Source: a virus. From it: DNA of 43,704 nt. Below are positions 1-43,704 of this stretch, piece after piece. A program made the translations under genes and the position numbers. Within the stretch, counting starts at the first letter, position 1. Each line of letters opens with the position of its first letter. The notes beneath the pieces are model-generated. The model searched no databases, was not told where the DNA came from, and saw nothing but the letters and a program-made list of their open reading frames with translations. Where the stretch lies: positions 1 to 43,704 of the IMG/VR virus record IMGVR_UViG_3300042541_001286; one strand, 5' to 3'.

Positions 1-2424
1 AATTCTGATGTTCCAATCGGAACAATTGGTGATTATCAACCAAGATATACAAATGTTGCTGCGGGTCATTATAATACATTATTATTAACTAATGAAAATC
101 TATTAGAAATTTATGGAAGATATTATCAAATAGACGACCAAGGAACACCAAACGGACCATTGGTAACTGTTGATACTGGTAGTGGAGAAGAGACTAATGT
201 ATTACAAGGAATAACGTGTTTTATTCCCGAAGCGTTAAAAGCATTAAAGGGTAATTGGGATGTAACGTATGGATGTGGATTTACATGTGATGGTGTTACA
301 CATTCACCAATATTACGTGCAGAATACTTTCCACCCGGAGAAAACAGTTTAATAACCGATATTGACAGTTCTTGTGATTATAGCATGTGTGTTGTAGGTA
401 ATAACAGAGTTTATGTTTGGGGTGACGCTAGTATGGTTCCCGGTAGCTATAATCCTAGTACATATGTTCCTGGAACAGTATCAAGTACAGAGATCCGTCT
501 TTCTGATTTTGATATAAGTTTAATTGATATTGATAAAATTAGTGCCGGGGTAAATGCTTTTTATATTTCTTATAGAATAAAAATTGCTGGTACCGATTTT
601 ACTTCAAGTCGAGTATATAGTTATACTCGATATGGAAAACAAGATTTTGGAACCGGTGTTCCTATAGAGTTGCAAAATAAAGAAATAGTTGATATTTCAG
701 CAGGATATGCACATGCGATTGCAATATATTCTACTGGAAAAGAAGCCAAAACGTGGGACTATCAATCATTTGCTCCAGGTACAGAAAAATATCAATACAA
801 AAATTGGTCATCGATACCACAATATTTTAAACGTGATGCATTTTTTGAAGCCATTCCTGGATCATGGGATTTTTCAAAATGGTTATATGGTGATTTGTGC
901 TGTGGAGCAATAACTGAAAATGATCATCCAGTTGTTCAACCAGATCCATGTTCCGCTTTAGCATACAACATTTATACTGGTAATTCTGGTGGTGGATTAG
1001 AATTTAATATAAATTTATCATATAGTGGATATCCACAATATTTCTGGATGCGATCTGATTGGAGAAGGTTAACAAAACAAGCCTTTGATTCGTCATTTAA
1101 ACCACAAACACCTGGAACAAATGATTCTATTGGGGAAAACTGTGATCAAGTAGATGGTGGTATGATTGTTGATAATGATGGTGATGATACTGCGTCTGGA
1201 TTGTATGGTTGGTGTGGACAATCAACACAATCTGTATGGGGTGAAGCCAGACCTATGGGTGAACAGATGCTCTATAATAGACAACGACCAATTCTACCAC
1301 CATGTGAAAGAGCAGATCCATGTACGGGTGAAGAAAATACTTTTACTAAAGGAGTTTTACCAAGTGATGCTCGAAGTATCTCCCGAGCATTTGATATAGG
1401 CCCAACTGTATCATTTAAATCTACTAAAGATATATTTCAAATGAGAATAGATAGATATGGGTCAGCTAATTTTACTAGTGATACCGCACCATGTGCAAAA
1501 CATGTTCAGACATATAATCCTTATTTTAGATATTCAGAAAGACATTATTATTTTGGATATGATAGAGAATTGGATACGTATGATATATATCTAAATCCAG
1601 ATTTTTTACATGTAAATACTACAAATGCGCTTGATCGCGGTTTAACTGGTGCAACCTTTATTTCTCCAAATCCCGGTATTGGTTTTGGTGGTGGTACTGG
1701 ACCAGATGGTGGAACTCAAGCTGGATTATGTGGATATTATAGTTTATTTAATTATCCAATGACTGGACCAAACTATGCATTAGAAAAATATCAAAATTTA
1801 CCAGTAAATTTTCCTAATAATCCAGAAATTCTTGAAAATCTTCAAGCTGCTTTTTGTAATATATTACTTCCCGAGGAAAGTTGTTATAGTTGTGGTGGCA
1901 ATGCTAGAAACATTGCAGATGCAATTAGATATTTTGGTGGATATGCTTCTTTTGCTTGGCGAAGCCAATGTGAAGGTACCGGTGATAATACAGGTGAGAA
2001 TATTAATACTATGTGGGCACCATATTATTATATTCCTTATATAAAAACATATCTGCCACCAGAACAATTGTTAAAGGGTACTTGTAGTTATATTGGTTTA
2101 ACTATGCCCCCATCAACCGATCCTAATTTTATAAAATATTCTTTTATAGACGTACTCAAAAATACTGAATATACAGAAACCATAGAACCATGGCTTCATG
2201 GAACATCTCAAAAATGGATACCTTTGTGTTGGGAATCTAAAAATTATATTGGAAATATATGTGGAGTATCTAGTTCAAGTTATGATGCTATTTGTTTTGC
2301 TGGTAGTAGTGAACCAACAAATGGTTTAAATAATGAGTTACTATATTTATGTTCAGGGACTGGTCCTAATTTTTATACAAGTCCAGTTCAATGTGGTTTG
2401 GTAGCGTGTTGTCCGGGTGAATGA
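1..2424 (+). CDS. Large RCC1-repeat virion/adhesin-like protein (5' end outside window)
   Basis: The frame is open from base 1 to a TGA at 2422-2424 (807 codons visible), so the gene starts upstream and the TTG at 160 is not its start. The first 200 or so residues contain at least three repeats of the RCC1 type: AAGHYNTLLLT, SSCDYSMCVVGNNRVYVWGD and ISAGYAHAIAIYSTGK. RCC1 repeats fold as blades of a beta-propeller. The rest is rich in Gly, Tyr, Asn and paired Cys (CGGN, CCPGE at the C-terminus) and has no motif I recognise. No signal peptide can be judged because the N-terminus is missing. The size, the aromatic/Gly composition and the late promoter of the next gene suggest a tail fibre, adhesin or other exposed structural protein; this role is inferred. 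The propeller call is fairly firm. Confidence 0.6.
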   Translation, partial: NSDVPIGTIGDYQPRYTNVAAGHYNTLLLTNENLLEIYGRYYQIDDQGTPNGPLVTVDTGSGEETNVLQGITCFIPEALKALKGNWDVTYGCGFTCDGVTHSPILRAEYFPPGENSLITDIDSSCDYSMCVVGNNRVYVWGDASMVPGSYNPSTYVPGTVSSTEIRLSDFDISLIDIDKISAGVNAFYISYRIKIAGTDFTSSRVYSYTRYGKQDFGTGVPIELQNKEIVDISAGYAHAIAIYSTGKEAKTWDYQSFAPGTEKYQYKNWSSIPQYFKRDAFFEAIPGSWDFSKWLYGDLCCGAITENDHPVVQPDPCSALAYNIYTGNSGGGLEFNINLSYSGYPQYFWMRSDWRRLTKQAFDSSFKPQTPGTNDSIGENCDQVDGGMIVDNDGDDTASGLYGWCGQSTQSVWGEARPMGEQMLYNRQRPILPPCERADPCTGEENTFTKGVLPSDARSISRAFDIGPTVSFKSTKDIFQMRIDRYGSANFTSDTAPCAKHVQTYNPYFRYSERHYYFGYDRELDTYDIYLNPDFLHVNTTNALDRGLTGATFISPNPGIGFGGGTGPDGGTQAGLCGYYSLFNYPMTGPNYALEKYQNLPVNFPNNPEILENLQAAFCNILLPEESCYSCGGNARNIADAIRYFGGYASFAWRSQCEGTGDNTGENINTMWAPYYYIPYIKTYLPPEQLLKGTCSYIGLTMPPSTDPNFIKYSFIDVLKNTEYTETIEPWLHGTSQKWIPLCWESKNYIGNICGVSSSSYDAICFAGSSEPTNGLNNELLYLCSGTGPNFYTSPVQCGLVACCPGE

Positions 2425-2438
2425 TGGAGCTTAATTAA

Positions 2439-2446
2439 ACTAAATA
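2439..2446 (+). promoter_or_regulatory. Late promoter octamer ACTAAATA
   Basis: ACTAAATA matches the T4-type late consensus TATAAATA in its last six bases and lies 13 nt before the ATG at 2460. The same ACTAAATA variant precedes gp22 and gp23 here, which supports it as a local late promoter. Confidence 0.55.
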
Positions 2447-2459
2447 TATTGGAATTTAT

Positions 2460-3005
2460 ATGGCAAATTTATTTGATGCACACTTTACATTTAATAGTTC
2501 TGGATCTATGCACACTAAAGATAATTTTAAATTATTTTTAGATAACAGTGGTAATATTATTGACAAACGTCAATTAGAATATGGAATTTATAATAAAATT
2601 ATAAAAATAGAATATAATAAATTATTTTTAATTAAATTGCATAAATTGGGTTTTGGAGACATTATTGATTTTATAACTAAAATTTTATATATTAAAAAAT
2701 TGGTAATATATCTTACTAATGGTAACTGTGGATGCGAACAACGTAGAATTAAATACAATAAATTTTATATTTTTTGGTATTCGTTTAAAATGCGAGATTT
2801 GTATGTTCAAGATGATGATGTTGTCTTTAAAATTAAACAATTGAAAAAATCAAAAAGGAAACTAAAAATGTTTGAAGAATCACAAGAACAACCAATCCCA
2901 CAACCAACACAGACATCCGCTGTCAATCCTCCAACAGTTCCTCTACAAAACCCAGTAACTCCAGTAGAATTTAAAAAACCGTGTGGATGTTCTAAGAAAA
3001 GATAA
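2460..3005 (+). CDS. Small CGC-motif phage protein, unknown function
   Basis: 181 residues. The ATG lies 13 nt after a late-promoter octamer, with a weak GGAA before it. The middle (residues about 74-102) carries LGFGDIIDFITK, an IKKLV stretch and then CGCEQRR. This resembles a family of short phage proteins with a G-D-x-I...T...CGC..R layout, whose function is unknown to me. Residues 130-145 are Lys-rich, then comes a Pro/Gln-rich linker and a second CGC at the end (CGCSKKR). An in-frame ATG at 2869, preceded by AAAAAGGA, could start a separate 45-residue product (the Pro-rich tail with CGCSKKR). The two Cys-x-Cys motifs could bind metal. The family resemblance is from memory; no role is assigned. 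Confidence 0.5.
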   Translation: MANLFDAHFTFNSSGSMHTKDNFKLFLDNSGNIIDKRQLEYGIYNKIIKIEYNKLFLIKLHKLGFGDIIDFITKILYIKKLVIYLTNGNCGCEQRRIKYNKFYIFWYSFKMRDLYVQDDDVVFKIKQLKKSKRKLKMFEESQEQPIPQPTQTSAVNPPTVPLQNPVTPVEFKKPCGCSKKR

Positions 3006-3033
3006 TTGACTTATTGTAATTGTGATGTATAAT
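3006..3033 (+). promoter_or_regulatory. Early (sigma70-type) promoter TTGACT-16-TATAAT
   Basis: TTGACT at 3006-3011 and TATAAT at 3028-3033 are separated by exactly 16 bp. Transcription would start near 3040, leaving a short leader with AGGAG before the ATG at 3051. The 16-bp spacer is shared with four other promoters in this window. Confidence 0.7.
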
Positions 3034-3050
3034 AAAATAGGAGAATATAT

Positions 3051-3338
3051 ATGAATCTAGGATTATTTAAATTTAAATATGGTGAAGAAATTGTTGCAGA
3101 ATATACTGAACACGATGATTATTATTTTGTTAAAAACACAGCTGGTCTGATGGCAACAGAAGATTTTCATTGGCAGTTGATGACTTGGCTACCATATACA
3201 AATGTTAGAAATGGTCATAAATTACCTAAATCAGAAATATGGTTTGTTACAGAATTAAGTGATGATATGAAAACATATTACTACAATTGGAAAACTGCTT
3301 TGGAAAACGGTATTAAGAATGTTGATTTAAAGCAATAA
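3051..3338 (+). CDS. Small Sm-like (LSm-fold) protein
   Basis: 95 residues with a strong AGGAG ribosome site and its own early-type promoter. The N-terminus reads KFKYGEEIVAEYTEHDDYYFVKN, then a short hydrophobic segment ending in MTWLPYT. This order (G-E/D-E-I-V/I ... strand ... N/T-x-A ... WLPYT) matches the Sm-like layout seen more fully in the 222-residue protein at 30088-30756 (INGDELIGLVRD, ISFPAKI). T4-like marine phages often carry such LSm-like proteins, presumed to bind RNA or protein, but the role here is inferred. The second half (SDDMKTYYYNWKTAL) looks helical. Expressed early, unlike its structural-gene neighbours. The fold call is moderate and based on pattern only. Confidence 0.5.
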   Translation: MNLGLFKFKYGEEIVAEYTEHDDYYFVKNTAGLMATEDFHWQLMTWLPYTNVRNGHKLPKSEIWFVTELSDDMKTYYYNWKTALENGIKNVDLKQ

Positions 3339-3360
3339 TTTTTAATAAATTCTTTAAACA

Positions 3361-3368
3361 TATAAATA
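3361..3368 (+). promoter_or_regulatory. Late promoter TATAAATA
   Basis: Exact T4 late consensus octamer, only 7 nt before the ATG at 3376. Late transcripts begin about 5-7 nt after the octamer, so this mRNA should be leaderless or nearly so. Confidence 0.8.
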
Positions 3369-3375
3369 TTGTTAG

Positions 3376-3657
3376 ATGTTTAAAGGTAAATATAAAGAAA
3401 AAAATTCAGATGGTACACCAGTAGGTTATATTGGTGGTGATACTATTGTATATGAAGGTGTTATATACAAAGCTCTTTTTTCAACTTCAGTATCGCCTTT
3501 TCAAAATGAAAAAGACTGGCAATATATTGGTGTTAGTTCAATTTTCTCTTCCTCATTTCCACCAATAAATCCACAGATTGGACAACAGTGGGAAAACAGT
3601 GGAAAATTGTATACTTATTACTATGATGGTAATAGTTACACTTGGGTTGAGCTTTAA
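3376..3657 (+). CDS. Small virion-type protein with a carbohydrate-binding-module-like segment
   Basis: 93 residues. The ATG follows an exact late promoter by 7 nt and there is no Shine-Dalgarno sequence. Residues 18-52 show the pattern Y-I-G-G-D-x-I-V-Y-E-G-x-I-Y-K-A ... F-Q-N-E-K-D-W-Q-Y-I-G. This resembles small beta-sandwich carbohydrate-binding or chitin-binding-type modules in phage tail proteins. The second half (QWENSGKLYTYYYDGNSYTW) is aromatic and repeats a W-x-x-x-x-x-x-Y theme common in phage fibre ends. It converges on the minus-strand gene at 3654 and shares the TTAA at 3654-3657 for both stop codons. A surface-binding role is inferred; the hit is not specific. Confidence 0.45.
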   Translation: MFKGKYKEKNSDGTPVGYIGGDTIVYEGVIYKALFSTSVSPFQNEKDWQYIGVSSIFSSSFPPINPQIGQQWENSGKLYTYYYDGNSYTWVEL

Positions 3658-4961
3658 ATAACAATCTGTAGAATCATCTCAGTTTCTCTTTTTATTTTTA
3701 AAAAGATTGTTGACGGTGATGTTACATTTTTTAAATATATAAATGATGCACCATCAAATCCTGGAACACCATTCAAAAAATATGAAGATGTAAGAGGAAC
3801 TGTGCAGTTATAATCTAGGTATGGTTCAACAAATGCATTATATAATGATGAATCAGAAAAATCTATTTTTAATACTGGGTTTGGTATAACCATTTGGCTA
3901 TTATAACTAGCATAATTTGTTTGAACGCCATCTACAATTAAAACATTGGTATTAGTTTGTGATAGAATAGTTTCTGTTGATGCTTCGGTACTAATAAACT
4001 CAACAGATGTTCCAATTTTAATAAAAGAATAATAATTTATTGACAGTGATAAACCATCCCATGCAACCGGATTGTAAATATTGTCATAATTTGATATTCT
4101 GTGTGCAGCATACCAATCATAATAGTTTGTTTTATCAATAATTGATCTGCAATATCTTTGATGTAGATTTTGATTATTTAATATTTTAGTAGTAGTTCCA
4201 TTTGAATTTACTATTTTTAATAATCCATTAATATTTTTATTTTGAGATAATGTAACTAAATCTGGTACACCTCTCATGTATATATTTACTGTGACGGGAA
4301 TAAAATAAAAATTTTCACTACTAATACCTGATGCGCTATTGATATAAATTATTTGACTTCCATCATTTAATTTTAAAGATGAATTTATTTTATATCTAAC
4401 ATTGTTTGCTGATGATCCAACAACCTGTATATATTCTTCATAGTTATAATCATTACCATATATTCCAAGAAATTCAATATTATTCGGATCATCTTTATTT
4501 AATTGTGAAACAAAATATTGTGCAGTATTTCCTACTACTGCGCTATAATTTAATGGAGTTACAAAATTGTTAGTATTATATGTTCCATTTAGTAACGATG
4601 AAGAGTATGTAATTCCACTTAAATTTATATATTGGTTGTATGTACCAGTAATACCAATTAATTGATATGTTCCGGAAAAGTTATATTGGGTGCCACTACT
4701 TTGAACATAATAAGTACCACCTGATACATTAAATGTATTTCCAGGAGTTATCGATCCAAAAAACCTTTTTATAAATTTTAAATCAGAACTATTTGATGTT
4801 TGTGAATAATCAATAAAAAAACTATTTCCAGTTTTATATATTGTTGGAGAACTCTCAACAAGTCCTTTAGTAAAACACGGGTCTGCAGTAGTTCCTATAA
4901 ATTGAGAAATATATGCATTTGTGGATTTTACTAATGTTAAAAATGTATCGGTACTTGACAT
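3654..4961 (-). CDS. Hypothetical Ser/Asn/Tyr-rich structural protein
   Basis: 435 residues if it starts at the ATG at 4961 (MSSTDTFLTL). An upstream in-frame ATG at 4973 would overlap the previous gene by 11 nt, and the 4961 start leaves a one-base gap after the upstream stop. The sequence is low in charge and rich in Ser, Asn, Tyr, Gly and Thr (for example GGTYYVQSSGTQYNFSGTYQ in residues 80-105), typical of beta-rich virion surface or fibre proteins. No catalytic motif is visible. It is the second gene of a two-gene minus-strand unit driven by the late promoter at 6006-6013. It could be a fibre, whisker or capsid decoration protein; I do not recognise the family. Confidence 0.6.
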   Translation of the reverse strand: MSSTDTFLTLVKSTNAYISQFIGTTADPCFTKGLVESSPTIYKTGNSFFIDYSQTSNSSDLKFIKRFFGSITPGNTFNVSGGTYYVQSSGTQYNFSGTYQLIGITGTYNQYINLSGITYSSSLLNGTYNTNNFVTPLNYSAVVGNTAQYFVSQLNKDDPNNIEFLGIYGNDYNYEEYIQVVGSSANNVRYKINSSLKLNDGSQIIYINSASGISSENFYFIPVTVNIYMRGVPDLVTLSQNKNINGLLKIVNSNGTTTKILNNQNLHQRYCRSIIDKTNYYDWYAAHRISNYDNIYNPVAWDGLSLSINYYSFIKIGTSVEFISTEASTETILSQTNTNVLIVDGVQTNYASYNSQMVIPNPVLKIDFSDSSLYNAFVEPYLDYNCTVPLTSSYFLNGVPGFDGASFIYLKNVTSPSTIFLKIKRETEMILQIVI

Positions 4962-4962
4962 A

Positions 4963-5976
4963 TTATGATGCAAAATAACTTAATGTTTGTGTTCCACTTT
5001 TCGCCATTGCATAAACCATACTTAGATTTGAAACATTAAAAAACACATTTTCGCCTGGTTCTAATTGATAACCATAACTTACTCCAACTAAAGACCCACC
5101 CAGATAAATTAAATCTGTATTTGTTCCAAGAGCCTTTAAATTTACACCACCGGCACACGTAAATCCTGATCCTATTGGAGATATTCCAGTAGCACCTGTT
5201 GTTATTGAGAGTAACCCTGAACGGACTGTAGTTGGTCTTACTAAACCGAATACTGACAGAGCTTGATAGATGGCATCAAGAGTAACACCCATAGATCCCA
5301 TTCGTGAATACATTGCGGTCATTCCATATAATATTGCGGTATCATTGATACCAACTGTATTTCCAACAGTTGTTGCAACACTAGAACCACCAGACATACC
5401 TTGAATTATTAGACCCATACCCGTAGGAGAGTTTGTTACTCCAACTGTTGATGCAATATTTGCAGTTATTGTGACACCACTAAAACTTACTTGCATTGGA
5501 TTTGCAGTGGTTCCAATAGCAACACCACTACTATCAACCATATTAGAATATAGCCATGTACTCCCAGATGGACCAAATACAGAAACGTTATCTGTTAATT
5601 TATTTAAATATCTTCCCCCAGTAACTTCTACTCGGCAATTTGGAGCCGTTTGAACGTATACAGGGGCTGCAGTTAAACCCGATACCACAACTGTTCCTAA
5701 AACATTAACAGCACCACCAGCAACACCGGTTACTGCTATAGGTCCAGAAAATCCAGAAATCGTAGCAGTCAGTCCAGCAGACATAGTTACCGGAAATGGA
5801 TTTGATGCAGTTACAGGAGAAAATGCTCCAGTTGCACCAAAACCCAACTTATAATATTGAACATATGTTGTATAACCACCGGAAATATTTAAAATTGAAT
5901 CAGCTCCAATTGCAAATGTAGCTCCGCTATTAATTACAACATAATCACTTCCGTAAAATGGTGAAGGTATTGGCAT
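4963..5976 (-). CDS. Gly/Thr/Val-rich virion surface protein
   Basis: 337 residues starting MPIPSPFYGSDYVV, with AAGGA about 8 nt upstream and an exact late promoter 30 bases further up. The first two thirds are low-complexity beta-type sequence rich in Gly, Ser, Thr and Val (GFSGPIAVTGVAGG, VSFSGVTITANIAST). The last 80 residues (CAGGVNLKALGTNTDLIYLGG ... LEPGENVFFNVSNLSMVYA) match a small beta-sandwich end domain that recurs in phage surface proteins (x-V-x-L-K-A ... N-x-x-x-I-Y-x-G ... L-x-x-G-E). The role is inferred as head or tail decoration or a fibre. It heads a minus-strand pair with the 435-residue protein. Confidence 0.6.
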   Translation of the reverse strand: MPIPSPFYGSDYVVINSGATFAIGADSILNISGGYTTYVQYYKLGFGATGAFSPVTASNPFPVTMSAGLTATISGFSGPIAVTGVAGGAVNVLGTVVVSGLTAAPVYVQTAPNCRVEVTGGRYLNKLTDNVSVFGPSGSTWLYSNMVDSSGVAIGTTANPMQVSFSGVTITANIASTVGVTNSPTGMGLIIQGMSGGSSVATTVGNTVGINDTAILYGMTAMYSRMGSMGVTLDAIYQALSVFGLVRPTTVRSGLLSITTGATGISPIGSGFTCAGGVNLKALGTNTDLIYLGGSLVGVSYGYQLEPGENVFFNVSNLSMVYAMAKSGTQTLSYFAS

Positions 5977-6005
5977 AATGTATCCTTAGATTCCTTAGTC
6001 TTCAA

Positions 6006-6013
6006 TATTTATA
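6006..6013 (-). promoter_or_regulatory. Late promoter TATAAATA (minus strand)
   Basis: The minus strand reads TATAAATA, the exact late consensus, 29 nt before the ATG at 5976. A normal leader with AAGGA lies between them. It drives the two structural genes at 5976-3654. Confidence 0.75.
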
Positions 6014-6025
6014 CTCTTATATTTA

Positions 6026-6054
6026 TTGGATTTAATAAAAACCCATGATATAAT
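6026..6054 (+). promoter_or_regulatory. Early promoter TTGGAT-17-TATAAT for gp33
   Basis: TTGGAT at 6026-6031 and a perfect TATAAT at 6049-6054 are spaced by 17 bp. Only six bases separate the -10 box from the ATG at 6061, so the first transcribed base should be the A of the start codon. The -35 box is weaker than in the other early promoters. Confidence 0.6.
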
Positions 6055-6060
6055 AACATT

Positions 6061-6294
6061 ATGTACATAGATGACTCTGCCAAAGAACAATTTTCAAATA
6101 AAGTAATAGGAAGAGTAAAATCTACTAATATGAGTTTTATGGATTGTGTTTTAGAAATTACAGAAGAAATGGGTTTAGATCCAAGTGCTTCTGGTAAACT
6201 TTTAACCAAGCCAATTATTGAAAAAATTCAACAAGAAGCTCAAAATCTTCATTTAATGAAAAAGTCTAAATCCAAGAAACTACCAATTGACTAA
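6061..6294 (+). CDS. 33: Late-promoter transcription co-activator gp33
   Basis: 77 residues. In T4, gp33 bridges host RNA polymerase and the sliding clamp so that the gp55-containing polymerase can use late promoters. Residues 24-60 show the gp33 core: MSFMDCVLEITEEMGLDPSA, then KLLTKPIIEKIQQEAQNLHLM (the family pattern is ...CEE..I......L..P.K.KI..EA..L). The T4 protein is 112 residues, so this one is short. The position directly before gp32 fits T4, where 33 and 32 are close neighbours. The start at 6061 follows a TATAAT by 6 nt with no Shine-Dalgarno. An alternative ATG at 6130 (residue 24) has AGGA about 20 nt upstream and would keep the conserved core. The C-terminus KKLPID is a candidate clamp-contact tail (inference). 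Confidence 0.75.
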   Translation: MYIDDSAKEQFSNKVIGRVKSTNMSFMDCVLEITEEMGLDPSASGKLLTKPIIEKIQQEAQNLHLMKKSKSKKLPID

Positions 6295-6314
6295 TGTAAA
6301 TCGTGGTGTATAGT
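6287..6314 (+). promoter_or_regulatory. Early/middle promoter TTGACT-16-TATAGT for gp32
   Basis: TTGACT at 6287-6292 overlaps the end of gene 33. TATAGT follows at 6309-6314 after a 16-bp spacer. Initiation near 6320 would give a leader of about 45 nt carrying the hairpin at 6332-6348. Confidence 0.6.
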
Positions 6315-6331
6315 ATCAGAGAACTGTTAGG

Positions 6332-6348
6332 CCAAGGTAGATCCTTGG
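6332..6348 (+). promoter_or_regulatory. Hairpin in gp32 leader, candidate translational operator
   Basis: CCAAGG (6332-6337), loop TAGAT, CCTTGG (6343-6348) form a perfect 6-bp stem. GGGAAAGAAAGACACAT follows, leading to the gp32 ATG at 6365. T4 gene 32 mRNA is autoregulated through a folded 5' leader on which gp32 nucleates before coating the unstructured ribosome site. The A/G-rich unstructured stretch after this stem fits the same plan, but the regulation here is inferred. Confidence 0.45.
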
Positions 6349-6364
6349 GGAAAGAAAGACACAT

Positions 6365-7222
6365 ATGGCAAATTTTTCAGATTTTAAGAAGAAGAGTAAG
6401 AACTCAGTCGCATCACTAACCGAGCGCATGGATAAGCTCACGTCAAAGGAGAGTTACAAAGATGACCGTATTTGGAAGCCTGGTATTGACAAGGCTGGAA
6501 ACGGTTATGCTGTAATTCGCTTTCTTCCTGAGATTGCAGGAGAAGATACTCCCTTTGTTTCAGTTTACAGTCATGCCTTCAAGGGTAAGGGTGGTTGGTT
6601 GTTTGAAAACTGCCCAACTACTCTTGGAGAAAAGTGCCCTGTTTGTGAAGCAAACACAGAACTATGGAATAGTGGAATTGAGGATGACAAGAATATTGCA
6701 CGAAACCGTAAGCGTAAGTTGACTTACATCTCTAACATTCTTGTTCTTGAAGATCCTGCAAACCCAGAGAATAAGGGAAAGGTTTTTCTTTATCAGTATG
6801 GTACCAAGATCTTCCAGAAGATTCAGGGACTTGCTCATCCAGAGTACCAGGATGAGACTGCAGTCGATCCATTCAACTTCTGGACTGGTGCAGACTTTAA
6901 GATCAAGATTCGCAATGTCGGTGGATATGTAAACTATGATCGTTCAGAGTTTGCTGCTGCTGCTCCTCTGCTTGGTGGGGATGATAAGAAGTTAGAGGAA
7001 CTCTGGAAGAAGCAATATGCACTCAAGGAGTTTACTGACAAGAGTCAATTCAAGAGTTATGATGAACTTAAGGCACGACTCAAGAAGGCAACTGGAGACG
7101 ATATTCGTGCTCAGTTTACTGAGTCAAAGAGTATTGAAGATGATGTCACTGATAATGTAGTCAGTGAAGACATTGAGGAAAAGGATCCTCTAAAGTACTT
7201 CTCCGAAATGGAGAATGAGTGA
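6365..7222 (+). CDS. 32: Single-stranded DNA-binding protein gp32
   Basis: 285 residues (T4 gp32 is 301). It coats single-stranded DNA during replication, recombination and repair and recruits partner proteins. The N-terminal basic segment (residues 8-25: KKKSKNS, SLTERMDKL) corresponds to the cooperativity domain. The core has the zinc site: H70, C83, C91 and C94 in SHAFKGKGGWLF and ENCPTTLGEKCPVC. The C-terminal tail is acidic (residues about 255-285: SIEDDVTD, EDIEEKDP, ending FSEMENE), as in gp32, where it binds partners. Codon use differs from most neighbours (AAG preferred over AAA, more C-ending codons), as expected for a very abundant protein. It has its own promoter, a leader hairpin and a strong terminator. 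Confidence 0.95.
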   Translation: MANFSDFKKKSKNSVASLTERMDKLTSKESYKDDRIWKPGIDKAGNGYAVIRFLPEIAGEDTPFVSVYSHAFKGKGGWLFENCPTTLGEKCPVCEANTELWNSGIEDDKNIARNRKRKLTYISNILVLEDPANPENKGKVFLYQYGTKIFQKIQGLAHPEYQDETAVDPFNFWTGADFKIKIRNVGGYVNYDRSEFAAAAPLLGGDDKKLEELWKKQYALKEFTDKSQFKSYDELKARLKKATGDDIRAQFTESKSIEDDVTDNVVSEDIEEKDPLKYFSEMENE

Positions 7223-7223
7223 G

Positions 7224-7249
7224 AAAAGCCCCGTAAGGGGCTTTTTTTA
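7224..7249 (+). terminator. Rho-independent terminator after gp32
   Basis: AAAAGCCCC, loop GTAA, GGGGCTTTT, then a T run. The stem of up to 9 bp starts two bases after the gp32 stop. Read on the minus strand it also has A/T flanks, and the minus-strand gene ending at 7247 stops inside it, so it probably ends transcription from both sides. Confidence 0.9.
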
Positions 7250-7666
7250 TGCCCACTTAGGATATTGAGAAAATCGTTCTTTTCGATTATCAAAAATTAA
7301 ATTTGTTTGTTCTAAAGAAGGTCGTTCTTCAAAATCATTAGATGCTTTTGGGTATGGTATACCTAGATTGTCATTAGAATTTGATACCGATTGTTGAACC
7401 CCCTCAACAACATCTTTGAGTTTATTGTAGCTATCCTCTGCATCAAATTTAACTCTTAAATCTAAAGCAACTACAGAAACTTCAGCTTTGGTTTGTTCCG
7501 ATATATTTACATTAGTAGGTTGATAAATTATAGATTCTGGTAATGGTTGGTTGGCAGCTGAAGATACTATTGCCGGTGATTCTATACTAGATGGTGTTAG
7601 AGCAGCAGAAAAAGCTTGTTGTTCTGCTCCAACATCAATTGAAAATCCATTTGTATCGTCTATCAT
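7247..7666 (-). CDS. Hypothetical protein at end of baseplate-hub operon
   Basis: 139 residues, the last gene of the minus-strand unit gp4, gp54-like, gp26, 67-residue protein, then this one. The start ATG overlaps the previous stop by 4 nt, which indicates translational coupling. Residues 1-60 are Ala/Ser/Pro-rich and probably flexible. Residues 65-95 (VVALDLRVKFDAEDSYNKLK) and the following segment look helical or coiled. No known domain is recognised. The context suggests a hub assembly or tail protein, but this is only positional. Its stop codon lies within the bidirectional terminator. Confidence 0.55.
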   Translation of the reverse strand: MIDDTNGFSIDVGAEQQAFSAALTPSSIESPAIVSSAANQPLPESIIYQPTNVNISEQTKAEVSVVALDLRVKFDAEDSYNKLKDVVEGVQQSVSNSNDNLGIPYPKASNDFEERPSLEQTNLIFDNRKERFSQYPKWA

Positions 7667-7866
7667 AGGTTTATACCTCCCATATCAAATCTGTTATTCA
7701 TATGTTCTTGCTTTTTTTGATCCTGATAATCTATTAATAGTTTAATATAAATTTCTCTTTCCCACCATATCATGTTATCAAGATTAGTTAAATTCCAATT
7801 AAAGTTATTTATTAAGGTAAAGTTTGTAGTAAAATAGTCTTTAAGATCAAAAAACTTTACCGACAA
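7663..7866 (-). CDS. Small hub-assembly-like protein (possible gp51 position)
   Basis: 67 residues overlapping the end of gp26 by 10 nt and the next gene by 4 nt. Residues 25-55 contain NLDNMIWWEREIYIKLL and DYQDQKKQ. This WxERE-I/V-Y...LL...Q pattern is typical of short tail-assembly chaperone-like proteins encoded next to hub genes. T4 gp51 (hub assembly catalyst) is much longer, and short gp51-like genes occur in relatives, so this is offered only as a candidate. The tight overlap with gp26 supports a shared role in hub building. Confidence 0.45.
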   Translation of the reverse strand: MSVKFFDLKDYFTTNFTLINNFNWNLTNLDNMIWWEREIYIKLLIDYQDQKKQEHMNNRFDMGGINL

Positions 7867-8519
7867 GTAAAAAAACTTAAAAATCCACTGACCTCCTTAT
7901 CACCTTCTTGTGTTTGTAGAGTAACAAACAATTCAGGTTGTTTTAATATAAACTCATCTAATTTTGGAAGTACGGTCATTGGAAGATTATCTATTAATTT
8001 TTGTAAATTTTCTGTTACAAATTTATTAACATAATAAATTTCTCCACCTACACTTATTTTTTTAATAGATGCTTTAATTAATTCATCTTTTTCCAATGTA
8101 TTTAATTTAAGCAAATCTTGTATGGTAGGAGTTTCTACCATTATATTCACATCATCAGTTAATTGTATTGTTTCACTGGTAATACTGTTTCTTGTTTTAA
8201 TATCAGAAATAAAAACTTGTAGTTTTTCTTTATTGTAGATTAAATTTAGTCGTTCATCTACACTCTTAGATCTAATTTGTAAAAACAAATACTCTGCGTC
8301 ACCAATACATAAATTCATTATATTGGTTCCTTTAATATTTGTATTAAGCAAATCTACTAAAGAAGTTAATGCTAATTTTTTATTATCTTCTTGTAAAATA
8401 ATAGAAATATTTTTAGCGTCTTTTACTCTAAATGGAGTAAAGGATACCTTTTCTTTTGAAAAAGGTAATACTGTTTCATATTTTGGTAATAAATTTTCTA
8501 AAGAATTAAACAAATCCAT
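7857..8519 (-). CDS. 26: Baseplate hub assembly protein gp26
   Basis: 220 residues (T4 gp26 is 208). It shows the gp26 family signature: an N-terminal LPKYETVLPFSKEKVSFTPF block (residues 11-30, matching the family pattern LP..g..i.frPF.vk) and the central CIGDAEYLFLQIRSKSVDE segment (residues about 72-90, family pattern D.eylFl.lR.kS.ge). In T4 the protein is needed for assembly of the baseplate hub. It lies between a gp54-like gene and a small chaperone-like gene in a compact minus-strand unit. I see no catalytic residues. The start ATG is 3 nt from the stop of the preceding gene. Confidence 0.8.
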   Translation of the reverse strand: MDLFNSLENLLPKYETVLPFSKEKVSFTPFRVKDAKNISIILQEDNKKLALTSLVDLLNTNIKGTNIMNLCIGDAEYLFLQIRSKSVDERLNLIYNKEKLQVFISDIKTRNSITSETIQLTDDVNIMVETPTIQDLLKLNTLEKDELIKASIKKISVGGEIYYVNKFVTENLQKLIDNLPMTVLPKLDEFILKQPELFVTLQTQEGDKEVSGFLSFFTCR

Positions 8520-8522
8520 AAA

Positions 8523-9101
8523 TTATGTCGCCTTTGTAATAGTAAAATCTCTAAACATCATTAACACTTGATAAACCAAATATCTATTTGTATCTAACAT
8601 ATTAAGTTCCAATGGTAAAGATTCAATTGGATAAACTTCAAAGAAAGTAAAACTTCGATTTATATTTCCATTGGGATCTAATAAATCTATTTTCATTTGT
8701 GAATTTGCAATTATATCATCATAAAAAGACAATTGAAAGGGTTTACTATAATCACCTTGTTGTCTACCACCCGAATATATTCTATTAAACCATGCATCAT
8801 AAAAATCAGTAATAAAATTATCATTAGTAACCGGAAACGATAACATAATACCCTGTGGAAATTTTTGTGATCTTGGTACAGTACGACCTGGACCATAACC
8901 AGCTAAGTTATCAGCGATACCATCAATTGCTCTGGATCCAATTGTTATAGCAATTGGATTTAAATCATTATTAGGAACAGCAGGAAGTCCCTCCGGTAAA
9001 TTAAAAAAGGACATAGAAAATCTATTATTTCTTTGAAGTCCTTTGTGTCTATCAAAAAAGTCTTTAATGGTTAAGATGGAATTATTATTTGGAGTTGGCA
9101 T
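8523..9101 (-). CDS. 54: Tail-tube-fold baseplate protein, gp54-like tube initiator
   Basis: 192 residues. T4 gp54 sits on the baseplate and starts tube polymerisation. It belongs to the gp19/gp48/gp54 fold family. Visible blocks include HKGLQRNNRFSMSFFNLP (residues 14-31), a GYGPGRTVPRSQKFPQG segment (68-84), DFYDAWFNRIYSG (98-110) and FFEVYPIESLPLELNM (residues 152-167). The pattern R-x-N-R-F followed by F-x-x-x-W and a late Y-P-x-x-x-x-x-L block is that of tube-like proteins. T4 gp54 is 320 residues, so this is a compact version. It overlaps gp4 by 17 nt and is followed by gp26. The exact gp54 assignment rests on fold type and place rather than a distinctive motif. Confidence 0.65.
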   Translation of the reverse strand: MPTPNNNSILTIKDFFDRHKGLQRNNRFSMSFFNLPEGLPAVPNNDLNPIAITIGSRAIDGIADNLAGYGPGRTVPRSQKFPQGIMLSFPVTNDNFITDFYDAWFNRIYSGGRQQGDYSKPFQLSFYDDIIANSQMKIDLLDPNGNINRSFTFFEVYPIESLPLELNMLDTNRYLVYQVLMMFRDFTITKAT

Positions 9102-9513
9102 TTGTAAATAAATCTTTTTCTGTAATTATTTTAAAAACAATATTATTTTTTAAACAATAGGTATTAGCCGCATCCCATTTGGCACTATTAATAACCCATG
9201 TAATTTTTTCTTTTTTAGAAGCATTTTCTTTTAAAAAGGTTTGTTTTTTTGGTTTTACTTCTATCATCCAATTTTGTAACCCCTCGTGGTTTTTAAATTG
9301 AATTAAAAAATCTGGAAAATAGTTGTGTATCTTCTTATCTATTGGATTGATATATGGGATTGCAATTTCTTCTGAAGACCATTTAAGAATACTTGGATGA
9401 TCATCACAAAATTTGCAGACATTCCTTTCCCACATAGATCTACAGACAATCTTAGAGGAATCTCCTGCATATTTTTTAATATTCTTTGGATTAAAAACCG
9501 ATCTATATGCCAT
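9085..9513 (-). CDS. 4: Head completion protein gp4 (PD-(D/E)xK-like)
   Basis: 142 residues (T4 gp4 is about 150). It finishes the packaged head before tail joining. Clear family blocks: FNPKNIKKYAGDSSKIVCRS (residues 7-26), MWER, LKWSSEEIAIPY (43-54), YFPDF with D68, and MIEVKPKK with E85 and K87. The SEE...PD...E-x-K arrangement is the nuclease-like core noted for this family. The ATG is 5 nt from the late octamer CCTAAATA, so the mRNA is predicted to be leaderless. It is the first gene of a minus-strand unit and is divergent from gp48. Confidence 0.9.
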   Translation of the reverse strand: MAYRSVFNPKNIKKYAGDSSKIVCRSMWERNVCKFCDDHPSILKWSSEEIAIPYINPIDKKIHNYFPDFLIQFKNHEGLQNWMIEVKPKKQTFLKENASKKEKITWVINSAKWDAANTYCLKNNIVFKIITEKDLFTNANSK

Positions 9514-9518
9514 AATAA

Positions 9519-9526
9519 TATTTAGG
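9519..9526 (-). promoter_or_regulatory. Late promoter CCTAAATA (minus strand)
   Basis: The minus strand reads CCTAAATA followed by TTATT and the gp4 ATG (9513), a 5-nt gap. It is divergent from the plus-strand octamer at 9534-9541, so one 35-bp region serves both operons. Confidence 0.65.
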
Positions 9527-9533
9527 TAATTTC

Positions 9534-9541
9534 TCTAAATA
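9534..9541 (+). promoter_or_regulatory. Late promoter TCTAAATA
   Basis: TCTAAATA is followed by TTACTAT and the gp48 ATG at 9549, a 7-nt gap with no ribosome site. It opens the long plus-strand virion operon. Confidence 0.65.
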
Positions 9542-9548
9542 TTACTAT

Positions 9549-10370
9549 ATGGCTAAATATTCTTTTAAATATCCCACTGGTCTTCCTGCAGCTGAACAAC
9601 CATTATTTTTAAACTTTTTTGCAGCAAATTATTCTTTAAAAAATAATGAACGAACAAGATGGGGTGTTATTAATAGAGCTTTTGCACACCTTCAGTTACC
9701 AATGCCCAAAGAACCGGGCTATTTAATTGCACATGAATTTGGTCAAAGTAACAACAATCCTGTTGGACCAATGTTAACTAGATCTGGTATCGCAAATGCT
9801 GGGGGTGGTGCTGGGGGTGCAATGAATGTATTAGCACGTGCAGCTCAACCGGCTACATTTTATTGGGAACGTATGTTTGCTACATCAACATATCGTAGAT
9901 TTAGTAATATTGCTGAAGCTACTATGGTATCTGAAGGAAGAAAAAAGTATTTCTTTCAATATTTACTTGTACCAAAAAATGAAGAAGATAGTGTCGCTAT
10001 TGAAGAAATTGTTGGTACCTTTAGAAAGTCTTCATATCCAACAGTTGCTTCTGGATTACCAGAACGATCATATCCACAAAATTTATGGTCACTACAAGTT
10101 ACAAAGGGTAATGTAGATGCCTTTGGTGGAGAAGCAAACTTAACAGCAAACTGGTTAGGAGAACCTATGGTATGTGTTCTAGAAACTGTAAAAGTAGAAA
10201 AAAATGATGCCAGCGATCCTGTTGTTCGATATCTTCCTAATGGTGGTTCTTCTATGACTTTACTGGGTCTTGTCTTTTCTGAATTTGAAACTGGAACATA
10301 TGATGAATCCGTAAATGCACTTAGATCCAAATCTGAAATATCTACCGCCTATTTTGGTACCTCCTCATGA
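9549..10370 (+). CDS. 48: Baseplate tail tube cap gp48
   Basis: 273 residues (T4 gp48 is 364). It caps the baseplate hub and forms the first ring on which the tail tube grows. Family blocks are ATMVSEGRKKYFFQYLLVPKN (residues about 124-144), EEIVGTFRKSSYP (about 151-164) and RSYPQNLWSLQV. A Gly-rich loop (GGGAGGA) at about residues 87-93 is probably flexible. The start lies 7 nt after a late octamer with no Shine-Dalgarno. The stop overlaps the start of gp53 (ATGA). The order gp48 then gp53 places it at the head of the baseplate cluster. It shares the tube-fold family with gp19 and gp54. Confidence 0.8.
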   Translation: MAKYSFKYPTGLPAAEQPLFLNFFAANYSLKNNERTRWGVINRAFAHLQLPMPKEPGYLIAHEFGQSNNNPVGPMLTRSGIANAGGGAGGAMNVLARAAQPATFYWERMFATSTYRRFSNIAEATMVSEGRKKYFFQYLLVPKNEEDSVAIEEIVGTFRKSSYPTVASGLPERSYPQNLWSLQVTKGNVDAFGGEANLTANWLGEPMVCVLETVKVEKNDASDPVVRYLPNGGSSMTLLGLVFSEFETGTYDESVNALRSKSEISTAYFGTSS

Positions 10371-11215
10371 AATTTTTTAAAAACTTACCTAAAATTAATT
10401 TTACCAGTTCTATTGGAACTTATAGTATTTCTGATTTTTTTACTTATCTGGATGTAGAGCATGCTCCTATAAATGAAGGTACAATTAATATTGATGATAA
10501 AACAACATTAATTGAAGCATCATATAAATTTTATAATGATACTAATACTTTATGGGCATTTGTTGCAGCTAATAATGTTATTAACCCATTTGACCTATTA
10601 GCCCCAAATACTATAACATTTCAAAAAAGTATTGTAGGTAAAATTAATTTAACTTTATTTGATGACCCAGATGATGTTACGGGTGGTATAGCGTTGCCAG
10701 TTGGGAGTATACTATTACCTAGTATTGGGAATATAGGTCCATCATACAGTTATGGATTTACTGGTAATTATAATTTGTATGGTGCATTAGCTGTAGTTGA
10801 AGAATCATCTTTTTATGATGGCAACATGGTCATAGGTAGTCAAGTAGGTGGACCTGCATTTATTGTTGTAGGGGCACCAACAGAAAAAGTAATTGCTCTT
10901 CAAAAAAATACAGATGGATCTTTTACAAATCGGTTGGGATGGTATACAGGTAATAAAACAACTTTGGGTCAAAAAGTTATTAAAATTGTTGAAAGTACTG
11001 ATGGTAAGATAATCATTAAAGGCAGTACATCTAGCAAGGTTACCATTGATGAATTGTTACCAAAATCACCTCCAGTTAAAGGTGCTGCAGCAACCACCAC
11101 TACCACTTCTACAGTATCACAAACAGTTGCTGACACATCTAAAATAATTCAAGCATATACACCAAGTGAACTTGGGCTAATTCAATCCTCATTTGTGACT
11201 ACTAAGTATAATTGA
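10367..11215 (+). CDS. 53: Baseplate wedge protein gp53-like
   Basis: 282 residues (T4 gp53 is 196). T4 gp53 joins adjacent baseplate wedges and has a LysM-like part. The N-terminal 90 residues carry the gp53 hallmark: SISDFFTYLDV (residues about 21-31), TLIEASYKFYNDTNTLWAFV (45-64) and NNVINPFD (67-74), matching the family pattern A...Y.d..LwW.....N...P.d. Residues 105-250 are Gly/Ser/Val-rich extra sequence, including a K-I-I-K-G-S-T-S strand segment and a Thr-rich linker (AATTTTTSTVS). The overlap with gp48 by ATGA indicates coupled translation. The larger size suggests an added surface domain. Confidence 0.7.
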   Translation: MKFFKNLPKINFTSSIGTYSISDFFTYLDVEHAPINEGTINIDDKTTLIEASYKFYNDTNTLWAFVAANNVINPFDLLAPNTITFQKSIVGKINLTLFDDPDDVTGGIALPVGSILLPSIGNIGPSYSYGFTGNYNLYGALAVVEESSFYDGNMVIGSQVGGPAFIVVGAPTEKVIALQKNTDGSFTNRLGWYTGNKTTLGQKVIKIVESTDGKIIIKGSTSSKVTIDELLPKSPPVKGAAATTTTTSTVSQTVADTSKIIQAYTPSELGLIQSSFVTTKYN

Positions 11216-11216
11216 T

Positions 11217-13175
11217 ATGACAAATACTGACTCACGTTTTAATCCTGCGTATTCTACAATAAAATCTATAAGTTTATTGGCAACACGAGATTCTAATCCA
11301 GATTCTGGATTTGATGTTGTTAGACAAAATACTCAATGTAGATATGAACGATTAGAACTTGTAGAAAATATTAATGATGTTTTACCAACCGGTTGTTTAA
11401 TTGTTACTGACTTACAAGATATTGTAACGTTTATAAATGGATTTTCGTATATTTCAATTAGTTTTTTTTCTGGTGATCCAATTTTAGGTTCAATTACAAG
11501 TATATCTTATATCAATAATGCGGCTTCTGATAGCGATGATACTATTGTTGCAATTAATTTTACTAATTCATATTATAAGTACTTTTCTACCAAATCTTTA
11601 AGTGCATTACTTACATATAAAAAGCCTATAGTTTATACAGTAGATGAATTTGTAACACAATTAAAATTTACTTTTGGTTCAGTAGCCAGAGGATATCAAG
11701 ATAGTGCGACAAATTACTTTTTATATAAACCTCTGACCCCCTATGGAAGTGGAGATGAAACTACCCCAGATAATGCCATTGAAATGATGAATTATTTGAG
11801 TACATCAGCCATTGATAAAAATGGAGATCCTAATTTTCTTTTTTGGACTTCTTTTGGTGGAGCAGTGAACTTTAAGTCATTTAAAAGAGATATTACATCA
11901 GATGCGGAGTATGGAAATGCAAATAACATAGCAGTCTATGATGGTGATTCCGTAATACAAAAATTATCTGATGGTAAAGTATATCGTAAAGCCTATTTTG
12001 TTGCATCAAATCCAGCATTACAATGGATTTCTAAAAATTATTATTATATTCGTAAAACACCAAAATACTTAGATTCTATTATTTTAGATTCTGGTGCATC
12101 TGGTTTTACTGGAAGTGATTTAGCAATAGCTCAACAAAGTACTACATTAAAAAATTTAACGTTTCAATTTCAAGATGACGGTCAAAAATATAATATTGAT
12201 ATAGTTAGTATAGATGGTCGTGGAACTCAGGCACCAGATGGCGGTGATCATATTCTTTCCGAAAATGCTTGGGGATATTATGATCCAACTATACCAACAA
12301 ATGATAAATCAATTCCCAACATGTTGTCCAATCAATATGGAACCGATTTAAACTATAAAAATTTAAATTTTATGGGATTAAAAGAAGTTATGCCATTTTT
12401 AGATAGTCCAGATATGTGGAAAAATATGTTTGATTTGACTCCAATACATCCACACTATCCGGAGCAAGATAGTGTGACTCCTGGTTCTCTTTTAAGTGGA
12501 GATGCAACACATTTACAAAAAGTTATGGATATTAGATATGAGGTATTTGCTGGGGCATCTGGACCATCAGGAGCATCTGCTGCTGCAAGTAGATTAGAAG
12601 AAATTAGAAAAATTGAAGCGCAAAATTTTGTAATGTATTCTTTATGTTGTATGGGGAAAAAAGAAGATTGTTTCTTTGCTGTATTACAAAGATATGAACC
12701 AGATAACACTTACTATGGTGTAACGGGTGCATCTGATCCAATATTTCCAGGTTCTGCTAAATTTTATAGGTATAAATGGAATAAAATATTATTTGAACCG
12801 GGTTATGAAGGTGTAACGTGTGGAACGTGTGGAAGTTCTGGAGCATCTGCTGGTGTATCTGGTGCCACATCATATAGTCATCAATTAGAAAAATGGTGTT
12901 TAGACCCAACAACCAAATCAAGTGAGAAACAAGATGATACTTGGGCTATTAATTTAAATGAACGTGGTTTATCTGGTGCGTATTTACCACCTGGGTGGGT
13001 TAGCCCATCATTAGCATCATTCAAATTTAGACCAATCGGATCAACAATAAACTCTACATTTGGATCTGATGGTGGAGATATTTCGCACATTGCTAGAATC
13101 TGTATTGAACAGATTGATGCAAAAACACGAGTAACTTCATTCTGGATTGAAAATGTATTAGATGGGACATGTTAA
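11217..13175 (+). CDS. Baseplate hub protein, gp27-like N-terminal part with collagen-like linkers
   Basis: 652 residues. The middle (residues about 139-225) contains VYTVDEFVTQLKFTFGS, DNAIEMMNYLS and NFLFWTSFGGAVNFKSF. The last block resembles the hub domain pattern (A..LL..I...A......N..FW....G..F.S) of gp27-type hubs in T4-like phages. Gly-Ala-Ser repeats (GASGPSGASAA near 443-453, and CGSSGASAGVSGATS near 539-553) look like short collagen-like linkers. Cys pairs (CCMGKKEDC, CGTCG) suggest metal or disulfide sites. It lacks the usual C-terminal closing domain of such hubs, which instead appears in the next gene. It is followed 14 bases later by 13190-13984, so a split two-subunit hub is likely. 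T4 gp27 is 391 residues; no lysozyme domain is visible. Confidence 0.55.
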   Translation: MTNTDSRFNPAYSTIKSISLLATRDSNPDSGFDVVRQNTQCRYERLELVENINDVLPTGCLIVTDLQDIVTFINGFSYISISFFSGDPILGSITSISYINNAASDSDDTIVAINFTNSYYKYFSTKSLSALLTYKKPIVYTVDEFVTQLKFTFGSVARGYQDSATNYFLYKPLTPYGSGDETTPDNAIEMMNYLSTSAIDKNGDPNFLFWTSFGGAVNFKSFKRDITSDAEYGNANNIAVYDGDSVIQKLSDGKVYRKAYFVASNPALQWISKNYYYIRKTPKYLDSIILDSGASGFTGSDLAIAQQSTTLKNLTFQFQDDGQKYNIDIVSIDGRGTQAPDGGDHILSENAWGYYDPTIPTNDKSIPNMLSNQYGTDLNYKNLNFMGLKEVMPFLDSPDMWKNMFDLTPIHPHYPEQDSVTPGSLLSGDATHLQKVMDIRYEVFAGASGPSGASAAASRLEEIRKIEAQNFVMYSLCCMGKKEDCFFAVLQRYEPDNTYYGVTGASDPIFPGSAKFYRYKWNKILFEPGYEGVTCGTCGSSGASAGVSGATSYSHQLEKWCLDPTTKSSEKQDDTWAINLNERGLSGAYLPPGWVSPSLASFKFRPIGSTINSTFGSDGGDISHIARICIEQIDAKTRVTSFWIENVLDGTC

Positions 13176-13189
13176 AAGTAGGATATTAA

Positions 13190-13984
13190 ATGTCATCAAA
13201 ACAAATATATACATACGGTACAAATCACGGACAAGAAGCATTTTATCCTGTTATAAGCAGACACACATATGAGTGTGCAAATTCATCTATTACACGTGGT
13301 GTAACAAGTACACCTGGATCTATAGAAGAATGTTTTGAAAAATTTCCTAGCGTTCAGGAGATTGCTGAAGCCGTTGGGTTTTATAAGGGTGCAGTAGACG
13401 GAACATCTGGAAGTCCTGGTGGTGCAGCTGGTACATCTGGGAGTTCAGGTGGATTTACACTATGGGAAGGCCCAACTGGTTGTCCACCAACAAATAATAG
13501 ATTTACTTCATCTGAACCGGTAGATATATATTTTGATACTCCCAATGAAGAGTGTACTAAAATTAATAGTGTCTTAGGTACGGACTGGTTGGGTTGTCTT
13601 TGGGGAACTCCTTCCGCACCATATAGTTGTATATGTCCTGAAGTAAATCCTAATTACGAGGCATATATTAAACTTAGATTAAATGTAGCATCTTTTTGGA
13701 ATACTCCTGTTGAAACACCAGTAAAAAGAGCAGAATTTATTGATGCATTAAAATATGGGTCAAAAATTGATGTAACCATTGCAGGTGATTTTAATCTCAA
13801 AGTAGGATCTATTGTAAATTTACGCATAAATGGAATTAGTAGTAGACCATATTCTGCTGTAACTCCATCAGCAAATGGATCATATTATATTACGGGTATT
13901 AAACACGTTATTACAAATTCTGGTACACATGAAAGTGCATTGGCATTAACTCAGCTGGCTCCGCTTGCTGGTGGAACCTTTTAA
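13190..13984 (+). CDS. Hub companion protein with gp27-type C-terminal domain
   Basis: 264 residues, with GTAGGA before the ATG. The N-terminus (1-67) is unlike known proteins. Residues 70-90 are a Gly/Ser/Ala linker (GTSGSPGGAAGTSGSSGG). The middle has six Cys (CPP, C-T-K, CLW, CIC). The C-terminal 110 residues contain IDVTIAGDFNLKVGSIVNLR and SYYITGIKHVITN followed by HESALALTQ. This matches the closing domain of gp27-like hubs and gpD-type tail proteins: I.Gd..l..Gd.V.l....d..Y.It.v.H.........l.L. The shared linker type supports partnership with the upstream 652-residue protein. It is followed by gp25 with its own late promoter. Confidence 0.55.
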   Translation: MSSKQIYTYGTNHGQEAFYPVISRHTYECANSSITRGVTSTPGSIEECFEKFPSVQEIAEAVGFYKGAVDGTSGSPGGAAGTSGSSGGFTLWEGPTGCPPTNNRFTSSEPVDIYFDTPNEECTKINSVLGTDWLGCLWGTPSAPYSCICPEVNPNYEAYIKLRLNVASFWNTPVETPVKRAEFIDALKYGSKIDVTIAGDFNLKVGSIVNLRINGISSRPYSAVTPSANGSYYITGIKHVITNSGTHESALALTQLAPLAGGTF

Positions 13985-14003
13985 TATTTCATATTATTTT
14001 TAG

Positions 14004-14011
14004 TATAAATA
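14004..14011 (+). promoter_or_regulatory. Late promoter TATAAATA
   Basis: Exact consensus TATAAATA, 5 nt (TTGTA) before the gp25 ATG at 14017. With a start site 5-6 nt after the octamer, the mRNA begins at the start codon. Confidence 0.85.
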
Positions 14012-14016
14012 TTGTA

Positions 14017-14397
14017 ATGCCTATTAAAGATTTTTCAATATTGTTTGAAAAGATAACTACCAATACTAATAAAAAAGATATTGGTGTAGTTAGTGGTTTT
14101 AATGCATATTCACAATATATTGAAAATGTGTGTAAAACACAAAAAGGAGAATTAATATCTAATATGGATTTAGGTTCCAATTATTTTAATTTTATCTTTA
14201 ATGGTAAAGCAGATGTTGGATCACTAGAAAGTGTAATGGCTGCATATATTCAAACCGCAATACCTTCTATAAACAAGGTAAAGGTAAAATTACAATTTTC
14301 ATCTGAAACGGTGTTTCAATTTTTAATTACATATTCAATTTCAAATGGAATCAATAGCCAATCTGATGCATCTACATTTATCGAGGTATACCTATAA
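14017..14397 (+). CDS. 25: Baseplate wedge subunit gp25
   Basis: 126 residues (T4 gp25 is 132). It is part of the wedge core, with gp6 and gp53, that triggers sheath contraction. The signature block is in residues 30-60: AYSQYIENVCKTQKGELI then NMDLGSNYF (family pattern ai..si..il.T..GEr...pd.G). The Glu in GEL (residue 45) is conserved. It is leaderless by prediction, as the late octamer ends 5 nt upstream. It is followed directly by gp6 (TAATG junction), as expected for wedge partners. Confidence 0.85.
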   Translation: MPIKDFSILFEKITTNTNKKDIGVVSGFNAYSQYIENVCKTQKGELISNMDLGSNYFNFIFNGKADVGSLESVMAAYIQTAIPSINKVKVKLQFSSETVFQFLITYSISNGINSQSDASTFIEVYL

Positions 14398-15476
14398 TGA
14401 CATATCAACTAAAAAATCTTAATGTAGCTTCTTTGGACTTTGATGATATTAAATTATCATTAGTTAACTTTTTTAATCAACAACCTGATTTAGCTGATGT
14501 AGATTTTAAAAATGATGCAAGTGCTGCAAATTTGTTGGTAAATATTTTAGCAACAGTAACAGCATATAATGGAGTATATGCACAATTTGGATATATAAAT
14601 TCGTTTGCTACGACTACCACTTTAATGCAAAGTTTATTAGGAATAGCATCTAACAATTCTATTTTAATAGCCCCATCGCTCAGTGCGACTACAAATAGAA
14701 CTATTACAACAATAGGTGCAACTTTACAAGATTATACAACTTTTAGTGCATCAACAACAAAAGCATCTGGTGCATTCTTTTTTAATATTGATTCAATACC
14801 ATCCAATAAAAGTAGTTCTATTACTTTATATTCTGGATATGATGTTATAAGTTATACAAATTATGATTATGTAACTCAATCATGTCAACTACCATATTCT
14901 ATTGATCCACGAACAATTAGCTTTTATGAATCTGTAACCAATTCCGGAATAGTTACAAAGTGGACACGTGTTGATAAGTTTTCACCCACAAGTACTGGAA
15001 ATGACAAAACATTTACAGTTATTAATGGTCCAAAGGGATATATTGTAACTAATAAGTTTGTTACATCCAAAGAAATAACCACATCCAGTACAGTATTAAT
15101 TAAAGCCATTTCTTCAAATGGTGCTGATGCAAATAATTCTTCTATATCAAATAGAAGTGATGCTGTTTTTGTTACATTCCAGGTTCCTACTGGAGGATAT
15201 GATGAACTATCAGTATCTGAAGCACGATATAGTTTATTGTTTAATGCCACAGGTCAAGACAGATGTGTAACAATAAATGATTATATTAATGCAATTTTAA
15301 GTTCTGGAATTTCTGGAACCAATGATGAAAGTTTAATAACTGTTAAAAATAATTGTTGTGTTCCAGGTATAATTGATATATATGTAAGTGGTTTATCGGC
15401 AAGCAATCAAAGTGGTTTAATGGAATATTTGACCACACGTTGTGTGGCTGGTATCAGATTGGTGTATCAACTATGA
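14397..15476 (+). CDS. 6: Baseplate wedge subunit gp6 (shortened)
   Basis: 359 residues, against 660 in T4. gp6 dimers form the iris ring around the hub. The N-terminus carries the gp6 block LDFDDIKLSLVNFFNQQPDL (residues 13-32), then DVDFKN, AANLLVNILA (42-51) and a Y-N-G-V-Y segment. The C-terminal half has PTGGYDELSVSEARY (about residues 264-278) and TINDYINAIL (about 292-301), matching the J/gp6 pattern G...es....r..........vt..DY. The central region is much shorter than in T4, so this is a minimal gpJ-like form similar to those in P2-type baseplates. It overlaps the next gene by ATGA. Confidence 0.75.
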   Translation: MTYQLKNLNVASLDFDDIKLSLVNFFNQQPDLADVDFKNDASAANLLVNILATVTAYNGVYAQFGYINSFATTTTLMQSLLGIASNNSILIAPSLSATTNRTITTIGATLQDYTTFSASTTKASGAFFFNIDSIPSNKSSSITLYSGYDVISYTNYDYVTQSCQLPYSIDPRTISFYESVTNSGIVTKWTRVDKFSPTSTGNDKTFTVINGPKGYIVTNKFVTSKEITTSSTVLIKAISSNGADANNSSISNRSDAVFVTFQVPTGGYDELSVSEARYSLLFNATGQDRCVTINDYINAILSSGISGTNDESLITVKNNCCVPGIIDIYVSGLSASNQSGLMEYLTTRCVAGIRLVYQL

Positions 15477-16108
15477 TTACAGTTTTCAATGGACAACCTG
15501 TAACAATTGATACTAAAATGCTTTTAACTTCTCAAAGAGCAGCTGAATTGCTTGGAAGTGATTATAAAAGCTTCATAACAGAACCATGGTTGGGAGATAA
15601 ACTTACTATTTCTTCTTTATTTCCACAGTGGATTATAAAAGCATATGAAAATAATACTACAAATATTGCTGTAATACCTATAGTAAAAAATTATATGAGA
15701 TGGCTGTTAAGCCAAGAATATGGGTATGGAGCACAGTTAAACTGGGAAAATATTAGAGTTCCTTTATACATTAATTCTATATTTTTAGAAGCATTAGCGG
15801 ATTTTTATTTTCCTGGAGCCGATTTTTCACAAGAACCATTAAAATCAATATTACCTAATATTAGAAGATTTTTAATTAGGTCTGATCAAAATTATTTTAA
15901 TGTTAAAGGAACACCAACAGCAATAAAATATATAATTTGTTCGTTATTAGGTTTTAATTTGTCTGATGTCTCTGTATTTACAGGAAGTTATGTTACAATG
16001 GAAATAAAAATTGCAACAGCACAAGAGGCATCATTTGAAACTTTCAAACCATTTTTATCCAAGTATGTAATTCCGGCAGGAATTTCTGTAAACTATACTA
16101 CTATATAA
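15473..16108 (+). CDS. Baseplate wedge protein, gp7/P2 gpI-like
   Basis: 211 residues from the ATG at 15473, which overlaps the gp6 stop by ATGA; an upstream TTG at 15440 would overlap gp6 by 37 nt and is unlikely. In P2-type baseplates gpI is encoded directly after gpJ (the gp6 counterpart). The C-terminal half shows the shared pattern: IRSDQNYFNVKGTPTAIKYI (about residues 140-159), L-L-G-F-N and VTMEIKIAT, then YVIPAG, close to the family pattern f...KGT..si......lg....v..........v.v......f..v...i.PAg. T4 gp7 is a far larger protein, so the match is to the shared wedge core. The position strengthens the call. Confidence 0.6.
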   Translation: MITVFNGQPVTIDTKMLLTSQRAAELLGSDYKSFITEPWLGDKLTISSLFPQWIIKAYENNTTNIAVIPIVKNYMRWLLSQEYGYGAQLNWENIRVPLYINSIFLEALADFYFPGADFSQEPLKSILPNIRRFLIRSDQNYFNVKGTPTAIKYIICSLLGFNLSDVSVFTGSYVTMEIKIATAQEASFETFKPFLSKYVIPAGISVNYTTI

Positions 16109-16112
16109 TCTT

Positions 16113-16565
16113 ATGTTTAAAAAAATGATGATGTTTGCTGCTTCTTTAGCTTCTAGAGGAATAAGCAATACAAAAACCGATGTTCAAACAAAACAACTTA
16201 GGGTTTTATCGTGTTTTGGTGGCAGTACTATTAACACACCTTGTGTGTTTTTAAAAACTAGTTCAGTAGATTCAACTAAAAGTTATTGTGGGGGTTGTGG
16301 CTGTGGTGACAAACCACATACATGGTTACTTCAAAGTTCTGAGGAATATTCAAAATTGGATTATCCGGTTTTAAATTGCCCAATGCAGATGCCTGGATTT
16401 AGTAATTATGATCCAAATTTTAAACCAATAGAAGTAAAATTACGAAAAGAAATGATTGAAGAAATTGATCCAAAAGAATTGGAATTGATTCAAGTAACAA
16501 TAGGATCCAGTGAAGAAAAAGAACAGTTGATAGATAAAATAAACAAAATTGTTGAGAATTCATAA
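16113..16565 (+). CDS. Cys-rich putative metal-binding protein in baseplate/neck operon
   Basis: 150 residues starting 4 nt after the previous stop, without a clear ribosome site. It has C34, C44, C59, C62, C64 and C89. The block SYCGGCGCGDKPHTWLL (residues 57-73) is followed by KLDYPVLNCPMQMPGF (81-96). Two or more Cys clusters in this spacing suggest a zinc or iron-sulfur site. From memory, T4-like marine phages carry similar proteins near gp13, but I do not know a tested function. The C-terminal 40 residues are acidic and helical (LRKEMIEEIDPKELELIQ). The gp13 late promoter lies at its end. Confidence 0.5.
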   Translation: MFKKMMMFAASLASRGISNTKTDVQTKQLRVLSCFGGSTINTPCVFLKTSSVDSTKSYCGGCGCGDKPHTWLLQSSEEYSKLDYPVLNCPMQMPGFSNYDPNFKPIEVKLRKEMIEEIDPKELELIQVTIGSSEEKEQLIDKINKIVENS

Positions 16566-16568
16566 ATA
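16561..16568 (+). promoter_or_regulatory. Late promoter CATAAATA
   Basis: CATAAATA, 5 nt (TTTCT) before the gp13 ATG at 16574, overlapping the end of the previous gene. Predicted leaderless late transcript. Confidence 0.75.
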
Positions 16569-16573
16569 TTTCT

Positions 16574-17404
16574 ATGTCTATTACTACCCGACAAGAATTT
16601 ATTGATTACACATACCGCCGTCTTGGTGCTCCTGTAATTCAAATAAATATTGATGCAGAACAGGCTGAAGATCGTTTAGACGAATCTTTAGAATATATGC
16701 ACGAACGCCATTTTGATTTTAATGAACGTGCTCAATTTATTGTGCCTGTAAGTCCTACAAATATTTTAAATAAATATTTTGATACTAGTAATTTTGGTTT
16801 TGCAGTAGGTGCTCAGGGAGTAACATCAGCAAGTACAGGTATAACTGGATATTGGCCTGCAGCATCAGATATCAGAACTATTACCAAAGTTTATAAACCA
16901 GGTAATCAAGTTGGAGATTATATGTTTGATCTTAGATATCAAATGACACTATTTGATTTCTTTGGTTTATATTTTAATCAAGGTGGATTAGCTCAAGGGC
17001 CTATGGCATCATATATGGAAAGTATGTCATACCTACAGTTAATTAACGATGTGTTTAATTATCCGGTATCATACACTTATACACGAACAACTAATAGACT
17101 ATTTTTAGAAACAGAATATGCAAAACTTGTAGCTGGATCTTATATGATGGTTGAAGCATATGTTCAGGTTAATCCAGACTATTACTCAAAAATCTGGGGA
17201 GATCGTATATTTCAACGACATTATTCTGCCATGTTAAAAAAACAATGGGCACAAAACTTAATGAAATATGCTGGTATGCCGCTTCCGGGTGGGGCTCAAC
17301 TAAATGCTGGTGCAATGATGGCTGATGCTATTAGAGAATTAGATGCTATTGAAGCTATGTTGTTGAAAACACAAGAACTCCCAGTAGATCCAATGATTGG
17401 TTAA
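16574..17404 (+). CDS. 13: Neck protein gp13
   Basis: 276 residues (T4 gp13 is 309). gp13 and gp14 seal the packaged head and form the neck. The N-terminus has the family block TRQEFIDYTYRRLGAPVIQI (residues 5-24), then DAEQAEDRLDESLEYM (27-42) and ERHFD. Residues about 185-215 carry LVAGSYMMVEAYVQVNPD. A WGDRIFQRHYSAMLKKQWAQ block (about 211-230) and a Gly-rich loop (LPGGAQLNAGAM) near the end are also typical. It begins the long neck/terminase/tail/head run in T4 order. Predicted leaderless. Confidence 0.9.
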   Translation: MSITTRQEFIDYTYRRLGAPVIQINIDAEQAEDRLDESLEYMHERHFDFNERAQFIVPVSPTNILNKYFDTSNFGFAVGAQGVTSASTGITGYWPAASDIRTITKVYKPGNQVGDYMFDLRYQMTLFDFFGLYFNQGGLAQGPMASYMESMSYLQLINDVFNYPVSYTYTRTTNRLFLETEYAKLVAGSYMMVEAYVQVNPDYYSKIWGDRIFQRHYSAMLKKQWAQNLMKYAGMPLPGGAQLNAGAMMADAIRELDAIEAMLLKTQELPVDPMIG

Positions 17405-17405
17405 A

Positions 17406-18092
17406 ATGGCAACAAATCCATATTTAAATTTAACTTCGTATGGTCCAGAACAAAATCTTATTGAAGATCTTACTGTAGAATTGATTCAAGGTATGGGACA
17501 AGATTGTTCGTATGTTCCTAGAAAATATTTTAATATTGATAAAATATTTGGTGAAGATCCAGCATCGTCTTTTGAAAAAGCATACACCCTAGAGATGTAT
17601 GTTCAGTCATATAAAGGTTTTGATGGTACTGATGTTATTACACAATTTGGTTTAGAAATTAAAGATAAAATTACATTATTATTTGCTAGACGCAGATTTA
17701 AACAAGAAATTACTAATTTAGATTCTACGATCACACGACCCAGAGAAGGAGATTTAATATACTTTCCTTTATCTAAATCTCTTTTTGAAATTAATTTTGT
17801 AGAACATGAAAACCCGTTATACCCATTAGGTAAACTATATTCATATCAAATAACTGCAGAACTATTCACTTACAGTTATGAAAAAATAGATACCAATATT
17901 TCCGCAATAAACAGTCCATATACTTCAACGCAAGGATTTTCTGGATCTATACTTATTCCATTGGCTAATAATCTGGGAACTACTCTTGGAATCAATGATG
18001 TTCTTAAAACTGAAGGAAATAGTTATGGATTTGATCCAAACAATCCATTTGATGATTGTGGATCTACCAGTGGAACTGAAGGATGTAATTAA
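17406..18092 (+). CDS. 14: Neck protein gp14
   Basis: 228 residues from the ATG at 17406, one base after the gp13 stop; a TTG at 17397 that overlaps gp13 is not credible. T4 gp14 is 256 residues. The block VELIQGMGQDCSYVPRKYFN (about residues 25-44), with the GED following, is the gp14 N-terminal signature (iq..G.dvyYlPR....D.i.gE). FARRRFKQEI and RPREGDLIYFPL (about 110-121) follow, as in the family. The Gly/Ser tail is variable. The place between gp13 and gp15 agrees with T4 order. Confidence 0.9.
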   Translation: MATNPYLNLTSYGPEQNLIEDLTVELIQGMGQDCSYVPRKYFNIDKIFGEDPASSFEKAYTLEMYVQSYKGFDGTDVITQFGLEIKDKITLLFARRRFKQEITNLDSTITRPREGDLIYFPLSKSLFEINFVEHENPLYPLGKLYSYQITAELFTYSYEKIDTNISAINSPYTSTQGFSGSILIPLANNLGTTLGINDVLKTEGNSYGFDPNNPFDDCGSTSGTEGCN

Positions 18093-18106
18093 CTTTAAGG
18101 AATTTT

Positions 18107-18760
18107 ATGTTTAACTATTTTTATAATCAAAATTTAAGAAAATTAGTTGTAGCATTTGGAGCACTGTTCAGCGATATTGACGTTGCTCATACTGATCCCG
18201 ATGGTGGAACTCCTATAAAAATAAGAGTTCCTATTCATTATGCATCACAAGAAAAATTTATTCAACGTTTATTACAGCCATCATCTATAACTCCTGGAAC
18301 TCGTATTGAAACACAACTTCCAATTATTAGTTTTATGATGAATACTATATCTCCAGACCCATCACGAAGATTAGGAAGATTTTCAAATAATAGTAATTTA
18401 AATGGATGTCAGTCAACTGGTAGTAAAATTTCTATACAAACACCAGTAAATGTATCGTTTAATTTGTTTGTATATACCCGACATACAGATGATATGTTAC
18501 AAATTATTGAACAAATTATTCCAAATTTTCTTCCAGAGCATATAATTCAATTAGATATGAACAGTGTTCAAACTAACTTAAATATTCCTATAACTATGGT
18601 GAGTAATAATTTGAGTGAAAGATATGATGGTGATTTTAATAGCCGTAGATTAAATATTGCCTCTTTTCAATTTTTAGCCAAATCATGGATCTTTGGTGAA
18701 ATTGAACCTGTTACCGCCATAAGTAATACTGTAACCAATCCAATTATTGACTTTGATTGA
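18107..18760 (+). CDS. 15: Tail sheath stabiliser / tail terminator gp15
   Basis: 217 residues (T4 gp15 is 272). It forms the hexameric ring that closes the tail and contacts the neck. The family blocks are present: LRKLVVAFGALFSDIDV (residues 10-26), KIRVPIHYASQEKFIQRLLQ (37-56), TQLPIISFMMNTI and SPDPSRRL. A strong AAGGA ribosome site lies before the ATG, so it is translated with a normal leader inside the operon transcript. The order gp14-gp15-gp16 is that of T4. Confidence 0.9.
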   Translation: MFNYFYNQNLRKLVVAFGALFSDIDVAHTDPDGGTPIKIRVPIHYASQEKFIQRLLQPSSITPGTRIETQLPIISFMMNTISPDPSRRLGRFSNNSNLNGCQSTGSKISIQTPVNVSFNLFVYTRHTDDMLQIIEQIIPNFLPEHIIQLDMNSVQTNLNIPITMVSNNLSERYDGDFNSRRLNIASFQFLAKSWIFGEIEPVTAISNTVTNPIIDFD

Positions 18761-18765
18761 GTCTT

Positions 18766-19209
18766 ATGAATATTAATAAAAATTTAGCAAAATTGTTTAA
18801 TGTGAATGAACCAAAAGAAATTACTGTAAAACCATCTGCAGGTGGCACATTTGACAATAATAATTTTCAAAAAGATTATGAATTTGTTCAATCTAATTTA
18901 AAAGATTTGCTTGGTAATGGAAATATAGCACTTGAGAGTGCATTAAAGGTTGCTACTGAATCCGATAGTCCAAGAGCATTTGAAGTAGTTGCGATTTTAT
19001 TAAAAACAATGGCAGATCTAAACAATACTGTTTTAGACGTTCATAAGAAAGCCAAAGATACTACAGCATCAACAACAAAAATTTCACAAACAAATAATTC
19101 AGTTTTTGTTGGGTCAACCAAGGATCTTCAAAACCTCTTAAATAAAGATAGAAGCACCGATAAAATAATCGAAGCAGAGGTTGTGAATAATGAGTCTGAA
19201 CAACGGTAA
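18766..19209 (+). CDS. 16: Terminase small subunit gp16
   Basis: 147 residues from the ATG at 18766 (T4 gp16 is 164); a TTG at 18757 would overlap gp15. The protein binds DNA and stimulates the packaging motor. The core block, residues about 35-95, reads FQKDYEFVQSNLKDLLGNG then ALKVATESDSPRAFEVVAIL and LLKTMADLN, matching the family pattern D.eyvR.nL..li..g.eal...l.vA..s..PRa.EV...l.k...d. The C-terminal part is charged and variable. Its end overlaps the gp17 start by 20 nt. Confidence 0.9.
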   Translation: MNINKNLAKLFNVNEPKEITVKPSAGGTFDNNNFQKDYEFVQSNLKDLLGNGNIALESALKVATESDSPRAFEVVAILLKTMADLNNTVLDVHKKAKDTTASTTKISQTNNSVFVGSTKDLQNLLNKDRSTDKIIEAEVVNNESEQR

Positions 19210-20845
19210 TCAAGGATATAGAAATAACCCAAAACTAAAGCCACCTGGCATTGATATTCAGTATACTAAGGAGCAACTGGAAGAATATGTTAAGTGTGCT
19301 AATGATCCAGTATATTTTTGTAGTAAATATGTAAAAGTAAAAACTCTTGATAAAGGTATTATGCCTTTCAAGTTGTATGATTATCAAGAAGAATTTGTAA
19401 AACAAATCCACCAAAATAGATTTGTTATTTCAAAATGGCCTCGTCAATCTGGTAAATCTACATCTGTTATTGGTTATATTTGTCATTATGTAACCTTTAA
19501 TCAAAGCGTAAATGTTGCTATTCTTGCCAATAAGTTAAAGACAGCAAAAGATGAATTATTTGCTAAACTTCAATTAGCATATGAAAATCTACCACACTTT
19601 CTACAACAAGGAGTAGTAGAATGGAACAAGACGAGTTTTAAATTGGAAAACGGGTCTAGAGTGGTCTGTGACGCAACTTCGTCTTCAGCGATCCGTGGTG
19701 GCTCTTATAACCTATTGTTGTTGGATGAGTATGCGTTCTTACCTTCGCATATTGCCGAAGAATTTTATTCTTCCACCTACCCAACCATTTCGGCAGGTTT
19801 GACTACCAAACTTATCATTGTTTCTACTCCAAATGGTATGAATCACTTTCATAAACTTTGGGTAGATGCTAATCGTCCAATGGGGCACAAACTCAAAAAT
19901 AGATTTGTACCTGTAGAAGTTGACTGGACTCAAGTTCCAATAACCCCAGGTGGACCTAGACGCAATGAAGAATGGGCAGAAGAACAGATTGCCAATACAA
20001 GCCAAGAACAGTTTAACCAGGAGTATGGTTGTAGTTTCTTGGGTTCATCTAATACCCTAATTTCATCTACAAAGTTAAATGTTCTAGCTTCTGAAGAATT
20101 TTTAACAGAAAATGCAGAAGGTTATAGAATATTTGAATTGCCTGATAAAGATAAAACTTATTTTTTACAGGCAGACGTATCTCGGGGTCAGGGTGCTGAT
20201 TATTCTGCATTTACAATAATTGAGGGCTCTACAACACCATATAAGATCGTAGCATCCTATAGAAATAATACTATAAGTCCATTTAGTTTCCCAACTGTTA
20301 TTAGAGATGCTGGAAAAACGTACAATAATGCTTATGTTCTCATTGAAACCAATGATTTGGGTGGGCAAGTATCACACATTTTACATTCCGATCTTGAATA
20401 TGATAATGTATTAATGACCAAAGTATTGGGACGTAAAGGTCAAGTTTTGTCTCAAGGATTTGGCGGTGTTGGTAAAAATGAGATGGGTATCAGGACAACT
20501 GCACAAACAAAGAAGATTGGTTGTGCAATTTTAAAGCGATTGATTGAAGAAGATAAACTTCTAATAAATGATGACCGTATTATTACTGAGTTGATGTCAT
20601 TTATATCAAAATCAAATACCTATAAAGCCGAAGACGGACAACATGATGATTTGGTCATGTCTTTAGTATTTTTTGCTTGGTTGACAAGACAAGAGTACTT
20701 TAGTGATTTAGTAGAACAATCGAAATTTAATTATGAAGAAGCGGCAAAACCCGAAGATGACAATGTTTTATTTGTAGCTCAAGAAAAAAATGGAGATGAT
20801 GGTGAAGAATTTTCTCAAGGGGGCGTTATCTGGTATCCCACATAA
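19190..20845 (+). CDS. 17: Terminase large subunit gp17
   Basis: 551 residues (T4 gp17 is 610). It is the ATP-driven packaging motor with a headful nuclease. The ATPase domain has Walker A SKWPRQSGKS (residues 81-90) and Walker B LLLLDE (175-180). A coupling motif VSTPNG follows at 211-216. The nuclease domain shows the acidic set at D329 (LQADVSRG), E386 (VLIETN) and D487 (GQHDD), as in T4 gp17. The start overlaps gp16 by 20 nt. The whole sequence is continuous with no frameshift. It is followed by a late promoter that starts the tail genes. Confidence 0.95.
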   Translation: MSLNNGNQGYRNNPKLKPPGIDIQYTKEQLEEYVKCANDPVYFCSKYVKVKTLDKGIMPFKLYDYQEEFVKQIHQNRFVISKWPRQSGKSTSVIGYICHYVTFNQSVNVAILANKLKTAKDELFAKLQLAYENLPHFLQQGVVEWNKTSFKLENGSRVVCDATSSSAIRGGSYNLLLLDEYAFLPSHIAEEFYSSTYPTISAGLTTKLIIVSTPNGMNHFHKLWVDANRPMGHKLKNRFVPVEVDWTQVPITPGGPRRNEEWAEEQIANTSQEQFNQEYGCSFLGSSNTLISSTKLNVLASEEFLTENAEGYRIFELPDKDKTYFLQADVSRGQGADYSAFTIIEGSTTPYKIVASYRNNTISPFSFPTVIRDAGKTYNNAYVLIETNDLGGQVSHILHSDLEYDNVLMTKVLGRKGQVLSQGFGGVGKNEMGIRTTAQTKKIGCAILKRLIEEDKLLINDDRIITELMSFISKSNTYKAEDGQHDDLVMSLVFFAWLTRQEYFSDLVEQSKFNYEEAAKPEDDNVLFVAQEKNGDDGEEFSQGGVIWYPT

Positions 20846-20848
20846 AAT

Positions 20849-20856
20849 GCTAAATA
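20849..20856 (+). promoter_or_regulatory. Late promoter GCTAAATA
   Basis: GCTAAATA follows the gp17 stop by 4 bases and lies 23 nt before the gp18 ATG. A proper leader with TAAGGA is present between them, unlike at the leaderless starts. Confidence 0.6.
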
Positions 20857-20879
20857 TTTGGACACCATAAGGAAATTAA

Positions 20880-22187
20880 ATGCCATCACTCAGCTCCTTC
20901 ATAAACTCAAGTCAATATTCGCTAGAAAGTACAACCAACCCTTTATTGGCTGGTATGCAATTGGGTTCCCCATATGTTGCTCCAGTATTTAATGGTGTTT
21001 CTGGAGCGGCAGGAAACAATCCTGGTGGACTATTTGGTTGGCTTGTTTACTCTCGTTCAACGGTATGGCCTCCATCTACCCTTGCAAAAGGTAATACTAC
21101 AGATACATATATTGTTTATACTAACCCACAAGATTTTGTTGGAGATTTAAATGCCTTGAGTGGAGTTACCAGTTGTCTTATTACTGCACCAAATTCTGGT
21201 GGAACGTTTGGATTATTTCAAACAGATGGAACAGACGGTCTTTTTATAAAATTAAAGGCATTAACTAACGGTAATGATTTTCTCTTTGCGATAAATTATT
21301 TGGCATATGGTGGAACTTTAATTGTTACCGGCAGTCCCGCTGGATTTAATCAATATCAAGCAGATAAAGAAAATATATTAGATGTCATTATTGGGCAAGC
21401 AGGAACTACTCAACTATGTCAATGGATGATTAATCAACCATATACAGCGGGTGTTTTTCCATCTGATGCAGATGCTAGTGGTATAACTGGTAATGGATAT
21501 ACTCTAGCAAATTATACGACCTTATTGGGTAGTTCATCTTTAACTACAGGATCAACAGTTGCTAATAGATTGTTTAACGTATATGGATTAAAAACGGTCA
21601 CAGCCGTTGACACAACCACACTACTATCAAATAGTAAGCTAACATACACGATACCGGCTGTATCCGATGTAGGTGGATTCTTTACTAGAGCCAAAAATAG
21701 AAATGAAACATATTTAACAGTAGCCGGAATTGATAGAGGTACTGTTTTAAATGGTAATATTATTAATCCAATTGATTGGCAAGATACGTTAAAAACCACA
21801 TTACGTACCAATAGAGTAAATTTCTTTGTAAATTATAATCCAAAATTCTTAGGTTCAGATTTGGTAGGAGCTACTGCCAATGCATTAATTTCATCAGACG
21901 ATAGAATTGGACCATCAAGATTGCGTTCGGCATTATCACAATCTATGACATCAATTGGTTTGAAATATCTATTTGATCTTAATAATGCAACTACAAGAGC
22001 TCAAGTAAGAGCAGAAATTCAAAGTTCATTAGATCCATTTGTTAGCTACATTGATACTTCGGCTACACAAATAATATGTGATTCTTCTAATAATACTGAT
22101 AATTCTTCTACTCTTAATATGACTGTAATTATCAAACCAATATTGAGTATTGATAGTTTTGCAGTTAACATAACACTCACACAATAA
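20880..22187 (+). CDS. 18: Tail sheath protein gp18
   Basis: 435 residues, against 659 in T4, so it lacks much of the outer protrusion domains. It contracts during infection. The N-terminal part reads FGWLVYSRSTVWPP and FLFAINYLAYGGTLIVTGSP (residues about 137-156), and the C-terminal sheath core contains RGTVLNGNIINPIDWQDTL, RTNRVNFFVNYNPKFL and DDRIGPSRLRSALSQSM (residues about 338-354), matching the sheath pattern (n.lr......rt..W......D...R......I). The C-terminus (LSIDSFAVNITLTQ) fits the terminal beta strand that links neighbours. It has a good ribosome site and is directly followed by two tube genes. Confidence 0.9.
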   Translation: MPSLSSFINSSQYSLESTTNPLLAGMQLGSPYVAPVFNGVSGAAGNNPGGLFGWLVYSRSTVWPPSTLAKGNTTDTYIVYTNPQDFVGDLNALSGVTSCLITAPNSGGTFGLFQTDGTDGLFIKLKALTNGNDFLFAINYLAYGGTLIVTGSPAGFNQYQADKENILDVIIGQAGTTQLCQWMINQPYTAGVFPSDADASGITGNGYTLANYTTLLGSSSLTTGSTVANRLFNVYGLKTVTAVDTTTLLSNSKLTYTIPAVSDVGGFFTRAKNRNETYLTVAGIDRGTVLNGNIINPIDWQDTLKTTLRTNRVNFFVNYNPKFLGSDLVGATANALISSDDRIGPSRLRSALSQSMTSIGLKYLFDLNNATTRAQVRAEIQSSLDPFVSYIDTSATQIICDSSNNTDNSSTLNMTVIIKPILSIDSFAVNITLTQ

Positions 22188-22753
22188 TGGGCATCAATAA
22201 TTCTATAACCAAATTTAAAGATGGGTTCAATGGTGGAACTAGAGCCAATAGGTTTTTAGTTACACCAACATGGCCTTCTGGTGTAGTAGTTGATAGATTA
22301 GATACACCATTTAAAATTGTATCCGCATCTTTACCTTTAGTCCAAATTAATACCATTAGTGTTCCATATCGTGGTAGACAAATTACATTTGCTGGAGATC
22401 GTCAATATAGTACGTGGGCTGTAGGAATATACGATGATAATAATGTGAACAATCTTTGGAAAGGAATGCAAAAGTGGGTAGAACTACTAGATGGTCATTA
22501 TACTCACAAAGTATATCGTGATGATTATTCATATAAACAGTTACAGACGACATGGAATATTCAACAACTGGGACTAAATGGAGACGTATTAAAAACAATT
22601 TATTTGTATAAATGTTGGCCTTCAGTTATTGGAGAAATTAACTTGAATATGGGTGAAGTGGGTTTTGTTGGGTTTAGTGTCACATTAACTTTTGATCATA
22701 TAAAAATAGTAGATAATTATAATGTGAATACATCAAATAACTCTAACCAATAA
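22187..22753 (+). CDS. 19: Tail tube protein gp19
   Basis: 188 residues (T4 gp19 is 163). It forms the inner tube of the contractile tail. The gp19 pattern is clear: FNGGTRANRFLVTP (residues 14-27), FKIVSASLPLVQINTISVPY (about 45-64), GRQITFAGDRQYSTWAVGIYDD and FVGFSVTLTFDHIKI near the C-terminus. The start overlaps the sheath stop by one base (TAATG). A paralogue follows two bases later (22756-23289), which shares the segments F-x-G-G-T-R-x-N-R-F and V-N-N-x-W-x-x-x-Q-K-W. This copy is probably the main tube subunit, but which one builds the bulk of the tube is not shown by the sequence. Confidence 0.85.
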   Translation: MGINNSITKFKDGFNGGTRANRFLVTPTWPSGVVVDRLDTPFKIVSASLPLVQINTISVPYRGRQITFAGDRQYSTWAVGIYDDNNVNNLWKGMQKWVELLDGHYTHKVYRDDYSYKQLQTTWNIQQLGLNGDVLKTIYLYKCWPSVIGEINLNMGEVGFVGFSVTLTFDHIKIVDNYNVNTSNNSNQ

Positions 22754-22755
22754 CT

Positions 22756-23289
22756 ATGCTAATAGATTTTAAAGATAATTTCTTTGGTGGTACTCGATCA
22801 AATCGTTTTAGAATTGATGGTAATTTTCCCACAGGTGGTGGTTTTACTGATTTTCATGTACGGTCATCAACCATTCCAAATATTTCATCTAAAACACTAA
22901 GTTATGATTATTTTGGAAGAAAATTTCATTATCCTGGTGAAAAAGAATATGGAACTTGGTCGTTTCAAGCATGGGACGACACAGGAGTAAACAATATTTG
23001 GGGAAGATTACAAAAATGGCATGATACAATAAATAACCATGATACAAATGTATCTGATTTAAATGCATCAAATTATAAAGCAGATAATTGGATAATACAG
23101 CATTTAAACTTAAATGGTGAAGATAGTACACAAACTCCAGTGTTAAAACAATTTAGATTATATGGGTGTTGGCCAGCAGGTATTCAACAAGTTACTTTAA
23201 ACATGGGTAATCCAAATACGTTAAATAGTTTTAACGTTATTATTGTTTTTGATTATCTTGAAATTATGAATGTGACTAATCGAACTTAA
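22756..23289 (+). CDS. Second tail tube-like protein (gp19 paralogue)
   Basis: 177 residues, tandem paralogue of gp19. Matching segments are FFGGTRSNRFRIDG (residues about 9-22), SSTIPNISSKTLSYDYFGR (about 37-55), FHYPGEKEYGTWSFQAWDD and VNNIWGRLQKWHD. A late LYGCWPAG matches LYKCWPSV of gp19. There are only two bases between the genes. It may form a distinct ring near the baseplate or the tail end, or mix into the tube. T4 has a single gp19, so the duplication is lineage-specific or derives from an old split. It is not truncated and has no frameshift. Confidence 0.8.
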   Translation: MLIDFKDNFFGGTRSNRFRIDGNFPTGGGFTDFHVRSSTIPNISSKTLSYDYFGRKFHYPGEKEYGTWSFQAWDDTGVNNIWGRLQKWHDTINNHDTNVSDLNASNYKADNWIIQHLNLNGEDSTQTPVLKQFRLYGCWPAGIQQVTLNMGNPNTLNSFNVIIVFDYLEIMNVTNRT

Positions 23290-23297
23290 GGTGAAAT

Positions 23298-24857
23298 ATG
23301 GAAATTGATATATTTGGATTTCAATTCGGAAAAAAGAAACCTACTCAAATAGAGAAGGAAAATGATGCTTTACAATCATTTAGTGCCCCAGAAGTTTTTG
23401 ATGGGACGGTAACGGTTGAAGCAGGTGGCTTCTTTGGCACTGCATTAGATTATGCATCTACAATGCGTGATGAAGGTCAGTCCATCATTCAATATCGTAA
23501 TATGTCAGTATATCCAGAATTAGATAACGCAATTGATGAAATTGTTAATGCGTCTATTGTTCCGGGTACTGATCATAAACCAGTAAAATTAGATCTTACT
23601 AACTGTCCTATTTCTGAAAATATTAAAACTAAAATCTATAAAGAATTTGAAACAATAATACACTTATTAGACTTTAATCATAAATCATATGAAATATATC
23701 GTAGATGGTATATTGATTCTAAACTTTATTATAATTTAATAATCGATAAAGATCTTCCAGGTGAAGGTATTCAAAATATCGTTCCTATCGATCCATTAAA
23801 AATCAAAAAGGTACGTAAAGTACGTAAAGAGATGGATAGATCAATGGCTGGAAGTACACCAGTACAGATGATTAAAGAGATTGAAGAATTCTTTATTTAC
23901 ACTAACAATGATAAAGAATCTTATATTATGACTGGTCCACAGGGACTGCATTTATCTACAGATAGCATTGTATATGTACCATCTGGTTTAGTTGATTTAA
24001 ATAGTAAACGTGTTTTAGGTTATCTACACAAAGCCATTCGTCCACTGAATATGTTGCGACAAATGGAAGATGCTCTTTTAGTTTATAGAATTGCACGTGC
24101 ACCAGAACGCAGAGTATTTTATGTCGATGTTGGTCAACTTCCAAAACAAAAAGCTGAACAATATATGCGGGATATGATGAGTAGATTTAGAACAAAACTC
24201 ACATATAATCAAGATACCGGTGAAGTTCGAGATGATCGTAAGCATCTTTCAGTATTAGAAGACTATTGGTTACCTAGACGTGAAGGTTCGCGTGGAACTG
24301 AGATTACCACTCTTCCAGGCGCACAATCTCTGTCTCAAATTGAAGATGCAGAATATTTTAAAAAGAAACTATATGGTTCTTTAAATGTTCCACTAAGCCG
24401 TTTAACTCCAGAAAGCAATGGATTTAATATGGGGCGGTCAAGCGAAATTACAAGAGAAGAAATTAAGTTTTATAAATTTATTGATAGACTTAGATTCCAA
24501 TTTTCTCAACTGTTTATGGATACTTTACGTGTTCAATTACTATTAAAAGGAGTAATGACAGATGAGGATTGGCGAGTGCTTAAATCAGATATTAAATTTG
24601 TTTTCAATACAGATAATTATTTCTGGGATCTAAAAGAATCTGAAATTCTTTCTGAACGTTTAAAAATGCTTTCATTTGTTGAGCCATATATTGGTAAATA
24701 TTTTTCTACGGAATATGTAAAGACAGAAATTCTTAAATATTTACCAGAACAATTGATAGAACTAGAAAAACAAATGGTAACAGATCGTCAACGAATCGCC
24801 CAAGAACAAGCAGCAATAGCTGCTCAACAGGCAGCAGGACAACAACCACAACAATAA
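23298..24857 (+). CDS. 20: Portal protein gp20
   Basis: 519 residues (T4 gp20 is 524). The dodecameric portal forms the vertex through which DNA enters and leaves, and it nucleates head assembly. The family blocks include IQYRNMSVYPELDNAIDEIV (residues about 66-85), then SYEIYRRWYIDSKLYYN, VPIDPLKIKKVRKVRKEMD and RAPERRVFYVDVGQLPK (about 267-283). KKLYGSLNVPLSRL at about 354-367 also fits. AAGGTG sits 6 nt before the ATG. The C-terminus is Gln/Ala-rich (AAIAAQQAAGQQPQQ). It is followed by a TAATG junction. Confidence 0.95.
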   Translation: MEIDIFGFQFGKKKPTQIEKENDALQSFSAPEVFDGTVTVEAGGFFGTALDYASTMRDEGQSIIQYRNMSVYPELDNAIDEIVNASIVPGTDHKPVKLDLTNCPISENIKTKIYKEFETIIHLLDFNHKSYEIYRRWYIDSKLYYNLIIDKDLPGEGIQNIVPIDPLKIKKVRKVRKEMDRSMAGSTPVQMIKEIEEFFIYTNNDKESYIMTGPQGLHLSTDSIVYVPSGLVDLNSKRVLGYLHKAIRPLNMLRQMEDALLVYRIARAPERRVFYVDVGQLPKQKAEQYMRDMMSRFRTKLTYNQDTGEVRDDRKHLSVLEDYWLPRREGSRGTEITTLPGAQSLSQIEDAEYFKKKLYGSLNVPLSRLTPESNGFNMGRSSEITREEIKFYKFIDRLRFQFSQLFMDTLRVQLLLKGVMTDEDWRVLKSDIKFVFNTDNYFWDLKESEILSERLKMLSFVEPYIGKYFSTEYVKTEILKYLPEQLIELEKQMVTDRQRIAQEQAAIAAQQAAGQQPQQ

Positions 24858-25270
24858 TGGAAACTGAAAGTAAAAAGTTATTAAAAAAAGGAATCATAAG
24901 CCTTTTGCCAGAAAACAATGATATTTTTAAACAAAATATTATTGATGCTTTGGTATTTAAAATCCATGAAAATGTAGATATAACCAAGAAATTGATTGGA
25001 AAAGAGTTGTTATTTCGAGAAACACCTACCCCACAATCTCCTGAATTACTGGAATTTATAGAATTTGTTAATAGTTGTGTTCCGGGTACATATATGTTTC
25101 AAAACAATTCAAATATAAATATTACAGAATCTGACATAAGTTCATTAAAACAGTTATTTGAATCCCTAAACCCAAGTAATAGAGAGAAAATGGTTTCAGA
25201 TATTTTAAAAGACGGATCTGTATTTAAACAACACTTAGCATTTTCGAAGAAAGCACACAAACTCATATGA
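24857..25270 (+). CDS. Prohead-core-region protein, unknown (gp67/gp68 position)
   Basis: 137 residues, starting on the last base of the gp20 stop. In T4 the core genes 67 and 68 lie between 20 and 21, and this gene and the 54-residue gene that follows fill that place. The sequence is mostly helical: KKLLKKGIISLLPENND at the N-terminus, then LLEFIEFVNS, and an acidic helix ITESDISSLKQLFESLN (about 92-108). I see no catalytic site. Sequence similarity to gp67 or gp68 cannot be claimed because those proteins are short and divergent. The end overlaps the next start by ATGA. Confidence 0.55.
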   Translation: METESKKLLKKGIISLLPENNDIFKQNIIDALVFKIHENVDITKKLIGKELLFRETPTPQSPELLEFIEFVNSCVPGTYMFQNNSNINITESDISSLKQLFESLNPSNREKMVSDILKDGSVFKQHLAFSKKAHKLI

Positions 25271-25431
25271 AAAATAATGTTCGCCAATTAATCAAAACCG
25301 TAATAGAAGAAAATGCCGTTGCGTTTAAAGATCAGACTGCTAAAGTCCTTTATGGCAAAATTGGAATGCGTCTTCAAGAACAATATAAGTTAGTTGCTAA
25401 AAATATAATGGGAAAGACCAATAATCAATGA
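25267..25431 (+). CDS. Small basic helical protein, candidate prohead core (54 residues)
   Basis: Too short for most gene calls, but it is joined by ATGA overlaps at both ends (to the previous gene at 25267-25270 and to gp21 at 25428-25431), which argues strongly that it is real. The translation begins MKNNVRQLIKTVIEENAVAF and ends KNIMGKTNNQ, and the middle KVLYGKIGMRLQEQYKLVAK is a basic amphipathic helix. The location, between portal and protease, matches small core proteins such as T4 gp67 (80 residues, made in high copy and cleaved). The function is inferred from place alone. Confidence 0.6.
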   Translation: MKNNVRQLIKTVIEENAVAFKDQTAKVLYGKIGMRLQEQYKLVAKNIMGKTNNQ

Positions 25432-26075
25432 AACTTATTACAGAATTAACTGAAGATATAAAATATATTAAAGAAAATACTGGCAATGGAGATAAGAATT
25501 ACTTCATTGAAGGTACTTTTATGCAATCGGGTGTTAAAAATAAAAATGGTAGAGTTTATCCACAAGGAACTCTTGCCAAAGAAACTAACCGATATATCAA
25601 TGAATATGTAAATAAAGGTCGTGCTCTAGGAGAACTTAACCATCCTACTGGACCAACAGTTAATCTTGATCGTGTCTCACATATCATCAAAGAACTGCAT
25701 GAAGATGGTAATTCTATTTACGGTAAAGCTAAAGTTTTGGATACCCCAATGGGAAAGATTGTAAAAAATCTTATTGATGAGGGTGCACAATTAGGTGTAT
25801 CTACTCGTGGTATGGGTTCATTAAAAGCTAAGAATGGATATCAAGAAGTTCAAGAAGATTTTATGCTTGCTGCTGTTGATATTGTTGCTGACCCATCAGC
25901 TCCAAACGCCTTTGTAAATGGAATTATGGAAGGGCGAGAATGGATGCTTGTTGAGGGTTCATGGCAAGAACGTCAAATAGAGGAAGCCAGAAAACTTATT
26001 AAGAATTCATCTAGTCGTAATTTAAATAAAAATATTGTTAAGGTATTTGAAGAATATTTTAATAAACTTAAATGA
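25428..26075 (+). CDS. 21: Prohead protease gp21
   Basis: 215 residues (T4 gp21 is 212). This serine protease cleaves scaffold and capsid proteins after L/I-x-E inside the prohead. The catalytic set is H72 (GELNHPTG), S125 (GVSTRGMG) and an Asp in the VDIVADPSAP block (D151/D155), typical of the herpesvirus-like prohead protease fold. The N-terminus MKLITELTED itself contains a possible self-cleavage site (ITE or LTE). The next gene starts by overlapping its stop. Its probable substrates here, gp22, gp23 and the 278-residue protein, all have L/I-x-E sites close to their N-termini. Confidence 0.95.
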   Translation: MKLITELTEDIKYIKENTGNGDKNYFIEGTFMQSGVKNKNGRVYPQGTLAKETNRYINEYVNKGRALGELNHPTGPTVNLDRVSHIIKELHEDGNSIYGKAKVLDTPMGKIVKNLIDEGAQLGVSTRGMGSLKAKNGYQEVQEDFMLAAVDIVADPSAPNAFVNGIMEGREWMLVEGSWQERQIEEARKLIKNSSSRNLNKNIVKVFEEYFNKLK

Positions 26076-26908
26076 ATTCATTTTTACAAAAATCTACAAA
26101 AAATTATTTGATTGAGGCACTTCAAATGCACCTCACAAGTAATCCTGCCAATGAATATTATAATACTTTAAAAGATTATTATGTTATATCAGAAGCAGAA
26201 GATGGTAGTACACGTGCAAACGCCAAAGTAGATAAAAAAGATAACCAAGTTGATCCTAGTAAAGTTGCTGCAGTTTCTGCAGTACAACAATCTGCGGTTA
26301 CTGCAACACAACCTAAACCAAAGAAACAAAAAAAAGTTACTGAAAAAGATGTAGCTGGTGGTGGTAGTGGTACTGGTGGTCGTAAAGGTATTGATGATAA
26401 AAATGACAACAAGAGTATGGGTGGTATCTTGTTCAATGACCAAAAGGGTACAGATATTCCAGCTGCAGTAGGATTGTATGGTGCTGGTAAAATAGCAGAT
26501 ACTGCAGCAGATGCTATAGATGCCTTTGGTGGACAAGCTGTTGGTGATACATTATCAAAATTTGTTCCAGCGGGTTTGGGTAATGTACCTGTTGTAGGTG
26601 CTTTTGCTAAATCCGCTGCATCTAAACTTTTTTCTGGTATTCCTGGTGCTGCATCCAAAGTTTTAAGACAAGTTAGTGATATTAGTGGAGCAAATTGGTT
26701 TGATGCTAATATTGGTAATATTGGTAACAGTGCAAACGAACTAGCAGCACAGGGTGCAGGCTCACCGTGGACAAAATTACTAGTACCAAAAACCAGCAAA
26801 AATCCACTAACTCCATATGATCCGTTTAAAGAACGTAAGAAAAAAGTTGCAGATGCACAGTTTGCAGCTAAAGAAGCAAAATTAAAACAACAAGGATTGA
26901 TTCCGTAA
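26072..26908 (+). CDS. Candidate internal head protein with capsid-targeting N-terminus
   Basis: 278 residues between the protease and the scaffold. The N-terminus (MNSFLQKSTKNYLIE, then A16) looks like the short capsid-targeting peptides of T4 internal proteins, which end with L/I-x-E and are removed by gp21. A second site, VISE then AEDG, lies at 38-41. Residues about 80-105 are basic and Gly-rich (KPKKQKK, GGGSGTGG). Residues 125-205 are rich in Gly and Ala with hydrophobic stretches (AAVGLYGAGKIADTAADAID, GLGNVPVVGAFAKSAASKLF), which could form helical, membrane-active segments. A Lys-rich helical tail ends it. This suggests a protein packed in the head and possibly injected with the DNA. 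No homologue is recognised, so the role is inferred. Confidence 0.5.
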   Translation: MNSFLQKSTKNYLIEALQMHLTSNPANEYYNTLKDYYVISEAEDGSTRANAKVDKKDNQVDPSKVAAVSAVQQSAVTATQPKPKKQKKVTEKDVAGGGSGTGGRKGIDDKNDNKSMGGILFNDQKGTDIPAAVGLYGAGKIADTAADAIDAFGGQAVGDTLSKFVPAGLGNVPVVGAFAKSAASKLFSGIPGAASKVLRQVSDISGANWFDANIGNIGNSANELAAQGAGSPWTKLLVPKTSKNPLTPYDPFKERKKKVADAQFAAKEAKLKQQGLIP

Positions 26909-26919
26909 TTATAGAAACT

Positions 26920-26927
26920 ACTAAATA
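26920..26927 (+). promoter_or_regulatory. Late promoter ACTAAATA
   Basis: ACTAAATA, then TTTCACAAGGATTAC and the gp22 ATG at 26949. A leader of 21 nt with AAGGA is present, unlike at the leaderless starts. The same octamer precedes gp23. Confidence 0.65.
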
Positions 26928-26948
26928 TTTCACAAGGATTACTTTATT

Positions 26949-27971
26949 ATGAAAAAGACACAAAAGAAGAATATTTCTGAAGCCGCTGCCGAAGCCATGG
27001 GCCTCGGATCGTACTCATTATCAAATGGTCAACCAAATTTTGATGCGACTGGTAAAGGAGATATGATTGCTCAACCCGTTGACTTTGGTGGTGCTGCAAT
27101 GGCACAAGCCCAAGTTCCAATTGGTGCTGGTATGGCTGCACCAGTTCAAATGCAATCGTCTTCAGAGGAAGAACCTGAAGAAGATATGGAAGAAGAGATG
27201 GAAGAAGAAGAAACTGATGATACCGAAGAAACTAACGAAGAAGCCAAAGCAGATTTCCGTGATGCTTTAGTATCTCTTTTAGGTGAAGATGTTTCCCCAT
27301 CATTGGTCAGTCAATTAGAAGGTATCTTTGAAGCTGTTGTAGCTGATCGAGTTGAGAAGAATGTTGCTGTTATTGTTGAGAAAGTTGACAGCAATGTAAA
27401 GTCATATCTTGAAAACGTTACCGAATCACTCGTTGAAAAGGTTGATGATTATCTTGACTATGTTGTTGAAGAGTGGATGACTGAAAACGCTGTTGCAGTC
27501 GAACAAGGTGTTAAAACCCAAATCGCAGAAAACTTTATCAGCGGTCTCAAGAATCTTTTCGAGAATCATTACATCGATGTTCCAGCAGAAAAGTATAATG
27601 TTCTTGATGAACTTTATTCTCACAACATGGAACTTGCAAATAGACTCAATGAATCCATGAAAGTTAATATGGATCTTAAGAAGGAAGTTTCCTTAACAGA
27701 GTGCGCAGGTATCTTTGTTGCTGAAAGCCGCGATCTTGCTGACACACAAGTTGCCAAACTACAAAATCTAATGGAAAGTATTAATTTTAATACTCCAGAA
27801 GAATATCGTGAAAAGCTCGTTGCTATTCGCGAAAACTATCTAACCAGAAGTCGTCCTGCTCCAACTCAGTATTCTGAGCCAGAACAGACCTTTTCACCCG
27901 TAAATAATGCCCCAACATCACTTGTCGAAAGTTATGTTGGTGCACTAGGAAGACTTAATAAGAAAGTCTAA
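26949..27971 (+). CDS. 22: Prohead scaffolding core protein gp22
   Basis: 340 residues (T4 gp22 is 269). It makes the inner scaffold on which gp23 assembles and is then degraded by gp21. Residues 73-99 are strongly acidic (SEEEPEEDMEEEMEEEE and more). Residues about 130-290 are helical with repeated charged heptad-like stretches (VADRVEKNVAVIVEKV, YLDYVVEEWMTENA), then NRLNESMKVNMDLKKEVSL, where LTECAG adds a cleavage-like site. The N-terminus MKKTQKKNISEAAAEAMG contains ISE followed by A, an L/I-x-E site. It lies directly upstream of gp23 in T4 order. Codon use leans to C-ending codons, as in gp23. Confidence 0.85.
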   Translation: MKKTQKKNISEAAAEAMGLGSYSLSNGQPNFDATGKGDMIAQPVDFGGAAMAQAQVPIGAGMAAPVQMQSSSEEEPEEDMEEEMEEEETDDTEETNEEAKADFRDALVSLLGEDVSPSLVSQLEGIFEAVVADRVEKNVAVIVEKVDSNVKSYLENVTESLVEKVDDYLDYVVEEWMTENAVAVEQGVKTQIAENFISGLKNLFENHYIDVPAEKYNVLDELYSHNMELANRLNESMKVNMDLKKEVSLTECAGIFVAESRDLADTQVAKLQNLMESINFNTPEEYREKLVAIRENYLTRSRPAPTQYSEPEQTFSPVNNAPTSLVESYVGALGRLNKKV

Positions 27972-27983
27972 ATTTTCACTTTT

Positions 27984-27991
27984 ACTAAATA
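27984..27991 (+). promoter_or_regulatory. Late promoter ACTAAATA
   Basis: ACTAAATA, 31 nt before the gp23 ATG at 28023. The ribosome site AGGAGA at 28004-28009 is 13 nt from the ATG, rather far; a closer site is not seen. It gives gp23 its own strong late start. Confidence 0.65.
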
Positions 27992-28022
27992 ATTTTAATC
28001 AATAGGAGATTAATAACTTACC

Positions 28023-29486
28023 ATGAATTTTCAAGAAAACACCCCGTATGACATTTTAACCGAGAAGTGGGATCCCGTACTAAGACACGAGGCTCTTCCA
28101 CCAATCAAAGACGATTATCGTCGAAAAGTTTGTGCAGTTCTTTTAGAGAACCAAGAACAAGCTCTTCGTTCACAACACCTAACAGAAAACATGGGTGCTA
28201 ATGGTAACCTTGGTGGTCCATCGACCTCTACTGGTTATAATACCGGTCAAGTTTCCGGTTATGACCCAGTACTCATTTCGCTCATTCGTCGTTCTATGCC
28301 AAATTTGATGGCCTACGACATCTGCGGCGTTCAGCCGATGACAGCTCCTACTGGTTTGATTTTTGCCATGCGTGCAAATTATCAATTCGGTGGAACTGAC
28401 AGTGCATATGCTACCAACTATGTTGAAGCTATGTTCCAAGAGCCACAACCATCCTTCGGTGGTTCCGGTTGGACACTAGATGCTGCATTTGCTGCATCTA
28501 AGGGTCTTTCAGCTGGTTGGAATTCTGGTACCGGTTACGGTTTAACTGGTGGTCTCATTCCAACAAATGCCGGACTTCAAGCTCTTCGTGGTATCATTAC
28601 TGCGAACGGTGAAGGCATTGGTAACAATCCACTAAGCTTCAGTGCTGGTGGTACTGGTGGTTACACTAATCCAAAGTATGGTAACTGGAATCAAATGGCC
28701 TTTAGCATTGATCGTGTTGCCGTAGAAGCTAAGACTCGTGCACTAAGCAGTAATTACACTGTTGAACTTGCACAAGACTTGAAGGCTGTTCACGGTCTAG
28801 ATGCCGAAGCCGAACTCGCAAATCTTCTCAGCACAGAAATTCTTGCTGAAATTAATCGCGAACTCGTTAAGACCATCTATTTTGTTGCTAAGAATGGTTC
28901 TCAACAAGGCGATCTTGTAGCTCCTGGTACATATGACCTTGATCAAGATTCTGACGGTCGTTGGTCTGCAGAACGTTTCCGTGGTCTTAGTTTCCAAATC
29001 GAACGCGAATGCAATCAGATTGCAAAGGAAACTCGCCGTGGTAAGGGTAACTTTATCATCTGCGATAGTGATACTGCTGCTGCACTATCAATGTCAGGAT
29101 TCATGAATCTTTCACCTGGTATCATGCCGCAACTTTCTGTTGATGATACTCAAAGCACCTTTGCTGGTATCTTGAGTGGTAAGATTCGCGTTTATATCGA
29201 TCCATATAGCCCAGCAGGACTTAATTTCTTCTGCACAGGTTATAAGGGAGAGTCTCCGTATGATGCAGGTCTGTTCTACTGCCCATACGTTCCGCTCCAA
29301 ATGGTTCGTGCCGTTGATCCTAATACGTTCCAACCACGTATTGCGTTCAAGACCCGTTACGGTGTAGTTGCTAATCCTTTCGTACTTAACAGTTCAGCTA
29401 AACCAGATGCATCTGATTTGACTGCAGGACTTAACCAATACTACCGTCTAACTCGTGTAACACATCTACACGGTAACACGATCTAA
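28023..29486 (+). CDS. 23: Major capsid protein gp23
   Basis: 487 residues (T4 gp23 is 521). The HK97-fold capsid subunit. The family blocks include DPVLISLIRRSMPNLMAYDI (residues about 80-99), then CGVQPMTAPTGLIFAMRANY. Later blocks are AKTRALSSNYTVELAQDLKA (about 236-255) and RRGKGNFIICDSDTAAALSM. The N-terminus has an L-x-E site at 53-55 (LTE followed by NMGANG), the likely cleavage point that removes the assembly peptide. Codon use is strongly biased to C-ending codons (AAG, CGT, GGT), as for an abundant protein. It is followed by a strong terminator. Confidence 0.95.
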   Translation: MNFQENTPYDILTEKWDPVLRHEALPPIKDDYRRKVCAVLLENQEQALRSQHLTENMGANGNLGGPSTSTGYNTGQVSGYDPVLISLIRRSMPNLMAYDICGVQPMTAPTGLIFAMRANYQFGGTDSAYATNYVEAMFQEPQPSFGGSGWTLDAAFAASKGLSAGWNSGTGYGLTGGLIPTNAGLQALRGIITANGEGIGNNPLSFSAGGTGGYTNPKYGNWNQMAFSIDRVAVEAKTRALSSNYTVELAQDLKAVHGLDAEAELANLLSTEILAEINRELVKTIYFVAKNGSQQGDLVAPGTYDLDQDSDGRWSAERFRGLSFQIERECNQIAKETRRGKGNFIICDSDTAAALSMSGFMNLSPGIMPQLSVDDTQSTFAGILSGKIRVYIDPYSPAGLNFFCTGYKGESPYDAGLFYCPYVPLQMVRAVDPNTFQPRIAFKTRYGVVANPFVLNSSAKPDASDLTAGLNQYYRLTRVTHLHGNTI

Positions 29487-29516
29487 GTAATAGGTCAGAA
29501 CTCAAGTAACAATTCG

Positions 29517-29548
29517 AAGCCCTCCTCAGAAATGAGGAGGGCTTTTGT
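29517..29548 (+). terminator. Rho-independent terminator after gp23
   Basis: AAGCCCTCCTCA, loop GAAA, TGAGGAGGGCTT, then TTGTTA. A 12-bp perfect stem with a GNRA tetraloop, 30 bases after the gp23 stop; it closes the long virion operon. Confidence 0.95.
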
Positions 29549-29553
29549 TATTA

Positions 29554-29561
29554 GATAAATA
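29554..29561 (+). promoter_or_regulatory. Late promoter GATAAATA
   Basis: GATAAATA, right after the gp23 terminator, is 5 nt (ATTGT) from the ATG at 29567. The start site should fall on the start codon, giving a leaderless transcript. Confidence 0.75.
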
Positions 29562-29566
29562 ATTGT

Positions 29567-30091
29567 ATGAGCTGTATTTCAAATATCAATCCACTATATA
29601 ATAGTTACTTTACATTAGTGTTTGGTAGAGGAACTCGTCAATTTGAATTAAATTGTCAAAAAGCCAATTTACCAGGATGTACTGTTCCTGATACGAGTCA
29701 ACCTACAATTTTTGGTACAACTGTTCCAGTACCAACTATGCAATTTAATTATGAAACGTTAAATACCGAATTTATCATAGATTCAAATTTAACAAACTGG
29801 AAAAGTTTATATTCTTGGATGCGTAATATGTCTAACATTGACGATGATACAAGTCATAATTTGGATTATGATGAATGGCATAAAACAGCGACTTTATCAA
29901 TATATGATCCAATCTCACATTGTTCTACAACAACAGTTACCTTTAAATATATTGTACCAACAAAATTAACTGGTATCAATTTTCAAACCGATAGCTCAGA
30001 TGCAATAGTACAAAAAGCATCTTGTACTTTTAAATATTCTTATTATTCATTATGTCCAGATGCCCCAAGTATTCTTTCAGGTTCTAATTAA
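29567..30091 (+). CDS. Possible distant tail-tube-fold protein (hypothetical)
   Basis: 174 residues starting MSCISNINPLYNSYFTLVFG. The order (an N-terminal strand with an R near residue 22, then SLYSWMRNMS at about 84, then TATLSIYDPISHC and TFKYIVPTKLTGINF) resembles the layout of gp19/gp54-type tube-fold proteins. That similarity is weak and rests on pattern only. Four Cys occur in the first 75 residues and near the end. It is monocistronic with its own leaderless late promoter, right after gp23. It converges with the next minus-strand gene and both stop codons share TTAA at 30088-30091. It could be a head-neck or tail adaptor. Real as a gene; function unknown. Confidence 0.55.
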   Translation: MSCISNINPLYNSYFTLVFGRGTRQFELNCQKANLPGCTVPDTSQPTIFGTTVPVPTMQFNYETLNTEFIIDSNLTNWKSLYSWMRNMSNIDDDTSHNLDYDEWHKTATLSIYDPISHCSTTTVTFKYIVPTKLTGINFQTDSSDAIVQKASCTFKYSYYSLCPDAPSILSGSN

Positions 30092-30756
30092 ATATAATCT
30101 TCGGGGTTATCCGACCAGCTTTCGGCTGAATTTGGATTACTCTCTGGATTAAAAGGTAGTTTTTTAGTTTCAGGATTCATTGTACGGCGTTTTACAGGCT
30201 TAGGTGGCTTCGGAGCCTCCTCAACCAATAGATCCTCTACAGAGGGTTCCTGCTGTTCAGATTCTTCTATTTCTTCTAATTCATCGTCAAGTATGACTTC
30301 TGACCCCTCAAAGGTGTCAATCATATCATTTACAAAATTTACAAAATCTTCATTATTAAAAAGTTCATTTAGCATCATAAGTCCAGCTTCTGAACCTACA
30401 ACTAAATCTTCACCACTATTATTCATTATAGATTTTGGATCTACTTGCATGGTATGAAAAAATACATCATACATCTTAGAAAGATCTTCAGTTGGAACTC
30501 CTGTATATAATATAGCAGTTCGATTTAGTGAAATTTCTGATAGTTGTAGATTGGATGCATAGTTAGTTAACTTAAAGTATTCAATCAGATCACCACTTTG
30601 ATCTCTTGATAATGCACAATCAATCTTGGCTGGAAATGATATTACAATTTTATCTAATTGTGCATCACGAACTAAGCCAATTAGTTCGTCACCATTTATA
30701 AGTTTAACAACTCTAACAATACCACCAAAGGGAGTTTCTTGTACTTCGTCAGACAT
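30088..30756 (-). CDS. Sm-like (LSm-fold) protein with acidic/proline tail
   Basis: 222 residues. The first 95 read like an Sm-like core: IVRVVKLINGDELIGLVRDA (residues 13-32) and KIVISFPAKI (36-45), then YFKLTNYASNLQLSEISLNR (60-79) and AILYTGVPTEDL. T4-like marine phages carry similar proteins after gp23, probably RNA- or protein-binding, but with no proven role. Residues about 130-185 are acidic (EEIEESEQQEP), followed by a basic/Pro-rich tail (KPPKPVKRRT). A second, shorter Sm-like gene is at 3051-3338. The ribosome site AGGAGGG lies before the ATG. It is transcribed from the late octamer inside the uvsW end. Confidence 0.5.
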   Translation of the reverse strand: MSDEVQETPFGGIVRVVKLINGDELIGLVRDAQLDKIVISFPAKIDCALSRDQSGDLIEYFKLTNYASNLQLSEISLNRTAILYTGVPTEDLSKMYDVFFHTMQVDPKSIMNNSGEDLVVGSEAGLMMLNELFNNEDFVNFVNDMIDTFEGSEVILDDELEEIEESEQQEPSVEDLLVEEAPKPPKPVKRRTMNPETKKLPFNPESNPNSAESWSDNPEDYI

Positions 30757-30771
30757 AGTAACCCTCCTAAT

Positions 30772-32274
30772 TTATTTATCATCGGTAGGTAGTGGCATTG
30801 ACATTATTCTGTAATCAAACTTTTCTTTTTTATAAATTTTGATTCGTTCTTCGAAATGCCTATAAACATGGTTTTTATAAGACATGTAACAAAGGTCATC
30901 AACGATATCATAAACTTTCAAAGTTTTCTTTTTAGCAGATACTCGTAGACCTCTACCAATACTCTGTAGTAAACGAATTACAGATTTAGTAGGAGAGGCG
31001 AGTATAAGATTATCAATGTTGACAATGTTAATGCCAGTACTAGTAGTACCGTAACTCGCAACCAATATGGCATTAGTTTGTGTATCCACGATACGGCGAA
31101 TAGATTCTCTTGCTTCACTTTCTGTTTTTCCGTGAATAAGATATACCTTCTTATCTGTTCCTGCTGCTTCAATGAGAGCGTGGAGAGGTTTCCCGTGTCC
31201 TTCGACGTAATTGAAGAGGATGAGTGTGTTGCCTTTGGTGTGAATTGCGAGTTCTTTGACAAATTCATTCCTCCTACTATTACTTATTATAGCCTTGATT
31301 TCATCAGGATATTTTTGCTTCTTCATATCCTGCTTCTCTTGATCTGTATACTTCAATACAATACAGTCAACAGCAAGAGTAGCAAGCAATCCCTTGTTCA
31401 TAAGGTTCTTTGTATGAATAAATTGTACAGCAGGTCCTAGAATTCCTTCTATGCTTAAACGATGTGCTTGTGCTTGATCTAGTGTGCCCGTAGTGCCAAT
31501 ACGAAACCATGCTTTAGTTAACTTCTGACCAATTAGATTAATTGATTCTGCCTTGGCTTGGTGACATTCATCAAAGAAGATAGCGTCAAACTGATCAAAC
31601 CATTCTCTGGGCAACTTGTATATAGATTGCCAAGTAGAAACGATTACTTGTTTGTTAGTGTCTTTTTCAAGCCCTGCACTAATTTTATGAATATATTTTC
31701 TTGATAGCCAGGAAGGATCTGCCTTTGAGTAATCAAAGAAGTCGGTTTCCATCTGTGTAACCAGCCCTACCGTTGGAACCAAAACTAAAATCTTTCTGTC
31801 TGATTTTATTACGGATAGCAGATAGCGGAGCAAGACGTAGATTATTAAACTTTTTCCAGAACCTGTCGGAGATATTATTACACACCTGTGAGCGTTGATA
31901 GCGTGAAGAATTGCTTGGCTTTGGTGGGGGTGCATTTTGACCCGCTGCTTCTTTACAGAAACTTTCAGTGTCTCGTAGAAGTCCAGTAGTTTCTCCTCCG
32001 TTATGCATAGGGGATTCCTGCTCTCTTTAATGTTTAAAGTATATTGACGATCTTTACAAAACTTACTCAGGTAAGATTTAAGACCTCTTGGTAGGGTTGA
32101 AGATAGAATATCAAATAATCGTATCTTACCATCCCATATACGCCGTTTAAACAATGGCATATACTCAGCACCGGGAATCATGAACGAGAAATAATCTCTC
32201 AGTTCTTGTTTAACGCCCTTTTCTGTTTTTATATAGTAACGAACTTCGTCTACAGATTCAACTTCTACATCCAC
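30772..32274 (-). CDS. uvsW: UvsW-type RNA-DNA helicase
   Basis: 500 residues (T4 UvsW is 503). This SF2 helicase unwinds R-loops and branched DNA and helps switch replication to the recombination-dependent mode. Motifs are Walker A SPTGSGKS (135-142), DECH (235-238), GTTGT (260-264) and QSIGRGLR (437-444). The N-terminus aligns with T4 at the shared RDYFSF/RDFFSF and WDGKIRLFD blocks, which fixes the GTG at 32274 as the start. A stop codon (TGA) lies immediately upstream, so no earlier in-frame start exists. The late octamer CATAAATA ends 4 nt before the GTG, so the mRNA is leaderless. T4 uvsW is also a late gene. Confidence 0.95.
   Translation of the reverse strand: MDVEVESVDEVRYYIKTEKGVKQELRDYFSFMIPGAEYMPLFKRRIWDGKIRLFDILSSTLPRGLKSYLSKFCKDRQYTLNIKESRNPLCITEEKLLDFYETLKVSVKKQRVKMHPHQSQAILHAINAHRCVIISPTGSGKSLIIYVLLRYLLSVIKSDRKILVLVPTVGLVTQMETDFFDYSKADPSWLSRKYIHKISAGLEKDTNKQVIVSTWQSIYKLPREWFDQFDAIFFDECHQAKAESINLIGQKLTKAWFRIGTTGTLDQAQAHRLSIEGILGPAVQFIHTKNLMNKGLLATLAVDCIVLKYTDQEKQDMKKQKYPDEIKAIISNSRRNEFVKELAIHTKGNTLILFNYVEGHGKPLHALIEAAGTDKKVYLIHGKTESEARESIRRIVDTQTNAILVASYGTTSTGINIVNIDNLILASPTKSVIRLLQSIGRGLRVSAKKKTLKVYDIVDDLCYMSYKNHVYRHFEERIKIYKKEKFDYRIMSMPLPTDDK
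30773..30780 (-). promoter_or_regulatory. Late promoter GATAAATA (minus strand)
   Basis: The minus strand reads GATAAATA, 16 nt before the ATG at 30756, with AGGAGGG in between. It overlaps the stop codon of uvsW, so the Sm-like gene is transcribed independently late in infection. Confidence 0.6.
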
Positions 32275-32278
32275 TCAA

Positions 32279-32286
32279 TATTTATG
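32279..32286 (-). promoter_or_regulatory. Late promoter CATAAATA (minus strand)
   Basis: The minus strand reads CATAAATA, then TTGA, then the uvsW GTG. The 4-nt gap means that transcription starts at or just inside the start codon. Predicted leaderless. Confidence 0.75.
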
Positions 32287-32292
32287 GTAAGA

Positions 32293-32730
32293 TTAGACGA
32301 TACCCTGAGTCATCTTAAACCACTCAATAGCGGACTTAATAGAGAAGTTTCTATTATTGAGAACTTTTAAAAATTCTTCAACCATCTTCACCTTAACTTC
32401 AATGACAGCAATCTTTAATTTTAGTTCAATAATCTTAGGATCTGCCTCTATAAACTTTTCTACATCAGTCTTGAGTAGAGTAAGTCCATTTGGATCCTCC
32501 CCCCAGGCTTCCAACTCTTCACGACTAGCCTTACCCGTGAAGATTTTCCACTTACGAAGTTTAAGAATTGCCAAATCATTTACCTGCTTACATAGAATTA
32601 GTTTAAAATCGGCATGAAGGCATAGGTACTTACTATGCAGTTGAGGAGTTCTAATAGCCTCATTTCCCAATTCTGAGGAGTCAACAGAAGCGTCTTTGGC
32701 AATATTGAGTTTAAGGTCTTCTAGATTCAT
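32293..32730 (-). CDS. uvsY: UvsY recombination mediator
   Basis: 145 residues (T4 UvsY is 137). UvsY loads UvsX recombinase onto gp32-coated single-stranded DNA. Family blocks are seen: IRTPQLHSKYLCLHADFKL (residues about 26-44), then LRKWKIFTGKASREELEAWG (about 58-77) and the C-terminal IEWFKMTQGIV, preceded by a VLNNRNFSIKSA stretch. The order uvsY then uvsW on the same strand matches T4. The start ATG is 6 nt after a -10 box and has no Shine-Dalgarno, so the transcript is expected to be leaderless. Expressed early, unlike uvsW, which has its own late octamer. Confidence 0.85.
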   Translation of the reverse strand: MNLEDLKLNIAKDASVDSSELGNEAIRTPQLHSKYLCLHADFKLILCKQVNDLAILKLRKWKIFTGKASREELEAWGEDPNGLTLLKTDVEKFIEADPKIIELKLKIAVIEVKVKMVEEFLKVLNNRNFSIKSAIEWFKMTQGIV

Positions 32731-32736
32731 AACGAC

Positions 32737-32764
32737 AGTATAATATAAGTCAAGAAAATGTCAA
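32737..32764 (-). promoter_or_regulatory. Early promoter TTGACA-16-TATACT (minus strand)
   Basis: On the minus strand, TTGACA (32764-32759), a 16-bp spacer and TATACT (32742-32737) are followed by 6 nt and the uvsY ATG. Transcription should start at the A of the ATG. Confidence 0.75.
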
Positions 32765-32773
32765 CTAAATAAC

Positions 32774-32801
32774 TTGACATCTTTATAAGTTGTATTATAT
32801 T
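32774..32801 (+). promoter_or_regulatory. Early promoter TTGACA-16-TATATT for the glycan cassette
   Basis: TTGACA at 32774-32779, a 16-bp spacer and TATATT at 32796-32801. GAGG follows 6 nt before the ATG at 32816. The -35 boxes of this promoter and the uvsY promoter are back to back, 9 bp apart. It is the only early-type promoter seen before the 13-gene cassette. Confidence 0.7.
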
Positions 32802-32815
32802 TAACATGAGGTTAC

Positions 32816-33430
32816 ATGATTCCAAAAATTATTCATCAAATTTGGGTTGGCGATCAATCTAAACGCCCAGACTCACTTATACAAACATGGATTGATAAAA
32901 ATCCATCATGGCAACATAAATTGTGGACTGATGATAATCTTCCAGAATTAATTTGTAAAAAACAATTTGATGAATGCCCATCTTTACCAGGAAAAGCAGA
33001 TATACTGCGATACCAACTTTTATATGAAGAGGGTGGATTTTTTATTGATGCTGATTCTGAATGCATTACTCCATTAGATGATTGTTTAACAAACAATCAT
33101 TGTTTTTGCTGTTGGGAAAATGAAAATGTTAGAAGAGGTCTTATGGCTAATGGATATTTGGCTTCAGAAAAAGGATGTGAGTTGATGAAAACTATTATGG
33201 ATAGGATTAGTCAATATCCACACATGAATTATCCACCATTGAGTACATGGGAAGTTACTGGACCACTTCTTCTTACTGATACTGCTTATCAAACAAAATA
33301 TCCTATAACTGTATATCCAAGTTGGTATTTTATACCAAAACACTATTCGGGGATAGAATATCAAGGTTCAGGAAAAATTTACGCAAAACAATATTGGGGA
33401 ACCACTCCAAACAGTGGTTATGATTATTAA
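32816..33430 (+). CDS. GT32-type glycosyltransferase
   Basis: 204 residues. The start MIPKIIHQIWVGD is the classic opening of DXD-sugar glycosyltransferases (GT32, Gly_transf_sug). Then come WQHKLWTDDN (residues 32-41), LPGKADILRYQLLYEEGGFF (57-76) and the DAD motif at 78-80, where Mn/nucleotide-sugar binding occurs. It is the first gene of the cassette, preceded by GAGG and an early promoter. It probably transfers one sugar from a nucleotide sugar; the donor and acceptor cannot be told. The stop overlaps the next start by one base (TAATGG). Confidence 0.85.
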   Translation: MIPKIIHQIWVGDQSKRPDSLIQTWIDKNPSWQHKLWTDDNLPELICKKQFDECPSLPGKADILRYQLLYEEGGFFIDADSECITPLDDCLTNNHCFCCWENENVRRGLMANGYLASEKGCELMKTIMDRISQYPHMNYPPLSTWEVTGPLLLTDTAYQTKYPITVYPSWYFIPKHYSGIEYQGSGKIYAKQYWGTTPNSGYDY

Positions 33431-34185
33431 TGGAAACAGTTTCAATCGTTTTAAATTCATATCGTAGAACAAGATGGTTTGCTGAACAACATCAAGCTAT
33501 AAAAAATCAATCAGTGCCAATCAATGAAGTATTTGTTTGGCAGAACAAATCTGATTCTACACCTATAGAACAATCTAAAAAAGATGAAGTTATTTTTGTT
33601 GATTGTAATCAAAATTTGGGTGTATGGGCAAGATTTGCATTGGCTTTAAATTGTCGATCAGATTATATTGCAATTTTTGATGATGATACAATACCAGGAA
33701 CCAAATGGATTGAAAATTGCCTTAACACATATAAAACTCATCCAGGATTACTTGGAACAGTTGGTGTAATTTTTGGTGACAAATATTACACTTGGAATAA
33801 AGTAGAACGTTTAGGTTGGTGTAAACCAAATGAAACAGTCGAAAAGGTTGATATAGTAGGACATTGTTGGTTTTTTCATAGAGATCTTCTTCCTGTTTTT
33901 TGGAGAGAACTTCCACCAACAAACCAATTTCCAATAGTTGGTGAAGACATTCACTTTGCTAAAATGATACAAAAATATACCAATCAAGGTGTATATGTTC
34001 CACCACATCCAAAAGATGATTTAGAAATGTGGGGCAGCATAAAAGGTGAACCATATGGTCATAGCCCAGAAGGAATTTCTATGAATCTATATCAAGTTGG
34101 AAACATGAAATTGGGTGGAGGGCAAATGATGGCTATGGAACTTTCAAAGTCCGTTGACAACGGATTTAAATTATTAAGAGCATAA
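33430..34185 (+). CDS. GT2-like (GT-A) glycosyltransferase
   Basis: 251 residues. The N-terminal VSIVLNSYRRTRWF (4-17) and DYIAIFDDDTIPG (78-90) with the FDDD metal-binding motif are those of GT-A family 2 enzymes. A later GEDIHFAKMIQKY matches the catalytic-base/helix region (E/D-D-x-x-F), and Gly-rich MKLGGGQMMAMEL follows. The end is short. It overlaps the previous stop and precedes wecB with one base between the genes. It probably acts in glycan chain assembly; the sugar is unknown. No membrane segment is visible. Confidence 0.75.
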   Translation: METVSIVLNSYRRTRWFAEQHQAIKNQSVPINEVFVWQNKSDSTPIEQSKKDEVIFVDCNQNLGVWARFALALNCRSDYIAIFDDDTIPGTKWIENCLNTYKTHPGLLGTVGVIFGDKYYTWNKVERLGWCKPNETVEKVDIVGHCWFFHRDLLPVFWRELPPTNQFPIVGEDIHFAKMIQKYTNQGVYVPPHPKDDLEMWGSIKGEPYGHSPEGISMNLYQVGNMKLGGGQMMAMELSKSVDNGFKLLRA

Positions 34186-34186
34186 A

Positions 34187-35182
34187 ATGATATCTGTTTT
34201 TTATGGAACTAGACCAGAATATATAAAACTGTATAAACTTTATACAGAAATGAAAATTGCAAATTTTGATTGTGAACTAGTAAAAGTAAATCAACATACC
34301 ACGTTAATTGAAGATTGTTATTTTGATAGATTAGTAGATATATTAAATACTGACAATAATAGACTAAATTCAATTGTTCAACAAACTTTAAACAGTAAAT
34401 TATTTCTATCTACTACAACGCACGTGATTGTACAGGGTGATACAGCAACGAGTTTTGGTATATCATTAAACGCGTTTCACAACAAGATAAAGTTAATTCA
34501 CATAGAAGCTGGGCTAAGAACTTGGGATAAAGAAAATCCATATCCAGAAGAAACATACAGGAGATGTATTTCCAATATGGCTGATGTACATTTTTGTGTT
34601 TCAGAGTTAAATAAACAAGTTTTACAGAATGAAAAAGTAAACGGAACAATACATGTTGTTGGAAATACTGTTTTAGATAATTTGGATAATGAAAATGTAT
34701 TTTACGGAAATACCGTTCCCATAACTCTACACAGAAGAGAAAATAAAGACAGAATTGAAAAGGTATTAAAAGCAATAGATGATGTGGCTTTAAATTTTAA
34801 ACATTTAAATTTTGTATATGTAACACACCCATCTGTAACTATTGCTAATGTGTTTAATAATATTTCTGTAATATCTCCACAACCTTATTCAAACATGATA
34901 AATTTGTTAAAACAATCCAAGTTTATTATAACTGACAGCGGTGGTATTCAAGAAGAAGCATCTTTTTTCAAAAAAAGAACAATAGTTGTGAGAAAAGAAA
35001 CAGAAAGAAAAGAAGGTCTGGGAACATTTTCTGTTTTGGCATTTGAACCAATATACATATCAGAATGCATCAGAGACTTTGATAAATACTACGAAGTAAG
35101 TGAAACTTGTCCATATGGCGATGGTAGAGCCGTGGAAAAGATTATTAAAACGTTGAAGCAATATATAAATGAAATTATTTAA
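34187..35182 (+). CDS. wecB: UDP-N-acetylglucosamine 2-epimerase (WecB-like)
   Basis: 331 residues, a little shorter than typical WecB (about 375). It interconverts UDP-GlcNAc and UDP-ManNAc, a precursor for ManNAc-containing glycans. The whole signature set is there: YGTRPEYIK (residues 6-14), VQGDTATSF (82-90), HIEAGLRT (105-112), PEETYRR (120-126), LHRREN (181-186), TDSGGIQEEASFF (249-261) and VRKETERKEG (268-277). The stop at 35182 overlaps the next gene by 14 nt. It most likely supplies an activated sugar to the glycosyltransferases in the same cassette. Confidence 0.9.
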   Translation: MISVFYGTRPEYIKLYKLYTEMKIANFDCELVKVNQHTTLIEDCYFDRLVDILNTDNNRLNSIVQQTLNSKLFLSTTTHVIVQGDTATSFGISLNAFHNKIKLIHIEAGLRTWDKENPYPEETYRRCISNMADVHFCVSELNKQVLQNEKVNGTIHVVGNTVLDNLDNENVFYGNTVPITLHRRENKDRIEKVLKAIDDVALNFKHLNFVYVTHPSVTIANVFNNISVISPQPYSNMINLLKQSKFIITDSGGIQEEASFFKKRTIVVRKETERKEGLGTFSVLAFEPIYISECIRDFDKYYEVSETCPYGDGRAVEKIIKTLKQYINEII

Positions 35183-35864
35183 AAACGAAATTGAAAAACT
35201 ATTTACACGATTGATTTCCAAAAAACCATTTGCATTTAGTAAATATGCTGATGGCGAATGGATGGCAATGAATCAGGTCCCGGTATTTAATGGTGAGTTT
35301 AAAGCAGATTCATCAGAAAAAACTTTAAAATCAATTGAACTTTTGAGAGAATCATTTGTTTACAGAGATCCAAATTATTTTGTAGGGATTAGCTGCCCAT
35401 GTTGTCAAGGTCAAGCACATCAGCAAATGAAAATGATTTCTGGTCAAGATGAGGAAAATCTTACATATGCAAACATATTTGTAAACTCAAATTACCAATT
35501 TTATAAAGATAACTTTATTCCAGCATATAAAAATTGGAATGTTAATTTAGTAGCAAATGAAAACTCTGATATATCAAAGTTGCCTTTTGATGTAAGACGT
35601 TTTTATCCAATCAAAGTAAATGCATGGGTAGAAAATCTTGATTTAATTGAACAATTAAAAGATCTCAATACTGAAGGTGAATTATATTTATTTGCCGCAG
35701 GACCTTTTGGTAATATATTAACATATAAAATGTGGCAACATAATAAAAAGAATACGTATATGGATATTGGATCTACTTTAAATCCTTGGCTTGGTTTTGA
35801 AGGATTTAAACGTGGTTATTTACACGGTTCAGAAGATTTAAACAAGGTTTGTGTTTGGAGTTAA
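35169..35864 (+). CDS. GT-D-type glycosyltransferase (DUF1792-like)
   Basis: 231 residues. The N-terminal FAFSKYADGEWMAMNQV (residues 21-37) is the hallmark of the GT-D family (pattern ....RyGDGE.......), and the C-terminal AAGPFGNILTYKMWQHNKKN followed by DIGSTLN (about 176-203) fits it. A CPCCQGQAH segment (77-85) has extra Cys. Glycosyltransferases of this fold add sugars to protein-linked glycans in Gram-positive bacteria. The target here is unknown. Its last bases form the first unit of a 14-bp tandem repeat at the junction to the next gene. Confidence 0.65.
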   Translation: MKLFKNEIEKLFTRLISKKPFAFSKYADGEWMAMNQVPVFNGEFKADSSEKTLKSIELLRESFVYRDPNYFVGISCPCCQGQAHQQMKMISGQDEENLTYANIFVNSNYQFYKDNFIPAYKNWNVNLVANENSDISKLPFDVRRFYPIKVNAWVENLDLIEQLKDLNTEGELYLFAAGPFGNILTYKMWQHNKKNTYMDIGSTLNPWLGFEGFKRGYLHGSEDLNKVCVWS

Positions 35865-35883
35865 AAATATGGAGTTAAAAATA
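35856..35883 (+). repeat. 14-bp tandem duplication across a gene junction
   Basis: TGGAGTTAAAAATA occurs twice in a row (35856-35869 and 35870-35883), followed by TGGA. The first copy holds the stop codon of the GT-D gene. The second copy provides GGAG and runs into the ATG of the methyltransferase gene at 35883, so the copy created or preserved its ribosome site. Confidence 0.85.
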
Positions 35884-36500
35884 TGGACTTAATATATTCA
35901 AATCATTTGGGACACTATAGTATTCCTGAAGAAATTAAAAAAGAAACTTGTGTCGATATTGGAGCAAATGCAGGATGTTTTACAAAAATTGCACAAAAAA
36001 TATTTACCAAAGTTCATTCATATGAACCTAATATTATTTTAAGTCAAAATCTACAAAATAAAAATTATCCAAATGTCACTGTTTTTAATGAGGCTGTTGG
36101 AAATGAAAAGAAAAAAAATGTCAAACTCTTAGCACACACTAATAATGATGCTGGTTCGTGTGCGATAGAACAAACAATTGACAGCGTAATTGAAATTAAA
36201 AATCATTGGAGTGATACGCTAGTAAACACTGTAGACATGATTGACATAGAAACAGTAATTGAAAGAATTGGTGGTCACATAGATTATCTTAAAGTCGATT
36301 GTGAAAATTCTGAATTTTTAATTTTTAATGACAAGAATTTGTCACAAATTTTAACTATAGCAATTGAATTGCATCATCACATGGGTGAAAAAAATTGGTA
36401 TATTTTAAAATCACACGTAGACAAAACACATTTAGGTTTTCCTGATTATCCCGGATACGATTCAAGAAACATTGAATGTATATTAACAAAACGATCATGA
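35883..36500 (+). CDS. FkbM-family methyltransferase
   Basis: 205 residues. SAM-binding motif CVDIGANAGCFTKIA (residues 23-37), then KVHSYEPN (45-52), AVGNEK and DYLKVDCENSEFLIF (about 135-149), the standard FkbM (Methyltransf_21) layout. It probably methylates a sugar hydroxyl. Translation starts from GGAG in the 14-bp duplicate. The end overlaps the next start (ATGA at 36497-36500). One of four methyltransferase-like genes in the cassette. Substrate unknown. Confidence 0.8.
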   Translation: MDLIYSNHLGHYSIPEEIKKETCVDIGANAGCFTKIAQKIFTKVHSYEPNIILSQNLQNKNYPNVTVFNEAVGNEKKKNVKLLAHTNNDAGSCAIEQTIDSVIEIKNHWSDTLVNTVDMIDIETVIERIGGHIDYLKVDCENSEFLIFNDKNLSQILTIAIELHHHMGEKNWYILKSHVDKTHLGFPDYPGYDSRNIECILTKRS

Positions 36501-37219
36501 ACGATATAACCATATTTACATATACACACAGCAACTGCAAAGATTTGTGGCCTACATACTTTGATTTATTGAATCATTATGCTCCAGATATAAAAAGCAT
36601 TGTGGCCTCAAATGAGGTATCCAACGATTATCATGGACATAAATTTTTTAAATATGAAGACAAACATTATTGCCACGAATTAGTAGACATCATAAACCAA
36701 AATGTTCAAACTGAATATTTTATATACATGCAAGAAGATTTTTTTCTTTATGGTTCGCCAAATTGGGAAAAAATTAAAAAGTATGTAAATATTATGAAAT
36801 CAAAAGAAGTTGATTTCATTCGTTTAATAAAATGTGGTCATGTAACAGAATTAAATTTTGAAGATGATTTATTTTACATCAAGGTTCCCGCTGGTCCTTA
36901 CTGGTCAGTAAATTCCTATTCCATGCAACCGACAATATGGAATAAAGATAGATTTTGTGAATTTTATAAACAAGCAAATTGGCATGCTTTTAAAGAAAAT
37001 CCAATTTACATTGATGCTTTAAATAAAACAAACATTTTAGGTCTTTACGCATACAACAACGAACCCAAAAGAGGAATGACGCATTACGATTCCTCTGTAT
37101 TTCCATACATTGCCACGGCTTTAGTTTGTGGTAAATGGAATGTTGGTGAATATCCAACCGAACTAAATCCAATACTAAACAAATACAACATAGATGTCAA
37201 TTTAAGAGGTGTGATGTAA
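36497..37219 (+). CDS. Glycosyltransferase-like protein (GT-A type, unassigned family)
   Basis: 240 residues from the ATG at 36497, which overlaps the previous stop; an in-frame ATG 21 bases upstream is less likely. The N-terminus DITIFTYTHSNCKDLWPTYF (3-22) and the later YFIYMQEDFFLYGSPNWEKI (about 75-94), with a QEDF in the DxD place, are those of GT-A enzymes acting on glycans. The following AGPYWSVNSYSMQPTIWNKD fits an acceptor loop (a Met/Trp-rich region). It is typical of small glycosyltransferase-like genes in phage and surface-sugar clusters. The reaction is inferred. Confidence 0.6.
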   Translation: MNDITIFTYTHSNCKDLWPTYFDLLNHYAPDIKSIVASNEVSNDYHGHKFFKYEDKHYCHELVDIINQNVQTEYFIYMQEDFFLYGSPNWEKIKKYVNIMKSKEVDFIRLIKCGHVTELNFEDDLFYIKVPAGPYWSVNSYSMQPTIWNKDRFCEFYKQANWHAFKENPIYIDALNKTNILGLYAYNNEPKRGMTHYDSSVFPYIATALVCGKWNVGEYPTELNPILNKYNIDVNLRGVM

Positions 37220-37220
37220 T

Positions 37221-37895
37221 ATGACAAAAATATGTGTCTGTTTTTATACTAATCACAAATTTAGATCTAGAGAAAGTTTGTTGAATGATTATTACTCCAA
37301 AAACTCTTTTGATGTTTTTTCTTTTAGATCGGAAGACATAAGACAAAGTGATTTTTATGAAAAAAACAAAGAAGTGATGGACTGTGAAACTGGAGATGGT
37401 TATTGGCTATGGAAACCAAAAATAATTTTAGATTGTATGTTAAACTTAAATGATAATGACGTTGTTGTTTATACTGATGCAGGGGATCTTCTAGATATTA
37501 CATACAATGATATTTTAGAATTTTCTAAAACAAATGATTATTACTTTACAAATTGGGGTGGTTCACGGTGGCCTCAAAAAATTTGTACAAAGCGAGATTG
37601 TTTCCTATTGATGGATTGTGATTATCCAAAATACCACGAAGCATCTCAGATGGAGGCAGGATTTTTAATTTTGAAAAAAACAGAAAAAAACATTGAACTA
37701 CTAAATGAATATTTGCACTATTGCTCCATTAAAGATATTGTAAGCAATGAATCAAATAAATTTGGAACAAATTTTGAAAACTGGCAGTTTCACAGGAATG
37801 ATCAAAGTATTTTAACCAACTTACTGGTAAAACACAATTACACTTTTAATACTTGTTTTGATAATAGAATAAGAAATAATATATATAAACCATGA
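37221..37895 (+). CDS. Glycosyltransferase-like protein with GDGYWLWKP motif
   Basis: 224 residues. The GDGYWLWKPKIILDCM stretch (residues 58-73) and DVVVYTDAGDLLDIT (79-93), with an acidic D-x-G-D motif, are typical of a family of small GT-A-type enzymes in bacterial glycan clusters (pattern r.yGYW.WKp......l......v.Y.DaG). SQMEAGFLILKKTEKN (about 142-157) follows, as expected. The ATG is one base after the previous stop. Which sugar it moves is unknown. It overlaps the next gene by ATGA. Confidence 0.65.
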   Translation: MTKICVCFYTNHKFRSRESLLNDYYSKNSFDVFSFRSEDIRQSDFYEKNKEVMDCETGDGYWLWKPKIILDCMLNLNDNDVVVYTDAGDLLDITYNDILEFSKTNDYYFTNWGGSRWPQKICTKRDCFLLMDCDYPKYHEASQMEAGFLILKKTEKNIELLNEYLHYCSIKDIVSNESNKFGTNFENWQFHRNDQSILTNLLVKHNYTFNTCFDNRIRNNIYKP

Positions 37896-38653
37896 AAATT
37901 ATTGCATTAAATTACAACTACAATCTTGATAAAATGTCCGAAATTGGTAGAAAGTGGGCATACGATGTATATAAAAATTATGATTTCATAATGGATTATT
38001 CTGCAGCATCTTATGCCACGTTCATAGATAAAAATGTCGATAAACTTTTACATCTATATACTGATAATGTGAAAATGATGAAAGAAAAAATGTCAAAATA
38101 TAATATCGACCAAGACCGAATAAACTACATTGATTATTCAGTTGAATTAAAAAAATACACAAATGAATTGAAGTATAGTTTTACCGTTTTAAATGATTTT
38201 ATTAACTATGCAAAATCCCAAACAGAATATACAATCAAAATTGACAATGACTTGATTTTTTATTCAGCATTACCGCAAATAGATGAAGAATCAGTTTGTG
38301 TTTGGAAATATGAAAGAATTGTAAGAGATGGTGATCCAAGATGGGGAGAAATAAAAATTTGCAAAAACGTTTTGAACGATACTAATTTTAAAATTTTTAA
38401 TTTAGGGATTTTTGGATTACCTCCAAATTATGAAATAGACGAAGCAAAACAAGTAATGGATGACATGATTGATGTGGATATATCAGATGTTACAGATGTT
38501 GATTCTAAAGTTTACCATTGCTGCGAACAAACAGCCAACAATTGGATTTTTTATAAAAATCAATACAAGGTCACAGAATTATATCACTGCGTAGATCATT
38601 TATTTGATAGAAAAGGTTTGTGCATTGAGAAAGCTAGGTATCTTCTAAAATGA
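37892..38653 (+). CDS. Putative glycosyltransferase, DxD-containing, unassigned
   Basis: 253 residues, starting MKIIALNYNYNLDKMSEIG. Residues about 112-122 contain YTIKIDNDLIF, with a D-N-D metal-binding-type motif, followed by strands and VCVWKYERIVRDGDPRW. This fits GT-A-like folds, but I do not recognise the family. The place in the middle of a glycosyltransferase row and overlaps (ATGA) at both ends support the call. It has several Cys near its C-terminus (HCCEQ, HCVDH). It could instead be a modifying enzyme without transferase activity. Confidence 0.5.
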   Translation: MKIIALNYNYNLDKMSEIGRKWAYDVYKNYDFIMDYSAASYATFIDKNVDKLLHLYTDNVKMMKEKMSKYNIDQDRINYIDYSVELKKYTNELKYSFTVLNDFINYAKSQTEYTIKIDNDLIFYSALPQIDEESVCVWKYERIVRDGDPRWGEIKICKNVLNDTNFKIFNLGIFGLPPNYEIDEAKQVMDDMIDVDISDVTDVDSKVYHCCEQTANNWIFYKNQYKVTELYHCVDHLFDRKGLCIEKARYLLK

Positions 38654-39423
38654 AAACGAGCGCACTATTAACAATACACAACAAAGAGAATTTGGCCGAG
38701 ATGGTGTGCCAGAATCTTGTTAATAATTTGTCTGAACTCAATGATCAAATTATTGTTGTTTTTGATGGTTGTACAGACAACAGTGAATTCATAATCAAAA
38801 AGGTATTAACCTCAGTAAAAAATAAAAAAATAGATTACGTCTATACTGATAATGTTTTTGAAACAAAAGCAAATAATGCAGGACTTAAAGTAGTTCAAAA
38901 TAATTTTGTTGTATTGTTGCAAGATGATATGGTAGTTAATGAAAAAGATTTTGATAAACGGATGTTACGTCCTTTTGTTGAATTTGATGATGTATTTGCT
39001 GTAACTTCATTTGTTGCCCATAATAACATCTATAATGAGTCAACTAAACAAATCAATTATATTGATGTTGCATCAAAATCAGATTCTTCAAGGGATATAT
39101 TCTATGCAAGAGAATATGGAAACAGAGGCCCGTTGATGTATAATTACAACGATGTTTTGAAATTAAATTTTTTAGATGAATATTTTGCTCCACAAAACTA
39201 TGATGACATGGACATATCAATGAGAGCATTTAAAGAGCTTGGAAAGGTTTCTGGATTGTATTTGATTGATTATACATCGGACCCCAACTGGGGAACTACA
39301 AGACAAAAAAATCAATCTCTACACAGCAATTTGGTATACGTGAACGCCGCCAAAATATTGGAAAAGCATAAGGATTTATTGTACGGTAAAAAATTTGTTG
39401 AAAACAGGAAATTAAAGAGTTAA
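38650..39423 (+). CDS. GT2-family glycosyltransferase
   Basis: 257 residues. KTSALLTIHNKENLAEMV (2-19), IIVVFDGCTDNS (34-45) and FVVLLQDDMVVNEKDF (about 86-101) are the GT2 signature (open-ended I..yN........n.l..q......iivvdDgStD...........vl.LddD). The DD at 92-93 fits metal binding. PQNYDDMDISMRAFKELG (about 181-198) is the usual late D-D motif. It likely transfers a hexose in the glycan. The start overlaps the previous stop by ATGA. Confidence 0.8.
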   Translation: MKTSALLTIHNKENLAEMVCQNLVNNLSELNDQIIVVFDGCTDNSEFIIKKVLTSVKNKKIDYVYTDNVFETKANNAGLKVVQNNFVVLLQDDMVVNEKDFDKRMLRPFVEFDDVFAVTSFVAHNNIYNESTKQINYIDVASKSDSSRDIFYAREYGNRGPLMYNYNDVLKLNFLDEYFAPQNYDDMDISMRAFKELGKVSGLYLIDYTSDPNWGTTRQKNQSLHSNLVYVNAAKILEKHKDLLYGKKFVENRKLKS

Positions 39424-39428
39424 TAACC

Positions 39429-40079
39429 ATGGAAAATACAACGCTATTAAACGCAAGAAAAAACATATACTCTCAAAACGGTGAAGATGGAGTTATTGAA
39501 TTGTTGCTTGATCTGTTTGAAATCAAAACAGGTTCTTTTTGTGAATTTGGAGCTTGGGATGGAATTCAACTCAGTAATACATACAATCTTTTAAAAAATA
39601 AAGGATGGAGAGGAGTATATATTGAAGGCGATCCAAATCTATACCAAGATCTAATAAAATTGAATGATGTGTGGAAGGATAAAGTTAAAACCATAAACAA
39701 ATATGTTGATTATAAAGGTGAAAATAGTCTTGATAACATTCTCAAGAATACTTTTTTAGAGAAAGATTTTGCCTTACTTAGTATTGATATTGATGGTATG
39801 GATTACCATGTATGGGACAATTTTAACGAATACCGACCAAAATTGGTTATAATTGAAGTAAATAGTTCTTTTAAACCTGGTAATTTTACCATACCAAATA
39901 AAAATGAAACTGGTTCTTGTAATGGTACTAGCTTCAGTTCCATGTGTGAATTAGGTTTAAAAAAAGGATATTATCCAATCATACATTTTGGAAATGTTTT
40001 TTTTGGAGATATACAATTTTTAACCACTAAAAACTATAAAATGAATCAAGATCTTAAAAGTTTATACAATTTACAATAA
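39429..40079 (+). CDS. SAM-dependent methyltransferase-like protein (FkbM-related)
   Basis: 216 residues. It starts MENTTLLNARKNIYSQNGED; the YSQNGEDGVIELLLDLF block (14-30) is usual at the start of FkbM-type methyltransferases. FCEFGAWDGIQLSNT (37-51), with G-A-x-D-G, is the SAM motif I. The acidic GVYIEGDPNLYQDL (60-73) and FALLSIDIDGMDYHVWDNF (about 115-133) match motifs II and III, where I-D-G-D replaces the usual K-I-D-x-E-G. It is the second methyltransferase of the cassette. A sugar O-methyl transfer is inferred. Confidence 0.7.
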   Translation: MENTTLLNARKNIYSQNGEDGVIELLLDLFEIKTGSFCEFGAWDGIQLSNTYNLLKNKGWRGVYIEGDPNLYQDLIKLNDVWKDKVKTINKYVDYKGENSLDNILKNTFLEKDFALLSIDIDGMDYHVWDNFNEYRPKLVIIEVNSSFKPGNFTIPNKNETGSCNGTSFSSMCELGLKKGYYPIIHFGNVFFGDIQFLTTKNYKMNQDLKSLYNLQ

Positions 40080-40693
40080 TGAATAATCAACAATTAAAAA
40101 CATTTATGACTAAACACAATGTCCCAATACATGGAGTTATTCATGTTGGAGCCCATTTTGGCCAAGAAGATGATTTGTATAAAGAACTTGGAATAAAAAA
40201 TCGATTGTATTTTGAACCATTAATTTCAAACTTTCAAACGTTGAAAGAAAAGGTTGATAATGATGTTATTGTAATACAAAAAGCTCTTGGAAACGAAAAG
40301 AAAACCGTTAAAATGTATGTAGAATCTTTTAATAACGGAATGTCATCATCAATATTAGAACCTAAATTACATACAACTCAATTTCCAAATATTGTCTTTG
40401 ATAAAACAGAAGATGTTGAAATGGATAGATTGGATGATTTACAAATAGAAGTAAACAATTACAATATGATGAATATAGATGTGCAGGGGTTTGAGTTAGA
40501 GGTATTAAGGGGATCGATTAAAACTCTTAAATATATTGATTACTTGATAGTTGAAATTAACAATGCTGAATTGTATAATGGTTGTCCGATGTTTAAAGAA
40601 ATAAATGAATTTTTAACTAATCACAATTTTACATGTGTAGATCAATATTGGTGGGGTGGCAATTTTGGTGAAGGCTTTTTTAAAAGGAAATGA
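40079..40693 (+). CDS. FkbM-family methyltransferase
   Basis: 204 residues. GVIHVGAHFGQEDDLY (19-34) is motif I, RLYFEPLISNFQTL (42-55) motif II, and MMNIDVQGFELEVLRGS (about 127-143) is the D-x-x-G-x-E block of the FkbM family. ALGNEKKTVKMYV is typical. An aromatic tail YWWGGNFGEGFF ends it. It overlaps the previous stop (TAATG). A third methyltransferase in the same row suggests several methylated positions on the final glycan, or several acceptors. Confidence 0.85.
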   Translation: MNNQQLKTFMTKHNVPIHGVIHVGAHFGQEDDLYKELGIKNRLYFEPLISNFQTLKEKVDNDVIVIQKALGNEKKTVKMYVESFNNGMSSSILEPKLHTTQFPNIVFDKTEDVEMDRLDDLQIEVNNYNMMNIDVQGFELEVLRGSIKTLKYIDYLIVEINNAELYNGCPMFKEINEFLTNHNFTCVDQYWWGGNFGEGFFKRK

Positions 40694-40700
40694 TCAATTT

Positions 40701-41243
40701 ATGGAACAAAAATATTTAAGTAGAATGGATTTAAAAGAACAAGACAGACACCACTATTATGCGGAAAATGCAAAAGTGGGAATTGTTGAAATTGGAGTTT
40801 TGAATGGTGAAACTAGCAAAATTTTTTGTAAAGCAAACAAAGTAACACCTATTACAGGGATAGACCCAATTATTGCGGATTCCATGAATTCAGATTTAAT
40901 TGGAGATATTCAAAAAATAAAAAAAATAGAAGCCAATCATTCAAACTATAAGTTTATTAATGACTTTAGTTTTAATGTTGTAAAAACATGGAACCAAAAA
41001 ATAGATTACTTGTTTATTGATGGAGATCATACCTATGATTCTGTTAAAACTGATTTTGAATCTTGGTTTCCCTTCGTTATTTTTGGTGGTATAATTGCTT
41101 TGCACGATTCTGCGTGTAACAGGGGTGGACCCCATTTTTGGGAAGGCCCAAGTCAGCTTGCTGATGAATTGCTAACAGATAATAGATTGACATATCTAGA
41201 AACAGTATATACAATGACTATATTCAAAAAGGCTAATCAATGA
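40701..41243 (+). CDS. Class I SAM-dependent methyltransferase (Methyltransf_24-like)
   Basis: 180 residues from the ATG at 40701; an in-frame TTG at 40656 would overlap the previous gene by 38 bases. VGIVEIGVLNGETSKIF (28-44) is the SAM motif I, then ITGIDPI. The IDYLFIDGDHTYDSVKTD stretch (about 99-116), with WFPF and GGIIALHDS (about 127-135), is the classic O-methyltransferase layout of Methyltransf_24. It is the fourth methyltransferase-like gene. The overlap (ATGA) with the last cassette gene suggests coupled translation. Confidence 0.85.
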   Translation: MEQKYLSRMDLKEQDRHHYYAENAKVGIVEIGVLNGETSKIFCKANKVTPITGIDPIIADSMNSDLIGDIQKIKKIEANHSNYKFINDFSFNVVKTWNQKIDYLFIDGDHTYDSVKTDFESWFPFVIFGGIIALHDSACNRGGPHFWEGPSQLADELLTDNRLTYLETVYTMTIFKKANQ

Positions 41244-42250
41244 AAAAAGCACTAGTTTTAGGTGGCGGTGGATTTATTGGTTCACATCTTGTTAAAAGAT
41301 TGAAAAAAGAGGGTTATTGGGTTCGCGTTATAGATCTCAAGTATCCTGAGTTTTCAAAAACTCATGCAGATGATTTTATTATTGGTGATCTTCGTCTACA
41401 GTCTATTTGTGATAAGGCTTTTGACGTATCCTTTGATGAAGTATATCAACTTGCAGCAGATATGGGTGGTGCGGGATATATTTTTACTGGTGAACACGAT
41501 GCAGATATCATGCACAATTCTGCTTTGATTAACTTGAATGTCGTTGAAAGATGTCATAGTACAAAGATAGGTAAGGTATTTTATTCTTCATCTGCTTGTA
41601 TGTACCCAGCATATAATCAAGAAGATCCAGATAATCCAAAATGCTCGGAAAATTCGGCATATCCTGCGGCACCGGATAGTGAATATGGTTGGGAAAAATT
41701 ATTCAGTGAACGTCTTTTCCTAGCGTTTGCCAAGAATCATGGTATGGAAGTTCGTGTTGCTAGATATCACAACATCTTCGGTCCTGAAGGAACGTGGTGC
41801 AACGGCAAGGAAAAAGCTCCTGCTGCACTCTGCCGTAAGGTGGCCGAAGCTAAAGACGGCACACAAATTGAAGTCTGGGGAGATGGGTTGCAGACAAGAT
41901 CTTTTCTTTACATTGATGAATGTATTGAGGCAACTCGGAGATTAATGAATTCTTCTTTTATTGGTCCAGTAAACATTGGTTCTGAAGAAATGATTAGAAT
42001 TAATGATCTTGCTAAAATGGTAATTAATATTTCTGGGAAAAATCTTGGTGTAAACAATATATCAGGACCCGTTGGCGTTCGTGGAAGAAATTCAGATAAT
42101 AATCTATACAAAGAAAAAATTGGTTGGGAGCCAACACAATCTTTGGTTACGGGAATTGAACAAACATATAAGTGGATTAGTCAGCAAGTAAATCAAAAAA
42201 ATAATTTTTCAACTGCTGACTTGGATATGAGAGATAAATTTTTAGTATAA
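41240..42250 (+). CDS. gme: GDP-mannose 3,5-epimerase
   Basis: 336 residues, an extended SDR enzyme. It converts GDP-mannose to GDP-L-galactose or GDP-L-gulose. Motifs are GGGGFIGSH (8-16, NAD binding), SSACMYP (117-123, including the catalytic Cys C120), EYGWEK (148-153, Tyr149 and Lys153), GKEKAPAALCRK (189-200) and GDGLQTRSFLYIDEC (214-228). GVRGRNSDNN is also conserved near the end. These match plant GME closely, which makes this call distinctive against general epimerases. The segment 41750-41900 has more C/G-ending codons than the AT-rich neighbours. The start overlaps the previous stop (ATGA). It likely provides a rare L-sugar donor for the cassette. Confidence 0.9.
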   Translation: MKKALVLGGGGFIGSHLVKRLKKEGYWVRVIDLKYPEFSKTHADDFIIGDLRLQSICDKAFDVSFDEVYQLAADMGGAGYIFTGEHDADIMHNSALINLNVVERCHSTKIGKVFYSSSACMYPAYNQEDPDNPKCSENSAYPAAPDSEYGWEKLFSERLFLAFAKNHGMEVRVARYHNIFGPEGTWCNGKEKAPAALCRKVAEAKDGTQIEVWGDGLQTRSFLYIDECIEATRRLMNSSFIGPVNIGSEEMIRINDLAKMVINISGKNLGVNNISGPVGVRGRNSDNNLYKEKIGWEPTQSLVTGIEQTYKWISQQVNQKNNFSTADLDMRDKFLV

Positions 42251-42263
42251 AGGTTCAATTGTA

Positions 42264-42311
42264 ATGAATGTAGCATTATGTTATAAAGGCTGTTTTAATG
42301 TCAATTATTAA
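42264..42311 (+). other. Short orphan ORF, possible gene remnant
   Basis: ATG AAT GTA GCA TTA TGT ... TAA reads MNVALCYKGCFNVNY. The start resembles N-termini of phage and bacterial surface-sugar enzymes (V-A-L-C-Y/F-x-G), but the frame ends after 15 codons. It lies in the only gap after the cassette (42251-42369). It may be the stub of a lost cassette gene or chance. Confidence 0.2.
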
Positions 42312-42335
42312 AAAAATGTTTTTCTTTATTGGTAG

Positions 42336-42363
42336 TTGACAAATTCATTAATTATGCTATACT
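42336..42363 (+). promoter_or_regulatory. Early promoter TTGACA-16-TATACT for gp55
   Basis: TTGACA at 42336-42341, a 16-bp spacer and TATACT at 42358-42363. Six bases (AATATA) lie between the -10 box and the GTG start, so the transcript should be leaderless. It has the same layout as the uvsY promoter. Confidence 0.75.
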
Positions 42364-42369
42364 AATATA

Positions 42370-42942
42370 GTGAAAAACCCATCCAAGAAAAAGAAACCAT
42401 CAGATGCAGATTACGTAAGTAATTCTGATTTATATGATGCTTTAGTTGATTATCGTAAAAAGTCAAATGATGCAGAAAATGCAGGTCGAAAGAAACCAAA
42501 GCTTCCAGATTTTATAGGAGAGTGTGTTCTTAAGATTGCATCCAGACTTTCGTTTCGTCCTAATTTTGCAAACTATCCATACAGAGAAGAGATGGTATCT
42601 GATGCCGTCTTAAACTGTATTACCTATATTGGTAACTTTGACCCAGAAAAGTCTAAGAGTCCATTCGGATACCTTACACAGATTTGTTGGTTTTCTTTTG
42701 TTCGTATCATCAACAAAGAAAAGAAAGAAAAGTATACACAATACAAGTATGCAGAACAGCAAAACGATAAAGACTTCCATCATTGGTTTAACAAAGTTTA
42801 TGCTGGTGTAGATATTGGTAGAAGAGATTTCTTTGGTCTTACAGATCTTGACATGGATAGATTTGGTGTTATGCTAAATCCACCCAAGAAAGAGGGCGTT
42901 AAGCGTAAGCGTAAGTCAAAGAAAGATACACTTGATATATGA
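42370..42942 (+). CDS. 55: Late-transcription sigma factor gp55
   Basis: 190 residues (T4 gp55 is 185). It replaces the host sigma factor and recognises the late TATAAATA boxes, with gp33 and the sliding clamp. The block FIGECVLKIASRLSFRPNFA (residues 48-67), then YREEMVSDAVLNCITYI (71-87) and NFDPEKSKSPFGYLTQICWF (89-108), is the sigma region 2-like core of the family, followed by RIINKEKKEKY. The start is GTG; the upstream frame holds a stop (TAA) and no other start. The C-terminus KKDTLDI could contact the clamp (inference). There is no Shine-Dalgarno. The end overlaps gp47 (ATGA at 42939). Confidence 0.9.
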   Translation: MKNPSKKKKPSDADYVSNSDLYDALVDYRKKSNDAENAGRKKPKLPDFIGECVLKIASRLSFRPNFANYPYREEMVSDAVLNCITYIGNFDPEKSKSPFGYLTQICWFSFVRIINKEKKEKYTQYKYAEQQNDKDFHHWFNKVYAGVDIGRRDFFGLTDLDMDRFGVMLNPPKKEGVKRKRKSKKDTLDI

Positions 42943-43704
42943 AATCAATCATTCTTAATGATACCCATTTTGGGTATAAAGCAGATTCCCCAATAGTCTT
43001 GGAATACTTTCTGTCCTTCTTTGAAGGACAGTTATTTCCATATATTAAAGAAAATGATATCAAGACCATCTTTCATCTAGGTGATGTATTTGATCGTAGA
43101 AAATATATTAATTTTAAGACACTTCAGCAGGTTCGTACACGGTTCTTTGAACCTCTTCAAGAACTTGGAGTAAAGTGTATTGCTATCTGTGGAAATCATG
43201 ACACCTACTACAAGAATAATAATACAGTAAATTCTTTACAAGAAATTGCACAACATTATTCAAACTGGGAGATTCATTCAGAACCAACAGAGATTCAAAC
43301 ATCTGCTGGTTGTGTGGCGTTATTGCCTTGGATTAATCCAGAGAATGAGATTCAATCGGCAGAGTTTATCACCAACACTACTTGCTCTCTGTTACTAGGG
43401 CATTTAGAGTTGTGTGGCTTTCAGAGTATTCGCGGTATCTTTATTGAGCACGGCTATGACCCAAAACACTTTGATAAATTTGAATATGTTCTTACTGGGC
43501 ATTATCACATTAAATCTAGCCGGGATAATATACATTACCTGGGATCTCAGTATCAAATGGCTTTCTCAGACGTTTGGGAAGCCAAAGGATTTCATGTATT
43601 TGATTTTGCAACAAGAACGCTTGAATTTATTGAAAATACAAAAAGGCTTTTCTATACGTTTGACTACGATGAAACCAACCCAGAAAAATTAGACTACTCA
43701 AAGT
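42939..43704 (+). CDS. 47: Recombination nuclease subunit gp47 (SbcD/Mre11-like), 3' end outside window
   Basis: 255 residues are visible, and the frame is still open at the window end (T4 gp47 is 339). With gp46 it processes double-strand ends for recombination-dependent replication. All five metallophosphatase motifs are there: DTHFGYK (8-14), GDVFDRRK (about 48-55), GNHD (about 86-89), GHLE (about 155-158) and GHYH (about 189-192). The first Asp-x-His, the GD-x-x-DR and the GNHD together bind the two metals. The start overlaps the gp55 stop by ATGA. An ORF at 43414-43692 in another frame is a shadow of this gene. Confidence 0.95.
   Translation, partial: MKSIILNDTHFGYKADSPIVLEYFLSFFEGQLFPYIKENDIKTIFHLGDVFDRRKYINFKTLQQVRTRFFEPLQELGVKCIAICGNHDTYYKNNNTVNSLQEIAQHYSNWEIHSEPTEIQTSAGCVALLPWINPENEIQSAEFITNTTCSLLLGHLELCGFQSIRGIFIEHGYDPKHFDKFEYVLTGHYHIKSSRDNIHYLGSQYQMAFSDVWEAKGFHVFDFATRTLEFIENTKRLFYTFDYDETNPEKLDYSK

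Follow-up and report, generated by a model that had tools for sequence, protein, structure and literature searches.

Late transcription in phage T4, by the gp55/gp33/gp45 system, is described in textbooks, and the late mRNAs have leaders with Shine-Dalgarno (SD) sites. In the T4 structural region the late octamers lie mostly 14-35 nt upstream of the start codon with an SD in the leader, and a class at 4-8 nt is missing there; a preliminary description of the DNA studied here had said that T4 makes most late mRNAs with leaders. The T4 region homologous to gp4/gp48 (T4 gp4/gp53) is 47 nt long, with crossed octamers and an SD beside each start. The marine cyanophages S-PM2 and Syn9 (NATAAATA) show gaps of mostly 19-40 in the stretches read, the gap being throughout the number of nucleotides from the end of the late promoter core TAAATA to the start codon. 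The start sites of Syn9 have reportedly been mapped in a transcriptome study. The T4 octamer occupies positions -13 to -6 relative to the transcription start (PMC1524935), with A(-13) as a base of the T4 late promoter (PMC2988020), and the first bases of the octamer vary in other T4-like phages too (PMC1524935).

Leaderless mRNAs are known from lambda, Caulobacter and actinobacteria, and are recognized by a promoter some 10 nt upstream of the start codon and the lack of an SD (PMC3160421). Leaders are said to be often absent from phage transcripts in general (PMC5312081). For the T4-like phages, our literature search found no account of leaderless late mRNAs, although subscription papers could contain one; this agrees with the preliminary description, which knew of no split between leaderless and leadered late genes in this group. 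A search for abutting late promoters in the pelagimyophages HTVC008M and Mosig likewise found no description, and a survey of pelagimyophage genomes called the standard detection of middle and late promoters unsatisfactory (PMC7029224). Thus, leaderless phage transcripts are known, and what is new is that a T4-type late regulon would use them systematically and at particular genes.

Late promoter spacing in the window

The window, by which we mean the whole stretch of 43,704 nt that was analysed, belongs to a freshwater-type T4-like phage; a near-identity search of a phage collection with positions 13000-18000 found no match. At seven genes of the window the gap from TAAATA to the start codon is 4-7 nt, and five leadered late genes have gaps of 16-31 nt with an SD after the promoter. 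All listed late promoter sites contain NNTAAATA, and their octamers follow the T4-type (gp55) consensus TATAAATA with a variable first base. The features are as follows, in window coordinates.

14004..14011, plus: gp25 late promoter octamer TATAAATA; ATG at 14017, gap 5, AUG predicted at +1
14017..14397, plus: gp25, baseplate wedge subunit, predicted leaderless (PHROG baseplate wedge families 120/261/43, weak E-values)
16561..16568, plus: gp13 late promoter octamer CATAAATA; ATG at 16574, gap 5
16574..17404, plus: gp13, neck protein / head-tail adaptor, predicted leaderless (PHROG 211)
9519..9526, minus: gp4 late promoter octamer, back to back with the gp48 promoter; ATG at 9513, gap 5
9085..9513, minus: gp4, head completion protein, predicted leaderless (PHROG 218, E 3e-50)
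9534..9541, plus: gp48 late promoter octamer; ATG at 9549, gap 7, predicted 2-nt leader
9549..10370, plus: gp48, baseplate tail tube cap, predicted near-leaderless (PHROG 230, E 3e-7)
29516..29545, plus: intrinsic terminator (hairpin) between gp23 and gp3, immediately 5' of the gp3 promoter
29554..29561, plus: gp3 late promoter octamer; ATG at 29567, gap 5
29567..30091, plus: gp3 (tail tube/completion family), predicted leaderless (PHROG 45, E 2e-28)
32279..32286, minus: UvsW late promoter octamer; GTG at 32274, gap 4
30772..32274, minus: UvsW helicase, GTG start, predicted leaderless (PHROG 16, E 4e-90)
3361..3368, plus: late promoter octamer of the 3376 gene; ATG at 3376, gap 7
3376..3657, plus: 3376 gene, small protein, predicted near-leaderless (matches neither PHROG nor Pfam)
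20849..20856, plus: gp18 leadered late promoter, for contrast; gap 23, SD AAGGA
26920..26927, plus: gp22 leadered late promoter, for contrast; gap 21, SD AAGGA
27984..27991, plus: gp23 leadered late promoter, for contrast; gap 31, SD AGGAG
30773..30780, minus: leadered late promoter of the 30756 gene, for contrast; gap 16, SD AGGAGG
6006..6013, minus: leadered late promoter of the 5976 gene, for contrast; gap 29, SD AAGGA

When all sites were re-read, the seven octamers were found where the preliminary description had placed them, and the four genes that it had named as leadered (gp18, gp22, gp23 and the 30756 gene) each proved to have a distant promoter and an SD. The 5976 gene adds a fifth to that set, and the gene at 29567 could be identified as gp3. 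As a separate observation, the TAA within the gp13 late promoter (16563-16565) also ends the reading frame of the gene before it in the window, and probably does so in many relatives too.

Could such sites arise by chance in A+T-rich upstream DNA, or from wrongly placed starts, the true ones lying deeper in the genes and having an SD? In favour of this explanation, the G+C content of the genome is 33%, and the number of TAAATA copies in the window, 89, does not exceed the 100 expected by shuffling. However, the position of the motif is far from random: the upstream background predicts 0.52 gene starts with the motif at gap 4-8, and 7 of the 46 have it (Poisson p = 1.3e-6); Markov simulations (n=2000) gave a mean of 0.57 and a maximum of 4.

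Conservation of spacing and of gene starts

Viral contigs were scanned with gp13, UvsW and gp48 as queries, and the three scans together yielded 236 related loci. Homologous starts were placed by tblastn, and gaps were measured on unique upstream sequences only. Each gene was found to keep its own spacing. The gap was 5 in 32 of 34 unique relatives for gp3 and 4 in 37 of 39 for UvsW; gp25 showed a gap of 5 or 6, without an SD, in 47 of 50, and gp4 a gap of 5 or 6 in 37 of 44. For gp13 the gap was 5 or 8 in 46 of 52 unique relatives and 6 or 9 in five more, and it was kept down to 50% protein identity. The range was wider for gp48 (5-9 in 37 of 43 unique relatives) and for the 3376 gene (3-7 in 7 of 10 relatives). 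The leadered genes of the same phages kept long gaps: 20-28 for gp22, 25-31 for gp23, 16-23 for the 30756 gene, 21-33 for the 5976 gene and mostly 15-25 for gp18. For most genes the gap is kept over 25-52 unique relatives, and the letters of the spacer vary between loci while its length is constant.

The SD followed the same division. It was missing at 249 of 250 unique sites with gaps of 4-9 (gp4, gp48, gp25, gp13, gp3 and UvsW) and present at one, whereas 134 of the 146 sites with gaps of 14-34 (gp18, gp22, gp23, 30756 and 5976) had one. With their gaps of 4-9, the 250 unique sites agree with the placement of the -10 element about 10-12 nt before the start codon that is typical of leaderless genes. 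Thus, the split between leadered and abutting genes is fixed gene by gene across the relatives.

The start codons themselves were also conserved. ATG was invariant across 34-52 unique relatives per gene, with a single GTG, in gp25, and UvsW began with GTG in 37 of 39 unique relatives. Codons 2-5 already vary as protein-coding sequence does, third positions most, and the conservation of the proteins begins at their first residues. The preliminary description had allowed that the real starts might lie further inside the genes with a ribosome site; these results give no support to such later starts. Together with the gaps conserved over 236 loci, they refute the explanation by chance or wrong starts, to which we assign a negligible probability. 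UvsW differs from other abutting genes in having GTG at gap 4, where they have ATG at gap 5.

Predicted 5' ends and the question of longer mRNAs

As the T4 octamer lies at -13 to -6, a gap of 5 would place the A of AUG at +1. The base composition at this position points the same way. The sixth base after TAAATA was a purine in 86% of the leadered promoters of the clade and in 85% of the promoters with gaps of 6-9; the start codon imposes nothing on base 6 of these promoters, so this evidence is independent of the ATG. A purine at base 6 supports the +1 placed by T4 numbering. By this reckoning only a gap of 5 is predicted to give exactly zero leader. Gaps of 6-9 would leave 1-4 nt, with the gap of 7 at gp48 and the 3376 gene leaving 2 nt, and at UvsW transcription would have to start at base 5, one position earlier than in T4, for the GUG to be 5'-terminal. 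Thus, the term 'leaderless' used in the preliminary description is apt at gap 5, but several of its genes are better called near-leaderless. Its broader prediction of leaderless late mRNAs beside leadered ones is supported by the T4 numbering, the conserved split and the context of gp3, gp4 and gp48, with UvsW as a misfit to the +1 rule.

It might be argued that TAAATA next to a start codon is no promoter but, as part of a longer leader, serves translation as an A/U-rich signal, for instance one for ribosomal protein S1. A/U-rich stretches can in general aid SD-independent initiation. However, the identical motif and flank (T-rich, with the purine at base 6) serves leadered genes from 16-31 nt upstream, together with an SD; the motif matches the consensus known for gp55, which the relatives encode; and no longer leader is apparent where the genes diverge or follow a terminator. 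We consider this explanation very improbable, and a purely translational signal was rejected on the grounds that the same motif serves leadered genes.

A further explanation is that the abutting promoters serve downstream genes of the operon, and that the first gene is translated only from read-through mRNA, by coupling or SD-independent initiation. Three points are in keeping with this. An SD is missing at many internal genes of the clade. The gp13 start lies 8 nt past the upstream stop codon, so that translational coupling on read-through mRNA is possible there. In the window, the interval between uvsY and uvsW contains no terminator-like site, and uvsY ends about 19 nt before UvsW, where coupling on a longer mRNA is also possible. 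Other genes speak against it. A terminator hairpin stands immediately 5' of the gp3 promoter in 31 of 32 loci, and gp4 and gp48, neither of which has a sense gene upstream, diverge from an intergenic region of mostly 31-38 nt; of 40 unique sequences of this region, 34 have the octamers back to back, each adjoining its own start codon. These arrangements make longer sense transcripts appear unlikely for gp3, gp4 and gp48. In addition, coupling does not require the sharp peak of spacing at 5. We therefore regard translation from read-through mRNA alone as an unlikely account of the abutting promoters, and prefer initiation at or next to the start codon.

In a distant group of five loci (L229, L233, L238, L239 and L241), in which gp48 is about 40% identical, the gp4/gp48 intergenic region is 25 nt long and without TAAATA. 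Instead, TATATATA stands about five nt before the gp4 start, and is perhaps a variant octamer at the same leaderless position.

A proposed dual-mode late programme and its distribution

Based on the spacing and its conservation, we propose that these phages very probably follow a dual-mode late programme, in which one gp55-type promoter (NNTAAATA) would drive two gene sets. In the abutting set (gp4, gp48, gp25, gp13, gp3, UvsW and the 3376 gene), the mRNA would begin 0 to about 4 nt before the start codon and would be translated without an SD, presumably by ribosomes that bind the 5'-terminal start codon. In the leadered set (gp18, gp22, gp23, 30756 and 5976), a promoter 16-31 nt upstream would provide an mRNA leader with an SD. 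Transcription by a gp55-type polymerase is well supported. The window itself is a 43.7-kb fragment; all eight large relatives searched have a gene for the late sigma factor gp55, at E 1e-35 or better. As for translation, internal genes of these phages often have no SD (e.g. g9101m, g11217 and uvsY), so the absence of an SD alone is no proof of leaderless translation; it is from established leaderless initiation (PMC9031893) that we infer translation from the 5'-terminal start codon.

This arrangement shares with the leaderless mRNAs of lambda, Caulobacter and actinobacteria the promoter about 10 nt before the start and the lack of an SD. It differs from them in that a phage late sigma factor would drive it and in that the split runs by gene class within one regulon. 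Caulobacter has 375 leaderless mRNAs and Sinorhizobium 171 (PMC4117421), and leaderless translation would be unsurprising if the host were alphaproteobacterial, as it is for HTVC008M. Two scans of bacterial-genome contigs for the host, with gp13 and UvsW, found no relatives, and a tRNA search for host clues in the window and 17 loci from large relatives found none.

What might such a programme achieve? One possible role is in dosage. In T4, gp3, gp4, gp13, gp25 and gp48 are minor virion parts, and gp23, gp22 and gp18 are made abundantly. The predicted leaderless genes of known role encode minor virion parts or an enzyme, while capsid, scaffold and sheath are leadered, and this division by gene class leads us to propose that the leader could set the amount of product. 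A second possible role is that of a lock. Early read-through RNA would carry the start codon internally and without an SD, and late initiation alone would make it 5'-terminal. For example, an early-type promoter before uvsY (32764-32737) would read into uvsW, where the GUG would be internal and without an SD. The locks of T4 gene e and I-TevI have the same outcome, in that early read-through RNA is silent and late-promoter RNA is translated (PMC3014915). However, the T4 genes have an SD hidden in a hairpin that late initiation removes, whereas in the window there is no SD and a 5'-terminal start is proposed.

It is conceivable, though we hold this only tentatively, that the presence of a leader is a built-in second layer of late control, with timing and stoichiometry set by spacing alone. 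Minor virion parts and UvsW would then be translatable only when gp55 initiates exactly at the start codon, and the abundant capsid, scaffold and sheath proteins would be made from SD leaders, across a large and widespread branch of T4-like phages. The spacing could thus be a simple means of setting protein ratios from one promoter class.

The distribution of abutting promoters was followed in two ways. In an annotation-free count, TAAATA sites upstream of an ATG with an open frame of 50 codons or more were tallied by gap. A peak at gap 5 appeared in the window (5 starts), in HTVC008M (12, against 0-3 at every other gap) and in Mosig (5, plus 4 at gap 8), and none in the stretches read of T4, S-PM2, Syn9, phiM7, Melnitz and AG-345-F15. 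Whole-record counts of TAAATA-N5-ATG compared with a reversed-pattern control gave 69 vs 16 in the window and four relatives together, 14 vs 4 in HTVC008M, 11 vs 3 in Mosig, 5 vs 3 in S-PM2 and 3 vs 3 in Syn9; part of this measure is noise, since T4 itself gives 10 vs 5.

The two pelagimyophages, both cultured on Ca. Pelagibacter ubique HTCC1062, share the abutting mode with the window. HTVC008M uses it largely at the same genes (gp2, gp4, gp48, gp25 and gp3 at gap 5, and gp13 at gap 8) and also at csgF; it differs in an extended TAAATAGTA motif, and the pelagimyophages belong to a different clade. Mosig shows it more weakly, at gp3 and gp25. Thus, the use of both modes, which the preliminary description had ascribed to this phage, is supported, but it extends to HTVC008M and, less strongly, to Mosig. 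In HTVC008M (L244-L245), terminator-like hairpins also stand immediately before the gap-5 promoters of the genes at record positions 6280 and 75559.

T4 has the same octamer and the same late genes as the window, and the same gp55-type late sigma factor as its relatives, and the cyanophages S-PM2 and Syn9 share the octamer, the gene order and the wider branch, yet in the stretches read their gaps are unlike those of the window and lack a peak at 5. In a quick tree of gp17 and gp20, the window clade forms its own well-supported branch beside the cyanophage-pelagiphage group. Given this position and the distribution, the abutting mode is either ancestral and was lost in cyanophages and Melnitz, or was gained twice.

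If the proposal is correct, a fixed subset of late mRNAs is predicted to be leaderless in a whole clade and in at least one cultured SAR11 phage, with exact 5' ends predicted for dozens of genes. The hosts of these abundant aquatic phages would then translate leaderless mRNA efficiently. Annotation would be affected too, since these starts would escape gene callers and promoter scans built on the expectation of a leader and an SD. The pattern is testable in cultured HTVC008M and Mosig on Ca. P. ubique HTCC1062.

Some minor observations concern neighbouring genes. A long run of genes at 32816-42250 reads like glycosyltransferases and sugar enzymes, of which the first (32816-33430) was the one tested, with a match to Pfam PF04488; no late promoter lies next to any start in this run. 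Before uvsY (Pfam PF11056; 32764-32730, minus) there is a sigma-70-like TTGACA-N16-TATACT with 6 nt between its -10 box and the ATG; it is kept in the closest relatives and not in more distant ones. Judged from this position, the early mRNA of uvsY may be leaderless too. A similar pair, TTGACA ... TATACT, stands at 42336-42370 (plus) with a few nt between its -10 box and the GTG of the 42370 gene, which is possibly another leaderless early gene.
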